Origin: an uncultured Gammaproteobacteria bacterium
Lineage (GTDB): Bacteria > Pseudomonadota > Gammaproteobacteria > Steroidobacterales > XN24
Reading direction: 5' to 3'
DNA: 64,000 nt
Assembly: GCA_947259915.1 (NCBI GenBank)
Contig: CAMYOC010000040.1
Coordinates: 1 to 64,000, forward strand
Shown here: positions 1 to 64,000 of the stretch, in pieces
How the letters are laid out: each line of letters opens with the position of its first letter
How positions within the stretch are numbered: the first letter of the stretch is position 1
Notes under the pieces: model-generated
Seen by the model: only the letters and a program-made list of their open reading frames with translations
What the model was told of the DNA's origin: nothing
Database searches by the model: none
Position numbers and translations under genes: made by a program

Positions 1-1
1 C

Positions 2-154
2 CTGGTGAAGCTGGGGCCGCTGCCAACCAAGATCGGCCTGGAGGCCTATTACTATGTCGCCAAGGACGATGACTTCGGGCCGACCTGGCAGCTGAGATTT
101 CTGTTTGTGCCGGTATTGCCGGCTCCAGGCTGGTCCCGGCAGCCGCTGTTCTAG
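2..154 (+). CDS. C-terminal end of a probable outer-membrane protein (partial)
   Basis: The frame is open from the window edge to a TAG and gives 50 residues. It is the tail of a gene that begins upstream of the window. The end is strand-like (LRFLFVPVLPAP) and the last residue is phenylalanine (QPLF). A terminal aromatic residue is typical of outer-membrane beta-barrels. The family cannot be fixed from this fragment, so the role is an inference from the C-terminal signature only. A long inverted repeat follows directly and may act as its terminator. Confidence 0.5.
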   Translation: MVKLGPLPTKIGLEAYYYVAKDDDFGPTWQLRFLFVPVLPAPGWSRQPLF

Positions 155-165
155 CGCTTGTTTTT

Positions 166-241
166 AAAAAAAGGGGCCAGACCGAAATTTCCTTATTGCC
201 CGGGTTGAGCTGGCTGGAAATTGCGGTCTGACCCCTTTTAC
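166..241. repeat. Long inverted repeat with A/T ends (REP/MITE-like or terminator)
   Basis: Left arm about 166-190 and right arm about 217-240 are imperfect reverse complements built around GGGGCCAGACCGAAATTT and AAATTGCGGTCTGACCCC. They have poly-A on the left, poly-T on the right and a loop of about 26 nt. Palindromes with a GGGGTCAGACC core are widespread in gammaproteobacteria, often near REP-associated transposases (recalled). No transposase is present here. It could also end transcription of the gene upstream. Confidence 0.65.
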
Positions 242-341
242 GTTTCAGTTGCTGTTTCCGAAGTGATTCTATGGTGCCGGAGACAAGCTGGGCTTATTAG
301 CGACGCCCTTTTCAACCTAAAGCCATCCAAGGCGAGATGTA

Positions 342-1214
342 ATGACTGAAATTCGAGCACACAGATTCCGGAGATCTATTGCCCAACTGAGCACGCTGGT
401 GTTCAGCTCAGTTTCGCTTTGCGGCCTGCCCATGCTGGCCTCGGCGGCGGAATCTGGCGGGAACTGGTTGGATAACTGGTGGCAACAGCCGTGGAGCGGC
501 GACGCCAGGGTCTACGGCTGGCTTGTGGATGCGCCAGCCGGGATCAGGGTCAATGGCCAGCCAGCCGCCGACTTGCCAGAGTCGCTGGATACAGTTCTGG
601 ACTCGGCGAACGCGCTCTTCATGGGGGAGTTTGCTTTCCAGAAAGGGCGTATTGGCCTGTTTGCTGACGTCATTTATTACGATGGCACGGACAAGACCAG
701 CCGCACCGGGCCTCTCGGTGAGCAGCGTAAAGTTGAAGTCAAAGAGCGTGTATGGCTTGTCGAGTACGGCGCAGGTTTTGAGCTGGTGAACTGGAATCTT
801 GGCGAGCGTGACAACTCGCCCACGCTCACCTTGAGCCCCTATGCCGGCTTCCGCTATTTCCACGACCCGATCAGGGTGACGGTTCCTCCCGGTCCGGTGT
901 TCCCGGGTGTCAGCGTTAAGCGGACCGTTGAGATCAACACGCCCCTCGTGGGCGCCAAGGCATTGCTGACGCTATCGGACAGATGGACCCTGGCCGCGGG
1001 TGGTGACTATGGTGTGTGGGATGACGGTGAGGTTGATGAAACCTGGCAGTACATCGGGACCCTGAATTACCACTTCGCGATAAAGGGGGTGTCGACCGAA
1101 GTATTCGTCGGTTACCGCAAGCTCAAGCTCGATCTGGAAAATGACGCGGGTGAAGATCTTGAAATTGATGTTGAGCTCAAAGGGCCAGTCATCGGGTTCG
1201 GGGTGGGCTGGTGA
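342..1214 (+). CDS. Outer-membrane beta-barrel protein, unknown role
   Basis: This 290-residue protein has a long n-region, a hydrophobic segment and a likely signal-peptidase site after ASA at about residue 35. The mature part consists of alternating amphipathic strands with frequent Tyr/Trp/Phe and ends in GVGW, an aromatic C-terminus as expected for a barrel inserted by BAM. GGCGAG lies about 10 nt before the ATG. The YYDGTD motif recalls the SYDGTD of the YfaZ-like protein at 57458, so the two may be distant relatives. No catalytic motif is visible. The gene stands alone between an inverted repeat and a pseudogene fragment. Confidence 0.75.
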   Translation: MTEIRAHRFRRSIAQLSTLVFSSVSLCGLPMLASAAESGGNWLDNWWQQPWSGDARVYGWLVDAPAGIRVNGQPAADLPESLDTVLDSANALFMGEFAFQKGRIGLFADVIYYDGTDKTSRTGPLGEQRKVEVKERVWLVEYGAGFELVNWNLGERDNSPTLTLSPYAGFRYFHDPIRVTVPPGPVFPGVSVKRTVEINTPLVGAKALLTLSDRWTLAAGGDYGVWDDGEVDETWQYIGTLNYHFAIKGVSTEVFVGYRKLKLDLENDAGEDLEIDVELKGPVIGFGVGW

Positions 1215-1305
1215 TGTGAGGAGATCGTCTGGCGCCGACATTTTGGCCGCCCATGGACTTGTCACATCAAAAAATGGGTAGCAGCGATATAGCCGTAACC
1301 CAAGA

Positions 1306-1576
1306 ATGAATTCCGATTGTGACCGCGACACTTGGGCGTTCATCTATTCGCCGCAGATGCTGCCGGGCCTGTCTTCGCGCGATACCGGCAAGATGACGAA
1401 AAACGCAGACGGCGGGGGTGACGCCGTATTTTGGCCCCAAGGTACCCAAAGGGGTGGAGGCAAACTGGATCCCGACATCGGGCAAAAATCCCTATGCGAT
1501 GTTTTGCTTCTACGGTCCCGAGGAGGCCTTTTACAACAAGACCTTCAAGCTTTCGGACGTGGAATTGGTTGAGTAG
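1306..1576 (+). pseudogene. Remnant of a DUF1254/DUF1214-family protein, C-terminal end, frameshifted
   Basis: Two frames must be joined to read a family-like end. From 1306 the frame gives TWAFIYSPQ, LPGLSSRD and KNADGGGDAV. A one-base shift near 1430 continues with FGPKVPKGVEANWIPTSGKN, FYGPEEAF and KLSDVELVE before TAG at 1574. This order of motifs matches the conserved end of DUF1254 proteins as I remember the family. The N-terminal two thirds are absent and stop codons precede the fragment. It is a dead fragment and one of several gene pieces in the window that lack their parent gene. Confidence 0.7.
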
Positions 1577-1901
1577 CCAAGAGCGCGAAAGGAACAGTTG
1601 GTGCCGCTCACAGTTTTATAGTTTGTTGAGGACTGTTGTTTGCCAATGACACCATCGAAGATCCAATAAGCGATAAAGCTATGATCGGCACCAAAATTGA
1701 GGAATTGTTTCAAGCGCAAGCCCATCGAACCCGACGAGCGCCGGCTCGTGCTACTCTCAGCGTCTGGCCGGGTCCGCCGCGCTCTGGTCGCTAGAGAAGT
1801 TGGCGTTTGGGTAGACTCCTCACTAGATCGGGTCAGGCGGGCCCGGCCTCTCGATACGCAGATCCGATTAACGGTCCTGCCGTTTCCGGAGAGTCCACGA
1901 G
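1577..1901. other. Intergenic stretch with no recognisable gene
   Basis: This stretch of about 325 bases lies between the DUF1254 remnant and the TPR protein. Frames are interrupted or lack family-like composition. A ribosome-binding site (GGAGAG) for the next gene lies at its right end. I see no RNA gene or repeat. Confidence 0.5.
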
Positions 1902-2831
1902 ATGACGCCAAAAATCCTGAGCCGTGCATGCCTGCTGCTGCTCTTTCTGCTGCCCGCTGCGTCGATCGCCGCAGACGCGGAAGAGGCCGCGCGGCTATAT
2001 CAGGCGGAACAATGGTCGGAAGCCGCAACCGCGTATCAGACAGTGATCGAAACGCAGCCGCAGAATGCGCAGGCGCATTATCGGCTCGCCGTAGCGTTGC
2101 GTCATCTGGGCCGCTACGACGAAGCCGGCATCCAACTCGATCAGGCTGCCGCTGCCGGCGTGCCTCCGTCATTTGCGGAGGCGGAACGGGCTCGGCTGGA
2201 AGCCGCCGCGGGTGATGGTCCCGGCGCCGTTGCGGCGTTGACTCGAGCCGCCGAGGCAGGTTTCGCCAATCCTGCCGCGATCACCGGCGATGCGGCGCTG
2301 GCGGCTCTTGCCGATCAACCAGGGTTCGAAGCAGCCCTCTCCCGGATCGGCAAAAATGCCGCCCCCTGCCAGGTGGATCCCACCTTCCGCCAGTTCGACT
2401 TTTGGGTCGGTGACTGGGAGGTCAAGGGCGCCGACGGCACGGTTTACGGTCATAACCGGATCGATAACGCGGAGCAGGGTTGTGTACTGGTGGAGCACTG
2501 GACCGGGTCTACTGGCAATACCGGCCAGAGCATCAATTTCTACGATGCCCATGCCGGTGAGTGGGTGCAGGTCTGGAACGGTCTGGGCATTCAGATCGAG
2601 ATGCGTGGCGGACTCGAACAAGGATCGATGGTGCTGACCGGGGAAATCCATTACCTGGCCAGTGGCGACCACCGGCTTTTCCGCGGCACCTGGACCCCGC
2701 TGGACGGCGGTGTGGTGCGACAATTTTTTGAGGAATCCACCGACGGCGGCGCAAGCTGGACGACCTGGTTCGAGGGCTTTTACCACCCGGTAAAACCTCA
2801 AGCGCCACAAGCGCCCACCCTCGAGCCCTGA
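1902..2831 (+). CDS. Secreted TPR protein with a C-terminal DUF1579/lipocalin-like domain
   Basis: The 309-residue product has a signal peptide (hydrophobic LLLLFLLPAASIAAD). Two TPR-like helix pairs follow at about residues 25-95 (RLYQAEQWSEAATAYQ; AHYRLAVALRHLGRYDEA). Residues about 165-300 form a beta-rich domain with FWVGDWEV, GCVLVEHWTG and GTWTPLDGG. It resembles the DUF1579-type domain often found in secreted proteins of unknown function. The start is supported by GGAGAG 9 nt upstream. The protein is probably periplasmic. TPRs suggest a protein partner and the beta domain may bind a small hydrophobic ligand; both are inferences. Confidence 0.8.
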   Translation: MTPKILSRACLLLLFLLPAASIAADAEEAARLYQAEQWSEAATAYQTVIETQPQNAQAHYRLAVALRHLGRYDEAGIQLDQAAAAGVPPSFAEAERARLEAAAGDGPGAVAALTRAAEAGFANPAAITGDAALAALADQPGFEAALSRIGKNAAPCQVDPTFRQFDFWVGDWEVKGADGTVYGHNRIDNAEQGCVLVEHWTGSTGNTGQSINFYDAHAGEWVQVWNGLGIQIEMRGGLEQGSMVLTGEIHYLASGDHRLFRGTWTPLDGGVVRQFFEESTDGGASWTTWFEGFYHPVKPQAPQAPTLEP

Positions 2832-2875
2832 ACGAAGCAGGGTCCGGGCGCCGCTTGGGTTAAAATCAGAGCCCC

Positions 2876-3160
2876 ATGCAACCCCGAAATCCCTTTCTGA
2901 TCGACGGTCGTCCTGCGGGTCCGGTCGCGCGCTTCCTGACCGCGGCCGTGGCCGTGGTGTTCCTTGCGATCTCCATCCTGTTTGGATTTATCTTCTTCCT
3001 CTCGGCGCTCGCCGCGGCCGCGATCATCGGTATCGTGCTGTGGATCCTGTCCCGGCGCAGGCCGCCGATGCGGACGCCGCCGAATTCTGGCAACACCCTG
3101 GAAGGCGACTTTGAAGTCCTGGACCCGGGTCAGTCGAAACAGGAGCGGCCGAAACAATGA
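2876..3160 (+). CDS. Small membrane protein with two hydrophobic segments
   Basis: The 94-residue product has one long hydrophobic region at about residues 17-60 (AVAVVFLAISILFGFIFF, then AAAAIIGIVLWIL), probably two short membrane helices. A basic RRR stop-transfer and a soluble polar tail follow. Its stop overlaps the start of the next gene as ATGA at 3157-3160, so the two are translationally coupled. No family recognised; it may anchor or regulate the phosphatase-like partner. Confidence 0.75.
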   Translation: MQPRNPFLIDGRPAGPVARFLTAAVAVVFLAISILFGFIFFLSALAAAAIIGIVLWILSRRRPPMRTPPNSGNTLEGDFEVLDPGQSKQERPKQ

Positions 3161-3699
3161 AGAAGTCGTATCGCAGACTGCGCAGACGCCCTTTGTTTAC
3201 ACCGGTGTGGTTGTCGCTGCTCGGCGGGATCGCTTTTTTGCTGGCCAGCAGCTGGGTCTGGAATTCGCTGGGCACGACCACCGCCATACTGGTGAGCCAT
3301 GCAGAAACCGATGGCGTTGGACCCGAGCGTCAGCTCAGCGCCGAGGGGCTTGAACGTGCCACGATGCTGGCCGCGATGCTCGAAGACGTGCCGCTGAGCG
3401 CGATCTATGTGACCGAACTGCTCCGCACCCGGGCCACCGGCGAGGCCGTGGCCACCGCGACCGGCGCCGAACTGATCGAGTTGCCCGCGGCGGACACCGG
3501 TAAACTGGCGCGGTTGTTGAAACGTCGCAAGGATCAGGTGGTGCTGGTTGTCGGTCACAGCAACACCTTGCCGGATCTGATCGAGCGGTTAGGCGGCCCG
3601 CCGGTCAACCTCGACGAGAGCGATCACGCTCAAATGCTGGTGGTGACCACCGGCTGGCTGGAACGAACGCGGGTACTGCCGCTGCGTTACGGGCCCTGA
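3157..3699 (+). CDS. Membrane-anchored histidine phosphatase-like protein with an altered RHG motif
   Basis: The 180-residue protein starts with a basic n-region and one membrane helix (about residues 17-36). A short phosphoglycerate-mutase/SixA-like fold follows. The second catalytic histidine motif (VVGHSNT) and the arginine of the TELLRTRAT block are present. The first motif, normally RHG, reads LVSHAETD: the histidine is kept but the arginine is Ser and the glycine Ala. The family removes phosphate through a phosphohistidine. Loss of the RHG arginine could weaken or change catalysis. It is coupled to the upstream small membrane protein by an ATGA overlap. Confidence 0.8.
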   Translation: MKKSYRRLRRRPLFTPVWLSLLGGIAFLLASSWVWNSLGTTTAILVSHAETDGVGPERQLSAEGLERATMLAAMLEDVPLSAIYVTELLRTRATGEAVATATGAELIELPAADTGKLARLLKRRKDQVVLVVGHSNTLPDLIERLGGPPVNLDESDHAQMLVVTTGWLERTRVLPLRYGP

Positions 3700-3726
3700 C
3701 GTTCCCGTATCCATGCCCGATGAGTG

Positions 3727-4389
3727 TCAGCCGGTGAACGGGTTCTCGGCCAGATCGCCATCCTCGCTCAATGCAGGGTAGGGTCGTCCCTGGTCGCGAC
3801 AGCGCTGCGCGATATCCGGGTGAGCCCATTCAAACAGGACCTTGTCGAAGACCGCGGGCTCCAGCCGGCATTCGTTGTACAGACCGGCCGCTTCGCGCTG
3901 GCGGCGCGCTTCGTATAGCAACAGCGCGGCGGCGACCGACACATTCAGCGAGGCCACCAGTCCCTCCATCGGGATGACGACATGCCCGTCGGACAGTTCG
4001 GCGGCCGTGGAGCTGACGCCGTCAAGCTCCGCGCCGAGCAGAAAAGCCGTCGGCCGGGTGTAGTCGTGCTCGCGATAATCGACGGCCTGATCGGAGAAGT
4101 GGGCGGCGAGGATGCGAAACCCGTCGGCCTTGAGCGCGGTGCAGGCCTGGTGCACTGTGTCGTGGATGTCCAGGCCGACGTAGCGTCCGGTGCCACCGGC
4201 CGCCATATGGTTACGGGACACATCGCCATCCGGGTCCACCGCATGGGCGCGGAACACGCCAGTGGCGTCGCAGGTCCTGAGGATAGCGGCGATATTGTGG
4301 GATTTGTGCACGGCATCCATCAGCACGGTCAGATCGGGCTGTCTTGCGCTCAATACCTGCTTTAGCCTGGCGAATCGGGTCGGGGTCAT
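3727..4389 (-). CDS. trmH: tRNA (guanosine(18)-2'-O)-methyltransferase TrmH
   Basis: This SpoU-class (SPOUT) enzyme methylates the ribose of G18 in the D-loop of tRNA using SAM. The family motifs are visible in order: KSHNIAAILRTCDATGV, the central FLLGAELDGVS and the C-terminal MEGLVASLNVSVAAALLLYE, which builds the trefoil knot. A TrmH-type C-terminal extension follows, ending PYPALSEDGDLAENPFTG. I start it at the ATG giving MTPTRFARL, which aligns with the usual TrmH start; a TTG 15 bases upstream is the alternative. Length (220 aa) is normal. It is a single gene facing the histidine-phosphatase gene tail to tail. Confidence 0.93.
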   Translation of the reverse strand: MTPTRFARLKQVLSARQPDLTVLMDAVHKSHNIAAILRTCDATGVFRAHAVDPDGDVSRNHMAAGGTGRYVGLDIHDTVHQACTALKADGFRILAAHFSDQAVDYREHDYTRPTAFLLGAELDGVSSTAAELSDGHVVIPMEGLVASLNVSVAAALLLYEARRQREAAGLYNECRLEPAVFDKVLFEWAHPDIAQRCRDQGRPYPALSEDGDLAENPFTG

Positions 4390-4436
4390 GGCGTGATCGG
4401 GCAATCGGCTCTATTCAAGATATGACATGATAAAGA

Positions 4437-4874
4437 ATGCATAACAACATGATAAAAAACATTAAATTAGCCATTGATACCGGCGGGCGTGGGACCTATG
4501 AGCTGACCGATCAGATCCAGCAACATATCCGTGACGCGCGGCTGGAGACCGGGATTTGCCATGTCTTTGTCCACCATACCAGCGCATCGCTGATGCTTTG
4601 TGAAAACGCGGATCCGTCGGTGCGGCGGGATCTCGAGGCCTTTATGCAGCGGATGGCGCCGGACGGCGATCCCGGCTATGAACATGATGACGAGGGGCCG
4701 GACGATATGCCCGCCCATATCCGCAGCGTGCTGACCCAGCCGGGCATCGCGCTGCCGGTGGTCGCGGGTCGCGCCGATCTGGGCACCTGGCAGGGGGTCT
4801 ATCTGTGGGAACACCGCACGCGGCCCCACCGGCGCCACGTCACCCTCAGTCTGCAGGGAGAAACCGGCAGCTAG
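4437..4874 (+). CDS. yjbQ: YjbQ/UPF0047 family protein
   Basis: The 145-residue protein has the UPF0047 signatures CHVFVHHTSASLMLCENADP and HIRSVLTQPGIALPV, with LGTWQGVYLWEHR near the end. The two neighbouring histidines and later acidic residues form the conserved pocket of the family. Some members have been described as a secondary thiamine-phosphate synthase activity; the physiological role is unsettled. The start is the ATG at 4437, though an in-frame ATG 12 bases later is possible. It is transcribed away from trmH and meets the peroxiredoxin gene tail to tail. Confidence 0.88.
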   Translation: MHNNMIKNIKLAIDTGGRGTYELTDQIQQHIRDARLETGICHVFVHHTSASLMLCENADPSVRRDLEAFMQRMAPDGDPGYEHDDEGPDDMPAHIRSVLTQPGIALPVVAGRADLGTWQGVYLWEHRTRPHRRHVTLSLQGETGS

Positions 4875-4885
4875 CGTGATCGCGT

Positions 4886-5341
4886 CTAGGCGCGGTGATG
4901 CGCGACGGCCTCACGGATAAAATCGCTGTGCCGGCCGACACGCAGATCCGCCACAACAACGTCCTCGACGAGGCCGTCTGTATTGATCAGAAAGGTCGCG
5001 CGGCGGACACCGATCCCCAGCGGACCGTCCGCACCATAGGCTTTGACGGCCTTTTTGTCAGGATCCGCCAACAGGGTGAACGGCAGCTTGTGTTTATCGC
5101 GGAAACGCTGATGACTGTCTTCGTCCTGGGGGCTGACGCCGACGACGCGGATGCCGACGTCCGAAATGTCCTCATGCATATCGCGGATATCGCAGGCCTC
5201 TTTGGTACAGCCCGGCGTGAAATCGGCCGGGTAGAAGTAGAGCAGCAGCGGACCGTCGGCGAGCAGCGCCGAAAGCGAGATCGCTTGTCCATCCTGATCC
5301 GAGAGCTCGAACGTGGGCGCCCGGTCACCTTTTTTGAGCAT
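4886..5341 (-). CDS. bcp: Thioredoxin-dependent peroxiredoxin, Bcp/PrxQ type
   Basis: This cytosolic thiol peroxidase reduces hydrogen peroxide and organic hydroperoxides with thioredoxin. The peroxidatic cysteine sits in YFYPADFTPGCTKEAC. The second cysteine five residues later is the resolving Cys of the PrxQ type. TFLINTDGLVEDV is also family-typical. I choose the ATG at 5341 (MLKKGDRAPTFEL) because AAGGAG lies about 8 nt upstream; a TTG at 5362 would add seven residues. Its start lies inside the end of the GNAT gene (17-bp overlap), so the two form an operon. Confidence 0.92.
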   Translation of the reverse strand: MLKKGDRAPTFELSDQDGQAISLSALLADGPLLLYFYPADFTPGCTKEACDIRDMHEDISDVGIRVVGVSPQDEDSHQRFRDKHKLPFTLLADPDKKAVKAYGADGPLGIGVRRATFLINTDGLVEDVVVADLRVGRHSDFIREAVAHHRA

Positions 5342-5810
5342 CGTTTTGCGACTCCTTTTCAAACGGTAGTTCCATCACCCGGTAACCGGTCATGCCCATG
5401 CCCAGGGCGCCGTAGACCGTCTGCGCATGGGTGTTCTCGGTCTCGACATAAAGACGGACGCCGCATACGTCCTCACGCTCTCTGGCCAGCCCGACCAGAT
5501 GGCGATACAGGCTGGAGAACACGCCCCGGCCGCGGTACTCCGGATCGACATAGACGCTTTGAATCCACCACCACCAGCCGTTGCGCCAGTCGCTCCACTC
5601 CAGGGTGTACATGATCTGGCCGCAGGGCGCGCCGTCCCATTCGGCGATGAAATACACGCTGCGCTCCGGATCGATCAGCCCCAGGCGGACGCCGGGCTCG
5701 AGCCGCTGCGGGTCCAGGGTCTTGCCCTCGGATTCCTCGGCCAGGCGCGCGTTGAAGTCCACGACCAGCGCCTGGTCGGCGGGAGTGGCGGGTCGGATGT
5801 TCAGATTCAC
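5325..5810 (-). CDS. GNAT-family N-acetyltransferase
   Basis: The protein starts NLNIRPATPADQALVV, the usual first strand and helix of GNAT enzymes. It contains WIQSVYVDPEYRGRGVFSSL, whose Q/RxxGxG/A-like YRGRGV loop binds the acetyl-CoA pyrophosphate. A YVETENTHAQTVYGALGM helix near the end is typical of the fold. The acceptor substrate cannot be told from sequence. The GTG at 5810 fits family starts; a TTG at 5840 is also open, and neither has a clear ribosome-binding site. It is co-transcribed with bcp through a 17-bp overlap. Confidence 0.85.
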   Translation of the reverse strand: MNLNIRPATPADQALVVDFNARLAEESEGKTLDPQRLEPGVRLGLIDPERSVYFIAEWDGAPCGQIMYTLEWSDWRNGWWWWIQSVYVDPEYRGRGVFSSLYRHLVGLAREREDVCGVRLYVETENTHAQTVYGALGMGMTGYRVMELPFEKESQNDAQKR

Positions 5811-5916
5811 GGGCGGGTCCGTCGGCAATTCGATGGGCAAGGATACCCCGCTCGCCGGCGACTGTCAGGGGCCGTTGGACAGCCTCCCGACCGATGGTAA
5901 ACTCTGCGCCGGAAGT

Positions 5917-5992
5917 GGGGCCGTAGCTCAGTTGGGAGAGCGCCTCGTTCGCAATGAGGAGGTCGGCAGTTCGATTCTGCTCGGCTCCACCA
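5917..5992 (+). tRNA. tRNA-Ala (anticodon CGC)
   Basis: The 76-nt cloverleaf has acceptor stem GGGGCCG paired with CGGCTCC, D-arm GCTC/GAGC, anticodon stem CCTCG/TGAGG around TTCGCAA (anticodon CGC, reads GCG), and T-arm GGCAGTTCGATTCTGCT. CCA is encoded. The G3-T70 wobble pair, the identity element of alanine tRNA, is present. Confidence 0.96.
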
Positions 5993-6303
5993 CTTCCGAC
6001 CCTTCCCCCATAAGTCGCCACGCAGCGGGTATCCCGGCGCGTGCTCTTGCGTCCGCATGGAATCTGGCGGTCCCGGATACAAACAAGGCGGCCGGACAGT
6101 CGGTGTCGCTGGCGGCGCGCAGAATCGACAGCACCAACGGGGTGCTTCATCATCGGCACGGTATCCAGCAAGAATCACGGTCTGGCCCTGGCAGCACCGT
6201 CTCTGTCCACAATCGCTCGACAGCGCGCGTCAGATCCCGGGCAGGCTGACAGCAATAATCGGAGTCATGGCGACCTGATGTGGCCGCGAACCTGCCTGCA
6301 GCA
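5993..6303. other. Non-coding stretch between tRNA-Ala and the ABC operon
   Basis: No gene, hairpin terminator or repeat could be supported in these 311 bases. They presumably carry the promoter of the ABC transporter genes. Confidence 0.45.
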
Positions 6304-7056
6304 ATGCTAGAACTTTCCCAAGTCTCCAAGCGCTACGGCGACAACCATGCGCTGAAGTCTGTCGATCTGGCGGTGGCGGTCGGCGAGACAGTGGTGCTGA
6401 TCGGCCCGAGCGGCTGCGGCAAATCTACCCTGCTGCGGCTGATCGTCGGACTGCTGCGACCGGACTCGGGCACCGTTACCTTCGAGGGTCAGGTGTTAAC
6501 CGCCGCGTCCCTGCTCAAGACACGCCGGCGCATGGGCTATGTGATCCAGGAGGGCGGGTTGTTCCCCCACCTCACGGTCCGCGGCAATGTCAGCGTGATG
6601 GCCCGCCATCTGCAACGCGATGCTGCATGGATCGAGACGCGGCTCGCCGATCTGGCCGGGTTGGTGAGACTGCCCGCGACGCTGATGGACCGATACCCCG
6701 CCGAACTATCCGGGGGTCAGCGGCAGCGGGTCAGCCTGATGCGGGCGCTGATGCTGGATCCTGATCTGTTGCTGCTGGACGAGCCGCTGGGCGCGCTGGA
6801 TCCAATGATCCGTTACCAGCTACAACAGGAGCTCAAGGCCATATTCGATGAGTTGGGCAAGACCGTGGTCATGGTCACCCATGACATCGCGGAGGCCGCC
6901 CACTTCGGTCAGCGTCTGGTGTTGATGCGCGAGGGACAGATTGTGCAATCGGGTTCTCTTAAAGCACTGGCCGAGAACCCCGCCGAACCCTTCGTCGAGG
7001 CCTTTATCACGGCTCAGCTGGAGCCCATGTCCCGTTTGAACGCGGTGCTGGGATGA
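6304..7056 (+). CDS. ABC transporter ATP-binding protein, glycine betaine/choline importer type
   Basis: This cytoplasmic ATPase of an importer shows Walker A GPSGCGKST, Q-loop VIQEGGLFPH, signature LSGGQRQRVSLMRAL and Walker B LLLLDEPLGALDP, with the switch histidine in VTHD. It lacks the C-terminal CBS pair of ProV/OpuA and is about 250 aa, like the YehX/OsmV branch. I start at the ATG giving MLELSQVSKRYG; an upstream GTG at 6280 would add eight residues. The stop overlaps the next gene (ATGA), which encodes the matching binding-protein/permease fusion, so the substrate is probably a quaternary amine. Confidence 0.9.
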   Translation: MLELSQVSKRYGDNHALKSVDLAVAVGETVVLIGPSGCGKSTLLRLIVGLLRPDSGTVTFEGQVLTAASLLKTRRRMGYVIQEGGLFPHLTVRGNVSVMARHLQRDAAWIETRLADLAGLVRLPATLMDRYPAELSGGQRQRVSLMRALMLDPDLLLLDEPLGALDPMIRYQLQQELKAIFDELGKTVVMVTHDIAEAAHFGQRLVLMREGQIVQSGSLKALAENPAEPFVEAFITAQLEPMSRLNAVLG

Positions 7057-8495
7057 GCCGGGCAGGGTGGAAAGTGATTCTGTTCATGGCCGTCTGCGGG
7101 CTCGTGTTCGAGCGTCCGGCCGCCGCCGCGACCCATACAGCCCAGCTTGGCGGTACCCGGGTGGTGTGGAATGCGTTGCTCAGTGGCGAGATCGACGCCT
7201 ATCCGGAGTACACGGGAACACTGCTACAGGAGATTCTTGCCAGCGAGGGTCTGAGCACGGTCGACGAGTTGAGCGTGGCTCTGTCGTCGCGTGGTATCGG
7301 CATGACCGCCTCGCTCGGGTTTAACAATACCTATGCGATCGGCATGAGATCTGAGCAGGCGGATCGGCTGGGCGTGAAAGCCATCTCGGATCTCCGCGGG
7401 CATCCGCATCTCGTTTTTGGTTTTGGCAACGAATTCATGGACCGCGCTGACGGCTGGCCCGGCCTGCAGCGTCATTACCGCCTGCCGCAGACCGATGTGC
7501 GGGGGCTCGATCACGACCTGGCCTACCGCGGACTCGAAGCGGGGACGCTGGATGCGATCGACCTGTATTCGACCGACGCGGAGATCGCCTACTACGACCT
7601 GCGGGCGTTACAGGACGATCTGGGCTTTTTCCCCGAATACGACGCGGTGGTCCTTTATCGGCTGGACCTGGCAGAGCGGGCGCCCCCGGTGGTGGCATCC
7701 TTCCACGAGCTTGCTGGCAGGATCGACGCGGCGACCATGAGCACATTAAACGCTCGCGTAAAGCTGGCGGGTGAAAGCGAATCCGCGGTCGCGGCGGGCT
7801 TTCTCGAGCAGAGTCCCGGTCTGCAGATCGAACCTGGCACCGACACCGCCGGGCAACGGTGGTGGCAGCGATTATGGCAGCGCACTGCCGAACACCTGGC
7901 GCTGGTTGCGATCTCGCTGTCGGCAGCCATCCTGTTTGCGATTCCGCTGGGCATCCTGGCCGCGCGCCGAGAACGCGTCGCCCATGTCGTCCTCGCCGCG
8001 GCCGGCATCCTGCAGACCATCCCGTCGCTGGCGATGTTTGTTTTCCTGATCCCCTTGCTGGGTATCGGCGGCCCGCCTGCGGTGGTGGCGCTGTTTCTCT
8101 ACAGCCTGTTGCCGATCATCCGCAACACCTATGCCGGGCTCAAGGATATTCCTGCGCCCATTATCGAGTCGGCCGTGGCGCTCGGTTTGCCGCCGAACGC
8201 GCGACTGCGGGTCGTCGAATTACCGCTGGCAATCCGGTCGATCCTTGCCGGTATCAAGACATCGGCGGTAATCAACGTGGGCACCGCAACTCTGGGTGCA
8301 CTGATCGGCGCCGGCGGCTACGGTCAGCCGATCCTCACCGGCATCCGTCTCGACGATATGGGGCTGATCCTGCAGGGCGCTGTCCCCGCCGCGTTGCTCG
8401 CACTGCTTGTGCAAGGTTTGTTCGAGGCGATTGAGCGAACGCTGTTACCGCGGGGCTTACGTCTGCAGACAAACGCGCTTGGAGCTACGGACTAG
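7053..8495 (+). CDS. Fused substrate-binding domain and permease of an osmolyte-type ABC importer
   Basis: The 480-residue product begins with a signal-like hydrophobic segment. Residues about 27-265 are an OpuAC/QAT-type substrate-binding domain (LGGTRVVWNALL, EIDAYPEYTGTL). About 275-470 is a BPD-type permease with five or six membrane helices and the coupling-loop motif ESAVALGLPPNARLRVVELP. In usual family members the binding domain opens with a strand carrying a (G)SKxFTE motif about 35-40 residues before LGGT. Here LGGT follows the signal sequence almost at once, so that first segment seems deleted. The gene overlaps the ATPase gene by 4 bp. Confidence 0.88.
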   Translation: MSRAGWKVILFMAVCGLVFERPAAAATHTAQLGGTRVVWNALLSGEIDAYPEYTGTLLQEILASEGLSTVDELSVALSSRGIGMTASLGFNNTYAIGMRSEQADRLGVKAISDLRGHPHLVFGFGNEFMDRADGWPGLQRHYRLPQTDVRGLDHDLAYRGLEAGTLDAIDLYSTDAEIAYYDLRALQDDLGFFPEYDAVVLYRLDLAERAPPVVASFHELAGRIDAATMSTLNARVKLAGESESAVAAGFLEQSPGLQIEPGTDTAGQRWWQRLWQRTAEHLALVAISLSAAILFAIPLGILAARRERVAHVVLAAAGILQTIPSLAMFVFLIPLLGIGGPPAVVALFLYSLLPIIRNTYAGLKDIPAPIIESAVALGLPPNARLRVVELPLAIRSILAGIKTSAVINVGTATLGALIGAGGYGQPILTGIRLDDMGLILQGAVPAALLALLVQGLFEAIERTLLPRGLRLQTNALGATD

Positions 8496-8534
8496 CCGGC
8501 CTTGCCGCGGATCGACGACGCAGGCGAACAGAAC

Positions 8535-9062
8535 CTAGAGCCGCCGTGCCTTGCTGATCGACGAGGCGAGGTTCTTGATCCGTGACGGACGGCAGGGCGG
8601 ATCGCCCGTATCCTGAAAGGTGATGGCATCGCCGTCGCGATCGATCCGGATCGTCCGATAGCCGAACTCGGGCATTTCGAGAGCCGGGTCATAGCCGATG
8701 ACTTCGCTGATGTAGACGTCTTTGCCGATCTTGCTTTCGATGTACTCGATGACGGCGGCGGTGCCGGTCACCTCGCGCCGGAATGCGTCGAGAAAGACCC
8801 GCGTGCCGGCCGCGTATTCTCCGCCCGTCACCTCGCTCACGATGTCAGCCACCCCGCGCCGCCCGGCCAGGCGGATGCGCCACATCAGGTTACCGATGTC
8901 GTAACCGACCTCGATCACCCGCTGCGGGTCCGGTGCCGATTCCTGCTGGATCACGGCTTCCGCCAGGTCCGTGGCGAACACCAGCCTGAGCGTCAGTTCG
9001 GGGATCGCGTCCTGATTGCGCAACGCCCAGGCCCGGATGACCTTCAGATTCTCGACCGACAT
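8535..9062 (-). CDS. Conserved-looking protein of unknown function
   Basis: The product is about 175 aa from MSVENLKVIRAWALRNQDAI to ISKARRL, soluble, with no signal or membrane segment. It is mixed alpha/beta with an acidic middle. I recognise no family. The frame is closed by good stops, and codon use is like its neighbours. The ATG at 9062 has GGAGA upstream; an ATG at 9098 would add 12 residues. It stands alone, convergent with the ABC operon. Confidence 0.6.
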   Translation of the reverse strand: MSVENLKVIRAWALRNQDAIPELTLRLVFATDLAEAVIQQESAPDPQRVIEVGYDIGNLMWRIRLAGRRGVADIVSEVTGGEYAAGTRVFLDAFRREVTGTAAVIEYIESKIGKDVYISEVIGYDPALEMPEFGYRTIRIDRDGDAITFQDTGDPPCRPSRIKNLASSISKARRL

Positions 9063-9358
9063 TCTCAATTTAAGGTCTCCCTGGTTGCCTGGATCCATCC
9101 GGCGGAGCTGATCACCGCCGTTTTGTCACGATTCGCGCTCATCGTGGCAGCAGATGCGGCGTCGAGCGGGCCCTGGGTGGCACCCTTGCTGGATCATTAT
9201 AGGGAGTATTGGCCGAAGGGAGACGAGCTGGGCGCGGCGCCAGACCCAGGGGGCATCTGCACGGGTCTGGCGCCCTCAAGTCACACCGAGGCGATGCCGA
9301 TATCTCATGTGTGGGTTGAATCAGTCAGCCAGGTCCTTGCTTGAACAAGTCTCCATGG

Positions 9359-9954
9359 ATGGACTCAATGTCAGCAGAACGACAAACAGTCACGACCGAC
9401 CAGCTTGCCATCGGCATGTACGTGGCGGAACTCGATCGCCCCTGGCTAGAAACACCGTTTCTGTTCCAGGGCTTTTATATCGAGAACTCAAAGGACATCA
9501 GCGAACTCCAGGCACACTGCCAGTATGTGCTGGTCGATCCAGGCCGCTACGATCCCGCACCCGCTCCACGTCGCGGCGTGGCGAAAGCCCGCGGTAAGGC
9601 CGAGCGCAAGGAGCCAAAGGGCCAGAAGCGCCGAGGAACCGGGATCGCCTCGGCCAGCACGACCACACGGCAACGCCGGGTCATCATGGAGGATGTCGAG
9701 GAAGAGTATCGCCCTCTGGATACCAATGTCCTGCGTCGCCAGATCGTCGAGGCCAAGCTTGCGCATGAGCAGACGGTCGGTGCAGTCAGCCATATTTTCG
9801 AATCACTCCGCAGCGGCAATGAGATGCAGCTCGAGGCGGCGGAGCAGGCCATCGAGCCGATGGTCGAGAGCGTGGTCAGGAATGAGGATGCGCTCTCGTG
9901 GCTGGCGCGGATGAAGAAGAAGCAAGACTACATCCATGATCATTCGATTGAAGA
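9359..9954 (+). pseudogene. HD-GYP c-di-GMP phosphodiesterase, N-terminal part, catalytic core lost
   Basis: The sequence opens like HD-GYP proteins with a DUF3391 N-terminal domain: TDQLAIGMYVAELDRPWLET and CQYVLVDPGRY. It runs into the helix before the catalytic domain (NEDALSWLARMKKKQDYIHD, then HSI), where a functional enzyme continues into the HD and GYP metal-binding motifs. After about 9954 the sequence changes abruptly to unrelated DNA read on the other strand. The remainder of the open frame, to 10141, is not HD-GYP. The gene cannot encode an active enzyme. The C-terminal part resumes near 10202. Confidence 0.8.
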
Positions 9955-9968
9955 AGCGTCTGGAGCCT

Positions 9969-10055
9969 TTATTCCGTATAACCCTGAATCCGGTCAATCG
10001 CCTGCAATATATGTGTCAGATAACCGAACAGACGCGCAGTGTCTGATCCCATCAT
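9969..10055 (-). pseudogene. hepT: hepT toxin fragment (N-terminal 28 codons), in the HD-GYP gene
   Basis: On the minus strand an ATG overlapping the mntA stop opens a frame reading SDTARLFGYLTHILQAIDRI, then QGYTE and TAA. This is the opening helix of HepT-type HEPN (DUF86) toxins as I know them. The later RxxxxH RNase motif and the rest of the about 110-aa toxin are absent. The start overlaps the end of the mntA remnant as in intact mntA-hepT pairs, so the piece is a true operon junction copied or left behind. Confidence 0.72.
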
Positions 10056-10210
10056 ACTGGTACAGCTTCTGCGAATACAACTTCCCGAAATGTGTCAGGC
10101 AATGCCATGGGAGTGACGACGTCCACCGGTACTCCCAGTAAGGTGCTCAGTTCATGACGGATGGCCCCAATATCCAGGTACGCCCGGCCGATTTCCACAT
10201 GCGAAGCCAT
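10052..10210 (-). pseudogene. mntA: mntA antitoxin nucleotidyltransferase fragment (C-terminal end)
   Basis: The minus-strand frame gives YLDIGAIRHELSTLLGVPVD, then VVTPMALP and FREVVFAEAVPV with TGA at 10052. This is the typical end of MNT-domain (MntA-like) nucleotidyltransferases. The N-terminal GSxxxGxxxxxSDxD active site is missing because the HD-GYP sequence resumes at about 10202. The first few codons (ATG at 10210) are actually reversed HD-GYP DNA. Together with hepT this is a 250-bp scar of a toxin-antitoxin pair. Confidence 0.75.
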
Positions 10211-10532
10211 GCGCCGGCTCAATGATCTGGCAGGCGTCGAGTTTCAGGCCGAGATGGTCGAGCAATTTGTCCAGGCTGTAGGCGTATTTCCGGTCGGTAC
10301 TCTGGTCGAGCTCAGCAACGGGACGGTAGGCGTCGTCATCGCACAAAACCGGACGCGCCGGCTGCGCCCGCAGATCATGGTGTTGACCGACGAAGACAAG
10401 ACGCCACTCAGCACGTTCCGCACGCTCGATCTGCGCGATACGCTGGTGGACGCGAATGGCGATTCGCTCTTTATCCAGAATGGTCTGCCGCCCGGTGCGC
10501 ACGGTCTGAACCCGTCCGAGTACTACCTCTAG
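10202..10532 (+). pseudogene. HD-GYP c-di-GMP phosphodiesterase, C-terminal part
   Basis: The frame reads EAMRRLNDLAGVEFQAEMVE, then a VGVFPVGTLVELSNGTVGVV block and SEYYL before TAG. This is the normal tail of HD-GYP proteins with a DUF3391 N-terminus. It continues the story broken off at 9954. About 120-140 codons, including the HD and GYP motifs, are missing between the two parts. The upstream residues of this open frame come from the mntA scar. The EAL gene follows 15 bp later and was probably in the same operon. Confidence 0.75.
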
Positions 10533-10547
10533 ATCTGGTGGCGTAGC

Positions 10548-11828
10548 ATGGATGCGGAGACCCTCAATCAGACGGACGCGAGGACATTCCTGCGCACTAT
10601 CGGGAAAGCTCTGCAGGACCGGTCTCGTGTTGAATCTTCACTCGGTCTGATTGTCGCGAATGTCGGCAATCTGGACCATCTGAAGTCCGTATTCGGCTAT
10701 CGCAATACGATGTCATCTTTGACCGAGATGGCACGGTCGCTGAGGGAGGCCGTTGATGGTGAAGACGCGGTAGTTCGCTTCGGAGAAGGGAAATTCGGCA
10801 TCCTTCTCATGAGTCTGAAGAATCCGGGGCATCTTGTGCTCGCCGCGAACAAGATTCTCAGGACCATCAACCGACGTTTTGACATCGGCGGCACCACGTT
10901 CGAAGCAGAGCTGGAAATGGGCGCAACGGTCAGCGGTTACGGCAACAGCGACCCGGATGCCATCCTGCAACAGGCTGAGACGGCCCTGCTTGCGGCCCGC
11001 CAGGACAACGTGAGCTTCCTGCTCTACGAGCCGGAGCAGACGAGCCGGATACGCAGCGCACTGCTTCTCGAAAAGGAAATCGATGCGGCGCTGGAAAACA
11101 ACGAGATCTCCATGTTCTATCAACCCAAGGTCACAGCCGACAGCTGGCTACCCGTGGGTGCGGAGGCGTTGATGCGGTGGTCCCATCCGACCCGGGGGTT
11201 TGTTCCGCCGGACTTATTCATACCGGCCGCAGACGCCGGGGGCCAGATCGAGCCACTGACATGGTTCGGCATGAACGCAGCGTTCCGTCAGCTCAACGAC
11301 TGGCCCAGGACATGGGGCCCGCTTTCGGTGGCCGTCAACGTCACGCCGAGACTGGTTGAACAGGCGGATCTGGTGGAGCAGGTGGGTACGGCACGAAGTC
11401 TGTGGAGCGTGCCGAAGGGGTCAGTCACGATTGAGGTCACGGAGAATGCCCTGATGCGCCCCGGCCAGAGCTTCACCACGCTGCAGAGATTGCGTGAACT
11501 CGGCATACGCGTATCGATTGACGACTTTGGCACCGGATATTCGTCGCTGTCCTATTTCAACGACATTCCCGCCGATGAACTGAAAATCGATCAGTCATTC
11601 GTCAGAAAGATGCTCAACGACGAGGGCTATGCCCGCATCGTGCGCACGATTATCAATCTGGCGCATGAATTCGGCCTGCAAGTCATTGCCGAGGGCGTTG
11701 AGGATGAGCAGACCGCCGAGGCGCTCGCGGCTCTTGGGTGTGACTATCTGCAGGGCTACTACTTCTCTCGTCCGCTGCCTCAGGCAGACTTCATCACGTG
11801 GCTTGCCGATTATCGGCCTGAGAGATAA
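10548..11828 (+). CDS. c-di-GMP phosphodiesterase (EAL) with degenerate GGDEF domain
   Basis: The 426-residue protein lacks membrane segments. Residues about 25-165 are GGDEF-like, but the signature reads RFGEGKFGIL, so no cyclase activity is expected. About 180-420 form an EAL domain with intact markers: FYQPKV, GAEALMRW, EVTENALM, SIDDFGTGYSSLSYF, LKIDQSFV and VIAEGVED. These include the metal-binding acidic residues and the catalytic lysine. It should hydrolyse c-di-GMP in the cytoplasm. It lies 15 bp after the broken HD-GYP gene and just before the first tRNA-Arg fragment repeat, so it is the last chromosomal gene before the island. Confidence 0.9.
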   Translation: MDAETLNQTDARTFLRTIGKALQDRSRVESSLGLIVANVGNLDHLKSVFGYRNTMSSLTEMARSLREAVDGEDAVVRFGEGKFGILLMSLKNPGHLVLAANKILRTINRRFDIGGTTFEAELEMGATVSGYGNSDPDAILQQAETALLAARQDNVSFLLYEPEQTSRIRSALLLEKEIDAALENNEISMFYQPKVTADSWLPVGAEALMRWSHPTRGFVPPDLFIPAADAGGQIEPLTWFGMNAAFRQLNDWPRTWGPLSVAVNVTPRLVEQADLVEQVGTARSLWSVPKGSVTIEVTENALMRPGQSFTTLQRLRELGIRVSIDDFGTGYSSLSYFNDIPADELKIDQSFVRKMLNDEGYARIVRTIINLAHEFGLQVIAEGVEDEQTAEALAALGCDYLQGYYFSRPLPQADFITWLADYRPER

Positions 11829-11861
11829 TCCCCGGCTGAGGCCCCGGAGACTCTGGCCCGG

Positions 11862-11986
11862 GGGAGCGTCCTGCGTCGCGTGAGCGGCGCCGGTTTGAAA
11901 CCCTCGGCGATTCAAACGAAACTTCGCACTCTTGGCCCCGGTAGCTCAGCTGGGTGAGCGCCGGTTGCCGCGCAGCGGCAAGGCCG
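11862..11986 (+). repeat. tRNA-Arg 5'-fragment repeat, copy A (left island boundary)
   Basis: A 73-nt flank ending GGCGATTCAAACGAAACTTC, then GCAC, is followed from 11935 by GCCCCGGTAGCTCAGCTGG, the 5' end of the tRNA-Arg gene at 22220. After about 27 nt the tRNA sequence stops and a hairpin (TTGCCGC/GCGGCAA) takes its place. The 52 bp at 11935-11986 are identical to 22026-22077. No anticodon or T-arm is present, so this is not a tRNA gene. Confidence 0.85.
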
Positions 11987-12398
11987 GGCCCGGCTTGGTG
12001 ACTCAGATCGCAGCTGTCATGTCAGAGAATCGGGGCGGGCTGAGGCGCCGATCAAATCCGGGCCCAGTCGAGCGGCGCCAAGCGCTGTATGTCCATTTCG
12101 CTCGATCGTTTTTCTTGCGTGCCGCCCGAGACTCTTCGATGGCCGTATCTGCTGCGCCGAAGACGGATTCCAGATGCGCAAGGTGTCGGCAATTTCGTCA
12201 GTGTCGGGCCGGATTCGGTCCGGAACCCAGTGGGAATCCAGTAATGATAGCGCTGTCAGGAGTGCTGCAATGCAATGGCGCCGAGAAGTTTAAAAATAAA
12301 GGCATCTGACGAGAGGGGTAAGAAAAATGCCGTTTGATCATGGAGTTCCATTCGCGTCCGCTGCACTGGTGTCGGGCCGGTGCATGGCCCTAAATTGT
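11987..12398. other. Non-coding stretch inside the island edge
   Basis: No convincing gene was found. The open frame across 11932-12309 is an artefact of the tRNA repeat and GC-rich DNA. The stretch ends at the promoter/operator of the GH16 gene. Confidence 0.5.
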
Positions 12399-12427
12399 TT
12401 GACAACGTTGTCACAATTCGATACTAC
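12399..12427 (+). promoter_or_regulatory. Sigma-70 promoter overlapped by a perfect LacI-type operator
   Basis: TTGACA at 12399-12404 is followed after 17 nt by TACTAC, a plausible -35/-10 pair. TGACAACGTTGTCA at 12400-12413 is a perfect 14-bp palindrome with the central CG of LacI-family operators and covers the -35 box. A repressor bound there would block the GH16 gene. The LacI-family protein at 20827 is the obvious candidate. The operator also argues that translation of the GH16 gene starts downstream of 12430. Confidence 0.75.
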
Positions 12428-12584
12428 CTGCTGTCACTTGCGTCCCGCGGGGGTTAACCGGGAGCAGGCAGGGGAGTCAAATTCGAACAAGAAAACCAGA
12501 GGGTCCGGCGCCCGAAAATTTGGGGCACATAGCCTCGAGTCCGGACAGGCCCCAAGCGTTTTCCCTGACCGTCGAGGTAGTTCC

Positions 12585-13424
12585 GTGTATAGCACCAACT
12601 CACGTGTTTCCGTGTCCGTCGCCCGGGGCGCCGGTTCGAGTCTGGCTCGCCCATCGAATCCGACAGGCGGCAAGACGGCCACCAGATCTCTGTTCCTTAC
12701 TCTGATCGCGATGATCGGCCTCGCCGCTTGCGGCGGGGTTAGCGACGGCACTCCGGACGGGGTGTTGGAGATCCCCGATATCGAGTGGCAGGTGGTCTTC
12801 GAGGATGATTTTTCGGGAGACAGCCTCGATTCCAGCAAATGGAACGTGGACACGGGCGATGGCTGCCCCGACCTTTGCGGCTGGGGTAACGACGAAGTTC
12901 AGAGCTATTCCGCCGACAACATCAGCGTCGCGAACGGCATACTCACCATCCAGGGCCGGGAAGACGGTAATGGTTCCTACACATCCGGCCGCATAAACAC
13001 CAAGGGCAAGTTCGACTTCCGGTATGGCAAAGTCGAGGTCTCAGCCCGGCTGCCGTCGGGACAGGGGACCTGGCCTGCGATCTGGCTCCTGCACAGCGAC
13101 CCGACTATCTACGGCCCATGGCCCGTGTCAGGCGAAATTGACATTATGGAGGCCTTCAATCTGGGCGTGGACGGGAACACGGCCACCCAGAGCACGGCGC
13201 ACTATGGTTTGCCCACCCCGCCATTTGACGGCACCTCATCCGAGTTCGACAACGACGTTTCGCCGGATATGGCCTTCCGCGAATACACCGTGGAGTGGGA
13301 AAGAGACAAGCTCCGCTTCTACGAGGACGGCCAACATTTTCAGACGCAAAACGCACAGAACTGCCGATGGCCTGTACGACGAATACGGTGCATACGAACT
13401 CGGACGACGGGATTCCCCTTTTGA
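12585..13424 (+). pseudogene. GH16 beta-glucanase (laminarinase-like) lipoprotein, N-terminal piece of a frameshifted gene
   Basis: From a GTG at 12585 (AGGTAG just upstream) the frame has a lipoprotein signal ending in the lipobox LAAC. A GH16 domain follows: WQVVFEDDFSGDSLDSSKWN, the substrate-cleft WPAIWLLHSD and the catalytic motif GEIDIMEAFNLG, with both glutamates intact. GH16 enzymes of this type cut beta-1,3-glucans such as laminarin at the cell surface. After QTQNAQ (about 13350) the reading frame is lost and the domain continues in the +1 frame. The start is uncertain because the n-region is unusually long. Confidence 0.8.
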
Positions 13425-15027
13425 CCAGCTTTTCCACCTGATCATCAATTTCGCCGTCGGCGGCAACCCCGTCGGGGCGCCCGATCCGAACGCTTTCCCG
13501 CAGAATTTTGAAATCGATTACGTCCGCGTTTACGAGTGTGTCAACGCGAATCCGGACACCGGCCGTGGTTGCGGCACCGCCGACCCGGATGTTGTTCCCC
13601 TGAAAGACAACGACGGGGGACCGCTGGAGGGCGTCGAGACGGCGCAGCCATATCTCGAGAGCCTGCCCCTATACGTCGACGGCCCCGAAACGCTCAGCCT
13701 GACGGTCGGCGATGAGACGTCGACCAACACGCTGACCGTCGGCGGTTTCACCGGCGACGGCGCCTCCGTCATCAACGACCCCGCCTTCTCCGATCCGGAC
13801 GAGGAGGGGAATATCGTCTGGCGCGTCGCCGTCTCGGGCGGTGTCGCCAATGCCTTCCTGGCGTCTCAGGATTTGGTTGACGATCCCCTGCTGGATACCG
13901 GCTTCGATTTCTCCGGTAACCGTCTCGCCGGTCCCGGCGGCGATCCTGTCGGCGAGGTGGCCTTCGACATGTTCGTCAATTCCATCACGCCCGGGACGGA
14001 TCTGGTGATCAAACTGGACAGCGGTTTCCCCAACCTCGGTGAAGTCGTCCTTCCCGAATCCGAGATCCTGGTGGGCGCGTGGAAGACCTATTCGGTCAAA
14101 TTCGACATGTTCCTGGCCAATCCCGGCTTCATGGACCAGGGCGGCACCGGCGTAGACCTCGAGAATGTCATCAACCCGTTCGTCATCGAAGTGCAGAACG
14201 GCGAGGCTGACGTCTACCTGGACAACATCCGCGCCACCAATGCGTGCAAGGTGGTCGGCGCCTGCGGGGCGGACCTCAAGACCAAGGGCCTACCCGATGT
14301 CGTGGTCTATGACGACGCGGTCAATCTCGACGTCTGGGGACGCGGCATCGTGGCCTCGGATTCAGGCACCGGCTTCGTGGATTACACCGATCCCAGTGAC
14401 CCGAACAACAAGGTCAACTGGGCCGAGGTGGCCTCCGACGAACCTGAGCGCGGCCAGGTGCTCGAGGTGACGTTCAACGACAGCGATGCCTTCGGCGTGT
14501 GGTTCATCGGCAGCTCCGGCACCGACCTGTTGGCCTACAACGCGGGCGCCGTTCAATTCGACATCAAGGTGCTGGATTACGGCAACAATGTCGAGGGCAT
14601 GACCTTCAAGATCGACTGCTTCTTCCCCTGCGGAAGTGGTGACAAGGCTCTGGGCTTCATCGCCGACGGCGTCTGGGAGACAGTGACGTTCCCCGTCAGC
14701 CGGCTCACCAGCACGGGGCTGGACCTGGCAAACGTCAGCACCGGCATCGTCATATTCCCGACCACCCAATCGGGCGACATCGTATTCCAGCTGGACAACA
14801 TCCGCTGGATAGCGGAGGCCGATCAGGGCCCGTTGCAGCAGATCGACCTGCCGGTGACCTTCGAAGACCCGACCGTGGACTATTCGCTGGGTGATTTCGG
14901 TGGTGCCACCACGGTTCTGGGAGAGGATCCGGAGGACGCGGACAATACGGTAGCGATCACCACCAAGAATGACGGTGCCGAGACCTTCGCCGGCACGATC
15001 ATCGGCACCGAGACGCGACGTCCATGA
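13360..15027 (+). pseudogene. GH16 beta-glucanase, middle piece: end of catalytic domain plus carbohydrate-binding modules
   Basis: The frame resumes with the end of GH16 (YDEYGAYELGRRDSPFDQLF, then FAVGGNPVGAPDP and IDYVRVYEC). A module around LSLTVGDETSTN follows and then a jelly-roll module with MTFKIDCFFPCGSGDKALGF and DIVFQLDNIRW, resembling ExoP-like galactose-binding folds. A third module begins with IDLPVTFEDPTVDY and breaks off at 15027. There about 40 bases seem deleted compared with the second copy of this module, causing the frameshift into the next piece. The pieces are too well conserved for an old pseudogene. Confidence 0.78.
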
Positions 15028-16890
15028 GCGCGGATGTGCGGGTGCCGTTGGCCGGGATCCCGGTCAGGCTGAAAGTCGAGACGGCGGACTGCCCGACGGA
15101 TGGCAGCGACCCGACCTGTTTTGCCGAGGTGGATGCGTTCCCGATGATGGCAGACCAGTGGGAAACCGTGACCTGGGACTTCGTGGGTATTGATCCTGCG
15201 ACGACTTTCGTGAAGGCGACGATCTTCTTCGACTTCGGTCAGGTGGGTAACGGTTCTACCTATTATTGGGATAACGTCCGCTTCGGCGCGCCGCCCCCAC
15301 CCCCGCCGGACACTATCTCGCTGGAAAATGGCGGCTTCGAAACGGGGGATTTCACCGGCTGGACGGTCAACGCCGGGGACAACGTAGTGGGTGCACCCGG
15401 TGCAGGGGCCCGCTCCGGCGAGTTCGCTGCCCAGCTCACAGTGACGGGCGGCCAAGGGGTCCCGGAAGTCCGGCAGACACTCGCCGCGAGCCCGGGTGAT
15501 GAGGTCAATCTCTCTGTCTGGATGCTGACCGAGGCGGCCATCCCCGAGGGCGTGAGCTTCGGCCTGGCCAAGATTGTGTTCAGAGACGCTGCCGGCAATG
15601 ACCTGGAACCGGCGTCAGTGAGCATCGGCCAATTTGGCCCCCCGGAGAACCCGGGTATCGAGTCGCTGCCGTTCCTCGACTCTACGAGCCCGGTCAACAC
15701 GTGGGTATTCAGCCAGGCGCAGGGCGTCGCGCCGGCGGGTACTGTCGAAGTGTCATTCCTGCTGCTGAACGTCGACTTTGCGGGCGGCGAGAACCCGATC
15801 TGGTTCGACGACGCGCTGGCTTCATTCCTCGATGGGGAGGTGCCACTCAATCAGATCGATCTGCCGGTGACGTTCGACGACCCGCTGGTCGACTACACGG
15901 TCCAGGACTTCGGCGATCCGGTTTCGGCTTCGACGGTGCCGGGTGAAGATCCGGACGACGCCGGTAACACCGTGGCGATCACGACCAAGCCGACGGGCGC
16001 GCCGGTCTGGGCGGGCACCACGATCGGTAACCCCGATTTCGCCAATCCGATCCCGTTCACGCCCACCGAGACGCTGATGAGCGTGGATGTGCGGGTGCCG
16101 GCGGCCGGGATTCCGGTCAGGCTGAAGGTCGAGACGGTTGACTGTCCGTCGGATGGCAGTGATGTGACCTGTTTCGCCGAGACGGACGCATTCCCGATGA
16201 TGGCCGACGCGTGGGAGACGCTGACCTGGGACTTCAGCCTTGTCGGCATCGACACCAGCAAGACCTTCGTGAAGGCGTCGATCTTCTTCGACTTCGGGAC
16301 CGAAGGAAACGATGCGGTCTATCTGTGGGATAACGTCCGCTTCGGCGGCGATGAGCCTCCGCCGCCGGATACGATTGAACTCGTCAACGGCGACTTCGAA
16401 ACGGGTGATTTCACTGGCTGGGAGGTTGCCGCCGGGGACAACACGGTCGGGGCGCCTGGCGTCGGAGCACAATCCGGCGCCTCCGCCGCCCAGCTGACGA
16501 CGACCGGCGGCGGCGGTGTCGCGGAAATCCGTCAGGTATTCGCCGCGAACCCGGGCGATGAGATCAACTTCTCCACCTGGATGCTGACCGAGGCGGCCAT
16601 CCCGGAGGGCGCGAGCTTCGGCCTGGCCAAGATTGTGTTCAAGGACGCTGCCGGCAATGATCTGGAACCGGCGTCAGTGAGCATCGGCCAACTTGGCCCC
16701 CCGGCCAACCCGGGTGTCGAGTCGCTGCCGTTCCTCGACTCTACGAGCCCGGTCGACACGTGGGTGTTCAGTGAAGCACAGGGCGTTGCACCGGCGGGTA
16801 CAGTCGAAGTCCGGTTCCTGCTGTTGAACATCGACTTTGCGGGCGGTGAGAACCCGATCTGGTTCGACACTGCCCAGGCCCTGTTCGTTG
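14839..16890 (+). repeat. Tandem intragenic duplication of about 1.05 kb
   Basis: Unit 1 starts at 14839 and unit 2 at 15852, both with CAGATCGA.CTGCCGGTGAC. Matching landmarks in their second halves lie about 1059 bases apart, while the starts lie 1013 apart. The difference fits a deletion of about 46 bases near 15015 in unit 1, which also causes the frameshift there. Confidence 0.75.
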
Positions 16891-16904
16891 GAGCAGGACC
16901 ATGA
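15024..16904 (+). pseudogene. GH16 beta-glucanase, C-terminal piece with duplicated binding modules
   Basis: This 626-codon open stretch continues the module broken at 15027 (MSADVRVPLAGIPVRLKVET). A linker (PPPPPPDTI) and a CBM-like module (GGFETGDFTGWTVNAGDN) come next. The whole pair is then repeated: IDLPVTFDDPLVDYTVQDF to VGAGP. The two halves are nearly identical over long stretches (GQFGPPENPG/GQLGPPANPG). No signal peptide or enzyme motif is present, so it makes sense only as the C-terminal binding region of the GH16 protein. An isolated product from the ATG at 15024 would stay in the cytoplasm. Confidence 0.75.
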
Positions 16905-17200
16905 TCCTTGTTCGGCAAGCACGAGGGCTCAGAAAGAACCCCCACGGCGACGGATACGACTATGTCGGTCAGGGTGTAATCGCCGGTGGCGGGGATCATC
17001 GTCAAGTTGAAGGTCGAAAATGCCGAGGACGGGTGTCTCGCCGCGGATACGGAGACTGGGAGACGGTCACGGCACCGGTATCGCAGCGGCTGGCTGGATG
17101 GCTCGATCTGACCACCGTCAACACCGGCCTGTTGCTGTTCCCGAGCGCCCCGCAGACCGGCGGGATTACGTTCCAGGTCGACAACGTCAGCTGGGGGTGA
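16905..17200 (+). pseudogene. Third, decayed copy of the carbohydrate-binding module
   Basis: Around 16940-17053 one frame gives TTMSVRV, a stop, then SPVAGIIVKLKVENAEDG, clearly the same motif as MSVDVRVPAAGIPVRLKVET in the intact units. From 17054 another frame gives DWETVTAPVSQRLAGWLDLT and GGITFQVDNVSWG. It is a collapsed copy with a stop and a frameshift, probably the original end of the GH16 gene. Confidence 0.65.
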
Positions 17201-17288
17201 CGGAGATGAATAAAGGGGAATTGAGCGTTCTCGAGCTGAACAACAAGGATGCCGTGAAATACCAAGAATCGACTGAGGGGGAGAGCTG

Positions 17289-19634
17289 ATGATCAACTTA
17301 CGTGTTTCATGGTGGTTAGCTATAGCCATCCTCGCGCCGGCCTTTGCGCTTGCTCAGGAAACGCCGGACCCGGAGCAGGCACAGGCCCAGGAAGAAGCCG
17401 AGCAGGTTCAGGAGGAATTCGAGGACACGCAGGATGATTCGCTCGAAGCCGAACGAGCCCTGGCGGGGGAGGGTGACGCGGAGCCGGATTCACCGGCCAG
17501 GCTCGGCGCGGTCACCGTCACCGCGACCCGGCGAGAGACGGATATCCTGAAGACTTCGGTCGCCGTGACGGCGATCGATCAGGAGACCCTGAGCCGGGAC
17601 GGTGTCAGAGACATCCGCGACGCCGCCGATTTCGTCCCCAATTTCGACGTCGGGTTCTCGCCTTCGGACTCCGGTGTACTGCTGACCATCCGCGGCATCA
17701 ACAGCAATAACTTTACCGAGATCGCTGACCCCAGCGTGGCCTTCCACGTGGACGGTGTCTACTCCCCGCGTCCCCAGGGTGCCGTGGCCCTGATGTACGA
17801 CCTGGAACGTCTGGAAGTCATGCGCGGTCCCCAGGGCACATTGTTTGGCCGTAATTCGGCCGCCGGCAGCATCAATGTCGTCACCGCCAAGCCCAGCTTC
17901 GAGGGGGTGTTCGGTACCGTCGGCTTCGAAGCGGCGAATAACAATTACAAGAATATTCTCGCTACCTTCAACGCCCCGCTAAGCGACACCTTCGCCATCC
18001 GCATGAACTTCTTCGGCGAAGAGCGTGACGGCTTCGCCAACCAGGACCGGGGCACGAAGGATCTGGAGGGCGTCGGGTTGAGCGGTCCCGATGGCATCCC
18101 GGACATGGACCAGCGCTGGAACCATGGGGTGGACAATAGCGACTACTACGGTAATACCGATCGCTGGGCCGCACGTGCAAGCCTGCTGTGGGAGCCCGCG
18201 GACACCTTCGATTGGCGCGTCACTTACGAGCGTTACGAGGACAGTAACGCAGGCTGGCCGGCCGCGCCCGACTGCGATAGGAATCCGGATGTGTGCGAAT
18301 ACAACGGTGGCGGCATCGACTACGTCGATCCCAATATCCCAGGCTATCTGGATATGACCATCGACAGCGTCCGCAGCCACCTCAACTGGGAGATGCTCGA
18401 GGACAATCGCTGGCTCGGCGACGTCGATCTGGTCTACAACCTCGGCTGGGCCAGACAAGAGCGGAAACAGCAGTGGGATGGCGACATGGGCTGGCGCCCA
18501 GTGCCTGGACCCACCACAGGTTGGCTGAATATCAATCAGCCCTGGTTCGAACTCTATCTGGCCACGGACAGTTCCAACTACGAATCATGGTCGAACGAAA
18601 TTCAGTTTCAGGGCCTGACCGGACGGGTCAACTGGATCCTCGGCTTCTTCGATTTCCGCGAAGACAACGACATCGTTTTCGACGTGGAATTGCCGTTCTG
18701 TTGCTCGACGGGCGGGCTCGGGGGCATCTCCTTTCTGCAACCGGACCGGACGCTGGAATCCCAGGCGATCTTCAGCCAGGCCACCTGGCACTTCACGAAC
18801 AAGTGGCATCTGACCGGCGGGTTCCGCTACACCAAGGATCAGCGTAAAGATAACGGCGGCAGGAACATCGGCTGCTTCGGCGGGGATAACTGTAGCTGGA
18901 GCGCGGGCCGAGTCCCCGACGACGGATTCCCGGACGACGATCAGCTTGACGAACTTATCCTGCCGCTATTCACTAGCGCGGATCTCGGTCCCGGGATGGG
19001 CTCGCAGAATCGTAACGCCAATTACGAATTGTTCGACGTCAACACCAACCAGGAGAGCTTCAGCAATTTCGACTGGCGTCTTGGCATCGACTACGACTTG
19101 ACTCCGGATTCCTTCACGTATCTGGTTGCGGCCACCGGCTCCAAGGCGGGCTCATTCGGTGACGGAGTCGACGTCTGTCGTTGCGGCAGGATCGAGTTCT
19201 TCTCTTTCGATCCGGAAGACGTGACCAACTACGAGTTCGGCTACAAGGCCTCGCTGTTCAATGGCACCATGAATCTCCAGATGGCCGCCTTCTGGACCGA
19301 TTTCGATGATAAACAGGTTTCCCAGTTCCGCACCGTGGGTGTAGTCGAAGATCCGCCGGGCACCCCCGTCGAGCCAATTCAGGAGATCGGGAGTCTGGTT
19401 ACTGCGAATGCCGGTTCAGCGACCATCAAGGGGGTTGAGCTGGAGTTTGATCTGCTGACTCCCTGGGAAGGCGGACGGTTCGAGGGATGGCTTGCCGGCA
19501 CCGGCAGACAAACCCGCGCAGTTTGGTCTCGGTATCAAACGGCTGCGGCCAAAGAACTACTAATAAACCGGGAACGATTTATAACATTTAATATTAACAA
19601 TGGGTCTTTGATTCCACCCCTCATTGGTCCTTAA
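17289..19634 (+). CDS. TonB-dependent outer-membrane receptor, C-terminal strands replaced
   Basis: After a signal peptide (cleaved after ALA) and an unusual Glu/Gln-rich spacer, a TonB-box/plug region begins (GAVTVTATRRETDILKTSVA). The plug has RGINSNNFTEIADPSVAFHV and LEVMRGPQGTLFGRNSAAGS. The barrel continues to about residue 735 (FEGWLAGTG). Then the sequence is foreign and the frame ends with NNGSLIPPLIGP. The last barrel strands are found out of frame at 19718-19900. Without them the barrel would not close, so this gene is probably dead. Neighbours point to uptake of beta-glucan oligosaccharides. GGGGGAG precedes the ATG. Confidence 0.85.
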   Translation: MINLRVSWWLAIAILAPAFALAQETPDPEQAQAQEEAEQVQEEFEDTQDDSLEAERALAGEGDAEPDSPARLGAVTVTATRRETDILKTSVAVTAIDQETLSRDGVRDIRDAADFVPNFDVGFSPSDSGVLLTIRGINSNNFTEIADPSVAFHVDGVYSPRPQGAVALMYDLERLEVMRGPQGTLFGRNSAAGSINVVTAKPSFEGVFGTVGFEAANNNYKNILATFNAPLSDTFAIRMNFFGEERDGFANQDRGTKDLEGVGLSGPDGIPDMDQRWNHGVDNSDYYGNTDRWAARASLLWEPADTFDWRVTYERYEDSNAGWPAAPDCDRNPDVCEYNGGGIDYVDPNIPGYLDMTIDSVRSHLNWEMLEDNRWLGDVDLVYNLGWARQERKQQWDGDMGWRPVPGPTTGWLNINQPWFELYLATDSSNYESWSNEIQFQGLTGRVNWILGFFDFREDNDIVFDVELPFCCSTGGLGGISFLQPDRTLESQAIFSQATWHFTNKWHLTGGFRYTKDQRKDNGGRNIGCFGGDNCSWSAGRVPDDGFPDDDQLDELILPLFTSADLGPGMGSQNRNANYELFDVNTNQESFSNFDWRLGIDYDLTPDSFTYLVAATGSKAGSFGDGVDVCRCGRIEFFSFDPEDVTNYEFGYKASLFNGTMNLQMAAFWTDFDDKQVSQFRTVGVVEDPPGTPVEPIQEIGSLVTANAGSATIKGVELEFDLLTPWEGGRFEGWLAGTGRQTRAVWSRYQTAAAKELLINRERFITFNINNGSLIPPLIGP

Positions 19635-19652
19635 TGCTGGAGACGATATAAA

Positions 19653-19721
19653 ATGCCAACATTTGTCTATATGACCCGCTGCGACGGCTGTGGCCATTGT
19701 GTCGATATCTGCCCTTCCTGA
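19653..19721 (+). pseudogene. aprB: aprB 5' fragment (APS reductase beta subunit) inserted in the receptor gene
   Basis: An ATG with GGAG about 9 nt upstream opens PTFVYMTRCDGCGHCVDICP, then S and a stop. This is the start of AprB of sulfur-oxidising gammaproteobacteria, including the first three cysteines of its ferredoxin-type [4Fe-4S] cluster. Only 22 codons remain before the TonB-receptor sequence resumes. The AT-rich DNA at about 19555-19652 is probably the native aprB leader. The insert as a whole spans about 19500-19717. Confidence 0.75.
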
Positions 19722-19900
19722 CGCTGCGGTACACCTCCACCGACCGGTCCTGGTACCTGGAGGCATTCGGCTACAACGTCACGGACGAGCGGTTCCAGAC
19801 GTACCTGGCCAACGACTCAGGCGCTGGCGTGCCGCTGTTCGCCTGGAACGCACCGCGCTCCTATGGCATGCGGTTCGCTTACAGCCTGAGCCCGTACTAG
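19718..19900 (+). pseudogene. C-terminal strands of the TonB-dependent receptor, detached
   Basis: The frame gives LTLRYTSTDRSWYLEAFGYN, then VTDERFQTYLAND and RSYGMRFAYSLSPY. This is the standard last part of a TonB receptor barrel: a DRSWYLEAFGxNVTDE-like penultimate hairpin and an aromatic C-terminus. It is in a different frame from the receptor at 17289 and lacks its own start, so it is the missing end of that protein. Confidence 0.8.
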
Positions 19901-20122
19901 CCTCGACGCGCATCAGCAAGGCGGCGATGGCGCCGGAGCCCGGGGCCATCATCGCACTCTCTCAGGCCACGGACTCTCCCCGGTCATTTTCCGGGGAGAG
20001 TCCGCCCGCCGCCGGCCCGGATCGCTCCCCCCGAGTCGAACTGAGCCCGTCCAACCTGCCAGGGAACGGCCATCAACACAGTATTTTGAGCAGCCCCGAG
20101 TACTGACATGAGGAGACTGACC

Positions 20123-20761
20123 ATGAGACTGAGCTCGATCTCTACCCTCGTCATAGTTGTCGGCGTGGGATGGATCGCGGGCGCCCCGGCCGCTGTCGCC
20201 GACGGGTCCGGAACTGATCTCGTGATCTTCGAAGAGCGGGCGGCGGACTCGTGGGATGTCTTCGTCGGCGATGCCGGTGGCTGGGCGATCCCGGTGACCG
20301 GTAACGTCTCGGAATCGCCCAACGGCGTCGTGGTCGCCACAGTCGCCGACAGGGAAGGTGAGGGCGACGCGATCAGAGTCAGTTGGAACGGTAAAGGCGA
20401 GGGGCAGTATTTCGTGGGCACGGGAAGCCCGAGGGATTGGCGTGAATTCCTGCACTCGGAGGCGGCGTTGCTGGTAGAGATAAAGGTCGAGCGGCCGCCG
20501 ACCAAGACAGTGACCATGCGGATGGATTGCCAGCACCCCTGCGGTGCGAAGGCTGAACTGACTGATTTTCTGAGGAAAGTTCCGCCGGAACGCTGGATAC
20601 CTCTTTCCGTCGATCTGAAGTGTTTTGCCGATGCCGGAGCAGACTTCAGCCGGATCGATACGCCATTTCTGCTGCTGACCAAGGGCAAGCTCATCGTGGC
20701 GACCGGGGACATCCGGGTCGTCCCGGGAGTGGGCAGCGAAGCGCTGATCTCGTGTAGATGA
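20123..20761 (+). CDS. Secreted ExoP-like carbohydrate-binding protein
   Basis: The 212-residue protein has a signal peptide ending near AAVADG. The mature part resembles the ExoP galactose-binding-like domain found at the C-terminus of GH3 exo-beta-glucanases: MRMDCQHPCGAKAEL, a LKCFADAGADFSRIDTPFLL block and LIVATGDIRVV. No catalytic GH3 domain is present. It may be a stand-alone glucan-binding protein or the surviving tail of a lost GH3 enzyme. The ATG at 20123 is preferred because GGAG lies 8 nt upstream; an ATG at 20108 has none. It sits between the receptor and the LacI regulator. Confidence 0.7.
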   Translation: MRLSSISTLVIVVGVGWIAGAPAAVADGSGTDLVIFEERAADSWDVFVGDAGGWAIPVTGNVSESPNGVVVATVADREGEGDAIRVSWNGKGEGQYFVGTGSPRDWREFLHSEAALLVEIKVERPPTKTVTMRMDCQHPCGAKAELTDFLRKVPPERWIPLSVDLKCFADAGADFSRIDTPFLLLTKGKLIVATGDIRVVPGVGSEALISCR

Positions 20762-20826
20762 GACGCCCAACGAGCATTCGCGCACAGCTTTGTCGCCAAT
20801 GACTCCAGCCGAGAGGGACCAGGGTA

Positions 20827-21924
20827 TTGGCTATTCGAAAGACGACGATCGAGGAGGTAGCGGGGCTCGCCCGCGTGTCGATCAAGACGGTTTCACGGGT
20901 CATCAACGACGAACCCAACGTGCGGCCTTCTACCCGGCAACGGGTGCTGGATGCGATCGAGCGTCTCCACTACCATCCCAGCCAGTCTGCCCGCAGCCTG
21001 GCGGGCGCGCGATCCTATCTGATCGGGCTGCTTTACGATAATCCCAGCTCGAGTTACGTGACCAATGTGCAGGAAGGTGTGCTGGATCGCTGCCGGGCGG
21101 AAGGCTACGAACTCATTATCAACCCCTGCGATTACAAAGACCCCGATCTCTGCACCCAGGTCTCCAAAATGGTAAGCCAGGCGCGCCTGGATGGGTTGAT
21201 CCTGACTCCGCCACTGTCCGACCATAAAGCCCTGGTGAGTACCCTCGATGACCAGGGCATCCCCTTTGTGTTGATCGCGCCGCCTGACCGGTCCGATCCT
21301 GCGCGCTCCGTGTTCACCGACGATCGCGAGTCCTGCTGTGAAATGACCTGCTATCTGGCCTCCCTGGGGCATGAACAAATCGGCTACATCATCGGCCATC
21401 CGGATCACGCCGCAGTGGGAACAAGATTCCTGGGCTACAAGGATGGGCTCGATCGCAGCGGCATCAGATTTGATGAGCGCAGCACCGAGCAGGGATACAA
21501 CTCCTTCGAATCGGGGGAGCTTGCAGCCCGGAAGATGCTTAGCCTTGACCCCAGGCCCACGGCTGTCTTCGCAGGTAATGACGACATGGCGGCCGGCGCC
21601 ATGAAGATGGCACACGAGTTGGGGCTGGGCATCCCCGAGGACTTGTCGATAGTGGGTTTCGATGACGTCCCCCTTGCGAGCCACCTGTGGCCAGCGCTGA
21701 CTACGATCAGGCAGCCGATCCGCGAAATGGCAGACAAGGCCGCTGAATTATTGCTCCGTCAGATACGTGGCGAATCCAGGGAAGAACTCCATAGCATCCC
21801 CTCAACGCTCGTGATCCGGGACTCGACGGGTCCCAAACCGGACAGCAACAACGGGCGTCTGGGATCAGGCTCGATGAAGGAGGCTGACAGCGAAAGCCGC
21901 GGAACAGAAATCAGGTCGGCGTAG
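20827..21924 (+). CDS. LacI-family transcriptional regulator of the glucan locus
   Basis: The 365-residue protein has an N-terminal helix-turn-helix (TTIEEVAGLARVSIKTVSRV) and the hinge YHPSQSARSLAG, whose residues insert into the minor groove of a palindrome with a central CG. A periplasmic-binding-protein-like effector domain follows (LIGLLYDNPSS, TAVFAGNDDMAAGAMK, VGFDDVPLASHLWPALTTIR). The start codon is TTG; nothing better is in frame. It is the likely ligand of the perfect operator at 12400, so it probably represses the GH16/receptor genes until a sugar binds. The polar tail after residue 335 is longer than usual. Confidence 0.9.
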   Translation: MAIRKTTIEEVAGLARVSIKTVSRVINDEPNVRPSTRQRVLDAIERLHYHPSQSARSLAGARSYLIGLLYDNPSSSYVTNVQEGVLDRCRAEGYELIINPCDYKDPDLCTQVSKMVSQARLDGLILTPPLSDHKALVSTLDDQGIPFVLIAPPDRSDPARSVFTDDRESCCEMTCYLASLGHEQIGYIIGHPDHAAVGTRFLGYKDGLDRSGIRFDERSTEQGYNSFESGELAARKMLSLDPRPTAVFAGNDDMAAGAMKMAHELGLGIPEDLSIVGFDDVPLASHLWPALTTIRQPIREMADKAAELLLRQIRGESREELHSIPSTLVIRDSTGPKPDSNNGRLGSGSMKEADSESRGTEIRSA

Positions 21925-21953
21925 TTGGCACCGGGCCTGTGAACGTCCCCGAG

Positions 21954-22077
21954 AGGAGCGTCCTGCAGCGCGCCAGCGCTGCCGGTTTGATAACGACGGC
22001 GATTCAAACGAAACTTCGCACTTGTGCCCCGGTAGCTCAGCTGGGTGAGCGCCGGTTGCCGCGCAGCGGCAAGGCCG
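21954..22077 (+). repeat. tRNA-Arg 5'-fragment repeat, copy B (right island boundary)
   Basis: The layout is the same as at 11862-11986. A 72-nt flank ends GGCGATTCAAACGAAACTTC, then GCAC and, from 22026, the tRNA 5' end, which runs into the same TTGCCGC/GCGGCAA hairpin. The 52 bp 22026-22077 are identical to 11935-11986. A second small hairpin (CTCGCC/GGCGAG near 22110) lies between this copy and the intact tRNA gene 194 bp further on. Confidence 0.85.
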
Positions 22078-22147
22078 AGCGTGCCCCGGCCAGGCGGGAA
22101 CGCCGCTCGCCTATCGGCGAGTGGCCGGGCCCGAGGCGCCAGCCGAG

Positions 22148-22246
22148 GGGAGCGTCCGGCAGCGCGTCAGCGCTGCGGGTTTGAAACCCCCGGCGATTCC
22201 AACGAAACTTCGCACGTTGGCCCCGGTAGCTCAGCTGGATAGAGCG
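22148..22246 (+). repeat. tRNA-Arg repeat, copy C (flank plus start of the intact tRNA gene)
   Basis: The 72-nt flank of the functional tRNA-Arg gene (GGGAGCGTCCGGCAGCGCGT and on to AACGAAACTTCGCAC) is the same sequence that precedes copies A and B. This identifies copy C as the probable original and the flank as the tRNA upstream region. Confidence 0.8.
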
Positions 22247-22296
22247 TCCGCCTCCTAAGCGGAAGGTCCCAGGTTCGAGTCCTGGTCGGGGCACCA
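22220..22296 (+). tRNA. tRNA-Arg (anticodon CCT)
   Basis: The 77-nt cloverleaf has acceptor GCCCCGG with TCGGGGC, D-arm GCTCAGCTGGATAGAGC, anticodon stem TCCGC/GCGGA around CTCCTAA (anticodon CCT, reads AGG) and T-arm CCAGGTTCGAGTCCTGG. CCA is encoded. It is the intact member of the repeat family that bounds the 11.9-22.1 kb island. Confidence 0.96.
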
Positions 22297-22337
22297 TTCA
22301 TAGGCAAATCCGCCCTCGCTACAGGAGCCGAGCCTCT

Positions 22338-23021
22338 ATGAGCATCGAGCTATTCACCGCTGCCACGCCAAACGGGATCAAAGCCTCCATCGCGCTGGAG
22401 GAACTGGAGATGCCCTATACCGTGCATGCCATCGATCTGGGTAGCCGGGTACAAAAGGAAGACTGGTTCCTGGCGATCAACCCCAACGGCCGTATTCCGG
22501 CGATCATCGACCACGACAACAACGATTTTCCGGTGTTCGAGTCTGGCGCGATCCTGATCTATCTGGCGCGGAAGGCCGGTCGGTTATTGGGCGAGGGGGC
22601 CGACAATGAATCCCGGGTCATGCAGTGGCTGATGTTCCAGATGGGCGGCCTGGGACCGATGATGGGTCAGGCGAATGTGTTCTTCCGCTACGCGGAGGAG
22701 AAGATCCCGTACGCGATCGACCGCTATCAGCGCGAGTCGCGGCGGCTGCTTGAGGTGCTGGATCGGCGCCTTGGCGAGGCGGAGTATCTGGCGGGCGACT
22801 ATTCCATTGCGGACATCGCCAACTGGTCATGGGCGCGCAGCTATGAATGGTCGGGGCTCGATATCGACGGTCTGGACCATCTGCAGCGGTGGCTAGACAC
22901 TATTGCCGCCCGCCCGGCTGTCCAGCGCGGCCAGGCGGTGCCGGATTCCAGCACCACACCGGAGGAGAAGAGCAAACGGGCGGAAAAGGTCGTGGCCGGG
23001 GCGCGGAATATGCTGGTCTGA
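22338..23021 (+). CDS. Glutathione S-transferase family protein, YfcG/Nu-like
   Basis: The 227-residue protein has the thioredoxin-fold N-domain with [28 protein letters not shown] and [11 protein letters not shown] for glutathione binding. The helical C-domain has the stretch [16 protein letters not shown] and [11 protein letters not shown] typical of YfcG-type enzymes. These use glutathione disulfide and act as disulfide-bond oxidoreductases rather than classical transferases. The TPN motif replaces the catalytic Tyr/Ser of other classes. AGGAG lies before the ATG. It is a single gene after the tRNA and shows no link to the island. Confidence 0.88.
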
Positions 23022-23039
23022 TCCGTATCGGCCCCGCGG

Positions 23040-25112
23040 TCAGCCGTATCGTCGCCGACGGCGTGCCAGCGCCAGCAATGTAAGAACCAGAAAAGCCGGC
23101 CCGGTCGAGCCGCCACCGCCACCACCGCCACTGTCTCCGGTCCCGGGGGCCTGTTGGCTAACGTTGTAGTTTTTGGAGCTTGTGTTGTCGCTGCTATCCA
23201 GTTCAGCCTCGGCGGCGCTGACGCTGGCCAGAAGGCTGTAGGCTCCAGTCTGGTCGGCGGTTAAGTCGATCGTCACATTGGCGCTGGCGCCGGCGGCGAT
23301 ATTCGGGATCTGGCAGGTGAGCCGGCTGGTCGCCACCGTGCAATTGCCCGCTGAGGGATTGCCGCCGGTGATCGTCAAACCCGTCGGTGCGTCGACCGTG
23401 AGTGCCACCACCGAGGCCGGTCCGACATTGCTGTTGCTCACGGTGAGGGCGGCGCTGGCCGTGCTGTTTTGCGCGATATTGACGTTGCCACCGGTGAAGC
23501 TCAGCCCGAGGTCGACCGCTGGCTGGATCGTCACGCGACCGGTAGCGGTGTTGTTGTTCGGCGTGTCGTCACCATCCGCCTGCGTCGTGGAGTTCAGGGT
23601 ATAGCTGTCCGCTGTATCACTGCGCAAACCGAGCAGCACGGAGGCATCGGCACCCGGCTGTACGGTTCCAAAGCTACAGCTCAGGCCGCCGGCGGCGGGC
23701 GCGCAATTGCCGGCGGACGGCGCGTTGGAGAGCAACTCGAGTCCGGCCGGAATGCCGATGTCCAGCGACACGTTGCTGGCCGCTTCGGTACCGCCGTTGG
23801 TCACGCGCACCGCCTGGGCCACGGTCCGCGTCACCAGACCCGTCGTGGCCGTCGGGGAATGACTCACGCCCACATCCACCGCGCTCAACGCATTTAGACA
23901 GGTGGCGTTGTCGATGGCCGGTTGCATCTGCTGGATGCTGCAAGCCGAAAACTGATTACTGCCAGTGCCACTGGCCGCCATGATGAACGTCTCCGGCGTA
24001 TTGGCGCAGGCCTCATCGGGGTCGCCATCGTGGGGCGCACCGAAGTTGTGGCCGATCTCGTGCGTGGCGATCAGTGCGTCAGAGGTCTCGTTGCGTCTGG
24101 CTTCGGACAGGCCCGTAGCAAATCGACTGTTGCAGACGGTGCCCAGATAGGCGATGCCGACGGTGATCCCGTCCAGGTTCCGGCCGGTAAACAGGTGGGT
24201 CAATCCGGTCGCCTGAAGAGCGGGTGTTGCGGCCCGCAGGTCGGTCAGCTGATCGAGCAATGCACCGGCCTCGTTGGCGCTGAGGGTGTTGTCGCCCGGC
24301 TGGAATAAGTGGATCTCGGTAACGCGGATCTGGATGCCGACCTGTTCGCTAAAGATGCCGTCGACGATATTGAAGCGGGCCAGCAATGCGGCCTCGCTGC
24401 CTGCACCGAAGGTCTCGACGAACGGCCCGTCGCCGACCGCGGACAGCTCGAGTTCCAGCGAGGCGCCCAGCGCTGCGGTCTCAGCGAGCTGCTCGAGCTC
24501 CGTCATCAGCTGGTCGTAGGCCAGGGCCGCGGACACTGGAGGTGCGAAATCTGCGCCGACGCCGCAGGCCATCGTGCCCGGCGTGACGATCATGTCTGCC
24601 AGCCGGTAGATGACATGCCCGCCGTCCGGATCGGAGGGTTGTACCAGAGCGCTGGCCACGTCTGCGGTCGGTGCGATCGAATACATCTCCTGGCCGTCCC
24701 AGATCACGCCCTGTATCCGATCGCCGACCAGCGTAAGTCGGGCCCATGAATCGGGCTGGCCTTGCAGATGGCCCTTGAGCAGCCGGTAGGGTGCGGTGTC
24801 ATCGACGTCGGTGCGGGTACGAATCGCCGCGGACAGCAGCGCAGCGTTGTCTTCCATGCGCAATTGAAACTGGCGTCCGAATGCTACAAAGACGAGGCCA
24901 TCCGGGCGCGCGGTCTTACGGAACTGAGCAAGGTCGCTGACGGGTTTGCCAGCGCTCCGCAGATCCAGCGCGCCGAGCTCATCGTGGTTGAGTATCCGGA
25001 CCTCACCCGCCGGGGCCATCGGGCCGGCGGCCTCGGCAGCAAAAGAGACGGCGACCAGAGCCAGGCAGCCGAGCAGGGCGGCAATGCCGGAACGGCAGCA
25101 TACGAATTTCAT
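23040..25112 (-). CDS. Secreted reprolysin-like (M12B) zinc metalloprotease with CARDB/DUF11-type repeats and GlyGly-CTERM
   Basis: The 690-residue protein has a signal peptide, a propeptide region and a metzincin catalytic domain. Zinc site HEIGHNFGAPHDGD starts at residue 351 and the Met-turn follows in FIMAASG. About 440-655 hold two Ig-like repeats with paired cysteines (SAGNCAPAAGGLSCSFG, SAGNCTVATSRLTCQI). The C-terminus is a Ser/Gly linker with seven glycines, a hydrophobic helix and RRRRR, the GlyGly-CTERM signal cleaved by rhombosortase in type II secretion hosts. It should be a surface or extracellular protease. AGGAT precedes the ATG, and a perfect CRP-type site lies 122 nt upstream. 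Confidence 0.9.
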   Translation of the reverse strand: MKFVCCRSGIAALLGCLALVAVSFAAEAAGPMAPAGEVRILNHDELGALDLRSAGKPVSDLAQFRKTARPDGLVFVAFGRQFQLRMEDNAALLSAAIRTRTDVDDTAPYRLLKGHLQGQPDSWARLTLVGDRIQGVIWDGQEMYSIAPTADVASALVQPSDPDGGHVIYRLADMIVTPGTMACGVGADFAPPVSAALAYDQLMTELEQLAETAALGASLELELSAVGDGPFVETFGAGSEAALLARFNIVDGIFSEQVGIQIRVTEIHLFQPGDNTLSANEAGALLDQLTDLRAATPALQATGLTHLFTGRNLDGITVGIAYLGTVCNSRFATGLSEARRNETSDALIATHEIGHNFGAPHDGDPDEACANTPETFIMAASGTGSNQFSACSIQQMQPAIDNATCLNALSAVDVGVSHSPTATTGLVTRTVAQAVRVTNGGTEAASNVSLDIGIPAGLELLSNAPSAGNCAPAAGGLSCSFGTVQPGADASVLLGLRSDTADSYTLNSTTQADGDDTPNNNTATGRVTIQPAVDLGLSFTGGNVNIAQNSTASAALTVSNSNVGPASVVALTVDAPTGLTITGGNPSAGNCTVATSRLTCQIPNIAAGASANVTIDLTADQTGAYSLLASVSAAEAELDSSDNTSSKNYNVSQQAPGTGDSGGGGGGGSTGPAFLVLTLLALARRRRRYG

Positions 25113-25233
25113 GCAAACATCCTGCCGGGGGGGCGGCGTCGGATCGATGACTATGACTAGACCAAAAAAACGTCAGATGCGCAATGCGGAAAACTGCCTC
25201 AAACGACTGCAAATTCGCTCAATGAGCGCGAAC

Positions 25234-25249
25234 TGTGACGGCGTTCACA
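25234..25249. promoter_or_regulatory. CRP-type binding site upstream of the metalloprotease
   Basis: TGTGACGGCGTTCACA fits TGTGA-N6-TCACA exactly. It lies 122 nt upstream of the metalloprotease start on the minus strand, a normal distance for an activator site. The lipoprotein gene at 25310-25804 reads towards it, so only the protease can be its target. Confidence 0.75.
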
Positions 25250-25309
25250 CTCCAACGGCGGTACCGGCCAGGCCTTGCAACGATGATCGGCGGCACGTCT
25301 GCTTGCCGC

Positions 25310-25804
25310 TCAGGAAATCTTTAGTGGGCCGCGCCTCGTGACTGTCCAGACATCGCGCTCACAGCGAAGTTCATAGATCGCGTCCGACGCGCTGAGCGAC
25401 GCCTCCTCATAACCGCCCTGAATCTCTGCGCTCGCCGGCCCGGTCATGCTGAACTGGCGAATCCGGATAAGCAGGGCGCGCCCACCGCTAACGGGATCTC
25501 TCAGGATAGCGGTCTCGTCGACCTGAGCCTGACTGGCCGGGGCCAGTGCGACCGGCACGTCGCGGATCCGGGCAAGAAACCCGGGGCCCGGGTCGGCGCC
25601 GCCGGGCAACTCGATGAATACCCTGGCAGCATCCCGGCCGATGCCCGACGCATTGTCCGCAAACACATGGGACACGAATGCGGCCTGCGCCGCGGCCGGA
25701 TCGCTGCAGACCTCTGGCCGCGAGGTCTGCGCGCCGTGGCAAGCAGTGAGACTCAGCGCGATTCCGGTCAGGCATGCGCAGCGGATCATCGGGTTGTTAG
25801 TCAT
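25310..25804 (-). CDS. Small lipoprotein of unknown function
   Basis: The 164-residue protein has a lipoprotein signal with lipobox LTAC. The mature part has two cysteines (EVCSDP, LRCERDVW) that may form a disulfide. The stretch FVSHVFADNASG and the C-terminal DAIYELRCERDVWTVTRRGP look like a small compact domain; no family recognised. It is read towards the metalloprotease, with the CRP site in between, and 102 bases after the hybrid kinase gene on the same strand, so it could be the last gene of that unit. Confidence 0.7.
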   Translation of the reverse strand: MTNNPMIRCACLTGIALSLTACHGAQTSRPEVCSDPAAAQAAFVSHVFADNASGIGRDAARVFIELPGGADPGPGFLARIRDVPVALAPASQAQVDETAILRDPVSGGRALLIRIRQFSMTGPASAEIQGGYEEASLSASDAIYELRCERDVWTVTRRGPLKIS

Positions 25805-25906
25805 TGCGGATCGACCTTACCCGGACCCGGTCGGACAGAGCAAGGACCGCAGAGGACGCATGCGATCGGCGCGGACCCGCATCTGCGTCATGTCCGCGGC
25901 CGCCGC

Positions 25907-28354
<2,448 letters not shown>

Positions 28355-28771
28355 CGTGAGAATCCTGTAGCCGGTCGGCCCGCCTTGCTCATTTGTGTCT
28401 GTCTGTCGATCACATAACCTTTCTTCCAGGCTTCTCCTGGCTTGCCCGTCCCGGGCCATCCTCAGACGCTGGTCATACCCTTGTCTTCGTCCACTGGCCG
28501 AATTTCTTGAGCATGCATTCGCCCGCAGGTTCAAGCATCTACGCCTGATTCGGCCATATGCGTGACTCAGTTCTCATTCTCGAGAGTTGCTCCTTAAAGA
28601 GTGCTGATCGAACTGCCGACTAATGCTATGTTCGGCGGTGAGTTTGAGATTGGTGACAGGTTCGCGCCGGTCGGATCGAGGATCAGTACACAGGCGTTCG
28701 CCGGCTGGCATGGCGAGGGGTAACGGTCCGCGACAACAAACAGCCTTCGTCATCCGGAACCAAGGAACTAC
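28355..28771. other. Divergent promoter region between the hybrid kinase and REC-GGDEF-EAL genes
   Basis: These 417 bases separate two divergently read signalling genes and must hold both promoters. AAGGA for the right-hand gene is at its end. No palindrome, CRP-type site or RNA gene stood out. Confidence 0.5.
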
Positions 28772-30919
28772 ATGGTAGCGCAGGGCCCAACGGATCAGGA
28801 TCAGCCGCAACAGGTGCTCATCGTCGATGACGACGAGACGGCGCGCCTGTTGTTGCGGGAGCTGTTGATCGCTGACGGCTTGACGGTCATAGAGGCCGTG
28901 GACGGGGCCGAGGCGCTGCAGAAGTTCCGCGAGCACCAGCCGGACCTGGTGTTGATGGACGTCGACATGCCGGCCATGGACGGACTGACCGCCTGTGTCG
29001 AGATGCGTGCGCTCGATCCTTCCCCCGGGCTCCCTATCGTCATGGTCTCCGGTCATCAGGATGCGGCCACGATAAACCAGGCTTACGCCAACGGTGTGAC
29101 AGATTTTGTCCTCAAACCGGTCAACCCGGCATTGTTGTCCAACCGGATCCGCGGCCTGCTCGCTCAGGGCGCGGCCGGCGAGCCCACAGACGGTCCTGCA
29201 GACGCGAGCAAACTTCTCGGCGCCATACCCGATCAGCTCTTCTCACTCGAGCGCTGCGGGAAGATTCTGGAGTACAGCGGCCCGACGGGTCCGGTCCGGG
29301 ACAGGATCGAAGCGGCCGGCGATACGCCCACTGTGGAGGCCGTATGGCCTGCTGTGGTAGCCGAATCACTCCTTGGCAACGTGAGACGCACCCTTAAGAC
29401 CCGCAACGAGGCCACCTGGAAGTTCTCTGATGACAGCGACGGCGCCTGCAGGCATTTCGAGGCCCGCTTCCTGGCGCAGGGTCGCAATCGGGTGCTGATG
29501 GTGTTGCGTGATGTCAGCAGCCAGGCAGAGAGCGAGGCGCAGATAAGCCGTCTCGGACTCATCGATGATGTCACCGGTCTTCCCAACCGTCTGCAGTTTC
29601 TGCGCAATCTCGAAAACAGGCTGATCGAGGCACGTTTCCGCTTCCGCTCGATCGCCCTGGTGTTGTTCGACGTGAGAGGTCTGGACCGGGTCCGGGAAGG
29701 TCTCGGGGCCGATGCGGTTGACCGGGTCTTGCAGCAGACCGCGGAGCGCCTGCGCGAGTCGAGTCGAAGCGCGGACGCGGTCGCGCAGAGCACGACAGAT
29801 ACGGGTAGTGAGGCGATCGCGCGTCTCGAGGGCGTGGGTTTTGCCGCGATCCTGGATAATGTGACCGACAGAGAGGCTGCAGCATCATTCAGCGAACGCA
29901 TGCTGGAGAGCCTCAACCAGCCGCTCAGCTTTGGCGAGCACGAGGTTCGCTGCGAGGTGCGCTCCGGTGTAGCAATCTATCCGGAGGAGGCTGGTGACGT
30001 CGAGAGCCTGCTCAAGGCGGCCGAAAAGAAACTTGCCGAGCTGGAACTGCCGCAGGATGCGACCGCCGATGATGGACCGGAACGGCGCGCCGGCAGCTCC
30101 AGGATCCGCAATGATCTGCTGGACGAGGTCAGCTGGGCCTTCGAACAACAGCAATTCGAACTGCATTATCTGCCCAAGGTCGATACCCGCTCGCGGGATA
30201 TCCAGGGTGTGGAAGCACTGTTGCGCTGGCGCCACCCGTTACGCGGGCTGGTGCCGCTGGGCGAGTTCTTCCCGCTGATGCAGGACAGCGGTCTTATCGT
30301 GCCGGTCGGTGACTGGGTCATGCAGACGGCCTGTGACCAGCTCCGCGCATGGGACGACGATGAGCTGCCGCCATTGCTGATGGCGGTGAATTGCTCGGCG
30401 CAACAATTCCTGCTCGGCGACTTCATCGACAGGGTGATCCAGGCACTGGAGACATCAGGCCTGGAGCCCGGACGGATCGAGATCGAATTCGACGAAAACA
30501 TGCTGATGCGCAATCTCGACGAGAGTGCGGAGAAATTGCGCCAGTTGAAGGAACTCGGTATCGGTCTTGCCCTGGATGACTTTGGCACCGGCTTCTCCTC
30601 ATTGCGGCATCTTGCCCGGCTGCCGCTGGATGCACTGAAGATCGACCGCTCCTTCGTTTCCGGGCTACCGCAGTGCGCCGAGTCGGCGGCCGTCTGCGGC
30701 GCCATCATCGATCTCGCACATCGTTTCGGTATGCAGGCGGTGGCGGAGGGGGTCGAGTCGGACGGGCAGGTCGCACAACTCGCCGAACTCGGCTGCGATC
30801 ACATGCAGGGTTTTCTGTTCACCCGCCCGCTACAGGCCGCGGATCTGCCGCGCTTCGTCCGCGCCCATCGCGATACCGATACCGATGCCGTCGGAGACCT
30901 GCGCGCCGCAGCCTCCTGA
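28772..30919 (+). CDS. Response regulator with degenerate GGDEF and intact EAL (c-di-GMP phosphodiesterase)
   Basis: The 715-residue protein has a receiver at about 15-130 (IVDDDET; phospho-Asp in LVLMDVDMPAMDG; Lys in VLKPVN). A PAS-like linker and a GGDEF-like domain follow; the signature is replaced by LEGVGFAAIL, so it is not a cyclase. The EAL domain at about 450-700 has HYLPKVD, GVEALLRWRHP, LALDDFGTGFSSLRHL, LKIDRSFV and AVAEGVES. In the usual E-x-T-E stretch, Asp replaces Thr (EFDENML). It should break down c-di-GMP under control of receiver phosphorylation. It is a paralogue of the protein at 42775, with the same spacer inside the GGDEF domain, and lies directly upstream of the protease operon. 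Confidence 0.92.
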   Translation: MVAQGPTDQDQPQQVLIVDDDETARLLLRELLIADGLTVIEAVDGAEALQKFREHQPDLVLMDVDMPAMDGLTACVEMRALDPSPGLPIVMVSGHQDAATINQAYANGVTDFVLKPVNPALLSNRIRGLLAQGAAGEPTDGPADASKLLGAIPDQLFSLERCGKILEYSGPTGPVRDRIEAAGDTPTVEAVWPAVVAESLLGNVRRTLKTRNEATWKFSDDSDGACRHFEARFLAQGRNRVLMVLRDVSSQAESEAQISRLGLIDDVTGLPNRLQFLRNLENRLIEARFRFRSIALVLFDVRGLDRVREGLGADAVDRVLQQTAERLRESSRSADAVAQSTTDTGSEAIARLEGVGFAAILDNVTDREAAASFSERMLESLNQPLSFGEHEVRCEVRSGVAIYPEEAGDVESLLKAAEKKLAELELPQDATADDGPERRAGSSRIRNDLLDEVSWAFEQQQFELHYLPKVDTRSRDIQGVEALLRWRHPLRGLVPLGEFFPLMQDSGLIVPVGDWVMQTACDQLRAWDDDELPPLLMAVNCSAQQFLLGDFIDRVIQALETSGLEPGRIEIEFDENMLMRNLDESAEKLRQLKELGIGLALDDFGTGFSSLRHLARLPLDALKIDRSFVSGLPQCAESAAVCGAIIDLAHRFGMQAVAEGVESDGQVAQLAELGCDHMQGFLFTRPLQAADLPRFVRAHRDTDTDAVGDLRAAAS

Positions 30920-31031
30920 GGGCCATCCGGATCGATCCACGACAAGCTGCAGGGAACTGCGCCATAGCCCTCTGTGACCGGGGCAGCCAACGGATCGAAT
31001 TCAGACTGCGCTCGATTTGACACCGCCATTA

Positions 31032-31047
31032 TGTGACCCGGGTCACA
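31032..31047. promoter_or_regulatory. CRP-type binding site upstream of the YIWTDG protease operon
   Basis: TGTGACCCGGGTCACA is a complete 16-bp palindrome and fits TGTGA-N6-TCACA exactly. It starts 109 nt before the ATG of the first protease and is the only strong regulatory motif in the 221-bp gap. CRP, Vfr or Clp-type proteins recognise this sequence. Confidence 0.78.
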
Positions 31048-31140
31048 CATCGCCGCTCCCCCACTGGGGCTCGATCACAGCTCCAAAGCGCCACGGATGA
31101 TCAAATTTGTCTCCAGGATGCGACAGTTTTGGAGATAACG

Positions 31141-32856
31141 ATGTTCAGCCCCTTCACCACATTCCGTGCCGGCATCTGGCTAACGCTGCTGATGCCCCTG
31201 GTGTTACCAGGCTGTGCCACGACCGGGCCTTCAACAGCGTCGGTTGCGCCGACGCAGGAAGCGGCCGCCCGCACTGCGCCCAAGGCCGCGTACATCATCC
31301 AGTACCGGAGTGCGGCGGAAGCCGCTGAAGTCGTACGCGATGCCGGTGGTGAAATCACCCACGAATTGACAGTGATCCGCGCCGTCGGCGCTGAACTGGA
31401 TGAGGCCCAGGTGGCGCAGCTGCGCGAGACCCATAACGGTCTGCGCGTATTCGCTGACCGCGCGGTGTCGCTTGATGCCTATCTTTTCGCGGCGCAGCCG
31501 GACACCGGTGTTCAGCAGCACAAGAACGAATATGTGGATCCGGTCGGTGACGCACCTCATACCATCATCGGCGCGGATCGGCTGCACGATAACTGGATCG
31601 ACGGCTGGGGCGTGGGTGTGGCGGTGATCGATACCGGCGCCCATGCGATGGCGGGCCTCGAGAGCAACAACTGGCGCACGGTGTGGTACTACGACGCATT
31701 CAAGAATACCTTCCTGGCTGATGGCAAATCCAAGGACGGGTCCGGGCACGGCACTCATGTCTCCTCGATCATTGCTGCTGACTATGCCGCTACTCAGCAC
31801 GGTTTTTATGGCGTCGCGCCGAGCGTAGATCTGATCTCGGTCAAAGCATTCAACAAAGACGGTCAGGGCTCCTACCTGGATGTGATCCGCGGTATCGACT
31901 TTGTCGTCAGGTACAGGGAGAAACTCAATATCCGCGTGCTCAATCTGTCGTTGAGCGCCGAGATCCACTCGTTCTATTGGGATGACCCGCTGAATCAGGC
32001 GGTGATGGCTGCCTGGGAGGCGGGCATCGTCGTCGTGGCCTCGGCCGGTAATCGTGGCCCGGATGCAATGACCATCGGTGTGCCCGGGAATGTGCCCTAT
32101 GTGATCACCGTTGGCGCGATGACCGACAACTACACGCCTTATGACCCGACGGACGACTATCTCGCCACATTCTCCTCGACCGGACCCACCTACGAAGGCT
32201 TCGTCAAACCCGAAGTGCTGGCGCCCGGTGGCCATATCGAGGCGATGATGCCGGCGGACGGCCAGATCCAGGCCGAACACGTCGAATACAAGGAAGGACC
32301 CGGATTGTTTGTGATGTCCGGCACTTCCCAGGCTACCGCAGTCGTCAGCGGCACGGTCGCGCTGATGCTGCAGATGGAGCCGAATCTGACGCCTGATCAG
32401 GTCAAATACCGGCTGATGGCGACCGCACGGCCCGCGACTGCCGCAGACGGCTCGCTGGCGTACAGCGTATTCCAGCAGGGCGCGGGCCTGATCGACGCCT
32501 ATGCGGCCGTGCTCGAGTACGACGGCCAGCCGGCGGCGGCCGCTAACCAGGGCATGTCTGTTTCTTATGACCTGGACGGGCTACAGCATTACGGCGGGCG
32601 CGCCAACCAGGATGAGGCCGGCAACTTCTACGTGATGGATCTGGATGGCTACATCTGGACCGATGGTTATGTCTGGACCGACGGGTTTATCTGGACCGAC
32701 GGCTTCATCTGGACCGACGGTTTTATCTGGACCGACGGTTTCATCTGGACCGACAGCTACATCTGGACCGATGGCTTTATCTGGACAGACAGCTACATCT
32801 GGACCGATGGCCTTAGCGAGGCCGCTTCGATCAACCACTGGGTAGAACAGGAATGA
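31141..32856 (+). CDS. S8 (subtilisin-like) lipoprotein protease with nine C-terminal YIWTDG repeats
   Basis: From the ATG at 31141 (GGAG 6 nt upstream; 571 aa) a lipoprotein signal ends in LPGC with Cys25. Residues about 50-115 are an I9-like propeptide (AYIIQYRSAAEAAEVV, GGEITHEL). The catalytic triad is intact: Asp164 (VAVIDTGAH), His203 (SGHGTHVSS) and Ser396 (MSGTSQATAVVSG), with the oxyanion Asn in ASAGNRGP. After a linker (HYGGRANQ) nine hexapeptides YIWTDG/FIWTDG fill 32650-32811. It should be an outer-membrane-anchored protease. Its stop overlaps an ATG of the sensor gene. The catalytic domain is closely related to that of the protease at 36274. Confidence 0.93.
   Translation: MFSPFTTFRAGIWLTLLMPLVLPGCATTGPSTASVAPTQEAAARTAPKAAYIIQYRSAAEAAEVVRDAGGEITHELTVIRAVGAELDEAQVAQLRETHNGLRVFADRAVSLDAYLFAAQPDTGVQQHKNEYVDPVGDAPHTIIGADRLHDNWIDGWGVGVAVIDTGAHAMAGLESNNWRTVWYYDAFKNTFLADGKSKDGSGHGTHVSSIIAADYAATQHGFYGVAPSVDLISVKAFNKDGQGSYLDVIRGIDFVVRYREKLNIRVLNLSLSAEIHSFYWDDPLNQAVMAAWEAGIVVVASAGNRGPDAMTIGVPGNVPYVITVGAMTDNYTPYDPTDDYLATFSSTGPTYEGFVKPEVLAPGGHIEAMMPADGQIQAEHVEYKEGPGLFVMSGTSQATAVVSGTVALMLQMEPNLTPDQVKYRLMATARPATAADGSLAYSVFQQGAGLIDAYAAVLEYDGQPAAAANQGMSVSYDLDGLQHYGGRANQDEAGNFYVMDLDGYIWTDGYVWTDGFIWTDGFIWTDGFIWTDGFIWTDSYIWTDGFIWTDSYIWTDGLSEAASINHWVEQE
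32650..32811 (+). repeat. Nine tandem 18-bp units encoding (Y/F)(I/V)WTD(G/S)
   Basis: Exactly 162 bp and 54 residues: nine units without gaps. Position 1 is Tyr or Phe, position 2 Ile or Val, positions 3-5 always Trp-Thr-Asp and position 6 Gly or Ser. The DNA units are near-identical (ATCTGGACCGACGG). As 18 is divisible by three, unit gain or loss would keep the frame. Confidence 0.95.
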
Positions 32857-32888
32857 GCCGGCCAGAAGTGCGGCAACAGGGAGCAAGA

Positions 32889-35800
32889 ATGACTATGCAA
32901 GTCATCGATTCTATCTACGGGATTACCGGTGTCGCTCGGACGACCGCGGGACGTTGGCCCGGTCTGGCTACGGCGCTCGGTATGCTCGCAACGGCAATGT
33001 TTTTGTTCGGCGCGCCACTGGATCAGGCTCACGGCCAGCAGACCGAAGCCCAGCCCATGCGCTTCGAAGGCTTCGGCCAGGCCGAGGGGCTGTCCCAGAA
33101 CACGGTCCTGAGCATCGTGCAGGACGCCAGCGGCTTTATGTGGTTCGGCACCGAGAACGGTCTGAATCGCTACGATGGGTACACGTTTACCGCGTTCCGT
33201 CGCGAAACCATGAACCCCGGCTCGCTGACCAGTGATTTTGTGTTTGACGTGGCCGAGGGGCCGAATGGCGATCTGTGGATCGCCACCGACGGCGGCGGGC
33301 TGGCGCTGCGCCGCAAGGAGACCGGCAACTTCCGCGTCTATCGTCACGACCCTGCATTGACCGGAAGCCTGGCGAGCAACAACATCCGCGCGGTGAGCAT
33401 GGCTGAGGATGGCGTGCTCTGGGTCGGTCATCAGCGTGCAGGTCTGGATCGTTTCGAAGTCGCCAGCGGCCGCATCACGCATTTCCGTCACAATCCGGCT
33501 GACCCGGCATCACTCAACAGCGACTCCGTATTTGCAGTCCATGTGGACCGCGCCGGCGAGGTCTGGGTCGGCACCGACGCCGGCTTGAACCGGCTGAATC
33601 CGGCCAGCGGCCGGGTGACGCGTTATCAGCACGACCCGTCGATCGCCGGCAGTCTGAGCAACGATCTGGTACGCACGATCGTCGCAGACGAAGCCGGTAC
33701 GCTCTGGATCGGTACCAAGGGCGGTGGTTTGAACCGCTTTGACCCTGAAACCGAGCGCTTCACGGTGTTTCGCAACGATCCTGCTGATCCCCGCAGCCTG
33801 AGCAACGACCGCGTCTGGGCGCTGCTGGAGGACGACAGCGGGCGTTTTTGGGTCGGGACTTCAGCGGGTCTGAATCTCTTCGATCGCGCGACGGGCGACT
33901 TCCAGCGCTATCACCGCGAGACCACCGACGCCGACAGCCTCGGCGACGATCATGTCCGGAGCCTGTTCCAGGACCGCAGCGGCATGCTCTGGGTCGGCAC
34001 GCAGCACGCCGGTGTTTTCAAATGGAATCCGCGCTCCTGGTCCATGGGCCATGTGAAGCCGACTGCGACGAATGACGGGCTCAGCGCCGGTAACGTGATG
34101 GCCTTCGCCGAAAGCACAGACGGGACGCTCTGGGTCGGCACCTTCGGTGGCGGTCTGAATGCCATCGATTCTGCGACCGGCAAAGTACGCCGACTGCAGC
34201 ATGATCCGGCCCTTGCCGAAAGCCTTGGCGATGATCGCGTCATGTCGCTGGCCATCGGCAAGAACGGCCACCTGTGGATCGGCACCATGACCGATGGTTT
34301 GAACCGGCTCGATCCGAATACCGGCAGGATCCTGCGCTATCGCCACGACGCTGAAGACCCGGCCAGCCTTGCGGCCAATGGCATCATGGCGCTGTTCGCG
34401 GACCGCGAGGGCCGGCTCTGGATCGGCACTTTTGGCGCCGGTGTAGACCGCCTCGACAACGACGGTTCCGGTTTTGTGCACTTCCCTCACGACCCCGCCG
34501 ACCCGACCAGCCTGTCCAGCCCCCGTGCGACCAGTTTCGCCCAGGATGCCAGCGGGGCCGTCTGGATCGGTACCGACGGCGGCGGTCTCAATCGCTGGGA
34601 TCCGGTGACCGGCAACTTCGATGTCTTCCGGCACAATCCTCTTGATCAGTCCAGCCTGAGTGCGGACACCGTTTACTCGCTTTACGTTGACGCGGACAAC
34701 CAGGTCTGGGTGGGCACGCGCGGTGGCGGGCTCGACCGGGTGCTGATTTCGCCGCGACACCCCGGTCTGGTGCGATTCAGTAACTACTCCCAGGTTGATG
34801 GACTGTCCAATGATGTGATCTACGGCATCCAGGGCGATGATCTTGGCAATCTGTGGCTGAGCACGAATTTCGGGCTCAACCGGTTCAATCCGACCACCGG
34901 CGAGGTCAAGCGCTTCCATCGTAGCCACGGGCTGCAGGCCGAGGAATTCAATTTCGGCGCCCATTTCCGCAGCCGTGATGGCGAGCTGTTTTTTGGCGGC
35001 GCCAACGGCTTTAACCACTTCTATCCGGGTTCGCTGCCACTCAACGCCACGGCGCCTTCGCTCAAGCTGACGGGCTTTGATGTGTTGAACAAACCGGTGG
35101 CGACCGAGCAGCCTTACCAGCTGCTGGACGCAGTCGAGCTCGGCTATCGGGACGACGTCTTGACCCTCGAATTCGCCGCGCTGGATTTCACTGCGCCGGC
35201 TGAGAACCAGTACCAGTACCTCCTCGAAGGGTTCGATCAGGCCTGGGTCGACGCCGGTAACCGCCGCCGCGTGACCTACACAAACCTGGCTGCCGGCAGT
35301 TACGTGTTCCGCGCCAAGGCCTCCAACAGCGACGGCGTCTGGAGTGAGGACCAACTGAGATTGTCCGTGACCGTGGCACCCTCGCCATGGGAGAGCCCGG
35401 CAGCCTACTTCGCCTACGCGGTCGCCGCACTTTTGCTGGTCCTCTGGATCTGGATGGCACAGCGCCGCCGGATGCTGCGCAAGGAAGCCTATAGCCGTCA
35501 GCTCGAGGCGGAAGTTGATGCCCGCACCCAGGAGCTCGCCGAACGCAATGAGGAATTGCGCTCGGTCAACGGCCAGCTGGCAGAAGCCAGCCTGACAGAC
35601 CCGCTGACGGGCCTGCGCAACCGTCGCTATCTCTATGAAGAGGCGTCCAAGGATGTAGACCTGGTGCGCCGTCGTTACCAGGAATCCACAGCGGCGACGA
35701 GCAAACCGCGGACCACGGATATGGTCTTCCTGATGGTCGACCTCGATCACTTCAAACCGATCAACGACTCCCACGGCCACGCAGCGGGCGACGAAGTGCT

Positions 35801-36257
35801 GTTGCAGGTCCGCGATACCCTGCGCCATGCCGCGCGCAGCTCGGATCTGATCATCCGTTGGGGTGGCGACGAATTCCTGGTGATCGCCAGACATACCGAC
35901 GCTGACGAAGCGGAAGAGCTCGCCGAGCGGATCCGCAGCCGAATCGCCGACCGGATCATGGTGCTGGACGACGGCACCGTGGTGAAGACGACCTGTTCGG
36001 TGGGTTTCGCCTGCTACCCGTTCCTGCGCGAGCAGGCCGGACGGCTGGCCTGGGAGCAGGTCATGGCCGTGGCCGACCGCGCCATGTACATGGCCAAGGA
36101 GAGCCGCAACGCCTGGGTCGGCCTGATCAGCACCCCCGAGACCGAGAACGTCGACAACCTGTTCGAGAGCATCGAGAGCGATCCCGACCTGATGATCGAA
36201 GGCGGCGCTCTCGAGATCCGCAGTTCCGAGCCCCGCCAGATGGCGACCGTAGCCTGA
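32889..36257 (+). CDS. Two-component-type beta-propeller sensor with active GGDEF (diguanylate cyclase)
   Basis: The preferred ATG at 32889 follows AGGGAGC; an ATG at 32853 overlaps the protease stop. The protein has an N-terminal signal anchor and 13 visible Reg_prop repeats of the type LWVGTxxGGLNRxDPxTG at about 60-760 (two seven-bladed propellers). A Y_Y_Y domain follows (FDQAWVDAGNRRRVTYTNLA), then a TM helix (AAYFAYAVAALLLVLWIWMA), a coiled coil and a GGDEF domain. The GGDEF motif is intact at residues 992-996, with an RxxD inhibitory site (RSSD) five residues before it. Most such sensors end in a histidine kinase; this one makes c-di-GMP. The ligand is unknown. It lies between two YIWTDG proteases, 16 bp before the second. 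Confidence 0.93.
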   Translation: MTMQVIDSIYGITGVARTTAGRWPGLATALGMLATAMFLFGAPLDQAHGQQTEAQPMRFEGFGQAEGLSQNTVLSIVQDASGFMWFGTENGLNRYDGYTFTAFRRETMNPGSLTSDFVFDVAEGPNGDLWIATDGGGLALRRKETGNFRVYRHDPALTGSLASNNIRAVSMAEDGVLWVGHQRAGLDRFEVASGRITHFRHNPADPASLNSDSVFAVHVDRAGEVWVGTDAGLNRLNPASGRVTRYQHDPSIAGSLSNDLVRTIVADEAGTLWIGTKGGGLNRFDPETERFTVFRNDPADPRSLSNDRVWALLEDDSGRFWVGTSAGLNLFDRATGDFQRYHRETTDADSLGDDHVRSLFQDRSGMLWVGTQHAGVFKWNPRSWSMGHVKPTATNDGLSAGNVMAFAESTDGTLWVGTFGGGLNAIDSATGKVRRLQHDPALAESLGDDRVMSLAIGKNGHLWIGTMTDGLNRLDPNTGRILRYRHDAEDPASLAANGIMALFADREGRLWIGTFGAGVDRLDNDGSGFVHFPHDPADPTSLSSPRATSFAQDASGAVWIGTDGGGLNRWDPVTGNFDVFRHNPLDQSSLSADTVYSLYVDADNQVWVGTRGGGLDRVLISPRHPGLVRFSNYSQVDGLSNDVIYGIQGDDLGNLWLSTNFGLNRFNPTTGEVKRFHRSHGLQAEEFNFGAHFRSRDGELFFGGANGFNHFYPGSLPLNATAPSLKLTGFDVLNKPVATEQPYQLLDAVELGYRDDVLTLEFAALDFTAPAENQYQYLLEGFDQAWVDAGNRRRVTYTNLAAGSYVFRAKASNSDGVWSEDQLRLSVTVAPSPWESPAAYFAYAVAALLLVLWIWMAQRRRMLRKEAYSRQLEAEVDARTQELAERNEELRSVNGQLAEASLTDPLTGLRNRRYLYEEASKDVDLVRRRYQESTAATSKPRTTDMVFLMVDLDHFKPINDSHGHAAGDEVLLQVRDTLRHAARSSDLIIRWGGDEFLVIARHTDADEAEELAERIRSRIADRIMVLDDGTVVKTTCSVGFACYPFLREQAGRLAWEQVMAVADRAMYMAKESRNAWVGLISTPETENVDNLFESIESDPDLMIEGGALEIRSSEPRQMATVA

Positions 36258-36273
36258 GACTGGGAGAAACAGG

Positions 36274-38028
36274 ATGAAACTCAATAACAGAAATTCGAAG
36301 TTCTCCTCGCTGGTGTTAGGCGCCTTGGCATTGATCGGCCTGTTTCACGTGAACACCATGCCCGGTCAGGAAGCCGCCGGGGAGCGCAGCAGCTACATCG
36401 TTCAGGGCGCCAGCCTGCCGGCCGTGAAGGCGTTGGTCCAGGCGCGGGGCGGCGAGATTACCCATGAACTTGGCGTCATCGAGGCGGTGGCGGCTGAGCT
36501 GACCCCCAGCCAGCTGGCCGCGCTTCGCGACAACGACGCGATCCGCAAGGTTTATGGCAATGGCACGGTCGAGACGGCCGGCAAGCCAAGCGATAAGGGC
36601 AAAGGCGACTCCGGCGGGAGCGACTCCGGATCCGAGGGGACAGGCAATGAAGTGCTGGAAACAAACTTTCCCACGTTGACCAATGCCGACGATGTCCACG
36701 CGCTCGGCATCACCGGCGAGGGCATTGGCATCGCCGTGCTGGACACCGGTCTGTGGAAGCACGAAGGGATTACGCTGGATCCATACGGCAGCGTGCGCCT
36801 TAAGGCGGCCTATAACGCGATCAACGACACAGTGATAAGGAAGCCCCTCAATGGCGGCGACTTGGGTGGTCATGGCACCCACGTGGCGAGCATCGCCGTC
36901 TCCACCCTGGTGACCGACGCCGGGAAGTACAACGGCATCGCGCCCGGCGCACATCTGGTCTCGGTGCAGGCTTTCGGCCCTAACGGCCAGGGCACCTACG
37001 CCGACGTCATTCGCGCCATCGACTGGGTGGTGGCCAACAAGTCGAAGCACCAGATCCGGATCCTCAATCTGTCCTTCAGCGCCGAGCCGCGCTCGCACTA
37101 TTGGGATGACCCGATCAACCAGGCGGTCATGGTGGCTTGGCAGAAGGAAATCTTCGTGGTGGCGGCGGCCGGCAACCGGGGCCCCGGCTCCATGACCATC
37201 GGCGTGCCGGGCAACGTGCCGTACGTAATGACCGTTGGCGCCATGACCGACAGCTTTACGCCGGCCGATGGCGCCGACGACAAGCTGGCCACGTTCTCCT
37301 CCGCCGGACCGACCTACGAAGGCTTCGTCAAGCCCGAGGTGGTGGCGCCGGGCGGCCACATGCTTGGCCTGATGGATAAGTATGATTCCCAGCTCGCGCT
37401 GGACTATCCGGAATTCCATTACGGTGGCAAGTACTTTGAAATGTCCGGCACGTCCCAGGCCACCGCCGTGGTCTCCGGCATCGCCGCCCTGGCCCTGCAG
37501 GCCGAGGCCTGGCGCTCCGTGGACGAACTCAAGTGCAAGATCCTGTCGGCCGCCAAGCCGGCGGTGAACCAGGACGGCAGCCTGGCCTACAGCATCTTCC
37601 AGCAAGGCGCCGGACTGGTGGACGCCTATGAGGCAGTCATGAACCAGACGGTGGACTGCGCCAACCGCGGCCTGCACATCGACAACGATATCGACGGCTA
37701 CCAGCACTTCGGCGGCCGCGCCAACCAGAACCCGGACGGCAGCTACTACCTGATGGGCATGGACGGCTACATCTGGACCGATGGCGGTGTGGGCACCGAA
37801 GGATACATCTGGACGGACGGATACGTCTGGACGGACGGCTACGTCTGGACCGATTCCTATCTCTGGACGGACGGATCGGTCAACGCGAATGGCTACATCT
37901 GGACCGACGGTTATGTCTGGACGGACGGCTACATCTGGACCGACAGCAACGTAAGCATTGGCGGCTACATCTGGACCGATGCGCTGACCGAGATGGCCAC
38001 CATGAGCAGCTGGGTCGATCCCGAGTAA
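36274..38028 (+). CDS. S8 (subtilisin-like) secreted protease with nine spaced YIWTDG repeats
   Basis: The 584-residue protein has a signal-peptide-like start (SSLVLGALALIGLFHV) and an I9-like propeptide (SYIVQGASLPAVKALV, GGEITHEL). A Gly/Ser-rich hinge (KGDSGGSDSGSEG) precedes an intact triad: Asp157 (AVLDTGLW), His200 (GGHGTHVAS) and Ser394 (MSGTSQATAVVSG). The linker HFGGRANQNPDGSYYLMGMD leads into nine YIWTD units. Unlike the first protease, blocks are split by seven-residue spacers (GGVGTEG, GSVNANG, SNVSIGG). There is no lipobox, so it is probably periplasmic or released. It is the third gene of the operon, 16 bp after the sensor and 10 bp before the next protease. Confidence 0.93.
   Translation: MKLNNRNSKFSSLVLGALALIGLFHVNTMPGQEAAGERSSYIVQGASLPAVKALVQARGGEITHELGVIEAVAAELTPSQLAALRDNDAIRKVYGNGTVETAGKPSDKGKGDSGGSDSGSEGTGNEVLETNFPTLTNADDVHALGITGEGIGIAVLDTGLWKHEGITLDPYGSVRLKAAYNAINDTVIRKPLNGGDLGGHGTHVASIAVSTLVTDAGKYNGIAPGAHLVSVQAFGPNGQGTYADVIRAIDWVVANKSKHQIRILNLSFSAEPRSHYWDDPINQAVMVAWQKEIFVVAAAGNRGPGSMTIGVPGNVPYVMTVGAMTDSFTPADGADDKLATFSSAGPTYEGFVKPEVVAPGGHMLGLMDKYDSQLALDYPEFHYGGKYFEMSGTSQATAVVSGIAALALQAEAWRSVDELKCKILSAAKPAVNQDGSLAYSIFQQGAGLVDAYEAVMNQTVDCANRGLHIDNDIDGYQHFGGRANQNPDGSYYLMGMDGYIWTDGGVGTEGYIWTDGYVWTDGYVWTDSYLWTDGSVNANGYIWTDGYVWTDGYIWTDSNVSIGGYIWTDALTEMATMSSWVDPE
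37768..37980 (+). repeat. Nine YIWTD units in blocks separated by seven-residue spacers
   Basis: The 213-bp array has Y(I/V/L)WTD units arranged 1, 4, 3 and 1, separated by GGVGTEG, GSVNANG and SNVSIGG. The spacers end in Gly before Tyr and keep the frame. The pattern shows that the aromatic-Trp-Thr-Asp core, not strict hexad spacing, is conserved. Confidence 0.93.
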
Positions 38029-38038
38029 GAGGTCAGAC

Positions 38039-40666
38039 ATGATTAGACGCAAGACAAAACTCATCGGCATCGGCGCCTGTGTCATGGCGGCTGCCGGTCT
38101 GGCCACGCTCGTGGCGCAATCCTTGCCGGACCGGGGTGCGGCGCCTGCAGCCATTCCGTCCGAAGCCTGGCGCGGGACTGATGCATACCCCGACGCGAAG
38201 CCGGTGCTGTCGACCCGTGATGATCAGGCCTCGAAACCGACGCTGGCAGGCGGCGACCAGGTCGATTCATCCGCTGCGCGCGAAGGCGCGGAACAGCGCT
38301 TCGCACCTGCAGCCAGGACGGCCATCCGAAATTATGCTGCGGCCACTCCGGCCGCCCCTGAGACCGCCGGCAGCGACGCCCGGATCCGCACCGACGCGGC
38401 CGGCAGCGACCGCCCCGGGCGTTACAGTCGACTGAGCGCGAATGCCGCCGCCCTGGCCCGGGCAGGCGGCGAAGACATGGTCGAGGTCGTCGTGGCCTAT
38501 GAGGCTGCACCAGACGCGCAAGAGGCCGAACGCGTCAGCCTGCTTGGCGGCGACCGGCAGCGAGGCTTTGCGAATTTGCGCATGAAGACTTTGCGCGTTC
38601 CCGCCAGTCAGCTCGAGACCCTGAGTCTGGGCGCGGGCGTGAAGTTTGTGGCCACCGACGAGCCGGTTGCGACCGCGTCCGTCTCCGCGCGCGAGACTGC
38701 ACTGCTGCCGCAGCCCGGCTCGCCATACCACTTTGCGGTCGCGCCAAATGTCGGCATTGCGGTGCTGGATTCCGGCGTCGCCCAACACGATGACATGAAT
38801 CTGGTTAAGCAGGTGAATATCATCCCGCCGGCCACGCGGACCGTGAACGAGGGCCGTGCCGAGGGATCGCTGCAGGCGCTTTACATCTTTGACGAAGGCA
38901 ACGGGTCGACCGTGTTTGACCGCGCCAGCGGCGACGACGCGTTGCACCTGGCCATGGAGAATCCTGATCGGGTCGCATGGCAAGACAGCGATGCTAACGT
39001 GCATAGCCCGACGCGGATCTCCAACAGTCAGGATAACAATCGTATCTACCAGGCCTGTACGGCCAGCAACGAGCTGACGGTCGAAGCGTGGATCACCCCG
39101 GGCTACACCGAGCAGGGAGGACCGGCGAGGATCGTGACGCTGTCGAAGGATTCTGGTAACCGCAACTTCACCCTGGGTCAGGATGGCAGCCGTTTCCAGT
39201 TCCGTGTGCGCACCACCAGCAATGGCAACAATGGCACCTATACGATGTTGACCAGCGCCTCTGGTAGCGTGGCGACGTCGACCCAGCACGTGGTCGCAGT
39301 GCGCGACGCAGCCGGCAATGCGTCGCTATACGTCGACGGACAGCTGGTCGACAGCGAGTACATCGGCGGTAATTTTGGCAACTGGAACCCGTACTATGAT
39401 CTGGCGCTGGGCAACGAATTCTCCACTGCCAGCACGACCACCGATCGGGACTGGCGTGGTAATTATCACAGCGTGGCAGTTTATTGCCGGGCCCTGAGCG
39501 CGACTGAGGTGGGCAGCAATTACGCGGCCGGGCATGAGGCGCTCGAGACCGATCGGGACCCCTACGGCCACGGCACACATGTAGCGGGGATCGCCGGCGG
39601 TGACGGTGCCTTGTCTGGTGGCGCGTATGGCGGTTTTGCCCCCGGAGCCAGCGTGTTTTCGCTGCGCGTGATGGACGAACTCGGCCGCGGCTTTACTTCG
39701 GACGTGATCGCCGGTCTGGATTGGGTGCTGAGCCACGCCGAGACCGAGAACATACGCGTCGTCAATATGTCGTTGGGCAAGGCGGTTACGGAAAGCGCCG
39801 CCACCGACCTGCTGGTAATGGCCGTCGAGCAGGTCTGGGATGCGGGCATTGTGGTGGTCGCCTCGGCCGGTAACTACGGCCGCGACGGGTCGATGACGAT
39901 AACCAGCCCCGGAATCTCGCCGAAGGTCATCACCGTCGGCTCGCTCACCGACAAGGGCACTGGCTTCGACTATAGCGACGATTTCGTCTCCACGTTCTCA
40001 TCCACTGGCCCGACCCTGATCGATCATTATCTGAAGCCGGATCTGCTCGCGCCGGGTAACCGACTCGTTGCACCGATGCCGGCTGCGGCGAGGATGAGGG
40101 TTGATCTGCCGGGCCGCGCGCCGGCCTGTGGGAACGGCTGTAGTAACCGCTATCTGGAGATTTCCGGGACCAGCATGGCCGCCGGCGTCGTATCCGGTGC
40201 TGCCGCCCTGATGCTGACCCAGGACCCGGCCCTGACCCCGGCCACGGTCAAAGCCCGACTGATGCGCTCGGCGCGCAAGATCGACGGTGATGCCACGGCA
40301 ACCGGGGCCGGTGTAATTGATGTGGCGGCCGCGCTGGCGGAAACCGGCCACGTCGCTGGCCAGGCCCTGTCGCCGAAGATGGTGCGCTCCGAGGCCGAGG
40401 CGGGAATCCTGATCGAGGACACGGCCCAGCTGTGGGGCGACGCGGCCTGGTCGGCGGGTTACATCTGGACCGATGGTTTTATCTGGACCGACGGGTACGT
40501 ACGGGCTGACGGTTACATCTGGACCGACGGTTACATCTGGACCGACGGTTACATCTGGACCGACGGCTACATCTGGACCGACGGCTATATCTGGACTGAC
40601 GCGGTGCGCGACATGGATCCGCTGTACGGTACCAGCGCACAAAGCAGCGGGCTGAACGATGATTGA
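38039..40666 (+). CDS. S8 protease with a LamG-like domain inserted in the catalytic domain and eight YIWTDG repeats
   Basis: The 875-residue protein has a signal sequence (IGIGACVMAAAGLATLVAQ), a low-complexity Ala/Asp region and a propeptide-like domain (MVEVVVAYEAAPDAQEAERV). The catalytic Asp is 244 (AVLDSGVAQHDD) but the His only comes at 511 (GHGTHVAGI), with Ser712 (SGTSMAAGVVSG). In between, residues about 280-500 form a concanavalin/LamG-like beta-sandwich (LYIFDEGNGSTVFDRASGDD, LTVEAWITPGY, LYVDGQLV). The array at 40460-40600 has eight units, one degenerate (YVRADG). It is the last gene of the operon and a terminator follows. The catalytic core is more distant from the other two. 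Confidence 0.92.
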   Translation: MIRRKTKLIGIGACVMAAAGLATLVAQSLPDRGAAPAAIPSEAWRGTDAYPDAKPVLSTRDDQASKPTLAGGDQVDSSAAREGAEQRFAPAARTAIRNYAAATPAAPETAGSDARIRTDAAGSDRPGRYSRLSANAAALARAGGEDMVEVVVAYEAAPDAQEAERVSLLGGDRQRGFANLRMKTLRVPASQLETLSLGAGVKFVATDEPVATASVSARETALLPQPGSPYHFAVAPNVGIAVLDSGVAQHDDMNLVKQVNIIPPATRTVNEGRAEGSLQALYIFDEGNGSTVFDRASGDDALHLAMENPDRVAWQDSDANVHSPTRISNSQDNNRIYQACTASNELTVEAWITPGYTEQGGPARIVTLSKDSGNRNFTLGQDGSRFQFRVRTTSNGNNGTYTMLTSASGSVATSTQHVVAVRDAAGNASLYVDGQLVDSEYIGGNFGNWNPYYDLALGNEFSTASTTTDRDWRGNYHSVAVYCRALSATEVGSNYAAGHEALETDRDPYGHGTHVAGIAGGDGALSGGAYGGFAPGASVFSLRVMDELGRGFTSDVIAGLDWVLSHAETENIRVVNMSLGKAVTESAATDLLVMAVEQVWDAGIVVVASAGNYGRDGSMTITSPGISPKVITVGSLTDKGTGFDYSDDFVSTFSSTGPTLIDHYLKPDLLAPGNRLVAPMPAAARMRVDLPGRAPACGNGCSNRYLEISGTSMAAGVVSGAAALMLTQDPALTPATVKARLMRSARKIDGDATATGAGVIDVAAALAETGHVAGQALSPKMVRSEAEAGILIEDTAQLWGDAAWSAGYIWTDGFIWTDGYVRADGYIWTDGYIWTDGYIWTDGYIWTDGYIWTDAVRDMDPLYGTSAQSSGLNDD
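40460..40600 (+). repeat. Eight tandem YIWTDG units in the third protease
   Basis: There are 47 residues: YIWTDG, FIWTDG, the degenerate YVRADG, then five YIWTDG units with almost identical DNA (GGTTACATCTGGACCGAC). The homogeneity of the last five suggests recent expansion by slippage or unequal crossing-over. Confidence 0.94.
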
Positions 40667-40809
40667 ACCGAACACGGAGCCGGATCATACGGCCCTCAGT
40701 CGCGGAGTGTTCATCCGCTCCGGCTGATGTTGATCCGCCGCCGAATCTTCCGGACACGGAATCCCGACCAAAATCCGCGCGGCACCGAATCCCGACACAG
40801 ACTTCCACA

Positions 40810-40838
40810 CGACCGCGCAATGCGGTCGTACTTTTTTG
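40810..40838 (+). terminator. Rho-independent terminator of the protease operon
   Basis: Stem CGACCGC/GCGGTCG with loop GCAAT is followed by TACTTTTTTG. It lies about 145 bp after the third protease stop and marks the end of the four-gene operon. Confidence 0.85.
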
Positions 40839-40926
40839 TATGTGGTGCCAGCTGACGGAAATTCGGGCCGGCGCCCGACCAGGCGTCAGCAGCGGCGTTC
40901 AAGGCGTCGACTTAACCGCTGGATTA

Positions 40927-40942
40927 TGTGCGCTACGTCACA
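40927..40942. promoter_or_regulatory. Imperfect CRP-type site upstream of the sigma-54 activator
   Basis: TGTGCGCTACGTCACA differs from TGTGA-N6-TCACA by one base. Its left flank (ATTATGTG) is the same as that of the site at 31032. It starts 179 nt before the GTG of the activator gene. One mismatch makes this weaker than the other two sites. Confidence 0.5.
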
Positions 40943-41105
40943 CCCCACCGTGACTCGTTCGCGAAGGAAGTGCGCCCCGGTTCGAGCGCAATCACGTGTA
41001 ATGGGACCCATGCCGATGCGCAGTCGCCACGTCGAAAACGCAGCTCTGGAAAGACCAGGAGCAGCGGGCGAGCGCCAGGTGACCAGCTGAGGAAGGAACC
41101 GATCA

Positions 41106-42230
41106 GTGACCGCAATGGCGAAGAAAAAAGATGCAACGGTCGCGGCCGCCGAGAGCACCGGCCCGGACGACGGTGACACCGTCGCGAGCGGTCTGGAGAG
41201 TTCATCCGGAAATCCGTCTTGCGACGCCGCGACTCGGTACATGCCGACCGGCGAAACACCATGTATGAGCGCTGTCCGTCGCCTTATCGAACAGGTGGCC
41301 GGGGTCGACACCAACGTATTGATCACCGGCGAATCCGGCACCGGCAAGGAGTGGGCTGCGCGCAGCATCCACCATCTATCGCCGCGCTGCGAGCAACCGT
41401 TCGTCCCGGTCAATTGCGGCGCCATCCCCGCTGAGCTGATGGAGAGTGAGCTGTTCGGACACGAAAAGGGCTCGTTCACCGGCGCTATCGCATCGCGCGC
41501 AGGTCGTTTTGAAATGGCCGAGGGCGGCACGCTGTTTCTCGACGAGATCGGCGATATGAGTCTGCCGATGCAGGTCAAGCTGCTGCGGGTGCTGCAGGAG
41601 CGACAGTACGAGCGTGTCGGCAGCAACAGAAGCCGGCCCTGTGACGTGCGCATTGTGGCCGCGACGCACCGGAACCTGGAGGCGATGATCGCCGACGGCC
41701 GCTTCCGCGCAGACCTCTTTTACCGCCTGAATGTTTTTCCGATCGAGATGCCGGCGCTGAGGGATCGCATCGACGACCTCGGCCTGCTCGCCGCAAATAT
41801 CATGCAGCGGTGCGAGCGCTCCGGGCTCGATCCTGTTGAACTCACGCCGGGCGCGCTGCGTGTGCTGCGCGATAGTCCGTGGCCCGGCAATATCCGTGAG
41901 CTGGCCAACCTGCTGGAGCGGCTGTGCGTGCTCTACCCGGGAGGAACGGTCGATATCGGACAATTACCAGGCCGCTTTACCCGGAACGTGCAGATTCGTG
42001 ACTCGGACCGGCACACGCTGGAGGAGGCGCGGTCAACAGGACCGATGCCCCAGGACTTCGGACTGCCCGGACCCAATATGACGCTCAAGGATTATCTCGC
42101 CAGCATCGAACGGTCGTTGATTCTGCGGGCGCTGAACGAGAGCAACGGGGTCATCGCCGGTGCAGCACGTATTCTCAACGTACGGCGGACAACGCTGGTA
42201 GAGAAAATGAAAAAGTACCGGATCGGCTAG
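41106..42230 (+). CDS. Sigma-54-dependent activator (AAA+ and Fis-type HTH) without receiver domain
   Basis: The 374-residue protein opens with about 50 unstructured polar residues and goes directly into the AAA+ domain: Walker A GESGTGKE, the sigma-54 contact loop EKGSFTGA, Walker [13 protein letters not shown] and the sensor region [14 protein letters not shown] Fis-type HTH ends the protein ([20 protein letters not shown]). No N-terminal receiver, GAF or PAS domain is present, so it may be controlled by another protein or, like FleQ, by c-di-GMP at the AAA+ domain (inference). The GTG at 41106 has AGGAAGGA 7-8 nt upstream; an ATG lies nine bases later. It sits between two c-di-GMP loci. 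Confidence 0.9.
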
Positions 42231-42290
42231 GGCATTCTGCTCGCCCGGTCCGTTTGAAGTGCTACGTCGCCGTTTCCTGCGGTCACCCTG

Positions 42291-42307
42291 CCGCTAACGG
42301 TTAGCGG
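42291..42307. other. Perfect palindrome between convergent genes
   Basis: CCGCTAACGGTTAGCGG is an 8-bp inverted repeat around one base. It lies between the 3' ends of the activator and HPt genes. There is no T-tract, so a protein-binding site or a weak bidirectional terminator are both possible. Confidence 0.5.
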
Positions 42308-42338
42308 CTGATAATTCCGCGGCGAGGCAGTCACCACC

Positions 42339-42359
42339 TGATAACTGATAACTGATAAC
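42339..42359. repeat. Three tandem copies of TGATAAC
   Basis: TGATAAC is repeated three times without gaps just before the end of the HPt gene on the other strand. It contains stop codons in several frames and lies in the convergent intergenic region. Confidence 0.7.
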
Positions 42360-42374
42360 TGGTTCCTCAGCCGC

Positions 42375-42761
42375 TCAGGCCGAGGCGGCGTGGTCGCCGT
42401 CGCCGGGCGGCTCCGATGACTCGATGCGTTCTGCCGCCAACGCAGTCAACGCCCGCTCGTGCTCGGCATGGATTTCCTCGAACAGGTTTGTTTCCTGTGC
42501 CAGGTCGCCCGCGCGGGCCTGTTCTTCCAGCTGTCGGCATAACTCCGACAGACGGCTCGCACCGAGATTCGCTGCGGCCGATTTGAACGTGTGGGCGTGG
42601 CGGCGTGTCTCGTCGATGTCGCCATCCTGCAACGCCCGATGCAACGCCTTGACCAGAGCGTCGGCATTACGACTATAGGTGTCGATAATCCGGGTCAGCA
42701 GATCCGGTTGCCCGGGACGCTGCAAGGCGCGGATGTTGTCCAGTGCGGTTTGATCCAGCAT
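42375..42761 (-). CDS. Stand-alone HPt phosphotransfer protein
   Basis: The 128-residue helical protein carries the HPt signature RRHAHTFKSAAANLGASRLS with phospho-His57. It has no catalytic domain, so it passes phosphate between receivers in a relay. The ATG at 42761 has AGGAG 8 nt upstream; an extended frame to 42821 would overlap the upstream gene without similarity. It follows the REC-GGDEF-EAL gene by 13 bp and is co-transcribed with it. The hybrid kinase at 25907 lacks exactly this domain, so the two may work together (inference). Confidence 0.9.
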   Translation of the reverse strand: MLDQTALDNIRALQRPGQPDLLTRIIDTYSRNADALVKALHRALQDGDIDETRRHAHTFKSAAANLGASRLSELCRQLEEQARAGDLAQETNLFEEIHAEHERALTALAAERIESSEPPGDGDHAASA

Positions 42762-42774
42762 ATCTGACTCCTGA

Positions 42775-44928
42775 CTATCTGAGGCGCCGCGAACCTGTCG
42801 CACCCCGGTCGTTCGCGTCACCGATAATGGTGGCGGCCAGGTTGCTGCGTACGAATTCGCTTATCTGTGCGGCGGGGACCGGGCGACTGAACAGGAATCC
42901 CTGTACCTCATCGCAGCCGATATCGCAGATGGCGGCAAGCTGCTCCCGGGTCTCGACGCCCTCGGCGATAACCTTCAATCCGAGGCTGTGACCCATAGCG
43001 ACCACCGCCGAGCAGATCGCCCTATCGTCGGCATCGATGTTGATGTCTTCGATAAAGGAGCGATCGATCTTCAGCGCATCGACGTTGAGGCGCTTCAGAT
43101 AGCTCAACGAAGAGTATCCGGTACCGAAATCGTCGACCGCCAGCGCCACACCCATCTCCTGGATTTCTCGCAGCGTCTCGTGGATCTGTGCCAGGTCGCG
43201 CAGGAACAGACTCTCGGTAATCTCCAGTTCGAGGCTTGATGCATCGATACCACTGTTGCAGATGGCGCCCCAGATCATGGTGGCCAGATTGCCGAAGGTG
43301 AACAGCTGGCTGGACACGTTGACGGCGATGGGGAAGGGATCCAGACCCGCGGCGACCCATGCGCGTGACTGTTCGCAGGCCTGGGTAACGACCCATTCGC
43401 TGATCGGCGCGATCAGTCCGGTCTCTTCCGCCAGCGGGATAAACCGCGCGGGTGAGATCGGTCCTTCCTCCGGATGGTTCCAACGCAGCAAGGCTTCGAC
43501 GCCGGTAATCCCGCGCCCCTTGAGATTGATCTTCGGCTGATAATGAATTTCCAGATCGCCGTGCTCCACCGCCTTGCGCAGTTTCAGCTCCAGGTCGAGT
43601 CGCTCCATCGACCGAAGGCTCATGGATTCGGAATAGAACCGTTGCGTGTTGCGACCGGCCGTCTTGGCCTCATACATCGCGGTGTCTGCATTTTTCATCA
43701 GTGCCTCGGCATCCGCTCCGTCCTGCGGATAGATGGCGATGCCGATGCTCGGGGTCACCACGAACTCCCGTCCAAGATGGCTGAACGGGCTGCGCAACGC
43801 CTCGTGGACCCGGACCGCGATGCGCTCGGCATCATGCTTGTCGCGGATGCCCCGAGCCAGGATCACGAACTCGTCCCCGCCGACCCGGGCCAGCGTTTGC
43901 GATTGCTGCGATTCATCGGTGGGGGAAACCATGTCCGAGCCACGGATGCATCCGGCCAGCCGCGAGGCCACCGACTTCAACAGGACGTCCCCGGTGCTGT
44001 GGCCGAGGTTGTCGTTGATGCGCTTGAAGAAATCCAGATCGATAAACAGCAGCGCGACCTGACCGCCCTGGGTCTGCGCTTCGCTCAACGCAGAGCGCAG
44101 TGCGCGCAGGAACCGTTGCCGGTTCGGCAGACCAGTCAGCGTATCGAAAAACGCAAGCCGATGGACCTTGGCGGCGGCGGTGACACGCTCGGTGACGTTA
44201 CGGATCAGCGCGAGGACCCGGTTATCCCGATAATTAATCAGACGGACCTCATGAGCGCGTGGCGCGGTCTTCCGTCCGTGCTGGAATTCAAAGGTCTGGA
44301 TCGATCCACCTTCCAGACTCCTGCGGATCTGGGCCTGGAATTCGCGGGCGTGCTCCGGCGCGAGCAGTTCGCTGATCAGCCTGCCCTCGGCGTCGCTGGG
44401 CAGCCACTGCTCCCCCTGGCCCTGATCAAGCAACTGGTCGATCCGGCCGTCGGCGTCGAAGACACAGATGCAGTCCGGGATGGCGCCGAGCAGGGCGCTG
44501 TTCTTCGACTCACTGACCTCCAGCTCCCGCAGGGTCCGCGCCGCCCGCAGGATAAATTGCACGCGTTGTCCGAGGACCGGCCAGTTGATCGGCTTGCTGA
44601 TAAAATCTGTGGCGCCGGCTTCATATGCCGCCTTGATCGAGGCCGAATCGTCATTGCCAGTAACCATCACCACAGGCGTCATGCCGAATTCAGGGAGATC
44701 GCGCAGCCTGCGGCAGGCGGAGATGCCATCCAGCCGGGGCATGTCCACATCCATGAGGACGATATCCGGCTGGTATTGTTCGAACAGGGTGAGTGCGTCC
44801 TCACCGTTGCAGGCCTCGATGACCTCGTGACCGCCTCCTTCCATGGTCTCTCTGAGCATCAGGCGCATGGTCGAATCGTCATCGACGATAAGCACCCGGC
44901 AACGCAGCTCGGTGGCTGCGAGACTCAC
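42775..44928 (-). CDS. Response regulator REC-PAS-GGDEF-EAL, both output motifs intact
   Basis: The 717-residue protein has a receiver (VLIVDDDSTM, Asp in IVLMDVDMPRLDG, Lys in FISKPIN) and a PAS-like domain. GGDEF is intact (LARVGGDEFVIL), with an unusual spacer (SPTDESQQSQT) between RGSD and the motif. EAL is intact (HYQPKINLKGRGI, GVEALLRWNHP, LELEITESLFL, AVDDFGTGYSSLSYL, VIAEGVET). It could make or degrade c-di-GMP. The GTG at 44928 is preferred because GGAGG lies five bases upstream; a GTG at 44961 is also open. It is a paralogue of the protein at 28772, whose GGDEF has decayed. The HPt gene follows. Confidence 0.92.
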   Translation of the reverse strand: MSLAATELRCRVLIVDDDSTMRLMLRETMEGGGHEVIEACNGEDALTLFEQYQPDIVLMDVDMPRLDGISACRRLRDLPEFGMTPVVMVTGNDDSASIKAAYEAGATDFISKPINWPVLGQRVQFILRAARTLRELEVSESKNSALLGAIPDCICVFDADGRIDQLLDQGQGEQWLPSDAEGRLISELLAPEHAREFQAQIRRSLEGGSIQTFEFQHGRKTAPRAHEVRLINYRDNRVLALIRNVTERVTAAAKVHRLAFFDTLTGLPNRQRFLRALRSALSEAQTQGGQVALLFIDLDFFKRINDNLGHSTGDVLLKSVASRLAGCIRGSDMVSPTDESQQSQTLARVGGDEFVILARGIRDKHDAERIAVRVHEALRSPFSHLGREFVVTPSIGIAIYPQDGADAEALMKNADTAMYEAKTAGRNTQRFYSESMSLRSMERLDLELKLRKAVEHGDLEIHYQPKINLKGRGITGVEALLRWNHPEEGPISPARFIPLAEETGLIAPISEWVVTQACEQSRAWVAAGLDPFPIAVNVSSQLFTFGNLATMIWGAICNSGIDASSLELEITESLFLRDLAQIHETLREIQEMGVALAVDDFGTGYSSLSYLKRLNVDALKIDRSFIEDINIDADDRAICSAVVAMGHSLGLKVIAEGVETREQLAAICDIGCDEVQGFLFSRPVPAAQISEFVRSNLAATIIGDANDRGATGSRRLR

Positions 44929-45258
44929 AGTGTCCTCCGACCAGTTAAAGGAATGGGTCACAACGGGATCAGCGCTCCATGGCGGTTTTTTTCAGTCCGA
45001 AGGCAGCCTTGCGCGAAGTTCGGCTGCTTTGTTGATGCGATAGTATTGTTATCGGCCAACTCCGTTGATAATTAAGGAAAAAGCCAGGGCAGGGCGTGAT
45101 TCGAATCACGCTTCTGCCAATCTGGCGGAGCCGGGGGCCTCAAAACCCGGTTTTCGGCATCATCTGAAGGACGCCAGACCCCGTTGCAGCCTGGTGTGTA
45201 GACTGCTAAGTACTATCTAGAACAATCAATCGTCCCGTCACCGGGAAGGGAGGCCAGG
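44929..45258. other. Divergent promoter region between REC-GGDEF-EAL and the diheme cytochrome
   Basis: The 330 bases hold GGAGG for the left gene at one end and GGGAGG for the cytochrome at the other. An inverted pair of GGGGCCTC and CCCGG stretches near 45130-45155 is too irregular to call. No other gene is seen. Confidence 0.45.
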
Positions 45259-45876
45259 ATGCGTATGTTGTGTTTGCTGCTGATGCTTACGGTGACCGGT
45301 GCCGGTGCCAGCGAACTCGGGGCCCTGGCCAAGCAATGCGCCGCCTGCCATGGCGTCGACGGCATCAGCCGCTGGCCTGACGTGCCGAATATCGCCGGTC
45401 TGCCTGAAGTAGTGATCGCCAACGCGCTCTATGACTATCGTGGCCACGCGCGGCCATGCCGAAAACCTGTCTGTGCCGAGGACGGTGCATGTCCGGATCT
45501 GAGCATGTGCGAGATTGCCGAGCCGATGACCGACGGACAGATGGACACCCTGGCGAGGTTTTATGCGGCGCGACCCTTTGGCAGCGCGGCCAACGAATAT
45601 GACCCGCGACTGGCCGAGCAGGGACTGACGATCCACAATTCGAATTGCGAGATTTGCCACACGACAGGCGGCTCGGACCCGGAGGACGAGGCCAGCATCC
45701 TGCGTGGCCAGAACCGCGCGTATATCGCCAACGCGATGAATGACTATCGCAGTGGCAAGCGTCTGGGCGAGGCCGCGATGCTGAAGCGCCTGAATGCGCT
45801 GTCCGCCGAGGAAGTGGCGGCGCTGGTCGAATTTTATGCCAGCCCGCAGGTACCCGCGCCGCCGACGTTGCGCTGA
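45259..45876 (+). CDS. Diheme cytochrome c, similar to the cytochrome subunit of sulfide dehydrogenase
   Basis: The 205-residue periplasmic protein has a signal peptide (MLCLLLMLTVTGAGA) and two c-type haem sites: CAACH near residue 27 and CEICH near residue 134. Each starts a cytochrome-c fold of about 90 residues, as in FccA and cytochrome c4. The axial methionines are probably in EPMTDGQM and the AAMLKRL region. The first half has extra cysteines (PCRKPVCAEDGACPDLSMC) unusual for c4. No FccB flavoprotein gene lies nearby, so the partner is unknown. GGGAGG precedes the ATG. The next gene begins 20 bp later. Confidence 0.87.
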   Translation: MRMLCLLLMLTVTGAGASELGALAKQCAACHGVDGISRWPDVPNIAGLPEVVIANALYDYRGHARPCRKPVCAEDGACPDLSMCEIAEPMTDGQMDTLARFYAARPFGSAANEYDPRLAEQGLTIHNSNCEICHTTGGSDPEDEASILRGQNRAYIANAMNDYRSGKRLGEAAMLKRLNALSAEEVAALVEFYASPQVPAPPTLR

Positions 45877-45896
45877 TCGGGCGCAGGAGGACCGGG

Positions 45897-47321
45897 TTGA
45901 AGCTCGAATTCTACGGTGCCGCCGGCGAGGTCACCGGCTCCTGCCATGTGCTCACCGTCGCCGACAAGAAGATCCTGCTCGACTGCGGGCTGATCCAGGG
46001 TGGGCGTAAGCACGAGTCGCGCAATCGGGAGCCCTGGCCGTTTGCTCCGGGCGCCATCGACGCGGTGGTGCTGAGCCATGCCCATATCGACCATTCCGGC
46101 CGCCTGCCGCGGCTGATACGCGACGGCTTTGAAGGCCCGGTTTATGCTCAGCGCGCGACCCGCGACCTGTGCCGGATTATGCTCAAGGACGCCGGCTTTC
46201 TGGCCGAGAAGGAGGCCGAATCGGAGAATCGCAAGCGCCAGCGCAAGGGGCTCGCGCTGGTCCGGCCGCTCTACACCATGGACGACGCCAAGGCCTCGAT
46301 GCGCAGCTTCAAAGGCATCGGCTACGATGAACGCAGACGCATCCTGCCCGGCGTGGAGATCCGTTTCCGCGATGCCGGACATATCCTCGGTTCGGCCATG
46401 GTGGAACTGTGGCTGCGCGAGGGCGGGGTCGCCCGCAAGCTGGTGTTCAGCGGCGATATCGGTCATCACGGCGCGCCGATACTGCGCGACCCGTCGGTGA
46501 TCGCCGAGGCCGACGTGGTACTGATGGAGAGCACCTACGGCGATCGTCTGCATCGCTCGCGAGAGGAGACGATCCGGGAACTGGCGCAGATCTTCCGCGA
46601 CGCCAGACACGATCGCGGCAATATCCTCATTCCCGCTTTCGCGGTCGGCCGCAGCCAGGAATTGCTGTATCTGTTTAGCCAGCACCAGGAGGACTGGGGG
46701 ATGGAGAACTGGCGCGTGTTTCTCGACAGCCCGATGGCGATCCAGGCGACAGAGACCTATGCCCGCTACAGCCATCTGCATGACAGCGATGCCGCGGAAC
46801 TATGGCGCTTGCGCGGCAACGGCAGTCGCTTGCTGCCGCACTTTCAGGCCACCCGCACCGCCCAACAATCCATGGCCCTCAATCGTATCCACCAGGGCGC
46901 CATCATCCTGGCCGGCAGCGGCATGTGCGAGGGCGGGCGTATCAAGCACCATCTGAAGAACAACATCTGGCGCAACGGTTGCCATGTGCTTATCGTCGGC
47001 TATCAGGCCCAGGGCACGCTCGGGCGTCGGCTGGTCGATGGCGCTGATCGCATCCGTCTGTGGGGCGAAGCGATAAAGGTGTCCGCCCGTATCCACACCG
47101 TGGGTGGCCTGTCCGCCCATGCCGATCAGGACGGCCTGGTGGCCTGGTACGCCGGTTTTGACCAGCGGCCGCCCTTGTTCCTGGTCCACGGCGAGAACAA
47201 GGCGCAGCAGGCACTGGCCGAGCGCTTGCGCGGCGAACTCCAGGCCGATGTCGGCATTGCCCGACGCGGCGAGGTGCTGGATTTGACCGATCTGCGCTCG
47301 GTGCGGCGTGCCGCGGCCTGA
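45897..47321 (+). CDS. MBL-fold/beta-CASP RNA-processing-type exonuclease
   Basis: The 474-residue cytoplasmic protein has the metallo-beta-lactamase core with zinc ligands in LSHAHIDHSGRLPRL. FRDAGHILGSAMVEL and VFSGDIGHHGAP are also present. A beta-CASP insert (LIPAFAVGRSQELLYLF, SGMCEGGRIKHHLKN) and the RNA-specificity end (VGGLSAHADQDGL, VHGENKAQQALAERL) follow. Related bacterial proteins resemble CPSF73 and degrade or process RNA; the substrate here is not known. The start is TTG at 45897 with AGGAGG seven bases upstream, a clear case. It is probably co-transcribed with the cytochrome. Confidence 0.9.
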   Translation: MKLEFYGAAGEVTGSCHVLTVADKKILLDCGLIQGGRKHESRNREPWPFAPGAIDAVVLSHAHIDHSGRLPRLIRDGFEGPVYAQRATRDLCRIMLKDAGFLAEKEAESENRKRQRKGLALVRPLYTMDDAKASMRSFKGIGYDERRRILPGVEIRFRDAGHILGSAMVELWLREGGVARKLVFSGDIGHHGAPILRDPSVIAEADVVLMESTYGDRLHRSREETIRELAQIFRDARHDRGNILIPAFAVGRSQELLYLFSQHQEDWGMENWRVFLDSPMAIQATETYARYSHLHDSDAAELWRLRGNGSRLLPHFQATRTAQQSMALNRIHQGAIILAGSGMCEGGRIKHHLKNNIWRNGCHVLIVGYQAQGTLGRRLVDGADRIRLWGEAIKVSARIHTVGGLSAHADQDGLVAWYAGFDQRPPLFLVHGENKAQQALAERLRGELQADVGIARRGEVLDLTDLRSVRRAAA

Positions 47322-47363
47322 CCCCGGTTATCGCGGGAGCTTAGGACCGGTGCGGGGGGTCGC

Positions 47364-47567
47364 TCAGTCCTTGAGGACGAACGTGACCTTCATGCGGACC
47401 CGATAACCCACTATTTTTCCGTCCTTTACAGACACTTCTTGATCTGCAATCCAGGCGCTGCGCACATAGTGCAGGGTCTTGTGGGTCCGATCGATGGCCA
47501 GCTTAATGGCGTCGTCAAAGCTCTTTTTCGATTCGGCGGTGATCTCGGTTACGCGTGCGACAGACAT
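47364..47567 (-). CDS. Dodecin (flavin-binding storage protein)
   Basis: The 67-residue protein matches dodecins along its length: VARVTEITAESKKSFDDAIK, then HYVRSAWIADQEVSVKDGKI and YRVRMKVTFVLKD. Dodecins form hollow dodecamers that bind riboflavin, FMN or coenzyme A between tryptophans; the Trp of SAWI is the stacking residue. A perfect AGGAGG lies six bases before the ATG. It is a single gene, convergent with the nuclease gene. The 270 bases upstream of it hold no other gene I can support. Confidence 0.93.
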   Translation of the reverse strand: MSVARVTEITAESKKSFDDAIKLAIDRTHKTLHYVRSAWIADQEVSVKDGKIVGYRVRMKVTFVLKD

Positions 47568-47837
47568 GGTCAGCCTCCTGCTTGGGTTGAAATATCGCTA
47601 GTCGATAAAAAGCGTAGCAGGAAGCCAAAGAGGGCGCCGACGCCAGACGCACCCATGACCATCTGCCGGGATCGTGGATCCATATCGCCCACCGCCGCAG
47701 ACTGCCCGGCCTCATGGACGGTCCGCTATTGACCTCTCTACGGGCAGCTCATCGCGACGGCAGACCGAGCCAGCGCCGGGGTCTCATCGCGGCCGCCGTT
47801 GCGGTCGGGCTGCGGTGCGCGTCCTGCTGACCAGCTC

Positions 47838-48233
47838 CTACGGCTGATAATCAGCATAGGATTTCTCCTCGATTAGCTCGGAGCCGGTTTCCATGTTGAT
47901 GCGCCGCTTGATCGCCGCGCGGCGGTCGTTCTGGATGTAGACGGATCGGGCCAGCTCTATGAACTCAGGGCCAAAGTCGACCGCGTTTTCCTTTGCCCTG
48001 ATCCGGTCCTCGATCTCCCAGAGCGCCTCGTTGACGACCTTGAGTTCGGCCCGGGCCTCGTCGATGTCCTGATCGGACAGCACGGTGTTCTCCCAGATGC
48101 GGTTCAGACGCTCGAGTTCGCGGCGCACGTTGGCCAGCGGGCCCGCGCGGGTAATCCGCTCGGATTTGATCTCCAGGATGGTCAGCTTGTCGATGAGTTC
48201 GCCCACCGAGATGGGCACGCGAATTTCGCTCAT
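47838..48233 (-). CDS. DUF6165 family protein
   Basis: The 131-residue helical protein starts SEIRVPISVGELIDKLTILE, then IKSERI, as DUF6165 proteins do. It continues with a charged coiled-coil-like helix pair (VRRELERLNRIW, DEARAELKVVNEALWEIEDR). The function of the family is not known; members often lie near glycosyltransferase or LPS genes. That fits here, since a GT9 gene is just upstream on the same strand. I prefer the ATG at 48233 (GGAG five bases upstream) over the extended frame to 48305, which would overlap the neighbour. Confidence 0.82.
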   Translation of the reverse strand: MSEIRVPISVGELIDKLTILEIKSERITRAGPLANVRRELERLNRIWENTVLSDQDIDEARAELKVVNEALWEIEDRIRAKENAVDFGPEFIELARSVYIQNDRRAAIKRRINMETGSELIEEKSYADYQP

Positions 48234-48267
48234 GACTGCTCCGGCTGCATCAGGTCTGGCACCGCGA

Positions 48268-49341
48268 TTATGCCTGTATCCCGGCTCCGGCCGCCATGAA
48301 TGCATCCAGTCGTTCGATGACGTCGTCGACAGTCACCAGATCCATCACGCCAGGCCGCTCGATCTTCGTGCCCCACTTCAGTGTTGCAGCCGGCCGGCCA
48401 AAGAATCTGCGCGCGGCGTCGTCATAACGGTCCACGCACCAATCCCGGCTGAGATAGGGGCCGCTGCGCTGCGGGTTGCTGGCGGCATGGAGGCCGATCA
48501 CCGGCGTGCCGGTCGCGGTCGCCAGGTGCATCGGCCCGGAGTCGGGTGAGATCAGCAGGCTCGCGCGTTCCAGCACCGCGAGCAGTTGTTTGATCGTGTC
48601 TTTGCCGATCAGATCGAGCGGCGCTGAATCCATGGCCTTGGCGATGGCATCGCCCATGCGGCGTTCGAGCTCGGAAGGTCCGCCGCAGAGCACGATGCGA
48701 AAGCCATGGCGGGCAGCGGCGTAGTCGGCCACCCTGGCATAGCGTTCTGCACGCCAGTTCCGCAGCGGATGACTGGAGCAGGGGCTTATGATCAATGCGG
48801 GCTCGTCGCCGAGCATCCTGGCCGCCGCGTCTCGCGCCGTGGCCGGGACCGGAATGTCCCAACGCAGCTCCCGATGGGTGATGCCGAGGGTGCTGGCGAA
48901 GCTGAAAAAACTGTCCAGCACATGCTCTCCGCCCGCCGCCGGTATGCGCCGATTGACGAACAGCCCGTGCAGATCCCTGGAGCGACCTCGATCGTAGCCG
49001 AGACGGATTGGCGCCTTGACCGCCAGGCTCGCGAGGTTGGCGCGCAACGAGACCTGCGCGTGGAGCAGTACATCAAAGCGATGACCGGCGAGATGCCGCC
49101 GCAGAGCGAACGGTGCCCGCCAGCCCTGCGTCTTGTCGAATACGTAGAAATCGACGCCCGGCAGATCGCCGACCAGCTGATGCTCAAGCCGGCCCAGACA
49201 CCAGCCCAACCGCGTCTGCGGCCACTGGGCCTGGATGCTGCGCACCACCGGCACCATGTGCGAGACATCGCCGAGCGCGGACAGGCGCAGCAGGCAGAGG
49301 CTGGCCGGGGGCTCGAGCAGCGGCAGGGGCGTTTCAGGCAT
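48268..49341 (-). CDS. Glycosyltransferase family 9 (heptosyltransferase-like)
   Basis: The 357-residue protein has the GT9 layout: N-terminal Rossmann domain with LCLLRLSALGDVSHMVPVVR, then QAQVSLRANLAS-like acceptor loops (AQVSLRANLASLAVKAPIRL). The C-terminal donor domain has ALIISPCSSHPLRNWRAERY, IVLCGGPSELE and LLISPDSGPMHLATATGTPV. Such enzymes transfer ADP-heptose to the LPS inner core at the cytoplasmic membrane face; the exact acceptor cannot be told. It forms a two-gene unit with the DUF6165 gene and diverges from sucA. Confidence 0.9.
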   Translation of the reverse strand: MPETPLPLLEPPASLCLLRLSALGDVSHMVPVVRSIQAQWPQTRLGWCLGRLEHQLVGDLPGVDFYVFDKTQGWRAPFALRRHLAGHRFDVLLHAQVSLRANLASLAVKAPIRLGYDRGRSRDLHGLFVNRRIPAAGGEHVLDSFFSFASTLGITHRELRWDIPVPATARDAAARMLGDEPALIISPCSSHPLRNWRAERYARVADYAAARHGFRIVLCGGPSELERRMGDAIAKAMDSAPLDLIGKDTIKQLLAVLERASLLISPDSGPMHLATATGTPVIGLHAASNPQRSGPYLSRDWCVDRYDDAARRFFGRPAATLKWGTKIERPGVMDLVTVDDVIERLDAFMAAGAGIQA

Positions 49342-49632
49342 GTCTCGGCGTTCTGCGTAGCGGTGCCCCGGAATGGGGGCATCGAGGGGGTGATTCTAGC
49401 GCCTGCCCGGCGCTCGTCCCATCGAACGGAATCGGTTGCTGCGCCGTTTTATCAAGGACGGCCATCAGCTAAACTAACTGGCTTTGGGGTGGACCCGGGA
49501 CGATTCCCGGCCACAGCGGAAATTCCCGGCAAGATGTTCAGGCGTCGCCGCCGCGGCAAACCGGCACATCCGGTGGTCGCGTCGGCGTCCGGGTGGCGAG
49601 CGCAAACCGGGCCAGGCGGCCCGAGCAGGACG

Positions 49633-52488
49633 ATGAGCAAGAGTTTAGAAGACCGATATCGCAGCAGTCCGTTGTTTGGCGGTAACGCACCGTTTGTCGA
49701 ACAACAGTACGAGCAATATCTGCTTGACCCTGCCTCGGTCAGCGACGAATTGCGCAGCTATTTCGATGGCCTGGGTCCACGCGACAGCGAAGAGGTGCCG
49801 CGCGGACCCGTGGAAGCCAGCTTGCGTCAGTTTGCGCTGCGTCCACCCCAGAGCGGGGCCTCAGAAGATCTGCTGGCAAAGCAGGCCGGTGTCATGCAGC
49901 TATTCGAGGCCTATCGCATGCGTGGGCACCAGCTCGCGGACCTGGATCCGCTGGGCCTGGTGCGGCCTGAGACGCCAAAGGAACTGGATCCGGCACGCTA
50001 CGGTTTGTCCGCACAGGATCACGACACGCGTTTCGCAGTGACCGGCATCGAAGGCCGCTCGACCATGACGCTGGGCGAGATCATCGGGCGCCTCGAGCAG
50101 ATCTATCGCGGCACCATCGGCGCCGAGCTGGTCCACATCACCTCCCGCGAGGAGCGGGCCTGGCTCCAGACCCGCTTTGAAAAGGCGGTAGCCGATCGGC
50201 AGGTGAGCGCCGAAGAAAAGCTGCGGATCCTGCAGGAGCTGACTGCGGCGGAGGGCATCGAGCGTTATCTGCATACCCGTTATGTGGGTCAGAAGCGTTT
50301 CTCACTGGAAGGCGGCGAGAGCCTGATCCCGCTGCTGTCGGATCTGGCTCTGCATGCCGGCACCAGTGGCGTCGAGGAGATCGTCATCGGCATGGCCCAC
50401 CGCGGCCGCATCAATGTGCTGGTCAATATCATGGGCAAGGCGCCCGGCGAGCTGTTCTCCGAGTTCGAGGGCAGCTATGACGTCAGCACCAAGACCGGTT
50501 CCGGCGACGTCAAATACCACCTCGGCTTCTCGTCGGATATGCGCACACCGGGCGGCAACGTACACCTGGTGCTGGCATTCAACCCATCGCATCTGGAGAT
50601 CGTCAATCCGGTGGTCGAGGGCTCGGCACGGGCCCGCCAGGGTTTCCGCGAGGACGCGAAGGGCGACCGGGTGATCCCGCTGCTGATCCACGGCGACGCC
50701 GCCTTCGCCGGTCAGGGTGTGGTCATGGAGACGCTACAGATGTCGCAGACGCGGGGCTTCGGCACCGGCGGCACCGTGCATATCGTCACCAACAACCAGG
50801 TCGGCTTTACCACCAGCAATCCACAGGACGCGCGTTCCACGCTTTATTGCAGCGACGTGGCGAAGATGGTCGAAGCGCCGATCTTTCACGTCAACGGTGA
50901 CGACCCGGAGGCCGTGCTGCTGGTCACCCGTCTGGCGGTGGACTACCGGCAGCGCTTCGGCAAGGACGTGGTCATCGACATGGTCTGTTACCGGCGCCAC
51001 GGCCACAACGAGGCCGATGAGCCGGCGGCCACCCAGCCGGCCATGTACAAGGTGATCCGCAGTCATCCCACGTTACGCCGTCTCTATGCAGAGAAGCTGG
51101 TGGCCGAGGGGCTGGTCAGCGACGACGATGCGCGAGCGATGGTCGAGTCCTATCGCGCCGGCCTGGACGAGGGCCAGGTCCTGTCGCCCTTGTCCCTGGG
51201 CATGGTCGGCACCCCCTATACCGTGGACTGGACCGGCTTTATGACCGCGGACTGGGATGCGCCGGTCGAGACGGGACTGCCGTCGGCGCGCCTGGCCGAG
51301 CTGGCGGACGGGATCTGCCGGGTACCGGAACAACACAAGATGCACCCCCGCGTCGAACGCATCATGGCCGACCGCCGACGCATGGCGGCGGGTGAGATTC
51401 CGCTGGACTGGGGGTTCGCCGAAACCATGGCCTACGCCAGCATCCTGACCGACGGCAACGACATCCGTCTGACCGGCCAGGACAGCGGGCGCGGCACCTT
51501 CTTCCATCGCCACGCGGTACTCCACGAGCAGACCGGCGGCGAGCCCTATCTGCCGCTGCGGCATCTGCGAGAGGATCAGGCCCGCTTTTTTGTGACCGAC
51601 TCGCTGCTGTCCGAAGAGGCCGCGCTGGGTTTTGAATACGGTTTTGCCACCACCGACCCCTACACCCTGGTGATCTGGGAGGCCCAGTTTGGCGATTTCG
51701 TCAATGGCGCCCAGGTGGTCATCGACCAATTCATCAGTTCGGGCGAGTCAAAATGGGCCCGGGTCTGCGGTGTGACGCTGCTGTTGCCCCACGGGTATGA
51801 AGGGCAGGGCCCCGAACATTCCTCGGCTCGGCTGGAGCGTTTTCTGCAGCTCTGCGCGGAGAACAACATGCTGGTCTGCGTGCCGTCCACACCAGCGCAG
51901 ATCTTCCACCTGTTGCGTCGCCAGATTCGCCGCAGCTTCCGCAAGCCGCTGGTGGTGATGACGCCGAAGAGTCTGTTGCGTCATCGCCTGGCCGTCTCCG
52001 GCATGGAGGAACTGGGTGCCGGGCACGAGTTTGGTGAGCTGTTGCCAGAGATCGATGACATCGATGCAAAGAGCGTCCGCCGCGTGGTGTTCTGCAGCGG
52101 CAAGGTGTTTTACGACTTGCTCGAGAAGCGTCGCGCCGAGGACATCCGCGATATCGCTCTTATCCGCCTCGAGCAGCTCTATCCATTCCCGATCGACCGC
52201 TATGCGGCTACCGTCGCCCACTACCGCAATGCTCGCGAGATCGTCTGGTGCCAGGAGGAGCCGCAGAATCAGGGCGCCTGGTACCAGATCCGTCATCGGC
52301 TGCAGGAACCGCTCGATGACCAGCATGAGCTGTTCTACGCCGGCCGCATGGGCGCCGCGGCCCCGGCCGCGGGCTATTACAAGCTGCATGCGGCCCAGCA
52401 GGAGGGGCTGGTCAACGCAGCGCTCGACATCATGGCCGACCGCTCGGCCACCCATACCGAATCATCAAAAATCAGGAAGAAGGCATGA
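49633..52488 (+). CDS. sucA: 2-oxoglutarate dehydrogenase E1 component
   Basis: The 951-residue thiamine-diphosphate enzyme of the TCA cycle decarboxylates 2-oxoglutarate and passes the succinyl group to E2. The start ([20 protein letters not shown]) is the usual E1o N-terminus. [20 protein letters not shown] and [20 protein letters not shown] are the cofactor regions. The C-terminal half has [20 protein letters not shown] and EEPQNQGAW. The ATG at 49633 (CAGGA upstream) is right; the frame is open far upstream but that part has no similarity. The stop overlaps the sucB start by 4 bp. Confidence 0.96.
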
Positions 52489-53729
52489 GTATCGAAGTCA
52501 AGGTCCCGCAGCTGCCCGAGTCGGTGGCTGACGCCACGCTGGTTTCATGGCACAAGGGACCCGGTGATCGGGTCAGCAGAGACGAGAATCTGGTCGATCT
52601 GGAGACCGACAAGGTCGTCCTCGAGGTGCCGTCACCGGCAGACGGGGTGCTCAAGGAGATCCGCATCCCGGATGGCACCACGGTGACCAGCGGCGAAATC
52701 CTGGCAGTCATCGAGGCGGGTGCGGCAGCGGCACCTGAGCCAGCCGCAGCGTCTGCCGCGGCCCCGTCCGCTCAGCCATCCACCGCGCCCGTGGCCGCCG
52801 CGCCAACGCCGGCCGAAGAGGCTGCGGCCCGTGGCGGCGCGGCCGATAAACTGAGCCCGGCGGTACGCCGCCTGGTCGAGGAACACGGGCTGGACGCCGC
52901 AATGATTCCGGGCAGCGGCCGCGATGGACGGATCACCAAGGCCGACGTGATGCAGTTTCTCGAGCGTGGGAAAACCCCGACACCGACACCGACACCGGCG
53001 CCATCCGCGCCGGCCCCGGTCGCCGGCAGCCGCGGCGAACGCCGGGTGCCGATGACCCGGCTGCGTGCGCGGATTGCCGACCGCATGGTGGAGGCGCAAC
53101 ACGCCGCAGCGATGCTGACCTCCTTCAACGAAGTCGATCTGGGCGAGGTGATGCGGCTGCGCAAACAGTACCGGGACAGTTTCGAGAAGAAGTACGGCGT
53201 GCGCATCGGCTATATGTCGTTTTTCGTCAAGGCCGCGATCGAGGCGCTGCGCAAGTTCCCGGTGGTCAACGCGTCGATCGAAGACAATGACATTGTCTAT
53301 CACGACCATCACGATATCGGTATCGCCGTCTCCACCGAGCGCGGACTGCTGGTGCCGGTGCTGCGCAATGCCGAGAATCAGAGCTTCGCCGATATCGAGA
53401 ACAACATCGTCGACTATGCGACGCGCGCCCGTGACGGCCAGATCCAGATCGGCGAGTTGACCGGCGGGACGTTTACCATCACCAACGGCGGCGTGTTTGG
53501 TTCGCTGATGTCGACCCCGATCATCAACCCGCCGCAGAGCGCGATCCTTGGCATGCACAAGATCCAGGAGCGGCCGATGGTAGTGGACGGAGAGATCCGC
53601 ATCAGGCCGATGATGTATATCGCGCTGACCTACGATCACCGCATCATCGATGGTCGCGAGGCGGTGCAGTTCCTGGTCAGCGTCAAGGAATCGCTGGAAG
53701 ACCCGGCGCGTCTGCTGATCCAGGTCTGA
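52485..53729 (+). CDS. sucB: Dihydrolipoyllysine-residue succinyltransferase (E2)
   Basis: The 414-residue protein has one lipoyl domain with the lipoylated lysine in [12 protein letters not shown] and an Ala/Pro linker. A subunit-binding domain ([20 protein letters not shown], then [15 protein letters not shown]) is followed by a [15 protein letters not shown] linker. The catalytic acyltransferase domain ends with [15 protein letters not shown], whose His and Asp are catalytic. It forms the core of the 2-oxoglutarate dehydrogenase complex. It is translationally coupled to sucA through an ATGA overlap. Confidence 0.96.
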
Positions 53730-53742
53730 GCAAGCAAGATCA

Positions 53743-53772
53743 GCGGCGGCCGGCAGCCATGCCGGCCGCCGC
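53743..53772 (+). other. Strong hairpin between sucB and lpd
   Basis: The 12-bp perfect stem GCGGCGGCCGGC/GCCGGCCGCCGC has a six-base loop AGCCAT. There is no T-tract, so it is not a standard terminator. It probably stabilises the upstream mRNA or lowers transcription into lpd, giving less E3 than E1/E2. Confidence 0.6.
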
Positions 53773-53793
53773 CATTTCCAACAGGTGAATGAA

Positions 53794-55221
53794 ATGAGTG
53801 AGAAGTACGACGTCATCGTCATCGGCGCCGGTCCGGCCGGCTACGTGGCCGCGATCCGCGCTGGCCAACACGGATTGAAGACCGCCTGCATCGACAAATG
53901 GAAAAACTACGATGGCAGCACCGCGTTCGGCGGCACCTGTCTCAACGCCGGCTGTATCCCCTCCAAGGCCCTGCTCGAGAGTTCCGAGCTCTACCACCGG
54001 GCGCGAGAGGAGTTCTCGGTCCATGGCATCAGCACCGGCGAGGTGTCGATGGACATCGGCGCCATGCAGAAGCGTAAAGCCGGCATCGTCAAACAGCTCA
54101 CCGGCGGTATCACCGCGCTGTTCAAAGCCAACAAGGTGGATGGTCTTCAGGGCAGCGGAGAGTTCCTCGGCGATGGCAAAGTCAGATATGTCTCCCATGA
54201 TGGCGAGGAGAAGATGCTCGAGGCGGAGCATGTGGTGCTGGCCACCGGTTCCGAACCGATCGAACTAAAGTCGATCCCGTTCGACGAGGTCAACGTGGTC
54301 GATTCCTGGCGCGCATTGGAGTTCGACGCGGTACCGCCGCGGCTCGGCGTCATCGGCGGCGGCGTCATCGGTCTCGAGCTGGGCAGCGTGTGGAAGCGGC
54401 TCGGTTCAGAGGTCACCGTGCTGGAGGCGATGGATGATTTCCTGTTTATGGCCGATCGCCAGATCGCCAAAGATGCGCTGCGCCAGTTCAAGCGCCAGGG
54501 ACTCGATATCAAACTGGGCGCGAAAGTGACCGCCGCCGAGGTCGGCGACAGCGGTGTCGCGCTTAGCTATGAAGACAAGACGGGCACACAGCAGCTACAG
54601 GTGGACAAAGTGGTGGTGGCGGTCGGCCGCAGACCCTACACCGAGGGTCTGCTGGGCGCCGGTGCCGGGATCGAGCTGGACGAGCGCGGCTTTATCAAGG
54701 TGGATGAAGAATGCCGCACCGGCGTTGACGGCGTGTGGGCCGTGGGCGACGCGGTGCGCGGCCCCATGCTGGCCCATAAGGGCTCGGAAGAGGGCGTCAT
54801 GGTGGCCGACCTGATCGCCGGCGAAGTGGCGGAGGTCAATTACGCAGTGATCCCCTCGATCATCTACACCGCGCCGGAAGTGGCATGGGTGGGCAAGACC
54901 GAGGAGCAGGCGAAAGAATCCGGTCTGCCCTACAAGGTCGGCACTTTTTCGTTTGCCGCCAACGGTCGCGCCAAAGGGATGGAGCAGGCGGTCGGCATGG
55001 TCAAGATCATCGCCTCCGCCGATGACGATCTGATCATCGGCGCGCATATCCTCGGCCCGATGGCTGGCGAACTGATCGGCGAGATCGTGCTCGGCATGGA
55101 GTTCTCGGCCAGCGCTGAGGATCTGCAGCGGACCATCCACGCGCACCCGACCCTGTCCGAGGCAGTGCACGAGGCGGCACTGGCCGTCGACAATCGGGCC
55201 ATCCACGCGATCAACAAATAG
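53794..55221 (+). CDS. lpd: Dihydrolipoyl dehydrogenase (E3)
   Basis: The 475-residue FAD enzyme reoxidises the lipoyl group with NAD+. The FAD-binding motif is VIVIGAGPAGYVAAIRAGQH and the redox disulfide lies in GGTCLNAGCIPSKALL. The NAD motif is LGVIGGGVIGLELGSVWKRL and the dimerisation end HAHPTLSEAVHEAALAVD carries the catalytic histidine. The ATG at 53794 has AGGTGA upstream; an in-frame GTG nine bases earlier is less likely. It is the third gene of the sucA-sucB-lpd operon and meets relA tail to tail. Confidence 0.96.
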   Translation: MSEKYDVIVIGAGPAGYVAAIRAGQHGLKTACIDKWKNYDGSTAFGGTCLNAGCIPSKALLESSELYHRAREEFSVHGISTGEVSMDIGAMQKRKAGIVKQLTGGITALFKANKVDGLQGSGEFLGDGKVRYVSHDGEEKMLEAEHVVLATGSEPIELKSIPFDEVNVVDSWRALEFDAVPPRLGVIGGGVIGLELGSVWKRLGSEVTVLEAMDDFLFMADRQIAKDALRQFKRQGLDIKLGAKVTAAEVGDSGVALSYEDKTGTQQLQVDKVVVAVGRRPYTEGLLGAGAGIELDERGFIKVDEECRTGVDGVWAVGDAVRGPMLAHKGSEEGVMVADLIAGEVAEVNYAVIPSIIYTAPEVAWVGKTEEQAKESGLPYKVGTFSFAANGRAKGMEQAVGMVKIIASADDDLIIGAHILGPMAGELIGEIVLGMEFSASAEDLQRTIHAHPTLSEAVHEAALAVDNRAIHAINK

Positions 55222-55231
55222 CGCAGCGCGA

Positions 55232-57325
55232 TCAGCCCCGCCGGCGCACGGCAAACACATTGCCGAGAGCGCCGATCCGGTGTAACAGCCTGCTCAGCTG
55301 ATCCATGCCCCGGATCACCACCGTCAGGTCGATGGTGGCGACGTTGCGAGCCCGGTCCGTGCGGGTGCTGCTGGCGATGATGTCGATATGCTCGTCGGTC
55401 AAGACCGCGGAGATGTCCCGCAGCAGACCGCGGCGGTCGTAGGCGTCGACGGTGATCTCTGCGGTGAACCCGCCTTCACCAGCCTCGCCCCATTCCACCG
55501 CCATGACCCGTTCCGGATTGGTATCCCGCAAACGCAGGAGATTGCTGCAGTCCTGGCGATGGATGCTGACCCCGCGGCCCAGGGTCAGATACCCGGCGAT
55601 GTGCTCCGGCGGCACCGGACGACAGCAGCGTGCCAGGTGTGTCATCAGGTCACCGACGCCGGATACCACGATCCCACCCGAGGTCCGGTGACGTGGGCGG
55701 CTGCGCCGGGTTTTTTCCAGGCCCGGCAAATCGGCGGGCGCGGGCTGGATCCGATCGACCGCATGCGCCACGGCGCCCAGCGTCACATCGCCGGCGCCGA
55801 TGGCCAGATAGAGCTGCTCGGCATCGGGCTGATGTAGCTCTTCGGCCAGCCGCCGCAGATCGGGGGCGACGGCCATGCGATGGAGTTCCTTCTCCAGCAT
55901 GGCGCGGCCCTGTTTGCGATTGATCTCCTTGTCCTGACGCCGGAACCAGGCACGGACCTTGTTGCGGCTGCGCGCCGACGCCAGATACCCCCGCTGCGGG
56001 ATCAACCAGTCACGGCTGGGATGCGCCGATTGGGCGGTGATGATCTCCACCTTGTCGCCGTTGCTGATCTTGTGGGTCAACGGCACCATGCGGCTGTTGA
56101 TCTTGGCCCCGCGACAATGGTGACCCACGTCGGTGTGCACGTGATAGGCGAAATCCAGCGGCGTCGCGCCGGCGGGCAGATCCACAACGTCGCCATCGGG
56201 CGTCACCGCATAAACCCGGTCCTCGAACACCTCCTCGCCGATGCGTTCGATAAAATCGCGGTCCGGATCTTCTTCCGCGGGTTCCAGCAGCTGCCGCAGC
56301 CAGGTGATCTTGCGTTCAAATGCCGCGCTGGCGCCGCCACCTTCCTTGTAGCGCCAGTGTGCGGCGACGCCGAGCTCCGCGTGGGCGTCCATCTCCCAGG
56401 TGCGGATCTGGACTTCCAGCGGCTCCTCGTCGGGGCCGATGACCGCCGTGTGCAGCGAGCGGTAGTCGTTACCCTTCGGATTGGCGATGTAATCATCGAA
56501 TTCGCCGGGCAGATAGGGCCACAGGCTGTGCACGATGCCCAGCACCGCGTAACAATCGGCGATCGAATCGACCAGCACGCGCACGGCGCTGACATCGAAG
56601 ATCGACTCCAGCCCCACTTCTTTGCGCTGCATCTTCCGCCAGATGCTGTAGATGTGTTTGGGTCGGCCCTTGATCGAGCCCTTGATGCCTGCGGTCTCGA
56701 GCTCGCGGGTGAGCTGTCTGATGACCGCGGCGATGCGGCGTTCGCGCTCCGAGCGGCGCTCGCTCAGCGCCTTGGCGAGACCGTGATAGGTATCCGCCTC
56801 CAGGTAGCGGAAGGCCAGGTCTTCGAGTTCCCATTTGAGATGCCAGATGCCGAGACGGTTGGCCAGGGGCGCGAAGATGACGCGGGTCTCGGTAGCGACA
56901 CGCTCGCGCTGGTCGTCGCTGGCGTTTTTGGCCTCGCGCATGCGACGTAATTGCTCCGCCAGACGCACCGTGACCAGGCGCACGTCGGCGACGATGGCCA
57001 GCAGCATGCGGCGCAGCGTTTCTGCCTGGGCCGGAGGCAGCGGCTTGCCCGGCTGCCAACGGGGCGGCAGACCGAATGAACCGAGTTTGACCAGTTCCCG
57101 GACCAGGCGGCGCGTCTCGGCGCCACAACGTTTGGTGATGACTTCGCCGGACAATACGCCGGCTGCAGCCAGCGGGAACAGCAGGGCGGCCGCGCGGATC
57201 TCCGGGTCCGGTTTGAGGCCGTCGAGGATCTCCACCAGGCTGGCGGCTTCGGCAGCGGCGCGGACGGCTGCTGCCGACTCGGTGGCCGCCAGGATCTCTG
57301 CGCGCAGGCCGGATGCGGCCGCCAT
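55232..57325 (-). CDS. relA: GTP pyrophosphokinase RelA ((p)ppGpp synthetase I)
   Basis: The 697-residue protein has the RelA/SpoT order: an HD-like domain, a synthetase domain (FDVSAVRVLVDSIADCYAVL, DYRSLHTAVIGPDEEPLEVQ), TGS (VYAVTPDGDVVDLPAGATPL), a helical part and ACT (AEITVDAYDRRGLLRDISAV). In the first domain the metal-binding HD residues are replaced (AAALLFPLAAAGV). The synthetase has EFDDYI, the acidic ExDD form of RelA rather than RxKD of SpoT. It should therefore only make (p)ppGpp on stalled ribosomes. The ATG at 57325 is the only clear start. It diverges from the YfaZ-like gene. Confidence 0.93.
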   Translation of the reverse strand: MAAASGLRAEILAATESAAAVRAAAEAASLVEILDGLKPDPEIRAAALLFPLAAAGVLSGEVITKRCGAETRRLVRELVKLGSFGLPPRWQPGKPLPPAQAETLRRMLLAIVADVRLVTVRLAEQLRRMREAKNASDDQRERVATETRVIFAPLANRLGIWHLKWELEDLAFRYLEADTYHGLAKALSERRSERERRIAAVIRQLTRELETAGIKGSIKGRPKHIYSIWRKMQRKEVGLESIFDVSAVRVLVDSIADCYAVLGIVHSLWPYLPGEFDDYIANPKGNDYRSLHTAVIGPDEEPLEVQIRTWEMDAHAELGVAAHWRYKEGGGASAAFERKITWLRQLLEPAEEDPDRDFIERIGEEVFEDRVYAVTPDGDVVDLPAGATPLDFAYHVHTDVGHHCRGAKINSRMVPLTHKISNGDKVEIITAQSAHPSRDWLIPQRGYLASARSRNKVRAWFRRQDKEINRKQGRAMLEKELHRMAVAPDLRRLAEELHQPDAEQLYLAIGAGDVTLGAVAHAVDRIQPAPADLPGLEKTRRSRPRHRTSGGIVVSGVGDLMTHLARCCRPVPPEHIAGYLTLGRGVSIHRQDCSNLLRLRDTNPERVMAVEWGEAGEGGFTAEITVDAYDRRGLLRDISAVLTDEHIDIIASSTRTDRARNVATIDLTVVIRGMDQLSRLLHRIGALGNVFAVRRRG

Positions 57326-57457
57326 CAGAGCGTCGCTGGCTTCCTGCCTGTCTTGCAGTCTCTCGACGATGTCCCGGACTCCTGTGCGCTGGCCTGCAAT
57401 GCCGCTATCATACGCGCCTTGAATGCGTCATCCGGCGCGCACTTCGATGGATATTTC

Positions 57458-58027
57458 ATGAAATTGTCGTCCAAGCCAAGATTGTCCTGCCTGATCCTGA
57501 CCCTGTTGACCGCTGGCCCGGCCGCGGCTGCCGAGGTGGATCTCAACGTCAATAACAATGCCGCGCGTCTGACCGTGGAGATTCCGGCGCCCAGCAATAA
57601 TCTGGTCTTCGATGCTTCCTGGCTGCACAGCAACAACGGCGACGCCGGCAGCGTGGCCGGCCACGTCACCGGCAAGGCCCTGGCGGCCGGGCCGCTCAAG
57701 GCCGGTGTCGGTCTGCGGCTCAGCTATGTCAGTTACGACGGCACCGACGACGAGGACGGTGCCAATCTCGGCATCGGTGGATTCCTGCGCTACACCGTCC
57801 CGCAGTATGACCGGTTCTTGCTCGGCACCAGCCTGTACTACGCGCCCAATGTGCTGGCCTTTGGCGATTCCCGCAATTTCCTCGATTTCACCCTCTGGGG
57901 CGGGTATTCGATCATCCCGGACGCAGATGTCTATGTCGGCTGGCGCCGGACCCGGGTCAAACTCGACGAAGCCGGGTCCCGGAACATAGACGGCGGATGG
58001 CTGATCGGCGTCAGAGCCCGGTTCTGA
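57458..58027 (+). CDS. YfaZ-like outer-membrane protein
   Basis: The 189-residue protein has a signal peptide (CLILTLLTAGPAAAAEVD). A beta-rich mature part of eight or so amphipathic strands follows, with a LRLSYVSYDGTDDEDGANLG turn and the ending GGWLIGVRARF, an aromatic C-terminus as in outer-membrane barrels. YfaZ proteins have no established function. I start at the ATG at 57458; the longer frame from 57353 overlaps the relA promoter and lacks a signal sequence. It stands alone between relA and yebC. Confidence 0.8.
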   Translation: MKLSSKPRLSCLILTLLTAGPAAAAEVDLNVNNNAARLTVEIPAPSNNLVFDASWLHSNNGDAGSVAGHVTGKALAAGPLKAGVGLRLSYVSYDGTDDEDGANLGIGGFLRYTVPQYDRFLLGTSLYYAPNVLAFGDSRNFLDFTLWGGYSIIPDADVYVGWRRTRVKLDEAGSRNIDGGWLIGVRARF

Positions 58028-58138
58028 GTCTCCCCCGTGGACGCCTGGCCGGACCGCCGGGTAAGCTTGCGGGTCAACGGCTGCCGCTCCCTGGCAGCCA
58101 TCGTTGGTTGTCACCGACCTGTTCATAAACGGTTTCTC

Positions 58139-58885
58139 ATGGCTGGACATAGTAAGTGGGCGAACATCAAGCATCGCAAAGGCGCTCAGGATGCAAAACG
58201 CGGCAAGGTCTTTACCCGGTTGATCCGGGAGATCACCACGGCCGCGCGTCTGGGTGATCCGGATCCCAACATGAATCCGCGGCTGCGGCTGGCGATCGAC
58301 AAAGCCAAGGCCGAGAGCATGCCCAAGGACAATATCGAGCGAGCCATCAAACGCGGTGCCGGCGAACTCGACGGCGCGGATTTTGAGGAAGTGCGCTACG
58401 AGGGCTACGGACCGGGCGGCGCTGCGGTGATGGTCGAATGTATGACCGACAACCGCAATCGCACCGTGGCCGACGTGCGTCACGCGTTTTCGAAATTTGG
58501 CGGCAACCTGGGTTCCGACGGCTCGGTAGCGTTTCTTTTCAAGCACTGCGGCGTGCTCGGTTACGCTACCGGCGTCGACGACAACGCCATCCTCGAGGCG
58601 GCGCTGGAGGCCGGTGCCGAGGATGTGGTGGTCAACGACGACGGTTCGGTCGATGTGATCACCGAGCCGGCTGAATTCGAGGGTGTGAAAGAAAAGATGC
58701 TCGCCGCAGCGCTGGAGCCGGAATCCGCTGAGGTCACCATGTGGCCCACGACCAGCGCCGACCTGGAGGACGATCAGGCCGTCTCGATGCTAAAGATGCT
58801 GGACCTGCTGGAGGATCTGGACGACGTGCAAAACGTCTACACCAACGCCGATATGGACCCGGACCTGCTGGAGCGCACCGGCTAG
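58139..58885 (+). CDS. yebC: YebC/PmpR family translation/transcription factor
   Basis: The 248-residue protein starts [20 protein letters not shown], the invariant TACO1/YebC N-terminus. It has [36 protein letters not shown] and the ending [14 protein letters not shown]. Proteins of this family have been described as DNA-binding regulators (PmpR) and more recently as ribosome-associated factors helping proline-rich stretches. The ATG at 58139 is certain; the open frame upstream is not part of the gene. It lies six bases before ruvC, as in many gammaproteobacteria. Confidence 0.95.
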
Positions 58886-58891
58886 CTCCGG

Positions 58892-59413
58892 ATGACGACA
58901 CCACTCACCATCCTCGGCATCGATCCTGGCTCGCAGGCGACGGGATTCGGCGTGGTGACCATGGAGGGGCAGCGCCTGACCTACGTGGCCAGCGGCTGTG
59001 TGCGCACCCGCGGCGAGAGTTTTAACGCGCGTTTGCAGGAGATCTTTGAGCAGATGGGTGTGGTGTTCGAGCAATACGCGCCCGACGAGGTCGCCGTTGA
59101 GCGCGTGTTCATGCATCGTAATGCAGATAGCGCCTTGAAGCTGGGTCATGCACGGGCCGCGGCGCTGTGTGCCAGTTTCGGCCATGACCTCCCGATCCAT
59201 GAATACGCGGCGCGCGAGATCAAACAGACCCTCACCGGTACGGGCGCCGCCGACAAGGCACAGGTCCAGACCATGGTCAAACGCCTGTTGGCTATCGAGG
59301 GCCGCCTGCAGAGTGACGCCGGCGACGCGCTGGCAGTAGCGATCTGTCACGGACACATGCGCACTATGCGCAGTCTGACCGGCACCGCCGCCGCGGCAGG
59401 GCGGCGCCGATGA
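58892..59413 (+). CDS. ruvC: Holliday junction endonuclease RuvC
   Basis: The 173-residue RNase H-fold resolvase cuts Holliday junctions after branch migration by RuvAB. The catalytic acids are visible: ILGIDPGSQATGFGVV, VAVERVFMHRNADSALKLGH and the C-terminal DAGDALAVAICHGH. It is the first ruv gene; its stop overlaps the ruvA start by 4 bp (ATGA). Confidence 0.96.
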   Translation: MTTPLTILGIDPGSQATGFGVVTMEGQRLTYVASGCVRTRGESFNARLQEIFEQMGVVFEQYAPDEVAVERVFMHRNADSALKLGHARAAALCASFGHDLPIHEYAAREIKQTLTGTGAADKAQVQTMVKRLLAIEGRLQSDAGDALAVAICHGHMRTMRSLTGTAAAAGRRR

Positions 59414-60003
59414 TCGGTTTTCTGCGCGGCAAACTCGCGGCAAAACAACCGCCGCAGCTGGTGATCGACGTCAACGGCGTGGGTTATGAAGTCGAAGCGC
59501 CCATGTCGACCTTCTATGACCTGCCCAATATCGGCGAAGGGCTGACGCTGCTGACCCATCTGGTGGTGCGTGAGGACGCGCAGATCCTCTACGGCTTTGC
59601 CACCGAGGACGAGCGCCGGCTGTTCCGCAGCCTGCTGCGGATCTCGGGTATCGGCGCCAAGATGGCGCTGGGTATCCTCTCGGGGATCAGCGTCTCGGGC
59701 TTTGTCCGCTGCGTACAAACCGAAGACACCGCGAGCCTGGTCAAGGTGCCCGGTATCGGCAAGAAGACCGCGGAGCGGCTGATCGTCGAAATGCGCGACC
59801 GGCTGGACGCCGGACCCGCGGGCGGCAAGGCCGGCGCGTTGGTGGCCAGCGGCCCGGCCGCGGCCAGCGACGAGGCCTTCGGGGCGCTGGTGGCGCTGGG
59901 TTACAAGCCGGCGGAGGCTATCCGTCTGCTCAAGGACATCGATACCAAGGATCTGTCGACCGAGGAAATTATCCGCCAGGCGCTGCAGAGCACGGTAAAG
60001 TAG
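59410..60003 (+). CDS. ruvA: Holliday junction DNA helicase subunit RuvA
   Basis: The 197-residue protein starts MIGFLRGKLAAKQPPQLVID with the OB domain. Two helix-hairpin-helix motifs follow (LRISGIGAKMALGILSGI, VKVPGIGKKTAERLIVEMRD), which grip the junction. After a flexible linker, domain III (AFGALVALGYKPAEAIRLL) contacts RuvB. The tetramer binds four-way DNA. It overlaps ruvC and ends six bases before ruvB. Confidence 0.96.
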   Translation: MIGFLRGKLAAKQPPQLVIDVNGVGYEVEAPMSTFYDLPNIGEGLTLLTHLVVREDAQILYGFATEDERRLFRSLLRISGIGAKMALGILSGISVSGFVRCVQTEDTASLVKVPGIGKKTAERLIVEMRDRLDAGPAGGKAGALVASGPAAASDEAFGALVALGYKPAEAIRLLKDIDTKDLSTEEIIRQALQSTVK

Positions 60004-60009
60004 GCGACC

Positions 60010-61056
60010 ATGATCGAGCAGGATCGACTGATTTCCGCCACCACCCAGGGCGACGAGGAAACTATCGAGCGGGCCATAAGGCCGCGTCTGCTCGAGGAAT
60101 ATATCGGTCAGCCGGCGGTAAAGAAGCAGATGGGCGTGTTTATCAAGGCCGCCCGTCAGCGCGCCGAGGCCCTGGACCACTGTCTGATCTTCGGCCCGCC
60201 TGGTTTGGGCAAGACTACGCTGGCCCACATCATCGCCAACGAGCTGGGCGTCAATTTGCGCCACAGCGCGGGACCGGTGCTGGAACGCCCCGGTGATCTG
60301 GCCGCGATCCTGACCAATCTGGAGCCCCACGACGTGTTGTTCGTGGACGAGATCCATCGTCTCAGCCCGGTTGTGGAAGAGGTCTTGTATCCGGCGATGG
60401 AGGATTTCCAACTCGATATCATGATCGGCGAGGGACCCGCAGCCCGCTCGATCAAACTCGAACTGCCGCCGTTTACGCTGGTCGGCGCGACCACCCGCGC
60501 GGGCTTGCTGACCTCACCGCTGCGCGACCGCTTTGGCATCGTCCAGCGTCTGGAGTTTTACAACGAAGAGGAACTCGGCCGCATCGTGCGGCGCTCGGCT
60601 GAGATCCTGGGACTGGCGATCGATGGGCCGGGCGCGGCGTTGATCGCGCGCCGGGCCCGCGGCACCCCGCGTATTGCCAATCGGCTGCTGCGGCGGGTGC
60701 GCGATTATGCGGAGGTCGAGGCGGACGGTCAGGTCAGCGAGGCGGTGGCCACGGCGGCGATGGGCATGCTGGACGTGGATCCCCACGGCTTTGACGTGAT
60801 GGACCGGAAACTGCTGCTGACCATCATCGAGAAATTCGACGGCGGACCGGTCGGTGTCGAGAGTCTGGCCGCGGCTATCGGCGAGGAGCGTGGCACCATT
60901 GAAGACGTGATCGAGCCCTATCTGATCCAGCAGGGCTTCCTGATGCGGACCGCCCGCGGCCGGGTCGCCACCCGTCACGCCTATCTGCATTTCGGGCTGC
61001 CAGTGCCCAGCGCGGACAAGACTTCGGAAAGCATGTCACTTTTCAACGATAACTAG
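60010..61056 (+). CDS. ruvB: Holliday junction DNA helicase subunit RuvB
   Basis: The 348-residue AAA+ motor of branch migration has Walker [13 protein letters not shown], Walker [13 protein letters not shown], sensor 1 [20 protein letters not shown] with the arginine finger, and a winged-helix end ([20 protein letters not shown]). [18 protein letters not shown] is the family N-terminus. It is the last gene of yebC-ruvCAB. The tol genes begin 82 bases later, leaving room for a promoter. Confidence 0.97.
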
Positions 61057-61138
61057 CTGCAAAGGCTGAAGTTTTGACGGCAAGAACCGTCTCCATCACA
61101 ATACCGACCTGCAACCCTGTTACGCGGAAAGACAGAGC

Positions 61139-61546
61139 ATGTTCACCTGGCCCGTGAGGGTCTATTACGAGGACACGGATCTCGGCGGCGTGGTGTATTA
61201 CGCCAACTACCTCCGCTTCCTCGAGCGCGCGCGCACCGAATGGCTGCGCAGCCTCGGCTGCGATCAGACCGAGTTGCTGGAGCAACGCGGTCTGCTGTTT
61301 ATGATCACCGGCGTCGAGATCCGGTATCGCAAACCGGCGCGGTTTAACGATCGGTTGTGTGTGACCGCGGAGCTGGCGCGACGCCGGCGCGTCTCGATGC
61401 GCTTTAGTCAGACCATCTACCGGGATGACAGCCAGCAGGAGCGGCTGGTCGAGGCGAGCGTGGACGCCGCCTGCGTCGAGGCCGCCAGCCTGAGCCCCAG
61501 ACCGATCCCCGAACAATTACTCGCAGCCATGGAGCGCGATCGATGA
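61139..61546 (+). CDS. ybgC: Tol-Pal-associated acyl-CoA thioesterase YbgC
   Basis: The 135-residue hot-dog thioesterase has the 4-HBT signature VYYEDTDLGGVVYYANYLRF, with the catalytic Asp in EDTD. ARTEWLRSLGCDQTELLEQR follows. YbgC acts on acyl-CoA or acyl-ACP and is linked to phospholipid metabolism at the membrane with the Tol system. It is the first gene of the tol cluster, as in Escherichia coli. Its stop overlaps the tolQ start (ATGA). Confidence 0.94.
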   Translation: MFTWPVRVYYEDTDLGGVVYYANYLRFLERARTEWLRSLGCDQTELLEQRGLLFMITGVEIRYRKPARFNDRLCVTAELARRRRVSMRFSQTIYRDDSQQERLVEASVDAACVEAASLSPRPIPEQLLAAMERDR

Positions 61547-62236
61547 GCAACGACATGTCATTCCTCAGCCTGGTGTTGGAGGCCAGCCTGATCGTGCAGC
61601 TGGTGATGCTTGCCCTGCTGCTGGCATCTATTGCCTCCTGGGCGGTGATCCTGCGCAAGCGCGGCGTCCTTCGCGATGCACACCGTCGCGCTGACCGCTT
61701 CGAGAGCGAATTCTGGTCCGGCGGCGATCTGTCTGCCATGTACCGCCGGATCAGCGGACGCGAACAGGCGGCCACCGGGATGGAGGGGATCTTCGAAGCC
61801 GGATTCCGCGAGTTTGGTCGCCTGCGGGACCAGGATGACATCACGCCCGGCGCGATCCTTGAAGGCTGCCGTCGGGCCATGGGGGTATCCCAGATGCGTG
61901 AGGCCGACCGGCTGGAACAGAACCTGGCGATGCTGGCCACGGTCGGTTCCACCAGTCCCTACGTGGGTCTGTTCGGCACCGTGTGGGGGATCATGAACGC
62001 ATTTCGCGGTCTGGGTAACGTGCAGCAGGCGACGCTGGCGATGGTGGCGCCCGGCATCGCCGAGGCACTGGTGGCCACCGCCATGGGCCTGTTCGCCGCC
62101 ATCCCGGCGGTGATCGCCTATAACCGCTACGCGGATCAGGTGGGCCGCCTGGAGAGCCGTTACGATACTTTTATGGAGGAGTTCTCGAGCATCCTCCAGC
62201 GCTATGCCCGGGCCAGCCGCCGCGAGGAACAGGTCC

Positions 62237-62250
<14 letters not shown>
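61543..62250 (+). CDS. tolQ: Tol-Pal system proton-channel protein TolQ
   Basis: The 235-residue inner-membrane protein has three helices: TM1 LIVQLVMLALLLASIASWAV, TM2 in NLAMLATVGSTSPYVGLFGT and TM3 in AEALVATAMGLFAAIPAVIA, joined by a large cytoplasmic loop. It forms the proton-driven motor with TolR that energises TolA during cell constriction. It is coupled to ybgC by a 4-bp overlap and overlaps the tolR start by 14 bp. Confidence 0.95.
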
Positions 62251-62695
<445 letters not shown>

Positions 62696-62708
62696 CCCGG
62701 CGTTGCTG

Positions 62709-63584
62709 ATGCCTCCCTTTCTGCGCGAACACATGGTGCCGATGGGATGGGCCACAGGCCTGCATGTGGCCCTGGCGGCGCTGCTGACGGTAAGCTTTGC
62801 GCTGAGCCGGCCGCCGCTCGTGCCACCGCAGATTTCGATCAAGGCGAGGGTGATCGACGAGAGCGCGATCCGCACCGAAAAAGATCGAAAGCTCGAGGCC
62901 GACAGAGCCGCACAGCGGCGCCGCGAGGAGCAGGCAGCACAAGAACGGCGCGAAGCCGAGCGCGAGCAACAGCGCCTGGATCAGCTGCGGGTCCAGCAGG
63001 AGCAGGCCGCCGAGACCGAACGCCAGCGACAGCTTGCGCAGGAGCGGGAACGCACGCAGGCTGCGGAGCTGGAGCAACAGCGTAAGGACGCGGCGGCGGA
63101 AGCCAAACGTAAGGAGGCAGCAGCTGCCGACGCGAAACGCAAAGCCGAGGAGGCGAAGAGACTCGAGACGCAACGTCAGGCCGAGGCGCAACGCAAGGCC
63201 GAGCAACGCCGTAAACAGGAGGAAGCAGCGCGACGACAGGCCGCGCTGGAGTCGGATCTGGCGCGGGAGCTGGAGGCAGAGGAATCGCGCCTTCAGGCAG
63301 AACGCTCGGGCGAACTCGGGCAATATATCGCGCTGATCCAGCAGCGGGTGACACGCAACTGGATCCGCCCGCCGCAAGCCGGCGCGGGTCTGAGCTGCGA
63401 ATTGTTCGTCACCCAGATCCCCGGTGGCGAGGTGGTCGCGGTGCGTTTTGGGCGCTGTAACGCGGATGACGTCGTGCGCCGCTCGATCGAAGTGGCGGTG
63501 TTTAAGGCGTCGCCCTTGCCCAAACCGCCCAACCCGGCTCTGTTCGAACGGAACCTGGTGTTCGAATTCAAGCCTGACAGATAG
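62709..63584 (+). CDS. tolA: Tol-Pal system protein TolA
   Basis: The 291-residue protein has an N-terminal membrane helix (GWATGLHVALAALLTVSFAL). A long Ala/Glu/Gln/Arg/Lys-rich alpha-helix at about residues 60-200 spans the periplasm. The C-terminal TolA domain (GELGQYIALIQQRVTRNWIR, CELFVTQIPGGEVVAVRFGR, one Cys pair) reaches Pal and TolB. I prefer the ATG at 62709 over a TTG six bases upstream. The helix repeat is variable between species. Confidence 0.93.
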   Translation: MPPFLREHMVPMGWATGLHVALAALLTVSFALSRPPLVPPQISIKARVIDESAIRTEKDRKLEADRAAQRRREEQAAQERREAEREQQRLDQLRVQQEQAAETERQRQLAQERERTQAAELEQQRKDAAAEAKRKEAAAADAKRKAEEAKRLETQRQAEAQRKAEQRRKQEEAARRQAALESDLARELEAEESRLQAERSGELGQYIALIQQRVTRNWIRPPQAGAGLSCELFVTQIPGGEVVAVRFGRCNADDVVRRSIEVAVFKASPLPKPPNPALFERNLVFEFKPDR

Positions 63585-63625
63585 ACAGGTACGACGGCAG
63601 AATTACAGACCTAACGCGGAGGGCA

Positions 63626-64000
63626 ATGCGCCCCATGATTTTACGACGACTTACGAGCATGCTGATCACCGCGATCGCGTTACTGTCCGCAGCGCCGGCC
63701 GTGGCCCAGCTGCGGATCGAGATCAATCGCGGCGTCAGCGAGGCGGTGCCGGTGGCGGTGGTGCCGTTCGGCTACGACGGTCCCGGCCAGGCGCCGATCG
63801 ATGCGGCCGGCGTCATCGCCGGCGATCTCGAGCGCAGCGGGCGCTTCGCGCCGCTGCCTGACGACGACATGATCAGCCAGCCCACCTCGGGGCGGGAGGT
63901 GAATTTCACCGACTGGCGCCTGCTGAAGACAGACTTCCTGGTCATCGGTTCGCTGCTGGATCAGGGCGCGGACCGCTATCTGATCCGTTTCCAGGTATTC
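63626..64000 (+). CDS. tolB: Tol-Pal system protein TolB (partial, cut by the window end)
   Basis: The frame is open from the ATG at 63626 (GGAGGG just upstream; a second ATG lies nine bases on) to the window edge, 125 codons. A signal peptide (ITAIALLSAAPAVAQ) is followed by the N-terminal TolB domain: LRIEINRGVSEAVPVAVVPF, then AAGVIAGDLERSGRFAPLP, TDWRLLKTDFLVIGSL and the beginning of DRYLIRFQVF. The C-terminal beta-propeller lies outside. The mature N-terminus binds TolA in the periplasm. Confidence 0.94.
   Translation, partial: MRPMILRRLTSMLITAIALLSAAPAVAQLRIEINRGVSEAVPVAVVPFGYDGPGQAPIDAAGVIAGDLERSGRFAPLPDDDMISQPTSGREVNFTDWRLLKTDFLVIGSLLDQGADRYLIRFQVF

Follow-up and report, generated by a model that had tools for sequence, protein, structure and literature searches.

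A conserved but patchy module of array-bearing S8 proteases and propeller sensors, in which the protease repeat tends to follow the sensor

Why should three S8 proteases, each carrying a run of tryptophan-centred hexapeptides near its C-terminus, share a head-to-tail gene cluster with a propeller sensor, and does the spelling of the repeats have anything to do with that sensor? The question is raised by a locus in a 64,000-nucleotide stretch from an uncultured gammaproteobacterium, here called the window. A sequence-only reading had proposed that the proteases and the sensor form one unit, in which the propeller reads either the protease products or the arrays and c-di-GMP is set accordingly. 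The features needed to follow the argument are these.

23040-25112, minus strand: reprolysin-like metallopeptidase gene
25234-25249: second perfect CRP-type site, 122 bp before the reprolysin-like metallopeptidase gene
28772-30919, plus strand: RR-GGDEF-EAL protein, 715 aa, predicted c-di-GMP phosphodiesterase partner (Pfam, motifs)
31032-31047: perfect CRP-type palindrome TGTGACCCGGGTCACA, lying 94 bp upstream of the start codon (ATG) of gene A
31141-32856, plus strand: gene A, S8 protease, 571 aa (Pfam; frame open from 31033)
32650-32811, plus strand: array of gene A, nine hexads of 18 bp each (counted from the sequence)
32889-36257, plus strand: gene B, propeller sensor (Pfam Reg_prop, Y_Y_Y and GGDEF; 4a2l match)
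36274-38028, plus strand: gene C, S8 protease, 584 aa (Pfam; prodomain in the predicted model)
38039-40666, plus strand: gene D, S8 protease, 875 aa (Pfam; Laminin_G_3 insert)
40809-40829, plus strand: terminator-like stem-loop of 9 pairs, then a T run
40927-40942: CRP-type site, one mismatch, ahead of the gene for the sigma-54 activator
41106-42230, plus strand: receiver-less NtrC-type sigma-54 activator (Pfam; possible regulon neighbour)

Genes A to D follow one another with gaps of 32, 16 and 10 bp; these distances and the coordinates given earlier are confirmed, and the perfect CRP-type palindrome reported ahead of the cluster is indeed there, with the RR-GGDEF-EAL gene just upstream of it. 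We infer co-transcription of the four genes from their spacing only. The rho-independent terminator that had been claimed fares less well: the stem-loop and its T run exist, but terminator-like sites as a class number 9 in the window against 7.7 expected, which is not above chance. A scan of neighbours around the operon, which covered part of the genes in the window, turned up signalling genes together with a metallopeptidase and a metallo-hydrolase.

Proteases A, C and D, which look exported, each match Peptidase_S8 in Pfam (E 2e-45 to 3e-50) and retain the Asp-His-Ser triad and the oxyanion Asn, the triad motifs being VIDTG/VLDTG/VLDSG, GHGTHV and GTSQA/GTSMA. Near their ends lie 9, 9 and 7 hexads, respectively, of the [YF][ILV]WTD type, which bears out the description of three S8 proteases with intact triads and C-terminal arrays. 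The array of A is made of [YF][IV]WTD hexads and the protein ends in WVEQE; that of C is made of YxWTD hexads with spacers and the protein ends in WVDPE; the C-terminus of D is LNDD. Gene A also encodes an LPGC sequence, which we take, by eye, to be a possible lipobox. In an AlphaFold model of C, the prodomain (N-terminal domain 39-101) and the greater part of the S8 domain are folded with confidence, and a fold search with this model returned pro-subtilisins; an inhibitory prodomain is thus indicated in C by the model and its fold matches, and in A and D by eye. The pro-subtilases Tk-SP (3afg) and pro-subtilisin E (3whi) have the same prodomain and S8 fold as the model of C, and differ from the present proteins in the C-terminal hexad array with its fixed tail found here and in the lectin-like LamG domain (Laminin_G_3) that interrupts D between its catalytic Asp and His. 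Over the array of C, pLDDT is near 25 and the model is uninformative as to structure. The idea that the array belongs to a known repeat family was rejected, no Pfam or NCBIfam model matching over the arrays at E 0.001.

Gene B encodes, in order, an N-terminal hydrophobic segment, a Reg_prop double beta-propeller, a Y_Y_Y domain, a further hydrophobic segment and a GGDEF domain, the hydrophobic segments having been placed by eye. Its periplasmic part matches the solved double propeller 4a2l with 336 bits over residues 54-832. Because the GGDEF motif and the RSSD I-site are both intact, B is predicted to be an active diguanylate cyclase; of the earlier statement that a double-propeller sensor is joined to an active cyclase, the propeller, GGDEF and I-site motifs stand, and the activity is a prediction. 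Among relatives, four interchangeable outputs are found behind the propeller: GGDEF, as in B; GGDEF-EAL (L055, L066); a hybrid kinase with a receiver (L035, L040, L054, L063, L094, L095), accompanied by Hpt in all except L035; and a PAS-GAF-sigma-54 activator (L058, L064, L091-L093). The proposal that the sensor sets c-di-GMP is therefore too narrow: histidine kinases, sigma-54 activators and GGDEF-EAL proteins are also joined to this propeller.

Is the proximity of protease and sensor peculiar to this contig? In 147 genomes of the order, searched with protease C and the propeller of B, an S8 relative lay within 5 kb of 22 of the 32 strong sensors (at least 380 bits), on the same strand in 22/22 cases, against a chance expectation of 0.31; the count took in 53 of 54 protease matches, second sensor pieces being merged or left out. 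Chance neighbourhood was rejected on these figures; the linkage is conserved. None of the eight weak propeller matches (<380 bits) was linked to an S8 gene. Of the 51 sensors in 107 genomes of another family, that of G056, 38 were linked, all 38 on the same strand, from 77 of 81 protease matches (four short pieces left out, some of the 77 being fragments, and the link of G497:C22 resting on a 56-residue match); 34 genomes had both parts, 2 the sensor only, 2 the protease only and 69 neither (Fisher p 4e-23). With 11 sensor-bearing genomes in common, the two sets are not independent of each other. Some of the sensors without a link are found where a contig is short or comes to its end.

From the side of the protease, the linkage is looser. 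Among the matches listed, which are the best candidates scored per genome and give totals of at least these sizes, a sensor was linked to 25 of 53 (order set) and 41 of 77 (family set), and 28 and 36, respectively, lay away from one. Genomes with a protease and no sensor are few, however (1 of 21 in the order set, 2 of 36 in the family set), so the objection that such proteases usually occur alone is true of about half of the matches and not of the genomes. Neither part was found in the six sampled genomes of the organism's own family, which makes the module patchy. A scan with protease C gave 26 loci, 12 of them with a sensor and several others short; the sensor-bearing loci include Acidobacteria/Acidobacteriota MAGs, Glaciecola MAGs and an Alteromonas salexigens genome, with Acidobacteriota represented only by the MAG loci L028-L030. 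Many of the 26 named relatives are gammaproteobacterial MAGs, and nine are labelled Woeseiaceae or Woeseia. In a survey of 293 genomes of the class, taking the best three to four candidates per genome, sensor relatives (E 1e-100) appeared in at least 4 genomes and protease relatives (E 1e-20) in at least 5, G000 and G010 having both parts and G212 being a further genome with an adjacent pair; with so few relatives, the module looks rare outside the order. That a conserved but patchy protease-sensor module exists is, in our judgement, nearly certain, and the proposal that proteases and sensor are one unit gains support from same-strand adjacency, co-occurrence and common promoter sites.

Those promoter sites are of CRP type. 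Perfect sites number 15 in the organism's own genome, where a backwards control gives 1, and five of the 15 stand just before array S8 genes or their operon (contigs C40, C2, C9 and, twice, C42); a sixth array-protease unit, on C51, has a 9/10 site. Within the window, sites with at most one mismatch number 3 against 1.28 expected, a count reached in 7 of 100 shuffles and not far above chance. In a comparison set, a perfect site precedes 28 of 56 S8 genes and, within the same loci, 6 of 405 genes of other kinds; a match of at least 9/10 precedes 38 of 56 and 14 of 405, respectively, and a reversed control gives 0 and 0. For the sensors of this set the figures are 5/39 perfect and 17/39 at 9/10 or better (control 0 and 1). 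The set consisted of gammaproteobacterial MAGs from the protease-C scan and genomes of the order, leaving aside loci L001-L008, L075-L090, L043 and L069 as well as 3 of 69 S8 frames with less than 200 bp upstream. Upstream of 10 S8 frames from more distant taxa, namely L028-L032 and L034 from Acidobacteria, Alteromonas, Glaciecola and a single Pseudomonadales MAG, no CRP-type site was found; two of these are overlapping frames of L028. Outside those frames, the consensus palindrome stands above background as in CRP/Vfr regulons, with which the system shares both TGTGA-N6-TCACA sites and a Vfr-like regulator: the CRP homologue of the own genome matches Vfr (7few) with 250 bits and the catabolite-activation-like 3iwz, which we take to be Clp, with 197, and the RS pair of its cAMP pocket is retained. 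With two class III cyclase matches in the same genome, a c-di-GMP-binding CRP of the Clp type was rejected for the own genome, a verdict that does not extend to relatives. The array proteases are thus probably under CRP-dependent expression, as the placement of the sites suggests. The literature searched, with terms other than CRP or Vfr, yielded no regulon in which array proteases are combined with propeller sensors.

What, then, of the repeats? Nearly every complete protease of the group has a Trp-centred array, mostly of hexads and in a spelling of its own (YLWTDG, YMWTNG, NLWADG, YTWSQG, LLWNDG and TSWNEG); in the own genome 8 of 10 S8 genes have one and the other two have none. A W[TSA][DN] spelling occurs in 23 of 31 GGDEF-linked proteases and in 0 of 9 linked to long sensors, counted without four fragments or overlapping frames, by a rule that was chosen after viewing this first set of loci and fixed afterwards; the GGDEF-linked exceptions are L022, L030 (three), L032 (one), L046, L049 and L051. 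Applied as an advance prediction to unseen loci, the rule fitted 10 of 11 GGDEF-linked cases (two exactly at the 0.5 threshold; the exception is L107) and 5 of 5 linked to long sensors, in total 15/16 (Fisher p 0.0014), with the proviso that the genomes are related, some of the loci closely, such that the loci are not fully independent. The 11 remain from 18 GGDEF places once G442, which is unlinked, and six whose contigs, judged by their length, had already come up in the protease-C scan are set aside; five of those six fit the rule and L111 does not. The prediction classes were drawn by sensor length or lack of a GGDEF match, and the long sensors include sigma-54 activators and GGDEF-EAL proteins. 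L066, whose GGDEF-EAL output was missed by a single-sequence query, was counted as non-GGDEF in the code tests. Sigma-54-type linked sensors stand beside WND arrays in 5 of 5 cases. Since the spelling tends to follow the sensor type, the sensor may recognise its own enzymes.

The same tendency appears in continuous form. Over 57 linked pairs, array similarity follows propeller similarity when the catalytic domain is controlled (partial Mantel r 0.57, 0/2000 permutations), and does not follow the catalytic domain when the propeller is controlled (r 0.00, p 0.42); the pairs exclude duplicate loci (L043, L069, L102-L104, L109, L111, L112, L127), four fragments, sensors with less than 500 aa of propeller and S8 proteins with fewer than four hexads. 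With RpoB also controlled, in the 33 of 57 pairs from 21 genomes for which this could be done (an rpoB match was found in 22 of 30 genomes, and 21 were used), the propeller retains a partial r of 0.47, or 0.46 without same-sensor pairs (0/2000 each), against 0.14 (p 0.001) and 0.07 (p 0.049), respectively, for the catalytic domain, and RpoB has an effect of its own on the array of 0.17 (p 0.045). The repeat sequence thus follows the propeller more closely than it follows the protease's own catalytic domain. An independent-pairs test on the tree yielded three pairs on supported branches, none opposed, at p 0.25-0.5, too few pairs to weigh. The covariation and the prediction test favour the proposed reading of the arrays by the propeller, but in the GGDEF-only subset the partial r falls to a weak 0.17.

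That weakness is one of the points that speak for a quite different account, in which the array would serve some other partner as a tag for export, anchoring or matrix assembly. Arrays of one module would then be alike through gene conversion and co-inheritance with the operon, and their match to the propeller would be a by-product. The arrays do look homogenised within each protein, and the tails are tag-like, W[VM]xxE forming the C-terminus of 58 of 70 A/C-type proteases and NDD falling within the last 16 residues, by eye, in 17 of 34 D-type ones. Yet third-position identity among repeats is only 0.64-0.70, so that gene conversion would not be very recent, and the arrangement in the own genome fits poorly. 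There are two sensors in it, and its arrays fall into two codes: WTD is found in A, C and D, on C51 and C9 and in one gene of C42, whereas W[SG]Q is found on C2, where the protease stands beside the kinase-type sensor, and in the C42 gene next door. The adjacent C42:13919 and C42:15805, about 155 bp apart, differ in code whereas distant genes agree, which speaks against simple local gene conversion. We consider the tag account improbable.

Other comparisons within genomes bear on the same issue. Proteases of one genome that are less than 40% identical have an array similarity of 0.54 (10 pairs) against 0.37 for 417 different-genome pairs of comparable identity, the same-genome excess having a permutation p of 0.0035 over all same-genome pairs below 70% identity; locus-to-genome assignment was by hand here, as in the RpoB-controlled test. 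In all nine genomes with linked modules of both the GGDEF and the long type (G000, G021, G046, G083, G132, G463, G498, G504, G505), the two modules differ in the pair that most often follows W, the GGDEF-linked protease of G132 being an incomplete frame. G022 and G008 each have two strong sensors and two codes among scattered proteases, and there the code coincides with protease lineage.

The agreement between such diverged lineages of one genome is, like the pull of the propeller over the catalytic domain, left unexplained by another account, which does explain adjacency and co-regulation: the locus might be the proteolytic counterpart of a polysaccharide-utilisation locus (PUL), its propeller sensing substrate-derived peptides, glycopeptides or sugar, the linked proteases acting as its degradative enzymes and its array binding substrate or cell surface, unread by the sensor. 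The nearest solved sensors (4a2l, 3v9f, 3ott) are of the HTCS (hybrid two-component system) kind, and HTCS genes, according to PMC3243724, adjoin polysaccharide-degradation loci and are cued by oligosaccharides in Bacteroides. S8 peptidases are reported in all Woeseiales genomes examined in PMC7082342, and several of the present relatives are assigned to Woeseiales. We hold this account to be possible, if doubtful.

The likeness to HTCS is real as far as it goes. B has the same periplasmic Reg_prop double propeller and Y_Y_Y as 4a2l, and its gene stands beside degradative enzymes. It ends, however, in GGDEF, where an HTCS joins its hybrid histidine kinase to a response output within a single chain, although some relatives come closer with a hybrid kinase-RR output, often with Hpt; in others the output is GGDEF-EAL or a sigma-54 activator. 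In place of linked SusC/D and CAZyme genes, the partners here are array S8 proteases, and no SusC/D or glycosidase Pfam match was found in the four operon genes. The module is closest in logic to HTCS/PUL sensors, yet built on proteases with sensor-matched repeat codes. A second likeness is to GdpX2 and GdpX3 of Xanthomonas oryzae, c-di-GMP proteins with sensor domains of the same names, Reg_prop and Y_Y_Y, compared here by description only; passages of PMC6637768 give the sensory function of these domains as unknown and mention no linked array protease.

The reading that we set against these accounts is that of self-recognition. Scarcity of good carbon would lead a CRP/Vfr-like regulator to switch the module on; the proteases would be exported, mature by removal of the prodomain and digest protein outside; the array would serve as a tag by which the cognate propeller recognises the protease, whether bound, released or clipped; and occupancy of the propeller by array or protease would set the sensor output. 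Where one genome has several modules that differ in code and output, the code would keep them separate. Judging from sequence, we put the odds that the array-bearing protease is read by the propeller at about even, and the proposal as a whole, CRP-controlled proteases recognised through the array by a cognate propeller that sets the output, seems to us evenly poised. The stricter form, in which each propeller reads a hexapeptide barcode on its own exported proteases, in parallel pairs with swappable c-di-GMP, phosphorelay or sigma-54 outputs, is offered tentatively, as somewhat short of even.

If the proposal is true, bacteria sense their own secreted proteases, and hence indirectly the protein food outside, through orthogonal peptide tags. 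To our knowledge, few ligands are known for Reg_prop/Y_Y_Y sensors from outside Bacteroides, and a covarying partner motif supplies a concrete, synthesisable candidate. Woeseiaceae and Woeseia, which are among the relatives, are reported to be common in marine sediment and to carry genes for many peptidases; the module may therefore bear on protein degradation in sediment. Passages of PMC12175321 offer MEROPS methods and nothing further of relevance. In full-text searches of partial coverage, YIWTDG was not found, nor was any paper joining Reg_prop, GGDEF and subtilase, regulator propeller, diguanylate cyclase and serine protease, or tryptophan-rich repeat and subtilase.

At the locus itself, the c-di-GMP made by B would be removed by the EAL partner upstream. 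That 715-aa protein is without the GGDEF motif and has the EAL, DDFG, KID and EGVE motifs. Modules of the GGDEF type usually come with one or two GGDEF-EAL proteins, and a same-strand EAL gene lies within 7 kb of 35 of 38 GGDEF-type sensors (942-1168 aa) against 8 of 20 long sensors. These partner genes had escaped the sequence-only reading, as had the CRP-type site common to the proteases, the four outputs and the tracking of array and propeller.

The array-protease/sensor operon is located within a dense signalling island: a hybrid kinase is encoded on one of its flanks, and the opposite flank encodes an RR-PAS-GGDEF-EAL protein together with an Hpt protein. The genes concerned, and two further neighbours in the window, are as follows.

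23040-25249, minus strand: reprolysin-like M12 metallopeptidase with DUF11 domains, and its CRP-type site
25907-28534, minus strand: CHASE8-HAMP hybrid kinase
41106-42230: sigma-54 activator of the NtrC type that lacks a receiver; its gene is preceded by a CRP-type site with one mismatch
42375-44961, minus strand: RR-PAS-GGDEF-EAL protein and Hpt protein

The CRP-type site of the metallopeptidase gene is perfect and stands 122 bp upstream; this enzyme is possibly a further protease in a regulon shared with the operon.

In some relatives the propeller itself is fused to a sigma-54 activator; propeller/Y_Y_Y and PAS-GAF-sigma-54 AAA modules form a single chain at five loci.

L058, 8693-13156
L064, 5843-10363
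L091, 3287-7753
L092, 2136-6608
L093, 4449-8895

HTH_8 is listed in four of these five fusions, whose architecture would be that of a membrane-bound enhancer-binding protein.

The module is patchily distributed. Neither sensor nor protease was found in any of the six genomes sampled from the window's own family (G011, G025, G049, G059, G067 and G074), whereas the window's genome carries eight array proteases. Either transfer into the window's lineage or loss from its relatives would account for this pattern.

In subtilase D (38039-40666), a LamG domain (residues 338-491) separates the catalytic Asp and His. Minus-strand open frames with proline/aspartate repeats (AVGPD...) lie opposite the arrays, for example at 32581-32886 in the window; these are probably not genes but opposite-strand shadows of the arrays. 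At L018, a relative's locus, the gene that directly follows an array protease (11812-12498) appears to resemble REP-associated transposases.
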